Source: a virus. Taken from it: DNA of 23,199 nt. Below, piece after piece: positions 1-23,199 of the stretch. Under the pieces are notes generated by a model that was not told the DNA's origin, ran no database searches, and saw only the letters and a program-made list of their open reading frames with translations. The stretch lies in the IMG/VR virus record IMGVR_UViG_3300025687_000344, positions 1 through 23,199 of that record; one strand, written 5' to 3'. The translations under genes were made by a program, and so were the position numbers. The first letter of the stretch is position 1; each line of letters opens with the position of its first letter.

Positions 1-1
1 T

Positions 2-520
2 GCAAACTATAAGCATCGAATCATTCCAGCATTACAGAGCAGGTGCCAAGTATTTAACATAACCCATGACGTAGAGGATGTAACCAGACGCATGGCTCAT
101 ATATTGAATGAGGAAAATATCGTATGTGGTGAAGATGACTTGAAACAAATTGTTAGGGATAATTTTCCAGATCTTCGTAAGACCATCAATACGATTCAGA
201 AACTTACAAATAATGGTAAGATTGAAATTGATGATAGCTCTAACGTATCCAAACTTGTCGCTGATTTGTATAAGCTTATTGAGCATGGACATGTTCTTAA
301 GTGCAGAAAGCATGCGATAAAGAATGAACATGTGTTTAATAATGATTACCCTGTATTGATTAAAGAGATGTTTAATTACATCGATGGCTTGCCATGCATT
401 CAAGAAGATAAGAAAAAGTCGCAGCTTACTACTTGCCACGACTTTATCTATAAATCAGCGTTTTGTATGGATCAAGAAATCAACGCATATGCATGTTTTA
501 TTACTTTAAGTAAATGCTAG
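2..520 (+). CDS. Clamp-loader small subunit (T4 gp44-like AAA+ ATPase), C-terminal part, 5' end outside window
   Basis: This is the 3' part of a DNA polymerase sliding-clamp loader ATPase. The frame is open from base 2, so the ATG at 92 is internal rather than the start. The visible peptide begins with RIIPALQSRC (residues 6-15 of the fragment). It contains the SRC motif, whose Arg is the arginine finger in RFC/gp44-type loaders. The segment FPDLRKTI (55-62) then matches the sensor-2/helical-lid region of T4 gp44. The nucleotide-binding half lies upstream of the window. In the family, this subunit forms the ATP-driven complex that opens and loads the clamp (gp45 in T4). Its Arg codons include CGC, CGT and CGA, unlike the AGA-rich late genes that follow. 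The stop codon overlaps the convergent gene's stop by 20 bp. Assignment rests on motif recognition. Confidence 0.85.
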   Translation, partial: ANYKHRIIPALQSRCQVFNITHDVEDVTRRMAHILNEENIVCGEDDLKQIVRDNFPDLRKTINTIQKLTNNGKIEIDDSSNVSKLVADLYKLIEHGHVLKCRKHAIKNEHVFNNDYPVLIKEMFNYIDGLPCIQEDKKKSQLTTCHDFIYKSAFCMDQEINAYACFITLSKC

Positions 521-1121
521 TGTCGGGCATATTACCGCCACCGATTGCTTGAGCATCATGAGAAGGTGCACCAAACTGATCTGTCTTTGCATTAACATTA
601 TGCAATTCTCTATCATTGCCTTGTGCCGGTTGTTTTTCTGAATCAGGTAAGTAACCGGCGTCTACTTGAGATTTTAATGGATTTTGCCCTATGTAATCGT
701 CCTCAAATTCTAACGTATCTGGGTCAATTTTCGTTTTGTTGGGCCTTACCATACTATCTGGCACTGGCATTCTGTTTGGATAAACATCTACTGGTTCAAA
801 TATATCATCCGGAAATTGATAAAAACCATCATATCTACCTGGTGCTGTTTCTTGTGAAACGGTGACAGAAAACTCTCCACTAGAGTTATCTGTATTTCCG
901 GGTTGGTTTGAAGGGTATTTATTTTCTATACCAGATACTCTTAAATTAAGGTCGCTAGCTAATAAATCATCTAGTTTAGCTCTGTACTCTGGGCTTAATT
1001 TTTTATATCCTTCACTAGATTTGTAATCATCTCTTACTTTTACAAGATCTCCGGTTAAAAAACCACCTCGAGTATATCTAGATACGTAAGATTCATAAAT
1101 CTTATTGAATTTCTTTTCCAC
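501..1121 (-). CDS. Unrecognised 206-residue protein, late-type expression
   Basis: I do not recognise a named family. The N-terminal 60 residues are charged and probably helical, and include the run TRGGFLTGDLV near residue 17. Residues 70-200 are rich in Pro, Asp, Asn and Gly, with little hydrophobic content, and look disordered. It runs convergent to the clamp-loader gene, overlapping it by 20 bp, and divergent from the baseplate operon. The chosen start is GTG at 1121. An ATG two bases upstream is out of frame, and a late octamer CATAAATA lies exactly 5 nt before the GTG. That promoter and the neighbouring virion genes suggest a late, perhaps structural, protein, but this is inference only. 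Confidence 0.7.
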   Translation of the reverse strand: MEKKFNKIYESYVSRYTRGGFLTGDLVKVRDDYKSSEGYKKLSPEYRAKLDDLLASDLNLRVSGIENKYPSNQPGNTDNSSGEFSVTVSQETAPGRYDGFYQFPDDIFEPVDVYPNRMPVPDSMVRPNKTKIDPDTLEFEDDYIGQNPLKSQVDAGYLPDSEKQPAQGNDRELHNVNAKTDQFGAPSHDAQAIGGGNMPDTSIYLK

Positions 1122-1126
1122 ATAAT

Positions 1127-1134
1127 TATTTATG
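1127..1134 (-). promoter_or_regulatory. Late promoter octamer for the 501-1121 gene
   Basis: Read on the minus strand the sequence is CATAAATA, followed by ATTAT and then the GTG start at 1121. It differs from the T4 late consensus TATAAATA only at the first base. T4 late transcripts begin about 6 nt after the octamer, which places +1 at the start codon. Confidence 0.65.
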
Positions 1135-1159
1135 CTGCAAAGTTAAAATAAAACTCATT

Positions 1160-1167
1160 ATTAAATA
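1160..1167 (+). promoter_or_regulatory. Late-type promoter octamer for the baseplate operon
   Basis: ATTAAATA lies 7 nt before the ATG at 1175, in the 53-bp gap between divergent genes, back to back with the minus-strand octamer at 1127-1134. It is a near match to the T4 late octamer. No Shine-Dalgarno sequence is visible between it and the start. Confidence 0.5.
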
Positions 1168-1174
1168 TATATGT

Positions 1175-1663
1175 ATGTCAAATATTAGGTTAACGAATTT
1201 ATCAAAACCTGAAGATGTAAAATATAAAAAACAATTTACTTATGCTGATGTAAATTTTGATTTTGTTTTTTCTGATGTAGATCAAAAAGAATTAAATTCA
1301 TCAGTAAAAAATAATGATTTAAAAGCTAATTATGATTTAGGTGCTATAAAAAATTCTATAGTAAATATATTTACTTCCTTTCCGGGAGATAAAATTTTAA
1401 ATCCTAATTTCGGTCTTAATTTAAATCAATTTTTGTTTTTGCCTTGTAATAAGGAAACAGCTAGGTTAATAGGTGAAACTATACAATCTCAAATAAAACT
1501 ACAAGAACCTAGAGTAAATTTAAAAACTGTTAATGTTGTAGCTAATATTAACAATGACGAATATGACATAACTATGTTGTTAGAGGTACCATTTATAAAT
1601 AATAATAACAGCATTAATTTTAAAGCATTATTAAATTCAACAGGAATAAATTTTTATAACTAG
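1175..1663 (+). CDS. Baseplate wedge subunit, gp25-like
   Basis: This 162-residue protein fits the GPW/gp25 family, whose members help build the wedge of contractile-tail baseplates (T4 gp25) and are conserved in type VI secretion. The central segment has the family layout: an amphipathic helix with IKNSIVNIF, then FPGDKILNPNFGLNLNQFLF, an invariant-looking pattern around the start of the core. The EPRV motif follows near residue 112 and a C-terminal beta strand closes the domain. Length is close to the family norm plus a roughly 45-residue N-terminal extension. It is first in a long virion operon, and the gp6-like gene follows after only 2 nt. No Shine-Dalgarno sequence precedes the start; a late octamer lies 7 nt upstream. 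Confidence 0.85.
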   Translation: MSNIRLTNLSKPEDVKYKKQFTYADVNFDFVFSDVDQKELNSSVKNNDLKANYDLGAIKNSIVNIFTSFPGDKILNPNFGLNLNQFLFLPCNKETARLIGETIQSQIKLQEPRVNLKTVNVVANINNDEYDITMLLEVPFINNNNSINFKALLNSTGINFYN

Positions 1664-1665
1664 CA

Positions 1666-3492
1666 ATGGCAACTAAATCAGATTTTAATTTACAGCAAGA
1701 CGGTTACGTTTCTTTTGATGCAATAAGTCTAAAAGACCTTATCATTGAAAGAATGAATGAACAACAAATTTTTACTGATCAAAACTACGAGGGTAGTAAT
1801 TTATCAGCATTGATTGATATCATAGCATACTCTTATCATGTATTAATATATTATCTTAATAAAAATTCATCTGAAAGTAATTTTTCGCAAGCAGAAATAT
1901 ACGAAAATATAAATCAAATAGTTAAAAGTATAGATTATAGCCCTACTGGTCCTCAAACAAGTAATTTATCTTTCCAAGCTGTTGCTAATAGTAATCTTGC
2001 TGTTGACTTTTATACCATACCTCGTTATAGTTATTTTTCTTTTGGAGGAACATCTTATAGCTTTACCCAAGATGTATCTTTTCAAAAGACTGTTAATGGT
2101 GTCGAATCTTTAGTTGATTTAAACAACAATACTCTTTTATACAATGGTCAATTTGTAGAATATCCTTTATTTACTGCCTTAGGTGAAAATTTTGAAACAG
2201 TAACTCTAGCAGCTACAGATGAAAATATTGATTTTTATATCGACAACAACAATATTGATGTATACGTAAAAGATAATAATCAAAGCAGTTGGGTTAAATG
2301 GGAAAGAACCACTTCATTGTATTTGGAAAATAGTTCAGCTAAAAAATATTCTGTTAGATATAATGAAGACGAAAAATATGAATTAAAATTCGGCAATAAC
2401 ATTACTGGTAAAAGGCTTACTGAAAATAGTTTAATTGCTATATATTATTTAAAATCAGATGGTCAAGCCGGTCAAGTTAGTAAAAATACAATTAACAACC
2501 AACCTTTATATTTTTATAATACAACTTTGTTTAATGAAATTAAAACTGATGTTATACCTTCGGGTTCAAATATCATATCTATTGAAGAATCTGCTAATTT
2601 AGTTTTTAGTAATGATTCGTCTTCCACTAATTTTAAAACAAAAGAGTCTGTTGAAGAAATAAAACAAAATGCGCCTAGATTGTACAATTCACAATATAGG
2701 TTAGTTACAACTGAAGATTATAAAAATTATATTAATAAGAATTTTAGCAATTGGATAAATTCGGTAGAGGTTGTTGATAATAATCAATATATAAATGGTT
2801 ATCAAAATTATTTCTTTAATATAGGATTACAGCAACCCAATGCAGATTCTAGAGTTTTGTTTAATCAATTAAATTTTTCCAATTCTACTAATTTTAATAA
2901 TGTTTATGTTTTTGCTGTACCTAATAAAAATATACAAAACAGTTTAGATTTAAGAACTAACTACTTATCTGTATCGCAAAAAAATGCATTAACAATTCTT
3001 TTAGATGAAATAAAAATATCTAACATTGATATTGTCGTATCTGATCCAGTATATACAGAAATTAATTTTGGAGCTAGTAACTCTCCTGATGACTACCTTT
3101 TTGTTGAAACAGTAGGGGATGAATCATATTTGTATGTTGAAGTGGAAAGAAATGCTAGAAGAGATTTAGATTCAGTTAAAGATGATATTATAACAATTTT
3201 TCATGAATATTTTGAAAATAATAATATGACATTAAATCAACTTATATCTCTTAAAGATATATCACAAAGTATATTAGACGTTGAAGGTGTATCTACATTT
3301 TCTACTAGAAGAGAACATAAAGGTCAAACAATAATTGATAACTTACTTTCGTTTATTGTTTTTAACCCTATATACCCTGATAATGATTTCGATATTACAA
3401 AACAAGATATTAAATTTAAGTATTTTCAATTTGGGTATTTTAAAAATTTACAATCTATTAATGATAAAATTCAAGTTATTAGACAATCATGA
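1666..3492 (+). CDS. Baseplate wedge subunit, gp6-like (baseplate J family)
   Basis: This 608-residue protein resembles T4 gp6, the wedge protein that forms the continuous ring of the baseplate. The N-terminal signature is visible at about residues 41-85: the helix YEGSNLSALIDIIAYSYH, then a segment of the type seen in gp6/J proteins that ends in DYSPTGPQTS. A second typical element, APRLYNSQYRLVTTEDYKNY, lies near residues 336-355. The C-terminal quarter has the expected alpha/beta domain with HEYFENN. It follows the gp25-like gene by 2 nt, the pairing expected of interacting wedge subunits, and its TGA overlaps the ATG of the next gene (ATGA). It has no promoter or Shine-Dalgarno sequence of its own, so it is probably expressed from the operon promoter at 1160. 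Confidence 0.85.
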   Translation: MATKSDFNLQQDGYVSFDAISLKDLIIERMNEQQIFTDQNYEGSNLSALIDIIAYSYHVLIYYLNKNSSESNFSQAEIYENINQIVKSIDYSPTGPQTSNLSFQAVANSNLAVDFYTIPRYSYFSFGGTSYSFTQDVSFQKTVNGVESLVDLNNNTLLYNGQFVEYPLFTALGENFETVTLAATDENIDFYIDNNNIDVYVKDNNQSSWVKWERTTSLYLENSSAKKYSVRYNEDEKYELKFGNNITGKRLTENSLIAIYYLKSDGQAGQVSKNTINNQPLYFYNTTLFNEIKTDVIPSGSNIISIEESANLVFSNDSSSTNFKTKESVEEIKQNAPRLYNSQYRLVTTEDYKNYINKNFSNWINSVEVVDNNQYINGYQNYFFNIGLQQPNADSRVLFNQLNFSNSTNFNNVYVFAVPNKNIQNSLDLRTNYLSVSQKNALTILLDEIKISNIDIVVSDPVYTEINFGASNSPDDYLFVETVGDESYLYVEVERNARRDLDSVKDDIITIFHEYFENNNMTLNQLISLKDISQSILDVEGVSTFSTRREHKGQTIIDNLLSFIVFNPIYPDNDFDITKQDIKFKYFQFGYFKNLQSINDKIQVIRQS

Positions 3493-5786
3493 TTGAACAA
3501 AATTCAGGTTATTGGAAATATAATGTATATAATGTATTTGATACATTATCTCTTTCCTCTTACGCATTAGAACAAACTCCTTTAAAATTTATACCTACCA
3601 AATTTGAATATGATGAGTATAGTGATTTTTATATAATTTGGAATTTTGGAGATGGTTCGCCTGTTTATCAAGGATTGTCAGCATCTCATTCATTTTTTTA
3701 TCCCGGAGAGTATAACGTTACTATGACAGTTATGGTTTCTTCAGGTAATACAGAACTTAATTCTTTTAATCAAAAAGTAACCATATATGATTTTATACCT
3801 AATACTTTTAGTTTCAAACAACTTTCAGGTGTTAATTCAAAAAGTTTATTTTTAACTGCTGGTGTTTATTCTGAACAATTGTCTATTGAAAGATTTAATA
3901 GTATACAAAGTTATGGAAACCCATATACTTTCTTTTTAAACGCAAGTGGAAGTAACAGTTTGTTTTATGACAGGAATAAACTTTTAACCGAACCTTATTC
4001 TTTTTTATTACCTACGCATAGGTTTGTAAAGAGAGAAAAAATAGGTAAATATTTTAGTGATTTAGTAATTGATGAAATTACAACAACCGATACTAATCTT
4101 TATGGCAAATTAGACGAAACATCATTAGTAGTTCCAACTTCATCTGATGATGTTAACTCGTTTTTTGTCGGTACAAGCGGGGTTGAAAGTTTTTATTTCG
4201 TTGATGATTTTGTAAATGAAAATCCTTACTTTTTATTAGCTACTTCTTCCACTGTCAATTACCCTGATAATTATACTAAAAATTATAATATAGATTATAA
4301 GTTTAACTTACCTATAAAAAATTCTAATACATCTTATTATAAAATTTCATCTAACGCTTTTAAGAAAGCAGATTATTTTAGTATAACTTCAAATGGTTTA
4401 GATGGTCAAGGTTTTGATTTACCCACTTTTAATATAGGCACGACAAAGTTTATTAATCAAATGATAAGTTTTGTTGTAAAATGTAAATATAGTAATTTAT
4501 ATGATTGCAAAAATCAAATTAATACTTTCACTTTTGATACCTCTCCTTGGATTAGAAATGGGGTACAAATATTTTTAATATCTCCGTCTAATAATAATAA
4601 TTTGGGCGATATTACCGAATATGTTACAATAGATAAATCAACTTATGAAAATTATCAGTACGGTTGGTTGAAAGGTAATATTATCATACCCCCTATCAAT
4701 ACTTTAAATTCTGTATTAAGTTCTAATACATTAGTAGCTTTAAGTGCTAAAGGTGAGCTTTTAGATAATGAAGGGTTTACCTATTTTATATCAGGTAGTA
4801 GTTCACCTTTTAGATTGTTTGATATAAATTATAATAAAATCGCAAAAATTAATGAAAATTTTGACTCTGCAAATTATTTAAAAGGGTTATCTTATCAACC
4901 TTCAATATATAAAAGACCTGAAATATTTGATACTTTTTTTGGCACCACATTAGGTACACTTAGCTCAAATGTTGATGCTATAGGTAAACGTACTTATGAA
5001 AAAACTTCTAACTTTGTAAAAAATACTGTTAATATAGACACCTGCGATATTCAAGCTTTGTTTGGTTTTGCTTCAGAGTTTAATGTAGATTTAAATAGTT
5101 ATGCTTCTAAAAATTTAGTCATAAATTACCCACCGGAAGTTTCTAGATTAGTTAATTTATTTTCAATCAAAAAGTCTTTACTTTTTGGTAAAGTTAATCA
5201 ATATAACTTTGATTTTAAAAATACATATAATTTAAATCAACCTTTCAATAATATATACGAATCTGCAAATTATTTAACAGAAGGAAAATCAGGTGGGGTT
5301 AATTTAGGACCTCAAATTGACATTTTATCTGGAATTATAAACAAAGAATCTAATTATATTGTAGGGTATGAACAATTTTCTGATTCATATACTTTATTAA
5401 GAACAAATATTGAACACATAAAAACATCAACCTACCCTCTAAGTTCATTAGATAAAAACTGGGGCTGGGGTTTAGTTGTACCTGATAGTTTTTATACTGA
5501 AAGTTTATCGACATATAAATTATCTAATTATTATACATTTTTTGAATATATACCTGTTGTTCAAGGAAACATAGTAAACAACATTATAAACTGGAATGAT
5601 ACTTATAATACAACATTAAACATTTATCCTAATAATTTATCAGCAACTCACACTTCAGCATATTTATCTAGTTATAGATTTACACCATTAGAAACATGGG
5701 ATTCTACAGGAGGGGTAATTGATCAAAACTTAACAAGACAAATTAATTTAGGGTTAGAATTATTATCCTCTTACAATCTTGTATAA
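3489..5786 (+). CDS. Tail/baseplate protein with N-terminal PKD domain
   Basis: This is a 765-residue structural protein. Residues about 31-102 form a PKD (Ig-like beta-sandwich) domain, recognised by WNFGDGSP (51-58) and HSFFYPGEYNVTMTV (67-81). PKD domains in phage virions usually serve as surface or adhesion modules. The remainder is Asn/Ser/Tyr-rich and beta-like. A helical section around residues 490-600 contains NYPPEVSRLVNLFSIKKS, resembling segments I associate with phage tail proteins but cannot assign. It follows the gp6-like gene with an ATGA overlap, the position of gene 7 in T4. However, I see no clear gp7 similarity, so function beyond virion component is inferred. Confidence 0.7.
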   Translation: MIEQNSGYWKYNVYNVFDTLSLSSYALEQTPLKFIPTKFEYDEYSDFYIIWNFGDGSPVYQGLSASHSFFYPGEYNVTMTVMVSSGNTELNSFNQKVTIYDFIPNTFSFKQLSGVNSKSLFLTAGVYSEQLSIERFNSIQSYGNPYTFFLNASGSNSLFYDRNKLLTEPYSFLLPTHRFVKREKIGKYFSDLVIDEITTTDTNLYGKLDETSLVVPTSSDDVNSFFVGTSGVESFYFVDDFVNENPYFLLATSSTVNYPDNYTKNYNIDYKFNLPIKNSNTSYYKISSNAFKKADYFSITSNGLDGQGFDLPTFNIGTTKFINQMISFVVKCKYSNLYDCKNQINTFTFDTSPWIRNGVQIFLISPSNNNNLGDITEYVTIDKSTYENYQYGWLKGNIIIPPINTLNSVLSSNTLVALSAKGELLDNEGFTYFISGSSSPFRLFDINYNKIAKINENFDSANYLKGLSYQPSIYKRPEIFDTFFGTTLGTLSSNVDAIGKRTYEKTSNFVKNTVNIDTCDIQALFGFASEFNVDLNSYASKNLVINYPPEVSRLVNLFSIKKSLLFGKVNQYNFDFKNTYNLNQPFNNIYESANYLTEGKSGGVNLGPQIDILSGIINKESNYIVGYEQFSDSYTLLRTNIEHIKTSTYPLSSLDKNWGWGLVVPDSFYTESLSTYKLSNYYTFFEYIPVVQGNIVNNIINWNDTYNTTLNIYPNNLSATHTSAYLSSYRFTPLETWDSTGGVIDQNLTRQINLGLELLSSYNLV

Positions 5787-5793
5787 TTAAATA
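5786..5793 (+). promoter_or_regulatory. Late-type promoter octamer inside the virion operon
   Basis: ATTAAATA begins on the last base of the preceding stop codon and lies 6 nt before the ATG at 5800. It could give an internal late start that boosts the downstream structural genes. AT-rich context lowers certainty for this single site. Confidence 0.45.
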
Positions 5794-5799
5794 ATAATA

Positions 5800-8700
5800 A
5801 TGGCATCTACTATTGAAAGATTTAACAAATATACGTTAGAAAAGTCTATTACTTTTTTAGGTAATGTTTCTACTGCAGTAGATTATGACGATCCATTAGA
5901 TTTTAAAGAATGGTTGGGTTATTTTAAAGATACTAACATTTCATTACAAACATATCAAAATTCATACAAAAATTATATTAATAGTTGGAATTATGTAAAA
6001 AATACATTTATAAATACCCAAAAAAATTATGTAAATGAATCTTATAAAAATTTAATTAAAGAAATTTCATTAGATGTACTTACTGCGCAAGAACTCAACT
6101 TTATAAAAAACGTTGATGTTAACAATAAAGAACAAGTTGAATCATTAATTCCATTAGTTTCGGATAAGATTAAAAATCTTTCAGATTATTATAAAAATTT
6201 TAGAGAAAAAGTAAAAACTCAACCTAAAAGAAATAATTTTAATTCTTCTAAATTTGGAATTAAAAAGTTTTTATATCAACTTATTTTAGATATAGTAAAT
6301 TTTAATGCTGAAACGGTTAACTTATTAAATGTATACAATAAAGATATTAATTTTTTAGAAAAAAATATAAAATTTAATATTGAAAATTTATATGATATAT
6401 ATGATAGCTATTTCGATGTTTCATATTCCTTACCTGCATCGTCTTATACTTACGGAGGTTCATTAAGAACTACCCAATGGTCAAGCAATATAAATTATTT
6501 TGATTACGACCTATTTTTAAATTTTAATAATTCAACTATAAGATTACTTTCATCTTATAATTATGTTATTGAAGAATTTTTACCTAATTTATCTTTACCT
6601 GTTCAATTAAACGAAAATAGTTTTAATTATTATAAAAATAAAGATTTTATAAATCAAGTAAACACTCTATCTATAAATGATTTAAATCTTAATAACAACA
6701 AATCATTGATAGAAAAATATATAGGGTCTGATTGGTATTATTTATCAACAGGTGATACTCTTTCCTATACAGTATCTGGTAATTTTCTAAAGGCTAAAAA
6801 TAAATCCCTTAATTATATAAATCGTATTAACCCTTCTACTGCTACAGTACCAAGTACAGCTACATTAATAAGAGATAAAAATTTAGGAGGATTTTTTCTA
6901 CCAAAATATGAAGGTATGTTACTGTATACGTCTTTTGACTATACTTATACTTTAGATAATTCAAAGTTATCTACAAATACTGCTTATTATTTTCCAGATC
7001 CTAATTTATATATTAACACATTTGGTAATTCAATTTACAATAAACCGTATGGTATTTTTACTGTAAATGAAAATGCATATGTAAATGTTTATTCAAAGTC
7101 TAATTCATTTTCATTTGGTTATATAAATGATTATTCCTATTTGTTAAACTTTCATGGATATGAAAATTTAGAAGAAAAAAATCAAATTGATTCATTAGGG
7201 GTTTCCAGAAATACAGATAGTGTTACATTTTTTAAAGGTAAAAAAGACGATATATGGAAAAACAATGATATATATAATGTAACAAATAAAGCTAAATTTA
7301 CTATTGACGAAAGACAAAATGAATTGTTAGTAGGTGTTAAAGATAGCACTAACAGTTTTTCTGATATATATGGTAACAATTACGGTGTATATAAATCAAC
7401 TACACGACCTATCTTTAACAGTTATAATTCTACATATGTATCAACTTCTCAAACGTGTTTGTTTTTAAGTAATGGGTTATTTCTATCAGGTAGTAATGAT
7501 TTTAATTATAGTGTACCAGATGTTGATTCATCTTTTATAATACCAGGTAAAATTTTTACAACAACAGGGTTATCATTATGTTCTTACCCTACATTTACTA
7601 ATGCAGGTAATGAAATATTAAGTTACGGTGCATTTAAAATGCCTTGGTGTTTCAATACAGGTGTAAATTATAAAAGAGGTACTTTTTATGATGGGGTATA
7701 TTTTACAGATAAGAATGGGGTACCATTACCCGATAACCCTAAAACCGAATACCCTAATTGGTCAGAAGATAATCAAACTTTATATTATAATGTATATTTA
7801 GAAGGAGGAGCTAATAATGAGTTAACTTACCCAACATATATAAACCCGGTATCATTCTTATATAGTTACAATAAAAATATTGATTGCGGTACATTTTTGT
7901 TTAACGGTAATAATCCATTTGAAAGAATGGTTACATCTAATGTATATGCTAATATTTCTTCTTATTCAACTACAAATAATGCTTTTTCATCTACATATCA
8001 GACAATACCAAATATAAATGAAGCAAATATATATACTAAAAAGTATCTATTATCAGCTTCACCTTATGTAAGAAATTTAAGCAATAAAGTATTATCATTA
8101 TCAGATTCTCTCAGTTCTATATTTTTAAAATATAAAAACATAGAGAATATATATTCTGAACTTAATAATAATATTATTAATTTTAATATTGTCTATGATA
8201 TAGGTGTATTTGAAACTGAAAATTATTTAGTAATAGAAAAATTACTTTATAATTATACAACTAATGTATTTTATGCTAGTGATAATAACCCAACTTATAT
8301 TACTAGATACAAATATAATCCTAGATTAGAAAAGTTTGGTAATTTCTTTTACCATGAAACTTCTAATACTTTACTTTTATATAAAACATCATTATTAGAT
8401 GTAAATGTAAATTCAAATTATAAAACTATATACCCTGAAATTTATAAATTAGATATTAATAATTTTGAATTGAAAAAAATATTTCCTTTTGTAAAATCAA
8501 ATATATATAATAGATTAAGTTCTTATAGTTTTAGATCTTATATAAGCCCGGTATATTATAATGTTTATTTTAATAATGATGATATGATTTATAATCTTTA
8601 TGAGATAGACAGACCTAATATATCTTATGATACCGATACAGATACATATTCATTTGTTATTAAAGGCAAAGATTTATCTAATGGTTTAGTAATATATTAT

Positions 8701-8889
8701 CAAACTTACAAATATATGTCAGGTGTGTTTACTAACAAAATAAACGAATGTTACTTTCAAAACTCTACATTTAGAGATGAAAACTATTCAAATGCTTACC
8801 AACTCCCTATAATTAGCTATACTCAATACCCAGGCACTAAAACAAATACTAGAGTTTCTTCGGAAGGTGTTTTAAAATTAGGAGAATAA
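5800..8889 (+). CDS. Large virion structural protein, unrecognised (1029 residues)
   Basis: No named family is recognised. The first 230 residues are helical and Lys/Asn-rich and may form coiled-coil segments. From about residue 230 the composition is dominated by Tyr, Ser, Asn and Thr in short alternating stretches typical of beta-structured phage tail proteins. The last 250 residues contain several strand-rich repeats (for example ENYLVIEKLLYNY) that might form a propeller or sandwich. Its length is close to T4 gp7 (1032 residues) and it lies two genes after the gp6-like gene. I do not see gp7 sequence similarity, so the match is only suggestive. Operon position and composition support a tail or baseplate component. 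Confidence 0.65.
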   Translation: MASTIERFNKYTLEKSITFLGNVSTAVDYDDPLDFKEWLGYFKDTNISLQTYQNSYKNYINSWNYVKNTFINTQKNYVNESYKNLIKEISLDVLTAQELNFIKNVDVNNKEQVESLIPLVSDKIKNLSDYYKNFREKVKTQPKRNNFNSSKFGIKKFLYQLILDIVNFNAETVNLLNVYNKDINFLEKNIKFNIENLYDIYDSYFDVSYSLPASSYTYGGSLRTTQWSSNINYFDYDLFLNFNNSTIRLLSSYNYVIEEFLPNLSLPVQLNENSFNYYKNKDFINQVNTLSINDLNLNNNKSLIEKYIGSDWYYLSTGDTLSYTVSGNFLKAKNKSLNYINRINPSTATVPSTATLIRDKNLGGFFLPKYEGMLLYTSFDYTYTLDNSKLSTNTAYYFPDPNLYINTFGNSIYNKPYGIFTVNENAYVNVYSKSNSFSFGYINDYSYLLNFHGYENLEEKNQIDSLGVSRNTDSVTFFKGKKDDIWKNNDIYNVTNKAKFTIDERQNELLVGVKDSTNSFSDIYGNNYGVYKSTTRPIFNSYNSTYVSTSQTCLFLSNGLFLSGSNDFNYSVPDVDSSFIIPGKIFTTTGLSLCSYPTFTNAGNEILSYGAFKMPWCFNTGVNYKRGTFYDGVYFTDKNGVPLPDNPKTEYPNWSEDNQTLYYNVYLEGGANNELTYPTYINPVSFLYSYNKNIDCGTFLFNGNNPFERMVTSNVYANISSYSTTNNAFSSTYQTIPNINEANIYTKKYLLSASPYVRNLSNKVLSLSDSLSSIFLKYKNIENIYSELNNNIINFNIVYDIGVFETENYLVIEKLLYNYTTNVFYASDNNPTYITRYKYNPRLEKFGNFFYHETSNTLLLYKTSLLDVNVNSNYKTIYPEIYKLDINNFELKKIFPFVKSNIYNRLSSYSFRSYISPVYYNVYFNNDDMIYNLYEIDRPNISYDTDTDTYSFVIKGKDLSNGLVIYYQTYKYMSGVFTNKINECYFQNSTFRDENYSNAYQLPIISYTQYPGTKTNTRVSSEGVLKLGE

Positions 8890-8896
8890 GTAAATA
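8889..8896 (+). promoter_or_regulatory. Possible late-type promoter octamer before the lectin-like fibre gene
   Basis: AGTAAATA starts on the last base of the upstream stop codon and lies 8 nt before the ATG at 8905. It is a weaker match to the late octamer than most others in this window. Confidence 0.35.
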
Positions 8897-8904
8897 TATA
8901 TACA

Positions 8905-11028
8905 ATGCCTAGGATTCAAAACTTAAAAAATACAAATCTTTTACTAGATACAAAGTATGATTTATCTAGAGATATTGTTATATCTGCAGAGTTTGCTTTT
9001 TTTGGTGATTCTAATTTAGGAGGCGAAGGTTTTTGTGTTTTCTTGGTTGATGCAAATAAAACTTCTAACACTATTAATAATGGAAGTCCTGGACCCGGGT
9101 TGGGGTATGCTCCTTCAGATAACAAAGTTACTTATAAAAACAATAATATATTTGACGGAGTTGAAAATTCACTACTAGGTATTGGGTTTGATGCTGTAGG
9201 TAACTTTGCAGCTCCTTTAGGTTATACCCGCTCTGGTAATGAAATTACCGGGGGTCTTCCAAAGCCTAATGCAATTACTTTAAGAAATGGTGATCTTGGA
9301 GATAAAAATTATAGTGTTATTTCTTCTTCTGATAATTTGTCGTCTTTTGGTATTAATTTATATCAGTACTATTATGGTTCTATAACACCTACCCCAACTA
9401 ATACATTAACCACAACACCTACAATTACGGTCTCACCTTCAAATACAGTAAATTTCACTCTTACCCCAACGGTTACATATACTCCAAGTATCACTAAAAC
9501 TAATACCCCTACAAAAACTAGATCTCTTACTTTATCCCCTACAGTTTTTACTACTAGTACTAACACCCCAACTTGTACTAATACTATAACTAGAACCCCT
9601 ACCCAGACCGGTTATTTTCCTGTAAGAAAAGCGTTTAGAATTGTTATTAGTGACTTTGGTAAAACTATTCAAATATATTTGCGTAAAAGCAATTATGATA
9701 ATTTTATTTTAGTTCATGAGGTTGGAAATGTTGCCTTAAGTTCACCAGATAATAATCAAGTAAAGGTAGGGTTATCTTACTGCACAGGTACGCTTACGTC
9801 TAGCTTATATTTGTATAATTTTAATGTTAACGGTTCAGGAGTACAAAACACACCTACCCCTTCTGCAACAAAATTTTTAACCCCTACAAAGTCTAATTCC
9901 CCTACCTGTACAGCTACTGCGACACTTACTAAAACAACTAATGCATCACCTACACTTACTCCAACTCAAACCCCAACGGTAACATATACTAATACAATAA
10001 CCCCTACAAGTTTTGTAACACCAACAACAACTAGAACAAACACACCCACATTAACTAACACACCTACAATTACTCAAACCCCTACTAATTTTTCATCTCG
10101 AACACTAACAATATCTAAATCAAAACCTGGAGTTACATCTGAGCCTACACCCACACCTACACATACTAGTACGCCAACTTATACTTCAACTTTAAAAATT
10201 GACTCTAACCCTAATGTGATAAATTCTTTTACCGACACGTTTAGTTTAGCACCTGATGCTTGTTATAAATTTGTTTTTGAAAGTGATTATTTAGAAGCTT
10301 CTGATGCAGGTATAGCTGTTAATGTTTTGATTAACAATGCAAGAAGAGGTTTTAATAATAATCAAAATAATTTACTAAACTATCAATCAACTGATAACCC
10401 AACTGGTGTTACATCTAATTGGCATTATTCTAAATTTCAATCTTTTTTCTTTAATGGAGATGTTGTTACTGCTCAAACAGTAGGAGGAACAGCTGAAAAT
10501 GGTCAAAATTATTGGATGAACATTCCTTTTATTGAAATTAATAATAATAATAAAGACCCTAGAAAAGGTGTTCGTTCTGGAATATACCAAGCTTTAAATT
10601 CATTAGTTAGTACAGGAAGTACCTTAAATGAATCTCTTATTTATATTAACAAAAAAGTTGATGATAATTTTATATGGAATGTAGCTGGGTTATCTGAAGA
10701 CTATAAAATTCCAATCTATAATTCTGATACTAGTAACTACTATTTTAATTCTTTTGATTTATCTATTAACCCTGCAAATATACTTTATGATTTTGACTAT
10801 ATAACTGATTATCAAAATAGGCAAACTTTCTTAAGTAAAACTAATAGTTATAGGATTCAACCTAATAATAGATATATATCTATTAATGACGGCCAGTTAG
10901 ATTACACTTTTAGTTTCTGTACTGAATTAATTCGATATTGGCCTACAGTAATTAATTCATCAGGAGGAAACATAGAACGCCCTGGTTTTTGGGGCGCTAG
11001 ATTAACCTTATTTATTAACGTAGCATAA
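8905..11028 (+). CDS. Fibre-like protein: lectin-like domain split by Thr-Pro-rich segments
   Basis: This is a 707-residue probable host- or glycan-binding virion protein. Residues 1-150 look like the first half of an L-type lectin (legume-lectin/concanavalin-like) fold, with GGEGFCVFLVDA (39-50), a Gly-Pro-rich loop ending GLGYAPS, and LLGIGFDAVGNF (90-101). Residues 161-236 are a mucin-like Thr-Pro-rich stretch. Residues 240-310 (FRIVISDFGKTIQIYLR and following strands) look like the second half of the same fold. A second Thr-Pro segment covers 315-430. A distinct C-terminal domain of about 275 residues follows, with no recognised family. Its TAA overlaps the next start (TAATG), so the two fibre-like genes are translationally coupled. 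Sequence-based lectin assignment is moderate. Confidence 0.65.
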   Translation: MPRIQNLKNTNLLLDTKYDLSRDIVISAEFAFFGDSNLGGEGFCVFLVDANKTSNTINNGSPGPGLGYAPSDNKVTYKNNNIFDGVENSLLGIGFDAVGNFAAPLGYTRSGNEITGGLPKPNAITLRNGDLGDKNYSVISSSDNLSSFGINLYQYYYGSITPTPTNTLTTTPTITVSPSNTVNFTLTPTVTYTPSITKTNTPTKTRSLTLSPTVFTTSTNTPTCTNTITRTPTQTGYFPVRKAFRIVISDFGKTIQIYLRKSNYDNFILVHEVGNVALSSPDNNQVKVGLSYCTGTLTSSLYLYNFNVNGSGVQNTPTPSATKFLTPTKSNSPTCTATATLTKTTNASPTLTPTQTPTVTYTNTITPTSFVTPTTTRTNTPTLTNTPTITQTPTNFSSRTLTISKSKPGVTSEPTPTPTHTSTPTYTSTLKIDSNPNVINSFTDTFSLAPDACYKFVFESDYLEASDAGIAVNVLINNARRGFNNNQNNLLNYQSTDNPTGVTSNWHYSKFQSFFFNGDVVTAQTVGGTAENGQNYWMNIPFIEINNNNKDPRKGVRSGIYQALNSLVSTGSTLNESLIYINKKVDDNFIWNVAGLSEDYKIPIYNSDTSNYYFNSFDLSINPANILYDFDYITDYQNRQTFLSKTNSYRIQPNNRYISINDGQLDYTFSFCTELIRYWPTVINSSGGNIERPGFWGARLTLFINVA
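9385..9612 (+). repeat. First Thr-Pro-rich (mucin-like) coding segment
   Basis: This stretch encodes residues 161-236 of the 707-residue protein, with repeated TPT, TPS and TNTPT units. The repeats are degenerate at DNA level (mixed ACA/ACT/ACC and CCT/CCA/CCC codons). They interrupt the lectin-like domain. Confidence 0.8.
9847..10194 (+). repeat. Second Thr-Pro-rich (mucin-like) coding segment
   Basis: This stretch encodes residues 315-430 of the 707-residue protein. It is richer in TPT/TNTPT units than the first segment and probably forms an extended linker to the C-terminal domain. Confidence 0.8.
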
Positions 11029-13346
11029 TGCAAAACAACATTTACATAATCGGTACAGATAAAACAGTTTTAGATTTAGGTATTACATCCGGTTATTATT
11101 ATATTAACCCGGTTAATCAATCTAGTAATTTTTATACTAGTTCGCTATTAAGTATGTCTTTTAATCCGAATGCTTCTTATTCTGAAAAGTTAGACTGTGG
11201 GTCATTTACAGATGATTATTTAAATTATAAAGTTACAACTAAACTAACTTACGAAGCAGGTAACCTTAATAAAGAATATAGTGAATTTTATTCTTTTAAT
11301 TTTATATTATCTGGTATAAATGATACAACTAATACAATATCAAAAATAGAATTTGAACCTGTTGATAATGAAATTATAGTAAAAAGTTTTGATAGTGATG
11401 TTACTTTTGATTCTTCTTATGTTTATAATACCTTGTTAGGTGATAAATTTAACAATCCTAAATATTTTACATATAATTATACATATAGTATTAACAATGG
11501 GCAATCCACTCAAACATTTACTCCTAAATTTTCAGCATATAGGAAAGATGGTTTAATTGATGAGTATATTTTATATGTAAATGTTAGTCAGGATAGTATT
11601 AATAGTTTAGCTGATGATATAAAACTTATTGATACACAAATTTTACCTATTTCATCTAATGATTGTTTATTTCAAGTTGAATTGAGTAATCCAAATTATG
11701 TTAATAATTTGGTTTTAAGAAGAAATATAACACCTACACCTACTAGGACAGTTACCCCATCACTTACCAAAAAAGCATCTCCTACAAGAACACAAACTCC
11801 TACAAACTCTAATACAAGAACTGTCACGCCTACAAAAACGCCATCAAGAACAGCTCGCCCTACGCCTTCACATACAAGGACTTGTACCCCTACTTTAACT
11901 CAGCAACCTACACCTTATATAACCCCTACACCCACACCTACGTTAACTAACACCCCTACATCAACTTTATTTAGAGTTCCAATTCCTATAGATGAACCAG
12001 ATTTACCGAATTTACCTTGTAACGGTCTAGATTATACAGCTAGAAGAATTAGATTATATTTTGATTTTACTTCTGATCAATTTGCTCCTGACACTATTTT
12101 TTCACATGATAAATCTTACTTTGCTATAAAAATAGGGGTAAAATATTCTTATGCAGGAGGTTCTTCTGAGCAGTATTATTTTAATGATTTAATTATATCA
12201 GATTTTTATCTTAATAGATTTTTTAGAGATTTACAAGTTAACGGTACAACAAGCAGAGTATATAGTGTAGATTTGTTTATACCTATAAACATGTCTGTAA
12301 AATATTTAACTCCTGTTTATTATTTTGATGATAATGTAATTTCAGACCCCGGTATCATATTTAAAAATAGTGAAGGGGAGATTGACCCTAATTATATTGA
12401 AGATTTTTTAAATTCCGATAATGTAGATTCTTTTAAATTTAATTGTTTTACCAGTACAGGTGACAAAAATAATTATACTCCAGGAGATCCTCCCGGTGGA
12501 GGTGATCCCGGTGGAGGTGGTCCCGGTGGAGGTGATCCCGGTGGAGGTGGTCCTGGTGGAGGTGGTCCCGGCCCCGGTATAATCATACCGGACCCAATAA
12601 TTCAAACAAAAGGTCAATATATAATATCTTTTCAATGGTCCTTAACTCAATATAGATTATATTGTAATTTTCCTAAAACTTCTGAAAATGAAGAATGGCT
12701 TAATATTGCTCCTACAGGAAGATTTCTTTCTACATTAACTGTTTATTTAGTAGAGGTGCCTTTAAATTATAATTTAAATGGTTATAAATTAACCGAAACG
12801 AGATATAATAATGGTAATCCATACACTTGGTATGCGAAATCTCCATATGACGTGTTTGATAATAACGGGGTAAACTTGAAAGTATTAGACGGCCCATATA
12901 CTGTTACTAAAGAACTTTTAAATGAAAAAATAGCTCCTGTAGAGGGTCAGGTAAATAAAGTAAGTACTAAAATGCTAAATGATATTTATTATAATAAAAT
13001 TTTTGATGGAAATAGAAGTATTAAAGTTTTTTATTATTGGAATCAAATTGCCCAACCTTATGGTGATGACGAAAAACGATATCAAGAATGGAAAGAAATG
13101 AATACTTCTGGTATAAATTATTGTTATGTTTTGTGGGATAATAATGAAGGTTCTAAACCTGATCCAGATTACCCTGATTTTAAAACTCTTCCTTCTTATT
13201 CTAGACCTTTTGTACAAATTAACGGTTTAATAGATTTTATCCCTATAGAAGTTTATGATAATAATAAACTATACGACGGCCAACCTATTTATAATTTAGA
13301 AGAATCTGCACATGCAACCCTCATATATAATTTTAAAAATGAATAG
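11028..13346 (+). CDS. Fibre-like protein with Thr-Pro linker and Gly-Pro-rich hinge
   Basis: This 772-residue protein is coupled to the preceding fibre-like gene by TAATG. The layout is an N-terminal beta-rich domain of about 230 residues, a Thr-Pro-rich linker (235-314), and a middle beta-rich domain. A Gly-Pro-Asp hinge follows at about residues 484-520, built from five 15-bp DNA repeats. The C-terminal domain (about 250 residues) includes several Trp and Tyr residues. No catalytic motif is recognised. The alternation of globular domains with extended or flexible linkers, and the shared Thr-Pro style with its neighbour, suggest both are parts of one tail-fibre or baseplate appendage. The gene's end overlaps the next ATG by 8 nt. 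Confidence 0.65.
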   Translation: MQNNIYIIGTDKTVLDLGITSGYYYINPVNQSSNFYTSSLLSMSFNPNASYSEKLDCGSFTDDYLNYKVTTKLTYEAGNLNKEYSEFYSFNFILSGINDTTNTISKIEFEPVDNEIIVKSFDSDVTFDSSYVYNTLLGDKFNNPKYFTYNYTYSINNGQSTQTFTPKFSAYRKDGLIDEYILYVNVSQDSINSLADDIKLIDTQILPISSNDCLFQVELSNPNYVNNLVLRRNITPTPTRTVTPSLTKKASPTRTQTPTNSNTRTVTPTKTPSRTARPTPSHTRTCTPTLTQQPTPYITPTPTPTLTNTPTSTLFRVPIPIDEPDLPNLPCNGLDYTARRIRLYFDFTSDQFAPDTIFSHDKSYFAIKIGVKYSYAGGSSEQYYFNDLIISDFYLNRFFRDLQVNGTTSRVYSVDLFIPINMSVKYLTPVYYFDDNVISDPGIIFKNSEGEIDPNYIEDFLNSDNVDSFKFNCFTSTGDKNNYTPGDPPGGGDPGGGGPGGGDPGGGGPGGGGPGPGIIIPDPIIQTKGQYIISFQWSLTQYRLYCNFPKTSENEEWLNIAPTGRFLSTLTVYLVEVPLNYNLNGYKLTETRYNNGNPYTWYAKSPYDVFDNNGVNLKVLDGPYTVTKELLNEKIAPVEGQVNKVSTKMLNDIYYNKIFDGNRSIKVFYYWNQIAQPYGDDEKRYQEWKEMNTSGINYCYVLWDNNEGSKPDPDYPDFKTLPSYSRPFVQINGLIDFIPIEVYDNNKLYDGQPIYNLEESAHATLIYNFKNE
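11730..11969 (+). repeat. Thr-Pro-rich coding segment in the 772-residue protein
   Basis: This stretch encodes residues 235-314, rich in TPT, TPS and TRT units. Unlike the segments in the neighbouring gene it carries many Arg and Lys residues (TRTVTPTKTPSRTARP), so this linker is positively charged. Confidence 0.75.
12495..12569 (+). repeat. Five tandem 15-bp units encoding GGGDP/GGGGP
   Basis: The unit GGTGGAGGTGATCCC alternates with a one-base variant (GGTCCC, giving GGGGP); the fourth unit ends in CCT. It is a GC-rich minisatellite in an otherwise AT-rich operon and encodes a flexible hinge. Unit number could vary by slippage. Confidence 0.85.
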
Positions 13347-13482
13347 TGAAGAAAAAAATAAAATAACTGAAGAAGAAAAAAGGAAACAAATTGAAGAAAT
13401 GTGGGCTAAATATGAACAAAGTAAACTTTCTGATTCTGATGATGAAAACGATATATTTTATTTGTTAGATAATATTGATTAA
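13339..13482 (+). CDS. Small acidic/coiled-coil protein, 47 residues
   Basis: This short gene starts inside the end of the fibre-like gene with the 8-nt overlap ATGAATAG. Residues 1-30 are rich in Glu and Lys and look like a single charged helix (EEEKRKQIEEMW). Residues 31-47 are acidic. No family is recognised. Translation is probably coupled to the upstream gene. The overlap start and clean stop at 13480-13482 support a real gene, but it is short. Confidence 0.55.
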   Translation: MNSEEKNKITEEEKRKQIEEMWAKYEQSKLSDSDDENDIFYLLDNID

Positions 13483-13494
13483 AATAGTATTTCT

Positions 13495-13502
13495 TTTAAA
13501 TT
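13495..13502 (+). promoter_or_regulatory. Weak late-type promoter candidate
   Basis: TTTAAATT lies 6 nt before the ATG at 13509, in a 26-nt gap. It keeps the spacing of the other late sites but departs from the octamer at the last base, so it is tentative. Confidence 0.3.
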
Positions 13503-13508
13503 ATTTTA

Positions 13509-13769
13509 ATGAGCAATACTTATTCTTTACATTTACTTGAAAAACTACATTTATCAAAACTAGTATATTTTAATAAAGATTTTAATGAAGTGTATTCATG
13601 GTTTGGAGGTCATGAAATAAAAATCTTTAATTATATTGGTGAAGAAATAGGCCACTCAACTATTATCAATAATAAAACAAAAGCAGATTACCAATTGACT
13701 GATAACATTGAAGAAAAAGATGTTCAGCTGTCAATTGATGCTATTGTTAGAAGCCTTTATAATGGATAA
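13509..13769 (+). CDS. Unrecognised 86-residue protein
   Basis: No family is recognised. The protein is mixed alpha/beta, with aromatic-rich segments around VYFNKDFNEVYSWFGGHE and a helical C-terminus. It has no membrane segment or signal peptide. A weak late octamer lies 6 nt upstream. The stop overlaps the next ATG by 8 nt (ATGGATAA), the same type of overlap as at 13339-13346, which suggests co-translation with the following gene. Confidence 0.6.
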   Translation: MSNTYSLHLLEKLHLSKLVYFNKDFNEVYSWFGGHEIKIFNYIGEEIGHSTIINNKTKADYQLTDNIEEKDVQLSIDAIVRSLYNG

Positions 13770-13986
13770 TATTGAAGAAGAATTTTTATCTACCCTAGAT
13801 CTTGTATTTGAATTAGATGATTTAGAAGAAATAGGAAATGTCGTTTCATTATTTTTATATAATAATAAAGTGATGCCGGGTACTGAGTTATATGAGGAAA
13901 TGACCGCTCAGTTCTACGCTTGTATGAATGAAAAACTTAATATCAGAATTATAAAAAAATTTAGAAAACTATTAGATGAATTATGA
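13762..13986 (+). CDS. Unrecognised acidic helical protein, 74 residues
   Basis: I place the start at the ATG at 13762, giving MDNIEEEF. The longer in-frame start at 13708 would lie deep inside the upstream gene. The peptide is predicted mostly helical, acidic in its first 30 residues (ELDDLEEI) and basic near the end (RIIKKFRKLL). It overlaps the upstream gene by 8 nt and the next by 11 nt. This tight overlap chain indicates one translation-coupled unit. No function can be assigned. Confidence 0.6.
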   Translation: MDNIEEEFLSTLDLVFELDDLEEIGNVVSLFLYNNKVMPGTELYEEMTAQFYACMNEKLNIRIIKKFRKLLDEL

Positions 13987-14773
13987 TGATTTAAACATAT
14001 CGCAAAATAAATTAAACAATATATTTTGCGAATACGGAAAAGATAAATATTGCTCATTAACAGAATGGGTAAACGGTAAAGGTGTTGATATTACATTTGA
14101 AAATAAAGAATATATCAATTTAGATTATAAAAAAGCATCAGCTCTTCTTACATGTTTATTCAATGCTAGTATTTATAAAAGTATTCCACCTCATTTAAAA
14201 AATGATTCAGTATCTATAGATACTTTATTTTCACAACAAAATTTATATCACGACGATCCTTTTATCCAAGATATAAAAAATGAATATTTTAAACAACAAC
14301 AATCTCCTCAACCACCTCAACAACAAACACCTCCTCAACAACCACCTCAACAACCACCTCAACAACAAGCGCCTCCTCCACAACCTCCTCAACAACAAGC
14401 GCCTCCTCCACAACCTCCTCAACAACAAGCGCCCCCGCCTCAACAACAAGCTCCTCCTCCTCAACCTCCTCAACAAGAAGAGCCTCCTGCATTTGAATTA
14501 GTTACTCCCCCTTGTAAACGGTTCAGAATTAAAAAAACAAAAGTAAACAAAGACAAACTTATTGATGAAATATGCAATTTTGCTGATTATATAGATAGGG
14601 AATATGAAGCTGTTTATGATTTGGTGTATAGTCATGAATGTAATAGAGATTCAAGCAAAGAAGAAAGAGTTCTTCAAACAGAGCTAGAAAAAAAATTAGA
14701 TTTAGTAAACTACATAAGAAATTTATTTCAGAGTTGTGTAATGTACTGTTTAGAACCTGATTCTGATAAATAA
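13976..14773 (+). CDS. Pro/Gln-repeat protein, 265 residues, unrecognised
   Basis: The protein has three parts: a folded-looking N-terminal domain (1-105), a Pro/Gln-rich low-complexity segment (107-171) with QQQAPPPQPP repeats, and a basic then helical C-terminal domain (180-260). The last begins with CKRFRIKKTKVNK and may contain a coiled coil around residues 228-250. No family is recognised. The low-complexity arm suggests a spacer, such as in a tail-associated or internal virion protein, but this is speculative. It overlaps the previous gene by 11 nt. Its last codons contain the late octamer of the next gene. Confidence 0.65.
   Translation: MNYDDLNISQNKLNNIFCEYGKDKYCSLTEWVNGKGVDITFENKEYINLDYKKASALLTCLFNASIYKSIPPHLKNDSVSIDTLFSQQNLYHDDPFIQDIKNEYFKQQQSPQPPQQQTPPQQPPQQPPQQQAPPPQPPQQQAPPPQPPQQQAPPPQQQAPPPQPPQQEEPPAFELVTPPCKRFRIKKTKVNKDKLIDEICNFADYIDREYEAVYDLVYSHECNRDSSKEERVLQTELEKKLDLVNYIRNLFQSCVMYCLEPDSDK
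14294..14488 (+). repeat. Pro/Gln-coding low-complexity repeat
   Basis: Two exact tandem 30-bp units occupy 14361-14390 and 14391-14420. They are flanked by degenerate CAACCTCCT/CAACAACAA units on both sides. The third unit is partial and partly C-rich. The stretch opens spurious long frames on both strands, which should not be read as genes. Confidence 0.85.
14765..14772 (+). promoter_or_regulatory. Late promoter octamer overlapping the upstream stop codon
   Basis: GATAAATA spans the final codons and the first two bases of the stop codon of the Pro/Gln protein gene. It lies exactly 5 nt before the GTG at 14778. It differs from TATAAATA only at the first base. Confidence 0.6.
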
Positions 14774-14777
14774 CTAT

Positions 14778-15035
14778 GTGTGGGACTTTTTTAGATTTTT
14801 AATTATATGGATTAGTGATAATTTATCTATTCCTTTTTGGTCAGTAGGACATATTCATTTATCTATTTCTGATTACCAAATCTCTACTAAAATATTAGCT
14901 AGTTTAATTATGCATATTATAGTAGGATTTGGTTTTTTTCTGTCTTATAAAGATCATTTAAATGAAAAAAAAGCATCACAAAAAAGAAATTACGAAACTT
15001 TAAAGTTTTATATAGATACAAATGAAAAAGATTAA
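14778..15035 (+). CDS. Small membrane protein, 85 residues
   Basis: The start is GTG at 14778. An ATG two bases upstream is in another frame that stops after eight codons, and a late octamer sits 5 nt before the GTG. The N-terminus (FFRFLIIWI) is hydrophobic. A clearer membrane helix lies at about residues 38-57 (ILASLIMHIIVGFGFFL), followed by a Lys-rich cytoplasmic-type tail. Such small late membrane proteins in phages are often holins or lysis accessories, but there is no sequence match to prove this. It overlaps the next gene by 14 nt. Confidence 0.6.
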   Translation: MWDFFRFLIIWISDNLSIPFWSVGHIHLSISDYQISTKILASLIMHIIVGFGFFLSYKDHLNEKKASQKRNYETLKFYIDTNEKD

Positions 15036-15252
15036 AAGTTTTAAAAAATTTGTTGAAGATGAGGATGAAACAGTCTTTTCTGGTCCAGGGGAAGAGGAAT
15101 CTTTGAAAAAGGCAAAAATAATAAAGAAGTTGCAAAAATCCTTACCTGGCGCTGATATAGCCCCGCCAATGGGAATTAACGGTACAGCTAATTATACTAA
15201 TAGAACCCCCGCACCTTTAAATAGTAGAGGATATCGTAAATCTAAAGTTTAA
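15022..15252 (+). CDS. Unrecognised small basic/acidic protein, 76 residues
   Basis: The protein starts with MKKIKSFKKFVEDEDE, a basic-then-acidic N-terminus of a kind common in small T4-like virion or assembly proteins. It continues with a Lys-rich helix (about 28-40) and ends in a Pro/Asn/Arg-rich tail that looks disordered. No family is recognised. It starts within the membrane protein gene (14-nt overlap) without its own promoter. Its stop codon overlaps the late octamer of the nuclease gene. Confidence 0.6.
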   Translation: MKKIKSFKKFVEDEDETVFSGPGEEESLKKAKIIKKLQKSLPGADIAPPMGINGTANYTNRTPAPLNSRGYRKSKV

Positions 15253-15255
15253 ATA
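15248..15255 (+). promoter_or_regulatory. Late-type promoter octamer before the nuclease gene
   Basis: TTTAAATA contains the TAA stop of the upstream gene and lies exactly 5 nt before the ATG at 15261, the most frequent spacing among the late sites here. Confidence 0.5.
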
Positions 15256-15260
15256 AGACT

Positions 15261-15623
15261 ATGTACGAATATAAAGCAAAAATTATAAGAGTCATTGATG
15301 GTGATACATTAAAAGCTTTAATTGATGTAGGTTTTAATATGCACCACGAAGCTGTAATAAGATTAAATGGAATCGATTGCCCTGAAACAAGAACTAAAGA
15401 TATTAAAGAAAAATCTAAAGGGTTAGAAGCTAAAGAAAGAATGATAGAATTGTTAGATCAGTGTAATTATGAAGTAAATATTAAATCTCATGGTTTGGAT
15501 AAGTATGGAAGATGTTTAGCTGAAGTTATTTCAATCACTCCTCATGGAGAATATAAAAATTTAAACCGTATACTTTTAGATGAAGGTCTAGCAAAAGACT
15601 ATTTTGGTGGAAGAAAAGATTGA
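15261..15623 (+). CDS. Staphylococcal-nuclease-like (thermonuclease) enzyme
   Basis: This 120-residue single-domain SNase-fold nuclease probably cleaves DNA and/or RNA with Ca2+. Family motifs are in order: VIDGDT (11-16, metal-binding Asp), RLNGIDCPE (34-42, active-site Arg and Asp), GLEAKERM with the likely catalytic Glu56, and DKYGRCLAEV (80-89, second active-site Arg84). The C-terminus NRILLDEGLAKDY matches the family's closing helix. No signal peptide is present, so it would act in the infected cell or be packaged. The late-type octamer 5 nt upstream suggests late expression. Its small size is close to the minimal catalytic domain. Confidence 0.88.
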   Translation: MYEYKAKIIRVIDGDTLKALIDVGFNMHHEAVIRLNGIDCPETRTKDIKEKSKGLEAKERMIELLDQCNYEVNIKSHGLDKYGRCLAEVISITPHGEYKNLNRILLDEGLAKDYFGGRKD

Positions 15624-15646
15624 CGTTTGTTGTTTGTGTATATAAT
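15620..15646 (+). promoter_or_regulatory. Sigma70-like promoter before the 89-residue gene
   Basis: TTGACG, a 15-bp spacer and TATAAT, with the -10 box ending 8 nt before the ATG at 15655. Transcription would start about 2 nt before the start codon. The spacer lacks the GGA-TCC motif seen in the next two promoters. Confidence 0.7.
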
Positions 15647-15654
15647 ATACGTAT

Positions 15655-15924
15655 ATGACAACAATGACTAATACAAATATCGATGGAACAACTACAACCT
15701 ACCTGACTGGTCGTCCTATTGACTATAGCAAGAAAGTCGAAGGTAACCCTCAGCGTATTTTTGCTGAATTTGAAGTCGGCTATGACGGGTCGCTTCATGT
15801 AGTAAAAGCTCACGGGGAAGTAAAAGTTAATCAGTTTGCTACCCGAGTTAAGAAACTAAAAGCACGTAGTGTTCATCGCGTTCTGCGTAATGCAGGTATC
15901 AAGCGCACGTTGACTGTTAATTGA
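15655..15924 (+). CDS. Unrecognised early-type protein, 89 residues
   Basis: No family is recognised. The N-terminal 15 residues are Thr/Asn-rich. The middle (RIFAEFEVGYDGSLHVVKAHGEVKV) looks like an antiparallel beta sheet, and the C-terminus is basic (TRVKKLKARSVHRVLRNAGIKR), which would suit nucleic-acid binding. A second in-frame ATG occurs at 15664. I prefer 15655 because it lies where a transcript from the promoter at 15620-15646 would begin. Arg codons are mostly CGT/CGC, unlike the AGA-rich structural genes, consistent with the early group that begins here. Confidence 0.7.
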   Translation: MTTMTNTNIDGTTTTYLTGRPIDYSKKVEGNPQRIFAEFEVGYDGSLHVVKAHGEVKVNQFATRVKKLKARSVHRVLRNAGIKRTLTVN

Positions 15925-15927
15925 TAG

Positions 15928-15956
15928 TTGATTAATATTCGGAACGTCCCTATTAT
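15928..15956 (+). promoter_or_regulatory. Sigma70-like promoter with operator-like inverted repeat
   Basis: TTGATT, 17 bp, TATTAT. The -10 box is 7 nt before the ATG at 15964. The 11 nt abutting the -10 box are CGGAACGTCCC (15940-15950), an inverted repeat GGA-N3-TCC also found before the DUF932 and ArfA-like genes. Confidence 0.7.
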
Positions 15957-15963
15957 CTATCGT

Positions 15964-16212
15964 ATGAAATGCAATACTTGTTCTAATGATGTTGAGCAAC
16001 CTAGAGTTGAGTTCGGAATGAAAACCTGTAAGGCTTGTGCGTTTAGAGGTAGGGACGTTGCTCGTTATAAAGGGGTTATGAATTGGTCTCATAAGACCGC
16101 CCCTGTTATCCAAGTAATGTCAAGCGATTGTTTTGACGAACAAAAAAAATATTACGTTCCGCGAGGAGCAAGAAGTTCTGTCAAAAATTTTAGCAAGCAC
16201 GTATGTGCTTAA
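15964..16212 (+). CDS. Zinc-ribbon protein, 82 residues
   Basis: A small protein with paired Cys motifs, CNTC (3-6) and CKAC (22-25), that should bind one zinc ion. It is followed by a conserved-looking segment, GVMNWSHKTAPVIQVMS (37-53). I recall similar small proteins in T4-like marine phages, but their function is unknown to me. The fold suggests nucleic-acid or protein binding. The start is the ATG at 15964. The frame is open further upstream, but only with a TTG at 15928 that is part of the -35 box. The promoter's expected +1 falls at this ATG. Confidence 0.75.
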   Translation: MKCNTCSNDVEQPRVEFGMKTCKACAFRGRDVARYKGVMNWSHKTAPVIQVMSSDCFDEQKKYYVPRGARSSVKNFSKHVCA

Positions 16213-16222
16213 TTTTTTTGTG

Positions 16223-16250
16223 TTGATAAAGTACGGAGTGTCCATATAAT
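16223..16250 (+). promoter_or_regulatory. Sigma70-like promoter of the DUF932 gene with operator-like repeat
   Basis: TTGATA, 16 bp, TATAAT, ending 6 nt before the ATG at 16257, so +1 is predicted at the start codon. CGGAGTGTCCA (16234-16244) abuts the -10 box and contains GGA-N3-TCC. Confidence 0.8.
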
Positions 16251-16256
16251 AATTTT

Positions 16257-17240
16257 ATGTTAATTGATAATAGCTTAGTCAGCCTAGACAAATTGGTCGG
16301 AAATAAAATCGAAGGTTCTTCTATCAACGATGTAATGGATGCTGGAGGTTTTAATTTTGAAGTAGTAGAAGAAAATCTTGGAAATGATGTTCAAGGAGCA
16401 GATAATTGGAAGGTGCTCCGAAGAGGCGAAGGAGGAGATGTAATTAATGTTGTGCGTGATACATATCAGGTCATTCAGAATAGAGAGATTCTAGAGCCAT
16501 TTGATGAAGTTCGTCGTCAGTTCAAAGCAGAATGGTCTCAGTGCGGTGTTATTGGCAAAGGTAATAACATCTGGGTTAGTGCAAAGCTACCTGAAGAGCT
16601 GCAGCTTAAGAGCAATAGCCAAGATAAACTTTGCGGTTATATCATGGCCATTCTTAATCATGATGGTACAAGAGCAGATGCGGTCTTTCCATATGTTGAT
16701 AGATTGTTTTGTAACAATCAGTTTAATACTGTAGCTAGATCAGCAAGAGGTATGACTATTATGCACCGTTCTAATTATGAACAACGTATTAATGTATTGA
16801 TGAATAGTTTTAAGAAAGGTATCGAAAAGAATATTGAATTTGTTAATACCGCTGATGCTTTAGACTCACAGAAGATCTCTCGAGAAGAGCTAGAGAAGGT
16901 AGTCAGCCGATTGTTTCCAGATAAGAAGGTTCGTAACAAAGGAGAAGAAGTACTCCTATCAGGAGAGACGTCAAGGAATCGAGTCATTGAGCTGTTCTCT
17001 AACGGCGCAGGAAACAAAGGAGAAACTCGTTGGGATGCTTTCAATGCTGTTACTGAGTATATCGATCATCATCAGGGAGCAAAGCGGATAAACAATGCAA
17101 TCTTACGTGACGGTCAGAGCGTGCTAGCATCAGATAGGATGCGCAGAGGGTTTGAGCGACGATTCATGAATAATATGGTTGGCGGTCAAAGCAACAATCT
17201 AAAACATTCAGCCTTGAAACTGCTTAGCGGTAAGCTATAA
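16257..17240 (+). CDS. DUF932 family protein (phage/plasmid-type), 327 residues
   Basis: The sequence fits the DUF932 / TIGR03299 phage-plasmid-like family. It has WKVLRR, then VVRDTYQVIQNREILEPFDEV (about residues 65-85), a central beta region with GNNIWVSAKLP, and NHDGTRADAVFPYVDRLFCNNQF (134-156), followed by a long helical half. Length is typical. Family members occur widely on phages and plasmids; their molecular role is not established. It has its own strong leaderless-type promoter, and its last codons contain the promoter of the GIY-YIG gene. CGT/CGA Arg codons are frequent, as in other early-type genes here. Confidence 0.85.
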   Translation: MLIDNSLVSLDKLVGNKIEGSSINDVMDAGGFNFEVVEENLGNDVQGADNWKVLRRGEGGDVINVVRDTYQVIQNREILEPFDEVRRQFKAEWSQCGVIGKGNNIWVSAKLPEELQLKSNSQDKLCGYIMAILNHDGTRADAVFPYVDRLFCNNQFNTVARSARGMTIMHRSNYEQRINVLMNSFKKGIEKNIEFVNTADALDSQKISREELEKVVSRLFPDKKVRNKGEEVLLSGETSRNRVIELFSNGAGNKGETRWDAFNAVTEYIDHHQGAKRINNAILRDGQSVLASDRMRRGFERRFMNNMVGGQSNNLKHSALKLLSGKL

Positions 17241-17241
17241 T
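17214..17241 (+). promoter_or_regulatory. Sigma70-like promoter of the GIY-YIG gene, inside the DUF932 3' end
   Basis: TTGAAA, 16 bp, TATAAT, ending 6 nt before the ATG at 17248. The spacer holds a perfect inverted repeat GCTTA-GCGG-TAAGC (17222-17235) abutting the -10 box, which could be an operator or RNA hairpin. The whole element overlaps the last DUF932 codons. Confidence 0.7.
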
Positions 17242-17247
17242 AGTTAC

Positions 17248-17712
17248 ATGATCGAAAAACGATATATAAGCGGGCTGCTCTTTGAGAGAGCAGCTCATTT
17301 CTATAAAGATGATCATAATCATCTTAAAGTAAGAGTATTTGAGCGATATAAAGAACAAACTCATCTGATATATGCTCATTACTTTGATGATAAGCTTCTT
17401 TATATTGGAGAGAGTTCAGTACATTTTATTAAACGAATGAAATGTTATTGTAGCCATCCTGGAGCAGCTAACGTGCGGGTAAGAGATTATGTTAATAGTA
17501 TCTTTCATGGTAATCATCGCGACCCTGATCTATGTACGTTTGTTCATATACCTAAAAAGAAGCTAGTTATTAATGAAGAGTTATCAATTAATCCATATGT
17601 CGCTATAGAGCAAGAATTGATAAATATTCATAAGCCAGTATTGAATAGAAAAAATGTCCACAGAAAAAAGAACATCTCTAATAGAGGACGGTATGAGTAT
17701 AAATCCTATTAA
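17248..17712 (+). CDS. GIY-YIG-like endonuclease, 154 residues
   Basis: The GIY-YIG fold is suggested by IYAHY (41-45) in place of the first motif, YIG at 52-54, the helix IKRMKCY with likely catalytic Arg63, and IEQELINIHKPVLNRKN (120-136). That last segment holds the catalytic Glu (121 or 123) and the family's terminal pattern. The first motif is degenerate (no Gly-Ile-Tyr). The protein lacks the long DNA-binding tail of typical homing enzymes but has a basic C-terminus (NVHRKKNISNRGRYEYKSY). It could be a free-standing homing endonuclease, a host-DNA nuclease or a repair nuclease. It is driven by a leaderless-type promoter and overlaps the next small gene. Confidence 0.72.
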   Translation: MIEKRYISGLLFERAAHFYKDDHNHLKVRVFERYKEQTHLIYAHYFDDKLLYIGESSVHFIKRMKCYCSHPGAANVRVRDYVNSIFHGNHRDPDLCTFVHIPKKKLVINEELSINPYVAIEQELINIHKPVLNRKNVHRKKNISNRGRYEYKSY

Positions 17713-17866
17713 ATTATACGATTGGTTAAATAGGCAAATTATTCTTAGAAGGCCTACTATGGACGATTATGATGCAGGGTTTACTGATTGTTTAATTGCT
17801 ATAAAAGAACAATTAGAATGTGAAATAAACCATAGTAAACATTATAACGGAAAATCAGATACCTAA
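17693..17866 (+). CDS. Unrecognised 57-residue protein
   Basis: The ATG at 17693 is preferred. It is preceded by AGAGGA about 6 nt upstream, one of the very few Shine-Dalgarno-like sequences in the window, and overlaps the nuclease gene by 20 nt. An in-frame ATG at 17654 would add 13 residues and a 59-nt overlap. The peptide is helical with aromatic and acidic residues (RRPTMDDYDAGFTDCLIAIKEQLECE). Its stop region overlaps the convergent gene by 12 nt. The function is unknown. Confidence 0.6.
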   Translation: MSINPIKLYDWLNRQIILRRPTMDDYDAGFTDCLIAIKEQLECEINHSKHYNGKSDT

Positions 17867-18664
17867 ATTTTGTCGTAAAGTATTTTCGTTATCTTCTTTA
17901 CCACACACTTGATTATGATAATCTAATATATTTAAAGGCGGGTGACCATGTATTAATCTACAAAATTTAGCAAATTTAAACTTTGGGTTAACATTATGTT
18001 GAATCATACCTGCATGAACTGCTGACATAGTAAAAAATACATTTTCTTGAAATGTACCGCAGTTAGTTTCAACGCATTTTTTACTAAATTTTTCCCAGTA
18101 ATCTAACATAACTTTTAACTTATCATTGTTTTTAAAAACAATTCTAGTTTCAGCTGGGAGGGTTGCTAATAATAATTTATCGTAAATTAAATCACCCATC
18201 TTCTCTATTTTTTGTTTCATTGCAGTGTATAAATTATTATTCATTTTATTTTTTATACAATGTTCAGGGTGATATTGTAAATACCAAACGTCAAATTTTT
18301 CAGAAAGCATGCTAGCAAAACTTTCTTGATCCCAACCATTATAAAAACAATCACAATCATTAAAATTAATAACATCATAGTCCATTTCAGAACACAATTT
18401 AATAGGTAATCTTTTTATTCCAAAATTGAATTGGTTACATATTTTTAATGGTTCATCAGGAAAAGTGGTTTTTAAATCTTTAATTATTACTCTTTTGTTA
18501 TTTTCGTGTTTTTTAAATGCCTCTGGTACATTTGTAACCATTAGTACATCAAAAGGTGTAAATTTAATTGCACTGTCTATTAATATATTTGCCCTTTGTT
18601 GGTACATATTTTCATGACCATATTTTAACCCATCTATGCACAAACTAGCTATAACTGATTTCAT
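17855..18664 (-). CDS. Possible glycosyltransferase (GT-A-like), 269 residues
   Basis: The protein begins with a Rossmann-like strand-helix, MKSVIASLCI, followed by a helix and VLMVTN (40-45), as in nucleotide-sugar transferases. NFNDCDCFYNG (100-110) resembles the DxD-type metal/nucleotide-sugar motif of GT-A enzymes at the expected depth. Later segments (FQENVFFTMSAVH, HGHPP) resemble acceptor-side regions of such enzymes. No specific family is proven. A late octamer AATAAATA lies 6 nt before the ATG, so it is probably a late gene. That would suit modification of virion proteins, in line with the sulfotransferase gene nearby. A non-enzymatic GT-like relative is possible. Confidence 0.5.
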   Translation of the reverse strand: MKSVIASLCIDGLKYGHENMYQQRANILIDSAIKFTPFDVLMVTNVPEAFKKHENNKRVIIKDLKTTFPDEPLKICNQFNFGIKRLPIKLCSEMDYDVINFNDCDCFYNGWDQESFASMLSEKFDVWYLQYHPEHCIKNKMNNNLYTAMKQKIEKMGDLIYDKLLLATLPAETRIVFKNNDKLKVMLDYWEKFSKKCVETNCGTFQENVFFTMSAVHAGMIQHNVNPKFKFAKFCRLIHGHPPLNILDYHNQVCGKEDNENTLRQNLGI

Positions 18665-18670
18665 TTATTT

Positions 18671-18678
18671 TATTTATT
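18671..18678 (-). promoter_or_regulatory. Late promoter octamer of the GT-like gene
   Basis: AATAAATA on the minus strand, 6 nt before the ATG at 18664. It is divergent from the ArfA-like promoter, whose -35 box begins 10 bp away. Confidence 0.55.
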
Positions 18679-18687
18679 AAATTTTAT

Positions 18688-18717
18688 TTGGAATCAAAAT
18701 CGGAACTATCCTATAAT
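18688..18717 (+). promoter_or_regulatory. Sigma70-like promoter of the ArfA-like gene with operator-like repeat
   Basis: TTGGAA, 18 bp, TATAAT. CGGAACTATCC (18701-18711) abuts the -10 box and contains GGA-N4-TCC, a variant of the motif before the zinc-ribbon and DUF932 genes. Expected +1 is about 18724, next to GTG at 18725 and ATG at 18728. Confidence 0.7.
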
Positions 18718-18727
18718 TATTATTGTG

Positions 18728-18862
18728 ATGAGAAAAGAAAATAAACCAAGATTTTTTATTCCTTGGAATACTGGACAGAGAGTATTCAAGCCAAAAAAAG
18801 GAAAAGGAAGTTATTCTAGGAGGAATAAAAATTACTCCTCCTATAGTATTCCAGTGGAGTAG
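18728..18862 (+). CDS. ArfA-like ribosome-rescue factor, 44 residues
   Basis: This very basic small protein carries QRVFKPKKGKGSYSRR (residues 17-32). From memory, E. coli ArfA has QRVEKNKKGKGSYMRK, so 12 of these 16 positions match. In ArfA the KGKGSY tail enters the empty mRNA channel of ribosomes stalled on nonstop mRNA, and the preceding part recruits RF2. Here the part before QRV is about 9 residues shorter than in E. coli and differs (FFIPWNTG), so RF2 recruitment is uncertain. Codons 29-40, just after KGKGSY, form a strong hairpin. In bacterial arfA, cleavage or termination at such a hairpin makes a truncated but active protein. Tandem AGG AGG codons (31-32) lie in the stem. GTG at 18725 is an alternative in-frame start. 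It lies just upstream of the RadA-like gene. Confidence 0.75.
   Translation: MRKENKPRFFIPWNTGQRVFKPKKGKGSYSRRNKNYSSYSIPVE
18812..18848 (+). promoter_or_regulatory. Hairpin inside the ArfA-like coding sequence
   Basis: TAGGAGGA (18817-18824) pairs perfectly with TCCTCCTA (18836-18843) around an 11-nt loop. Past one mismatch, four more outer pairs (18812-18815 with 18845-18848, one of them G-T) extend the stem. Three inner pairs can also form across an A-C mismatch. No T-run follows, so it is not a classical intrinsic terminator and better resembles an RNase III-type or stalling structure. It starts at codon 29, the Tyr of KGKGSY. Confidence 0.75.
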
Positions 18863-18877
18863 GATTAGGAAGTAGCA

Positions 18878-18883
18878 TATAAT
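18878..18883 (+). promoter_or_regulatory. -10 element of the RadA-like gene
   Basis: TATAAT ends 6 nt before the ATG at 18890, the same spacing as at 16257, 17248 and 21468. No convincing -35 box lies 16-18 bp upstream, so the promoter may need an activator or be weaker. Readthrough from the ArfA-like promoter is also possible. Confidence 0.55.
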
Positions 18884-18889
18884 CATTGT

Positions 18890-19795
18890 ATGTTGGAATT
18901 AAATTTTAATCAGACCGATCTTTTATCTGTAGAGAATATCGAGATACCAGAGCGCTTCTACAGGCGTATGATGACTGGCATCGAAACAGTAGACGAATTT
19001 CTTCATGAAGGCTTCTTACCTGGTTCAACTATGACTTTGACAGCTGCAGCTGGCTGTGGTAAGACTACATTCATGATACAATTACTAGAAGGTCTTACAA
19101 AGAACGGATACAGCGTTGGATATTGCTCAGGCGAAGAGAATATCTATCAGCTGGCTATGACTTGTAGACGTTTGCAATGTACTAAGCTTCAGATTGCTAA
19201 TAAGACTGATGTAGATGAGATTGTCAATCTTACAAAGACAAATGACTTTCTAGTTATTGATAGTTTTCAAGCTTTGACTACTAGCAAGAAGATGAACAGC
19301 TTAGAGAAAGAACGATATGCATTGATGAAGCTAGTCAAAGCTGCTCAAGAGAATGAATGCTGCGTTTGTTTCATTATGCATCTTACTAAGGCAGGTAAGC
19401 TGAAAGGCACTACGCTTGTTCCTCATACCGTCGATGCTAATCTCAACATCATGATTGATGCTGAAGTTGATGATCAAGCAAGACGTATTTGGTTTTCAAA
19501 GAACAGATTTGGACCTACTAATGAATTGACTCTTATGATGACTCATTCAGGCTATGATATGTATAGTAAGGTTGTAGCTAAAGAGAACAAATATGTAAGC
19601 AAGAAGAATCAGAAAGAAGCTATCAAATCTGACCTTCGTAATGCATTAGACGGAGTCGTTAAAGTAGATCAAATTATACAAAAATACAACGTAAGTATTG
19701 TATATGCTAACTCTGCTTTAAGAGAGTTAGTTGCTGAAGGCTCGTTTAAAAAGATAGGAAGAGGTTCAAACGCTTATTGGCATAAACAAAATTAG
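18890..19795 (+). CDS. RadA/Sms-like RecA-fold ATPase with C-terminal winged helix
   Basis: This 301-residue ATPase probably acts in recombination or branch migration. TGIETVDEFL (29-38) precedes the P-loop AAAGCGKTT (52-60). A YCSGEE segment (78-83) follows, with Walker B FLVIDSFQ (120-127) and a DNA-loop region with HLTKAGKLKGTT. KNRFGPTNELTL (204-215) contains the KNRFG motif diagnostic of RadA/Sms. The N-terminal zinc finger and the C-terminal Lon-protease-like domain of bacterial RadA are both missing. Instead, residues about 245-300 look like a winged-helix DNA-binding domain (VDQIIQKYNVSIVYANSALRELVAEGSF). It could be the phage's recombination ATPase or a RadA-type helper. The stop overlaps the convergent sulfotransferase stop by 4 bp. 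Confidence 0.82.
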   Translation: MLELNFNQTDLLSVENIEIPERFYRRMMTGIETVDEFLHEGFLPGSTMTLTAAAGCGKTTFMIQLLEGLTKNGYSVGYCSGEENIYQLAMTCRRLQCTKLQIANKTDVDEIVNLTKTNDFLVIDSFQALTTSKKMNSLEKERYALMKLVKAAQENECCVCFIMHLTKAGKLKGTTLVPHTVDANLNIMIDAEVDDQARRIWFSKNRFGPTNELTLMMTHSGYDMYSKVVAKENKYVSKKNQKEAIKSDLRNALDGVVKVDQIIQKYNVSIVYANSALRELVAEGSFKKIGRGSNAYWHKQN

Positions 19796-20481
19796 TAAAT
19801 ATTTTCTACAATAGGGTCGAACTTTATATCAGATAGATCATAAGGTTCGTACCCCAATGCCTTTACATAAGGATCTACTTCTGATTTAAATTTATCTCTA
19901 AAATCATAAGGTAAAAATCTTAAGTTAGATAAGTTATCACCTTTACCTACACTAATGTGTCCGCGTTGAAATTTTTTATTATATTCTTCAGGGTTTGTTT
20001 TATAATAGTTTAGGCTATTATCAATTGTACCTAGTTTATTAATAAATTCTTTTTTCTTATCTTCTTCTACATTTATGTCAAATTTATCTTTTACAAAGTC
20101 AAATACATAATCAGTGTTATTATGATAATCTTCATATTTTATAACAGGTAATTTATTTTCATAAGGCAATACTATATCAATATATTTGTCTACTTCATTA
20201 TGAAATAAATTCATCGATGACCAATGTGATGCATCACTAACTTTAAACGAACCTTTTTCTTTTCCAAAGTTTATTAATGAAATAGACATATATAACGCAT
20301 ATGGATGTCTTTTTAAGATGATCTGATTATTGTTTATATTTTTTTCTATATGTTCTTTAGAAAAAAGATTTTCATGATAAGCATGAATGTTTCTACTTTG
20401 AGGGTGTACACACTGGCTTAACAAATGTGCAAGGAAAGTGCCTCCAGATCTAGATACTGAGTATATAAAAATAGGTCCCAT
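19792..20481 (-). CDS. PAPS-dependent sulfotransferase-like enzyme, 229 residues
   Basis: P-loop-like sulfotransferase fold. The 5'-phosphosulfate-binding motif is SVSRSGGTFL (8-17) at the end of the first strand. The 3'-phosphate-binding motif is LKRHPYALYMSIS (56-68), with Arg58 and a following Ser. The C-terminal FQRGHISVGKGDN (171-183) matches the family's closing nucleotide-binding loop. The predicted reaction is transfer of sulfate from PAPS to a hydroxyl of a sugar or Tyr/Thr side chain; the substrate is unknown. A late octamer TATAAATA precedes it, so it is expected late. With the nearby GT-like gene it could act on virion glycans. Its length is close to that of compact bacterial members. 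Confidence 0.78.
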   Translation of the reverse strand: MGPIFIYSVSRSGGTFLAHLLSQCVHPQSRNIHAYHENLFSKEHIEKNINNNQIILKRHPYALYMSISLINFGKEKGSFKVSDASHWSSMNLFHNEVDKYIDIVLPYENKLPVIKYEDYHNNTDYVFDFVKDKFDINVEEDKKKEFINKLGTIDNSLNYYKTNPEEYNKKFQRGHISVGKGDNLSNLRFLPYDFRDKFKSEVDPYVKALGYEPYDLSDIKFDPIVENIY

Positions 20482-20492
20482 TTTATAAAATT

Positions 20493-20500
20493 TATTTATA
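20493..20500 (-). promoter_or_regulatory. Consensus late promoter octamer of the sulfotransferase gene
   Basis: TATAAATA on the minus strand, a perfect match to the T4 late consensus, 11 nt before the ATG at 20481. This is the longest leader (about 6 nt) among the late sites. Confidence 0.7.
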
Positions 20501-20525
20501 TTTTAAGGTTTTTCAACTTTATGTG

Positions 20526-20533
20526 GTTAAATA
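20526..20533 (+). promoter_or_regulatory. Late-type promoter octamer of the 198-residue gene
   Basis: GTTAAATA lies exactly 5 nt before the ATG at 20539, placing the predicted +1 on the start codon. It argues against the upstream in-frame ATG at 20521, which would precede the promoter. Confidence 0.55.
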
Positions 20534-20538
20534 TTATT

Positions 20539-21135
20539 ATGTCAGAGAGAGTTCCGAGAATGGCTCCTATTAACAACCAAGGTGATGCTGAGGTCTTAAC
20601 CCAATATCGTCAATGGCCTTTTAATAGTACAGATATGGATGGGGGTAATAAAACAGAAGGTAATCAACCTAATGCTTATCCTGGTGAAGAAGATGCTGAA
20701 GAATATAAGCATGATTATGATCAATTAGATGGTTATCATATTATGATAGGTACGCCTGATGAATTTAAAAAGTCTAAAATTAAGAGAGGTATTCTTCTTC
20801 GTAATAATAAAGTAGTTTGGTCTCCTGAAAATGAACACCATAATAGATTACATGCAGCTTTTCAAAATGAATTTGGAAAAAAAGATTATGATTTTTATAA
20901 TTTAAGAGTTAAAGGCAATCAAGTGCAACCATTAAAATATCAGAAAGTAGCCCCTTTTAAAGCTATTGATGTTAACACTGATGAAATAAACAGCATACAA
21001 AAGATATTACCTATGTTTGATGTTGTAAAATCTTTTAGAAGTCAACCTAAATCTGTTCCATCATTCATAGATTATTATAAAAAGAAATTTAAAGATTTGT
21101 TTCACCCTGGCGATGAAGAAGAAAAATCTAGTTAA
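20539..21135 (+). CDS. Unrecognised 198-residue protein, late-type
   Basis: No family is recognised. The first 60 residues are polar, with many Asn, Gly, Glu and Asp, and look disordered. The middle (YHIMIGTPDEF, RGILLRNNKVVWSPENEHHNRLHAAFQNEFG) looks like a small alpha/beta domain. The C-terminus is Lys-rich then acidic (KKKFKDLFHPGDEEEKSS). The start at 20539 is preferred because the octamer GTTAAATA ends 5 nt before it; the ATG at 20521 lies before that octamer. The stop overlaps the convergent gene's stop by 4 bp. Late expression suggests a virion or assembly role, not proven. Confidence 0.65.
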   Translation: MSERVPRMAPINNQGDAEVLTQYRQWPFNSTDMDGGNKTEGNQPNAYPGEEDAEEYKHDYDQLDGYHIMIGTPDEFKKSKIKRGILLRNNKVVWSPENEHHNRLHAAFQNEFGKKDYDFYNLRVKGNQVQPLKYQKVAPFKAIDVNTDEINSIQKILPMFDVVKSFRSQPKSVPSFIDYYKKKFKDLFHPGDEEEKSS

Positions 21136-21422
21136 TTATTTTGTGTATTGCTTTTAATAAGTTGAATTTCTAAGGATTGTAGTTGTTTTTGAATATCTTG
21201 TATAGCTTTAGTGTTGATATCAACTGTATTTTGAAGGGTTTTAATTTCAATAATTTGTTTTTCAATACCATACATTGATTGTGTCATCCTATCAAAATCT
21301 GTTTTTGAGGGAAATAATGATTGAAAATAAGCAATCATTCCTATGCCTAATATAGGAGCTGCTTTTAAAAAATTATCTAAATTATTAAACCCTATTTTAC
21401 CTTCCCCAACATTATTTGCCAT
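21132..21422 (-). CDS. Small membrane-anchored coiled-coil protein, 96 residues
   Basis: A hydrophobic helix at about residues 19-37 (FLKAAPILGIGMIAYFQSL) is followed by a heptad-like coiled coil (about 48-90, IEKQIIEIKTLQNTVDINTKAIQDIQKQLQSLEIQL). This architecture, one membrane helix plus a long coiled coil, is seen in phage lysis accessories such as spanin- or hemolysin-XhlA-like proteins and in some tail-associated proteins. I cannot assign one. It has a late octamer exactly 5 nt before the ATG, consistent with a late lysis or assembly function. It converges on the upstream gene with a 4-bp stop overlap. Confidence 0.65.
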   Translation of the reverse strand: MANNVGEGKIGFNNLDNFLKAAPILGIGMIAYFQSLFPSKTDFDRMTQSMYGIEKQIIEIKTLQNTVDINTKAIQDIQKQLQSLEIQLIKSNTQNN

Positions 21423-21427
21423 ATATA

Positions 21428-21435
21428 TATTTATT
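21428..21435 (-). promoter_or_regulatory. Late promoter octamer of the membrane/coiled-coil gene
   Basis: AATAAATA on the minus strand, exactly 5 nt before the ATG at 21422. It lies back to back with the sigma70-like promoter at 21434-21461; the two elements overlap by 2 bp. Confidence 0.6.
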
Positions 21436-21461
21436 GATATTTTAAAGATATTTTGTATAAT
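21434..21461 (+). promoter_or_regulatory. Sigma70-like promoter of the phosphatase-like gene
   Basis: TTGATA, 16 bp, TATAAT, ending 6 nt before the ATG at 21468. This geometry is identical to the DUF932 promoter and fixes the start codon at 21468. Confidence 0.75.
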
Positions 21462-21467
21462 TTACTT

Positions 21468-21989
21468 ATGTCAAAGATAGAATATAAACCAGAATTAAAG
21501 AGGGGGTTCCTTTTCGTGTGTACGGGTAACGTGTTCAGAAGCAAAACAGCTGCAGCTCTTGCCTGCAATAAAGGTTTTTCATGTGCATCTGCTGGATTTG
21601 AGCCTTGGAGATTACAAGACGAACACCATGATGATAGTTATTACAATCATGGTAGTCAAAAAGATATTACTATGGATAAAGATGCTTATGAGTTTTGTAT
21701 TAGCGAAGGTGTTAAAGATTGGGAAATTGAACCGTTTCAACAAGAACTAACCCCTAAACTAATTAAAAAATCTCAAATCGTTATATGTATGAATTATAGA
21801 GAGCATTATCCCATGATGGAAAGATTTAAACTTAAACATAATATTACACCCACTAACATTATGTATTGGGATATACCTGACATTAAGAAAGAAAAAGGTT
21901 GGAAAGGCTATGAAGATAATCTTGATTATGGAGAGAAGAAAGATATAATCAATATGGTTAAAGATAAAATTGATTCACTTTTAAGTTAA
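21468..21989 (+). CDS. Low-molecular-weight protein tyrosine phosphatase-like enzyme, 173 residues
   Basis: The P-loop CTGNVFRS (18-25) after a hydrophobic strand gives the CX5RS signature of the LMW-PTP/arsenate-reductase fold, with nucleophile Cys18 and Arg24. SAGFEP (41-46) matches the SAG segment that follows in the family. YWDIPDI (133-139) replaces the usual DP loop, with Asp135 or Asp138 as the candidate general acid. An insertion around residues 48-66 (His- and Asp-rich) makes it longer than a typical domain of about 155 residues. It should dephosphorylate phosphotyrosine or a small phosphorylated substrate; the target is unknown. The start is fixed by the promoter, and an upstream TTG frame extension is rejected. 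The stop overlaps a late octamer. Confidence 0.8.
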   Translation: MSKIEYKPELKRGFLFVCTGNVFRSKTAAALACNKGFSCASAGFEPWRLQDEHHDDSYYNHGSQKDITMDKDAYEFCISEGVKDWEIEPFQQELTPKLIKKSQIVICMNYREHYPMMERFKLKHNITPTNIMYWDIPDIKKEKGWKGYEDNLDYGEKKDIINMVKDKIDSLLS

Positions 21990-21992
21990 ATA
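21985..21992 (+). promoter_or_regulatory. Late-type octamer containing the upstream stop codon
   Basis: GTTAAATA includes the TAA stop of the phosphatase-like gene and lies exactly 5 nt before the ATG at 21998. Confidence 0.5.
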
Positions 21993-21997
21993 TTAAT

Positions 21998-22390
21998 ATG
22001 GCTCTACATAAAGTAAAGATTATTTACCCGGGGTATAAAACTTTCGAATTCAATCGATTTGGTAATGGTGATTGGGATTACTTTTGGACTAAATTAAAAG
22101 AAGAATGGCAATCTCCTGTTCATGGGTGTGCTACATTTTTAGATGCTAAGATCAGACCTTTCTCTGTTAATGACTTCATAATGGTAGATGATAAGTATTA
22201 TCGTTGTATGTGCCCTGGAGGTATGGTTGAAGTATCTAAAGAGTTCGTAGATGAAATAGAAGATAAAATTCGTAATCATTATCTTGTACTTGAAAGAGAT
22301 GAACACTTCTGGGCTAAACTTGAAGTGTTTGATGAACTAGAAAGAACAAAAGAGAAAGTTAAACAGACATATGAATGCGCAGAAGTTTAA
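21998..22390 (+). CDS. Unrecognised 130-residue protein
   Basis: No family is recognised. The N-terminal half is rich in aromatic residues (FEFNRFGNGDWDYFWTKLKEEW) and contains three Cys (44, 70 and 72), two of them in YRCMCPGGMV. The C-terminal half is a charged helix suited to a coiled coil (EDKIRNHYLVLERDEHFWAKLEVFDELERTKEKVKQ). A late-type octamer is 5 nt upstream, and it overlaps the next gene by 20 nt. Its role is unknown; it may be co-expressed with the following small gene and the phosphoribosyltransferase. Confidence 0.65.
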   Translation: MALHKVKIIYPGYKTFEFNRFGNGDWDYFWTKLKEEWQSPVHGCATFLDAKIRPFSVNDFIMVDDKYYRCMCPGGMVEVSKEFVDEIEDKIRNHYLVLERDEHFWAKLEVFDELERTKEKVKQTYECAEV

Positions 22391-22631
22391 AAAGATAATG
22401 GCTGAAGTCAGAAGTGAAATGAATAAGATTTCTGATATTCAAGAAGAGTTGTTTATGAATACTATGAAAGCCGCTCTTATCAAAGAAGAAAGCGATGCAT
22501 ATTTTCATGCTTGGGACTATTTGTATAATAGTAAAGATGATGATAATTTCGCAAAGACTTCTATGGATAATTTACTAAAATCATTACATGATGAAGGACA
22601 TAAGTTATCTCGCTATACAAGCACTAACTAA
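22371..22631 (+). CDS. Unrecognised helical protein, 86 residues
   Basis: The protein is highly helical and charged throughout (KKIMAEVRSEMNKISDIQEELFMNTMKAALIKEESDAY), with no membrane segment or known motif. It starts within the upstream gene (20-nt overlap) and ends 44 nt inside the phosphoribosyltransferase gene, so the three genes form an overlapping unit. It lacks its own promoter and Shine-Dalgarno sequence. The function is unknown. Confidence 0.55.
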   Translation: MNAQKFKKIMAEVRSEMNKISDIQEELFMNTMKAALIKEESDAYFHAWDYLYNSKDDDNFAKTSMDNLLKSLHDEGHKLSRYTSTN

Positions 22632-23052
22632 ACAGTTAGCTGATAAGATTAAAGATAGTGATAATGACTTCGATTGCATTGTAGGTATTGCAAGAGGAGG
22701 ATCAATACCTGCTACTATGTTATCTTATCAATTAGAAATACCTGAGGTAAGACATATTCAATTATCTTCTTACACCGAACAACAAAGAGGTGATGTATGG
22801 ATGGATGAATTAGATAACAACATCATTGAATATATTAAGCTGACATACTCGCATGTGTTAATAGTTGATGATCTTTCTGATTCTGGTCAGTCGTTTTCTT
22901 TCTTGACGTCAAAGTTTCAATGCAACGGCATTCCTCATAAAACTGCTGCTCTATATCTAAAGACTGGTTCAAAGTTTCAGCCCGACTTTTACTCAGCTGA
23001 GTTGCCTCAAGATCTTTGGCTAAACTTTCCTTGGGAGCATTCTCGAATGTAA
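22588..23052 (+). CDS. Phosphoribosyltransferase (Gpt/hypoxanthine-xanthine type), 154 residues
   Basis: A type I phosphoribosyltransferase that uses PRPP to salvage a purine base. IVGIARGGSIPATMLS (31-46) is the family's first loop region, with the Arg-Gly-Gly that contacts pyrophosphate. VLIVDDLSDSGQSF (90-103) is the PRPP-binding signature with paired Asp. WLNFPWE (144-150) matches the C-terminal substrate segment of xanthine/hypoxanthine enzymes. The length equals bacterial Gpt (about 152 residues). The first of two tandem ATGs is used; the start overlaps the upstream gene by 44 nt. Nucleotide salvage genes are common in large lytic phages to feed DNA synthesis. Base specificity cannot be read from the sequence. 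Confidence 0.85.
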   Translation: MMKDISYLAIQALTKQLADKIKDSDNDFDCIVGIARGGSIPATMLSYQLEIPEVRHIQLSSYTEQQRGDVWMDELDNNIIEYIKLTYSHVLIVDDLSDSGQSFSFLTSKFQCNGIPHKTAALYLKTGSKFQPDFYSAELPQDLWLNFPWEHSRM

Positions 23053-23199
23053 TCTCTTGAGGAGTAAAATTATGATCACCCTTCAATGGTAGACAGCACG
23101 TACCATATATTGCAACACATAAACCAGTCGCAGTCGTTATCATGGCCTTTGATATACCTGCTGATAGGGATTGAACATCTGTTCCCGTTAGTTGTAGTG
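22835..23199 (-). CDS. ExbB/TolQ/MotA-like proton-channel fragment, 5' end outside window; possible frameshift
   Basis: On the minus strand the frame is open from the right edge. It encodes TGTDVQSLSAGISKAMITTA followed by TGLCVAI, a close match to the conserved pore-helix segment of ExbB/TolQ/MotA proteins (AGISxALxTTAxGLxVAIP). These proteins form proton-driven membrane motors. After VAI the usual Pro-containing continuation is lost. The frame then runs about 218 nt antisense to the phosphoribosyltransferase gene with no recognisable sequence. A single-base shift near 23103-23115 would instead end the protein at the TGA at 23075-23077, just beyond the phosphoribosyltransferase stop. The true 3' end is therefore uncertain: roughly 23075 if shifted, 22835 if not. 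The family call rests on one short segment. Confidence 0.4.
   Translation of the reverse strand, partial: LQLTGTDVQSLSAGISKAMITTATGLCVAIYGTCCLPLKGDHNFTPQEITFENAPKESLAKDLEATQLSKSRAETLNQSLDIEQQFYEECRCIETLTSRKKTTDQNQKDHQLLTHASMSA

Follow-up and report, generated by a model that had tools for sequence, protein, structure and literature searches.

Based on the comparison of the window with its relatives, it was concluded that late promoters of the gp55 type, located 5 nt before the start codon, very probably give rise to leaderless AUG and GUG mRNAs, and that the ATG overlapping the GTG start codon of two genes is probably accidental. The window, which was the whole stretch of DNA analysed, comprised 23,199 nt (positions 1-23,199 of the IMG/VR record IMGVR_UViG_3300025687_000344) and derives from a T4-like phage that has not been cultured. 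We proposed that the late promoters (NATAAATA) would be read by a gp55-type sigma factor 5 nt ahead of the start codon, that RNA polymerase would thus produce mRNAs opening directly with the start codon, AUG or GUG, and that the host ribosome would initiate on this 5'-terminal codon with neither a leader nor a Shine-Dalgarno site. Both GTG genes of the window would follow this octamer plus 5 nt rule, and the overlapping ATG, at -2 to +1, would be left untranscribed from the octamer promoter as a chance product of the AT-rich spacer. What we infer from the observations given below is where transcription starts, that initiation is leaderless and that gp55 plays this role in the window phage.

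The first gene, referred to as 1121 (501-1121, minus strand), had 206 codons in the GTG frame and was divergent from the gp25 gene. The late-promoter-like octamer CATAAATA (1134-1127) was separated by the 5-nt spacer ATTAT (1126-1122) from the GTG start codon (1121-1119), and an out-of-frame ATG (1123-1121) overlapped the GTG and opened a frame that stopped after 22 codons. The second gene, 14778 (14778-15035, plus strand), had 85 codons in the GTG frame and, judging from its sequence, probably encodes a membrane protein. Its octamer GATAAATA (14765-14772) overlapped the TAA stop codon (14771-14773) of the preceding gene (13976-14773) and was followed by the spacer ACTAT (14773-14777) and the GTG (14778-14780); the out-of-frame ATG (14776-14778) again overlapped the GTG, and its frame stopped after 8 codons. 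Neither gene product matched a PHROG. The layout given for both genes in the preliminary description, a 5-nt octamer gap and an out-of-frame ATG overlapping the GTG, was confirmed by direct reading. Its wording was correct as to the overlap in both genes, but the second gene reads ATGTGTGG and not ATGTGG.

Both octamers agreed with the T4-type late consensus TATAAATA, the first base of which is variable, and occupied the Shine-Dalgarno position of their genes. As is expected of leaderless genes, a promoter -10 element preceded the start codon at a fixed distance. In T4, the late octamer extends from -13 to -6, as given in an excerpt of PMC1524935; therefore, the 5-nt gap would put the predicted +1 on the G of the GTG, in agreement with what had been proposed earlier.

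Further, the relatives of the 14778 gene were compared. A single-sequence search with the 14778 protein returned one weak match, and an alignment search returned at least 80 loci, mostly distant family members; 56 of the 61 distinct contexts among the matches listed, L149 included, showed no tie to the octamer by the pattern applied. In the three relatives nearest by identity (L148, L149 and L151, L148 being from the same record as L003 and L008) the GTG was kept and the ATG at -2 was absent. The nearest relatives carried ATTAAATA or ACTAAATA (ACTAAATA in L149) at 6 nt from the GTG, so that their mRNA may carry one extra base. In two more distant orthologs (L156 and L176) the GTG was located 4 nt after GATAAATA and the -2 ATG was present, and L150, third by E-value and 51% identical to the 14778 protein, had an untied ATG start.

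For 14778 only, translation might be coupled, on a polycistronic mRNA, to that of the upstream gene, the stop codon of which lies 4 nt before the GTG. Such coupling would suit the window, where 14778 is found within a co-directional gene array, the upstream gene ends at 14773 and the octamer overlaps its stop codon. However, the neighbour upstream of the 14778 relative was divergent and 33 bp away in L008, L149 and L151, and the GTG and an octamer-like motif were kept; these loci are a cleaner case than 14778 of the window, and coupling was regarded as unlikely. The overlapping ATG had also been put forward as a neat internal test of the leaderless model, since it should be chosen if the mRNA began further upstream. 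The test proved to be weak. Since scanning from the 5' end is not how bacterial ribosomes find a start codon, they may well pass over an upstream AUG; in addition, as the gene upstream of 14778 is co-directional in the window, a possible read-through mRNA would contain the ATG and be leadered.

The 1121 protein was used to retrieve 11 loci, 7 of which lie on contigs that another search had returned as well. All 11 read CATAAATA-ATATT-GTG, that is, the octamer, the gap and the GTG were kept and the -2 ATG was absent. The 1121 relative L003 likewise kept the GTG without the -2 ATG, and L002 read AATAAATA-ATTGT-ATG, with an ATG in place of the GTG. In the wider family the -2 ATG was present in 10 of 19 GTG genes, and an ATG was located 9 nt after the octamer in seven loci. 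This comparison with relatives supports the GTG as the probable true start of both genes. The earlier proposal that the promoter dictates the GTG start gained support from the near-fixed distance between octamer and GTG, from ATG/GTG flips among orthologs and from a -2 ATG that comes and goes. That the -2 ATG belongs to the layout as a constant feature was not upheld, as neither gene has it in its nearest relatives.

The distances between octamer and start codon were counted over 82 contigs (1.61 Mb, the window included). The ORFs were called by length without a trained gene finder, an ORF of at least 50 codons was required, and identical contexts were counted once both here and in the counts of the -2 ATG; the counts over related contigs and rows are not independent. 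At spacings of 3 to 9 nt after NATAAATA, GTG was found 0, 0, 73, 3, 0, 0 and 0 times, i.e., at exactly 5 nt in 73 of 76 cases, and ATG 4, 1, 106, 68, 26, 11 and 10 times. The corresponding counts were 1, 0, 0, 1, 0, 0 and 2 for TTG and 0, 0, 1, 0, 0, 0 and 0 for CTG, so that the start codons at spacing 5 were 106 ATG, 73 GTG, no TTG and one CTG. The same codon set would be expected if RNA polymerase prefers a purine at +1. The GTG at 5 nt spanned 13 gene families, 6 of which also had ATG at 5 nt. Since the ATG genes were spread over 5-8 nt (9 nt in the seven loci of the 1121 family), a strict rule that the start codon equals +1 holds nearly only for GTG.

A reversed octamer overlapped the real motif and was dropped as a control; shuffled octamers and permuted cores were used in its place. 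In an earlier pool, twelve shuffled octamers gave at most 20 ATG and 6 GTG at spacing 5, compared to 96 and 60 for the real one. With some of them, peaks of up to 42 ATG and 22 GTG were seen at other spacings, the probable cause being an overlap with the real motif in register. This pool, from which the lengths of the ATG frames were also taken, contained G004 and G005 (~30% identity in gp6), whose spacing-5 peaks were weak (2 and 4 ATG) and which were left out of the 82-contig sets.

Slightly less probable still than coupling was the alternative that the octamer is an AU-rich translation signal within a longer leader devoid of a Shine-Dalgarno site, the GTG being used in a leadered mRNA. The AU-rich composition of the element and its closeness to the start codon would suit this, but the nearly single-base spacing of GTG argues against it. 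In addition, the octamer, and its distance to +1 too, is identical to that of T4 late promoters in the excerpt of PMC1524935, and it was enriched at divergent gene pairs: in six records, 58 of 153 octamer-tied genes had a divergent neighbour, compared to 75 of 438 untied ones. An SD-like tetramer was found at 3 of the 153 octamer-tied starts in these six records, where shuffles expect 2.7%.

The presence of gp55 in relatives also disfavours a translation signal. Matches to the gp55 family (phrog_234) were found in 6 of 22 related records, a set that lies outside the window, including all four of at least 100 kb, and two of the six matches contained one TGA; the 16 records without a match were all below 80 kb. 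A PHROG scan of 20 window proteins returned no gp55, the window being a 23-kb fragment. Among searches aimed at the host, psbA was found in 0 of 22 records and WhiB in 0 of 24 records searched, two scans of genome contigs gave no gp6 relatives, positions 1175-3492 of the window had no DNA match among phage records, and no tRNA was found in the window.

A parallel class of TATAAT promoters with -35 elements further weakens the translation-signal explanation. Over seven records, 33 of 48 TATAAT-N6-RTG sites had TTG in the -35 position, versus 108 of 1440 other TATAAT sites (Fisher p 1.5e-24). In the window, this class was represented on the plus strand by the genes at 16257-17240 and 21468-21989 (both TTGATA-N16-TATAAT-N6-ATG, sigma70-type, the latter probably being the true start of an ORF listed at 21453), at 17248-17712 (TTGAAA-N16-TATAAT-N6-ATG, sigma70-type) and at 18890-19795 (TATAAT-N6-ATG with no clear -35).

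The behaviour of the -2 ATG was followed in the gene for the gp25-like baseplate wedge protein. In the window (1175-1663, plus strand) its ATG is located 7 nt after ATTAAATA; gp25 had a GTG 5 nt after the octamer in 49 of 82 loci. A quick tree was built from 80 gp6 rows, in which 15 of the 67 inner branches stayed open; on it, the gp25 start codon (48 GTG, 24 ATG) changed at least 4 times, and the -2 ATG, present in 33 and absent in 14 of 47 gp25 genes with GTG at 5 nt, at least 8 times. Over all families, 43 of 81 GTG genes carried the -2 ATG as against 47 of 164 ATG genes, a raw excess at GTG genes (p 0.0002), and 39 of these 43 GTG genes belonged to two families, gp25 and the 1121 type. When averaged by family, it was not commoner at GTG genes (0.20 over 18 families versus 0.33 over 52). 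A shared functional role of the -2 ATG was rejected, as the raw excess vanished by this averaging and the element was labile on the tree.

Another RNA start considered was the A of the -2 ATG, which lies 3 nt after the octamer. The transcript would then begin with 5'-AUGUG, the AUG would recruit the ribosome, and slippage or re-initiation would lead to the GUG frame. Of the leaderless codons, AUG is the stronger in E. coli (PMC4633059), and the -2 ATG is frequent in the gp25 relatives (33 of 47). Nevertheless, ORFs of at least 50 codons began at an ATG in 106 cases at spacing 5 but in only 4 at spacing 3, and the -2 ATG was absent from the nearest orthologs of both genes and labile in gp25. 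Moreover, its frame was over within 9 codons in 32 of 39 cases, 7 reaching at least 20 codons, and such a start was regarded as highly improbable. A point against our preferred reading, in which the RNA would start at the GTG itself, is that leaderless GTG had less than 10% activity in E. coli (PMC4633059).

Of the 33 NWTAAATA sites in the window, 6 had an ATG or GTG (4 and 2, respectively) at exactly 5 nt that opened an ORF of at least 50 codons; every other spacing from 0 to 29 gave 0, 1 or 2. Fourteen permuted cores gave at most 2, and none for GTG alone. The four ATG genes were located at 15261-15623 (plus strand, after TTTAAATA, endonuclease family), 20539-21135 (plus strand, after GTTAAATA, probably the true start of an ORF listed at 20521), 21132-21422 (minus strand, after AATAAATA) and 21998-22390 (plus strand, after GTTAAATA). 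As AT occupied -2/-1 in 47 of 164 ATG genes at 5-nt spacing in the 82 contigs, the probability of a -2 ATG in both GTG genes was ~0.08 (0.11 family-averaged). The -2 ATG alone is not beyond chance in the window, while the octamer with its 5-nt gap is. That the octamers and ATGTG are accidents of AT-rich DNA, the two genes sharing nothing, would fit the -2 ATG itself (0.08-0.11) but has a negligible probability, given that the octamer with the 5-nt gap greatly exceeded chance in relatives as well as in the window and was conserved for the 1121 gene.

The promoters resemble those of T4, read with gp55, gp33 and gp45, in the octamer NATAAATA, with a consensus at -13 to -6 (excerpt of PMC1524935), and in the gp55 family of the larger relatives. 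However, in 69 kb of T4 none of 35 strict octamers had ATG at 5 nt and one had GTG, inside gene 9, whereas the window lineage often has a start codon at +1. The cultured Pelagibacter phage HTVC008M (Kyanoviridae) was more alike, with ATG at exactly 5 nt after 9 of 45 strict octamers, and the seven such ATGs in its first 50 kb were annotated starts. Unlike the window lineage, it had ATG alone at 5 nt, never GTG, and a marked TATAAT-N6 peak was lacking (2 ATG and 1 GTG of 275 sites). The leaderless look of HTVC008M was computed here; in the pelagiphage papers excerpted, "leaderless" stood only in the title of a cited gene-finder paper. Thermus phage phiYS40 is not known to be a gp55/octamer system. 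Most of its middle and late mRNAs are reported to be leaderless in a review (PMC3594737), and phage transcripts are described as often leaderless in an extract of the AR9 phage paper (PMC5312081). The bacterial TA-signal leaderless genes (TANNNT ~12 bp upstream) equal the TATAAT-N6-RTG class in geometry, but were described for bacterial genomes rather than this phage lineage in the excerpted text of PMC3160421. Mycobacterial leaderless genes differ in being cellular, whereas the lineage of the window uses a phage late promoter whose 5-nt position holds almost only ATG and GTG. No link between leaderless genes and late promoters of T4-like phages was made in the titles and abstract openings of the literature matches listed.

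In this lineage, the late (gp55-type) promoters and those of the sigma70 type both seem to be positioned with +1 on a start codon, ATG or GTG. When the rule was relaxed slightly, 51 of 176, 62 of 174, 29 of 110 and 36 of 113 genes of the four longest records were leaderless-looking. We consider it likely that the lineage moved gene starts onto the +1 of both promoter classes (octamer plus 5 nt and TATAAT plus 6 nt), with about a quarter to a third of the genes leaderless-looking, and that a 5'-terminal GUG is regular and tolerates almost no leader, whereas AUG tolerates one to four extra bases. The dozens of relatives, which vary naturally in ATG or GTG at 5 nt, in the -2 ATG and in the gap (5 to 9 nt), make the tolerance of 5'-terminal AUG versus GUG testable, and the ATG form could be approached in the laboratory through the cultured HTVC008M. 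If the proposal is true, gene callers that seek Shine-Dalgarno sites or prefer ATG may miscall starts, e.g., that of gp25 in the relative G013, where an in-frame ATG sharing its A with the octamer stands before the GTG, and the promoter position would give the exact N-terminus of many genes in this uncultured phage group.

Two GTG-start genes, each with an out-of-frame ATG whose G was the first G of the GTG (the −2 ATG), had been claimed for the window, and this was confirmed by direct reading of the sequence. The start of the minus-strand gene at 501-1121 (the 1121 gene) reads CATAAATA-ATTAT-GTG at 1121, and that of the plus-strand gene at 14778-15035 (the 14778 gene) reads GATAAATA-ACTAT-GTG at 14778, where the octamer, a T4-type late-promoter motif, overlaps the stop codon of the preceding gene. 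The ATG frame stops after 22 codons in the former and after 8 in the latter. The ATGTGG-like wording ascribed to both genes had to be corrected, since the second one is actually ATGTGTGG, while the layout of octamer and overlapping ATG stood. The octamer NWTAAATA occurred at 33 sites in the window and was followed at six of them by ATG or GTG at exactly 5 nt (ORF of at least 50 codons); the counts were 0, 1 or 2 at every other spacing from 0 to 29, and the maximum for 14 permuted cores used as a control was 2. The −2 ATG alone was within chance, with a probability of about 0.08 to 0.11 for two out of two.

The G+C content of the 23.2-kb window was 0.30. At its left, the terminal part of a clamp loader gene was followed by gp25-like and gp6-like baseplate wedge genes, which identified the window as T4-like. 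The gp6 protein was 97% and 67% identical to those of the related loci L001 and L003, respectively, and 24-30% identical to those of cyanophages among the matches listed. With at least 80 gp6 loci recovered, the window and its relatives made up a set of 82 contigs (1.61 Mb), the rows of which are mutually related. Two large proteins contained repeats rich in Thr and Pro, and there was also a tract rich in Pro and Gln (8905-13346 and 13976-14773), along with a strong local GC skew. A weak match to the Rz-like spanin family at 21132-21422 on the minus strand (E 3e-4), possibly a chance coiled-coil match, would, if real, hint at a Gram-negative host.

Across the 82 contigs, the strict octamer was followed by GTG at spacings of 3 to 9 nt in 0, 0, 73, 3, 0, 0 and 0 cases and by ATG in 4, 1, 106, 68, 26, 11 and 10 cases, respectively, with TTG and CTG totaling 5. 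For the looser NWTAAATA, 164 ATG codons were found at 5 nt and 100 at 6 nt versus 81 and 7 GTG codons (Fisher p 2e-8, calculated on related rows). GTG at 5 nt from a strict octamer occurred in 13 gene families. Among 82 gp25 loci, GTG was located at 5 nt in 49 and at 8 nt in 1, and ATG at 5, 6 and 7 nt in 18, 4 and 2; the remaining 8, some truncated by a contig end, were not tied to the octamer.

The 1121 family behaved similarly. All 19 GTG starts among its 75 loci were at 5 nt, and ATG starts were found at 5 (3 loci), 6 (29), 7 (14) and 8 nt (3); seven loci scored as untied have ATG 9 nt past the octamer. The L003 ortholog (89% identity, residues 4-206) reads CATAAATA-ATATT-GTG, retaining the octamer, the gap and the GTG without the −2 ATG. 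All 11 loci retrieved by a search with the 1121 protein (84-91% identity) showed the same ATATT-GTG layout; they are mutually close, and seven lie on contigs also found among the gp6 relatives. The more distant L002 has ATG at the same spot (AATAAATA-ATTGT-ATG). In the wider family, 10 of the 19 GTG genes, including that of the window, bear the −2 ATG (e.g., L024, L026 and L040).

The 14778 protein was 67% identical to its ortholog in the L008 record (L148). In L148, L149 and L151 the GTG is kept 6 nt after ATTAAATA or ACTAAATA, without the −2 ATG, and the upstream neighbor is divergent with a 33-bp intergenic region; hence, the use of GTG there cannot be attributed to coupling with an upstream gene. 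The window lacks such a neighbor; the gene upstream of the GTG is co-directional and ends 4 nt from it, so that a read-through mRNA could include the −2 ATG. The distant relatives L156 and L176 have GTG 4 nt past GATAAATA with the −2 ATG, and L202 has ATG at 4 nt; among the matches listed, 56 of 61 contexts of this family were untied to the octamer. The divergent neighbor is a large GTG-start gene (VHDKVIVGINGGHN; 2349-4070 in L008, 1234-2967 in L149 and 1231-2958 in L151, minus strand), the product of which appeared by eye to be carbamoyltransferase-like; in L008 a variant octamer, GATAAGTA, apparently lies 5 nt before it, also judged by eye. A small unlisted ORF of 76 codons (MKKIKSFKKFVEDEDETVFSGPGEEE...) at 15022-15252 (plus strand) overlaps the 3' end of the 14778 gene and has conserved counterparts in L008 (4351-4611), L149 and L151.

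The state of the −2 ATG changed repeatedly. A quick tree built from 80 gp6 rows required at least 8 changes in the 47 gp25 genes that have GTG at 5 nt (present in 33, absent from 14), against at least 4 changes of the gp25 start codon; in the 1121 family, the corresponding minima were 2 (present in 10 genes, absent from 9) and 3. The raw share of the −2 ATG was higher at GTG genes (43/81) than at ATG genes (47/164, p 0.0002), which argues against chance alone. Of those 43 genes, 39 belonged to the gp25 and 1121 families, and averaged by family the share was 0.20 for GTG (18 families) versus 0.33 for ATG (52 families). The start position is anchored, the −2 ATG comes and goes, and the latter is most likely an accident.

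In T4, the late octamer spans −13 to −6 according to PMC1524935, which would set +1 on the start codon at a 5-nt gap; a review of T4 late transcription locates the box roughly one helical turn before the transcription start (PMC2988020). The gp55 family (T4 late sigma factor) was matched in 6 of 22 related records, a set outside which the window falls, including 4 of 4 records of at least 100 kb; no match was found among 20 proteins scanned in the 23.2-kb window. In six records, a divergent upstream neighbor was present for 58 of 153 octamer-tied versus 75 of 438 untied genes, and an SD-like tetramer for 3 of 153 versus 64 of 438 (8% in shuffles of the latter). A second class, TATAAT-6 nt-ATG/GTG, comprised 48 cases in seven records, some being mutual orthologs; TTG at the −35 place accompanied 33 of 48, versus 108 of 1440 other TATAAT sites (p 1.5e-24). 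It supports the same start-at-promoter design and includes the window genes at 16257, 17248, 18890 and 21468, three with a −35 element. By a slightly looser rule, 26-36% of genes in the four longest records were tied to either promoter type.

It is well supported by these sequence comparisons that GTG is the true start of both genes, and their mRNAs are likely leaderless. We proposed that RNA polymerase with a gp55-type sigma factor most likely initiates RNA on the G of the GTG, and that the host ribosome most likely then starts at this 5'-terminal codon. The preliminary description had also expected the upstream AUG to be chosen in a longer mRNA, which does not follow from bacterial initiation.

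According to PMC4633059, a 5'-end ATG or GTG is necessary and sufficient in mycobacteria, TTG and CTG being poor, whereas leaderless GTG has <10% activity in E. coli. That TTG and CTG are almost lacking in this lineage fits the mycobacterial rule; a purine preference at +1 would give the same bias. Middle and late mRNAs of the Thermus phage phiYS40 were reported as mostly leaderless (a review statement, PMC3594737) and leaderless transcripts as frequent in phages (a statement in the AR9 paper, PMC5312081), so that, on these statements, leaderless mRNAs in phages are not a new idea. Among the papers listed in the literature searched, none joined such starts to GTG codons and late promoters of the T4 type. 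In the cultured pelagiphage HTVC008M, ATG lay exactly 5 nt past 9 of 45 strict octamers, and all seven such ATGs in the first 50 kb were annotated starts. In contrast, 0 of 24 strict octamers had the layout in cyanophage S-SSM4 (150 of 183 kb), and 35 octamers in T4 (69 of 169 kb) gave no ATG and one GTG, inside gene 9. The late-leaderless layout is therefore absent from the examined parts of S-SSM4 and T4 but shared with one or more of the T4-like marine phages in culture.

The mechanical starts of the window ORFs listed at 20521, 21453 and 15928 are probably wrong: the promoter position favors ATG 20539 and ATG 21468 over the first two, and the relatives of the third in L149 and L151 start at MKC, indicating ATG 15964. 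At position 114679 of G013, a related record joined from L103-L109, the GTG of gp25 is preceded, six bases upstream, by an in-frame ATG formed by the last octamer base and TG. If the mRNA is leaderless, this ATG is likely an annotation trap.

Follow-up and report, generated by a model that had tools for sequence, protein, structure and literature searches.

An asymmetric GGAAC-type word in the promoter spacer as a candidate element of early or middle genes in T4-like phages

A group of T4-like phages probably marks the sigma70-type promoters of its early or middle genes with one asymmetric, orientation-fixed and phage-specific element, which would be read by the polymerase alone or together with a phage factor. 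The consensus of the element is RGGAAC. It keeps a fixed distance to the -10 box within the spacers of sigma70-type promoters that are normal in other respects (TTGA, 16–18 nt, TATAAT), and it would mark phage genes outside the virion-structure block. Sequence comparison places its conserved part, the asymmetric core RGGAA(C), about 11 nt upstream of the -10 hexamer, at roughly -23 to -18. The position and orientation of the word are fixed, it is conserved across diverged phages amid changing surroundings, and it is enriched over controls.

The analysis started from a 23,199-base IMG/VR virus record (the window), which is probably a fragment. The first-pass annotation had described three 11-nt sites, CGGAACGTCCC (15940–15950), CGGAGTGTCCA (16234–16244) and CGGAACTATCC (18701–18711), as a shared inverted repeat abutting the -10 boxes TATTAT at 15951, TATAAT at 16245 and TATAAT at 18712. 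All three were found in place, and each literally contains GGA-N3/4-TCC. A fourth site that it had not listed, AGGAAGTAGCA-TATAAT (18867–18883), precedes the KaiC/RecA-like gene. The features of the window are as follows.

15641–15654, + strand: -10 TATAAT and leaderless-type promoter of an 89-aa ORF (ATG 15655), spacer without the element
15928–15963, + strand: promoter of the zinc-ribbon gene; -35 TTGATT (15928–15933), element CGGAAC (15940–15945), -10 TATTAT (15951–15956)
15964, + strand: ATG start of the zinc-ribbon gene, 7 nt past the -10
15964–16212, + strand: zinc-ribbon-like ORF, 82 aa
16223–16256, + strand: promoter of the DUF932 gene; -35 TTGATA (16223–16228), element CGGAGT (16234–16239), -10 TATAAT (16245–16250)
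16257, + strand: ATG start of the DUF932 gene, 6 nt past the -10
16257–17240, + strand: DUF932 protein (PF06067, 1.2e-33)
17236–17247, + strand: -10 TATAAT and leaderless-type promoter of a GIY-YIG-like endonuclease gene (ATG 17248), spacer without GGA at the fixed offset
18688–18727, + strand: promoter of the ArfA-like gene; -35 TTGGAA (18688–18693), element CGGAAC (18701–18706), -10 TATAAT (18712–18717)
18725 and 18728, + strand: GTG and ATG starts of the ArfA-like gene
18725–18862, + strand: ArfA-like ORF (PF03889, 26.3 bits, cut-off 25.5)
18855–18889, + strand: promoter of the KaiC/RecA-like ATPase gene; -35-like TGGAGT (18855–18860), element AGGAAG (18867–18872), -10 TATAAT (18878–18883)
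18890, + strand: ATG start of the KaiC/RecA-like ATPase gene, 6 nt past the -10
18890–19795, + strand: KaiC/RecA-like ATPase (PF06745)
21456–21467, + strand: -10 TATAAT, 6 nt 5' of ATG 21468, spacer without GGA

The 82-aa zinc-ribbon-like ORF gave no Pfam or PHROG match. Each of the three promoters first described has a -35-like hexamer 16–18 nt upstream of the -10 box, and the general features are those of sigma70-type promoters (a TTGA-like -35, 16–18 nt spacing, TATAAT), with weaker -35 hexamers at the KaiC and arfA sites. Seven window promoters have a -10 box just 5' of a start codon, and in four of them GGA begins at exactly 10 nt from that box (p ~6e-5, 50,000 shufflings of the spacer letters). 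Counted anywhere in the window, the inverted repeat GGAN4TCC shows no enrichment (1 found, 2.0 expected); the signal there is position inside a promoter, not frequency of the repeat. The spacer element was not seen in the structural block, at 1–15 kb.

Related viral contigs were gathered with the DUF932 and KaiC-like proteins as queries. Megablast of 4.2 kb against phages gave no match. The relatives were treated as clade A (the window and G001–G004; KaiC 82–92% identical where present), clade B (G005 and G006; KaiC ~66% identical) and the most diverged group C (G008–G010; KaiC 62–65% identical); L031/G011, with a KaiC 48% identical, was compared as well. G004 encodes a phrog_213 portal and a gp44-type clamp loader (phrog_168), and the window encodes a baseplate wedge protein, which together indicate that the source phages are T4-like myoviruses. 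The KaiC promoter has GGAA 9–10 nt before the -10 in every one of the nine compared phages with the KaiC gene (62–92% protein identity to the window); the words are AGGAAG, GGGAAG, AGGAAC, AGGAAC, CGGAAA, CGGAAA, AGGAAC, AGGAAC and AGGAAC. The distance from this -10 to the start codon is 6–13 nt in clade A as against 17–22 nt in B and C, and the remaining region has diverged. The zinc-ribbon promoter is kept in the G004 ortholog as TTCGGAACGTCCC-TATCAT, with GAGCGTCCC in G001 and G002; the DUF932 orthologs read CGGAGTGTCCC in G003 and G004 and GGGAGAGTCC in G001 and G002, with GGAG kept in all five clade A members. A shared promoter-embedded signal, as first proposed, is thus supported, and it is kept in related phages. 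Its variants are CGGAAC or CGGAGT in the clade of the window, GGGAAC in group C and GGAAA in some others. In G005 (locus L026), the exact word CCGGATAGCCGCTATAAT is common to two promoters, with -10 boxes at 12771 and 15270. In L031/G011, promoters with an AGTTGCC -35, which do not have the element, take the place of the element-bearing class; this 146.8-kb record has a uniform, different promoter class, TAGTTGCC-N-TATAAT, with 17-nt spacing and mostly directly 5' of start codons.

Group C also bears on whether the site is an inverted repeat. GGGAAC, counted on both strands, lies 10–11 nt upstream of a -10-like box in 31 of 38 occurrences, and its reverse complement GTTCCC does so in 0 of 38; control hexamers also gave 0. 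Exact TTGA-N7-9-GGGAAC-N5-TATAAT promoters number 11, 8 and 10 in 36, 15 and 39 kb, and the reversed pattern has no match in this group. Offset 10 is occupied by GGA in 25 of 41 promoters from group C and in 6 of 24 from clade A (permutation means 0.87 and 0.27, respectively; 0 of 20,000 shuffles reach the observed values), and the best-conserved spacer base is G at offset 9 (36/41 and 18/24, respectively). A full GGA at the fixed offset is missing from the majority of the leaderless promoters in clade A, and from three of seven in the window. The second arm behaves differently: TCC at offset 4 occurs in only 2 of 41 group C promoters, as against 6 of 24 in clade A. These group C counts, together with the single orientation, point to an asymmetric word as the conserved unit, and the TCC arm is largely limited to three sets of orthologs within the clade of the window. 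The description as an inverted repeat was not upheld.

An operator, in which a dimeric phage or host repressor or activator binds GGA-N3/4-TCC in the spacer, had been among the first suggestions, and GGA...TCC does occur in the three window sites, in several of their clade A orthologs and in the arfA promoter of G010 (CGGATCTCTCC). However, TCC is missing from eight of nine KaiC promoters (the exception is G006), 39 of the 41 group C promoters do not have it at the fixed offset, the site is never reversed, and its position is locked to the -10, whereas operators can vary in position. With the second arm not conserved and both orientation and position fixed, we regard an operator as quite unlikely. 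The extended recognition element, another option of the first-pass annotation, fits best.

Chance likeness combined with shared ancestry of a few upstream regions, without function, was weighed as well, since the clade A orthologs are closely related and their counts are not independent. The permutation and orientation controls contradict this explanation, which is highly improbable: in group C, GGGAAC recurs at one offset in the promoters of different genes, and the reverse count is zero. A strict pattern, with a start codon required 6–9 nt downstream, was also scanned over 2.9 million viral contigs and gave 65 stretches; with the hexamer reversed the count was 7, and with the word moved two positions it was 9. 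Much of this excess is owed to group C and to two near-clonal families, and the latter supply most of the matches outside group C; a relative of pelagiphage HTVC027P is among the contigs of one family. The pattern TTGA-N8-10-GGA-N7-TATAAT had 55 matches in 15 of 17 phage records and none when reversed. With this looser pattern, copies outside the seeds, all of them GGAA, were found in T4-like records: three in G014 (105 kb), five in G015 (225 kb) and one in G016 (93 kb).

The phages could instead exploit a spacer preference of host sigma70, comparable to the -17/-18 Z-element, with no phage factor and no phage-specific system. The -35 and -10 boxes are near consensus, and GGGAACTATCC-TATAAT occurs as a single conserved promoter in contigs including L104, which is related to HTVC027P; this suggests host recognition common to unrelated phages. 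Against this, 384 alphaproteobacterial genomes besides the seed gave no match, and HTVC008M has, within its first 50 kb, promoters with other spacers, in which the element was not found. The zero in the alphaproteobacteria equals chance level (expectation below 1, no enrichment), so the comparison shows enrichment in phages rather than absence from the host. The word at -23 to -18 also lies upstream of the known Z-element (PMC5101437). On balance, a host preference by itself seems unlikely.

Other searches added little. In a scan of genome contigs, the matches listed were mostly single Firmicutes matches and uninformative. Short-query BLAST of the consensus against phage isolates returned weak chance matches only; the aligned piece in Vibrio phi 3 is without TATAAT, and the match in Synechococcus S-MbCM6 lies where genes are annotated on the other strand. 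The word is absent at the matching place in HTVC027P itself. A near-identical promoter, TTGACAATTTAAGGGAACTATCCTATAATGTCAAGAATG, stands 5' of a small ORF in L104, L096, L130 and about 20 other contigs; the ORF has 63 aa in L096 and L130, and L104 is related to HTVC027P. A literature search on GGGAAC/TATAAT phage promoters and on leaderless phage early promoters with a spacer element gave no match. A possible likeness of the spacers to those of the E. coli rrn P1 promoters was considered and dropped.

The preferred reading, a phage-specific element in sigma70-type promoters, was compared with known systems. The early promoters of T4, also described for RB49, RB43, Aeh1, 44RR and RB69, are likewise many sigma70-type promoters before conserved early genes and novel ORFs, and their consensus comprises GTTTAC at -36 to -31, a UP-like A-tract and, immediately upstream of -12, a GT-rich stretch; that description includes no GGAAC spacer element (PMC1524935), and here TATAAT is usually 6–7 nt from the start codon. 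The column composition in the present set gives TTGA, with no GT-rich stretch before -12. T4 middle promoters resemble it in having a phage-specific asymmetric word at a fixed distance from the -10, but in them the -35 gives way to the Mot box GCTT, at -30 to -27 (PMC1524935), whereas here the word lies at about -23 to -18 and the -35 TTGA is retained in most promoters. Matches to the MotA and AsiA families were found in none of 11 records, which are fragments and were searched without a positive control. The Z-element (-18/-17) and the extended -10 (-15/-14) also provide extra recognition within the spacer (PMC5101437), but the phage word lies upstream of both, and its promoters show no conserved TGn, with G at -2 from the -10 box in 4 of 24 and 3 of 41 promoters. 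MotA is missing from several T4-like phages (PMC1524935), which raises the question of how such phages mark their early or middle genes.

As for mechanism, the element may raise or license transcription by the host sigma70 polymerase, through contact made either directly by the polymerase or via a small phage-encoded factor reading -23 to -18. The fixed distance to the -10, the variable distance to the -35, the single orientation and the lack of a second arm suggest polymerase-coupled recognition rather than a free-standing dimer site. A bolder version, in which this T4-like group has its own transcription-appropriation system, with a putative phage protein that reads GGAAC as a half-site (about -23 to -18), the -35 kept and mostly leaderless mRNAs, is tentative and somewhat unlikely. 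The marked genes would be early or middle ones, as suggested by the downstream genes (DUF932, KaiC-like, ArfA-like and small ORFs) and by the absence of the element from the window's structural block. In other contigs, ssDNA-binding-protein-like and helicase-like ORFs were seen by eye downstream of it.

The mRNAs made from these promoters may be leaderless or nearly so. In seven records, an exact TATAAT is followed by the ATG of a frame of 60 or more aa at 6, 7 and 8 nt in 15, 8 and 6 cases, as against about one occurrence at most other distances, and in clade A the start codon lies 6 or 7 nt past the -10 in 22 of 24 promoters. With transcription starting about 7 nt past the -10, the start codon would be at or next to the predicted 5' end of the mRNA, which predicts leaderless or nearly leaderless mRNAs for most element promoters. 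By position, the promoters agree with the signature used for leaderless bacterial genes (PMC3160421), in which the -10 box precedes the start codon by about 12 nt. The likeness is to the TA-led leaderless genes, with TATAAT at that distance and a short or absent 5' UTR; those were described for bacterial genomes (PMC3160421), whereas the present set is from T4-like phages and has an added spacer element. Leaderless expression is predicted for many genes in this T4-like group, with TATAAT 6–8 nt before the start at 15641, 16245, 17236, 18878 and 21456 in the window and also in relatives.

The near-restriction of the word to promoters in group C makes it accessible to reporter assays and an aid to promoter annotation in uncultured phages, and the element points to a reader that belongs either to the polymerase or to the phage. 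A second testable point is that a large set of phage genes is predicted to be expressed from leaderless mRNAs.

The ArfA-like gene belongs to this promoter set in four phages, with the words CGGAAC (window), CGGAGT (G004), AGGAAC (G008) and CGGATC (G010); the ortholog promoters are CGGAGTATCC-TATAAT in G004, AGGAACGAACC-TATCAT in G008 and CGGATCTCTCC-TATAAT in G010. The gene had been tentatively tied to an early regulon: its membership in the set held, also for these orthologs, while "early" comes from gene content only. E. coli arfA has an in-ORF terminator/RNase III stem-loop that gives a non-stop mRNA (PMC10107115, PMC8012679). The phage ORF carries a hairpin that matches this arrangement, so the phage may keep tmRNA-controlled ArfA rescue. 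The hairpin, TAGGAGGA...TCCTCCTA, lies in the 3' coding part in the window and in the G003, G004 and G010 orthologs; its first pair is T-A in the window, G-C in G003 and C-G in G004, and it is followed by T-rich runs in G003 and G010.
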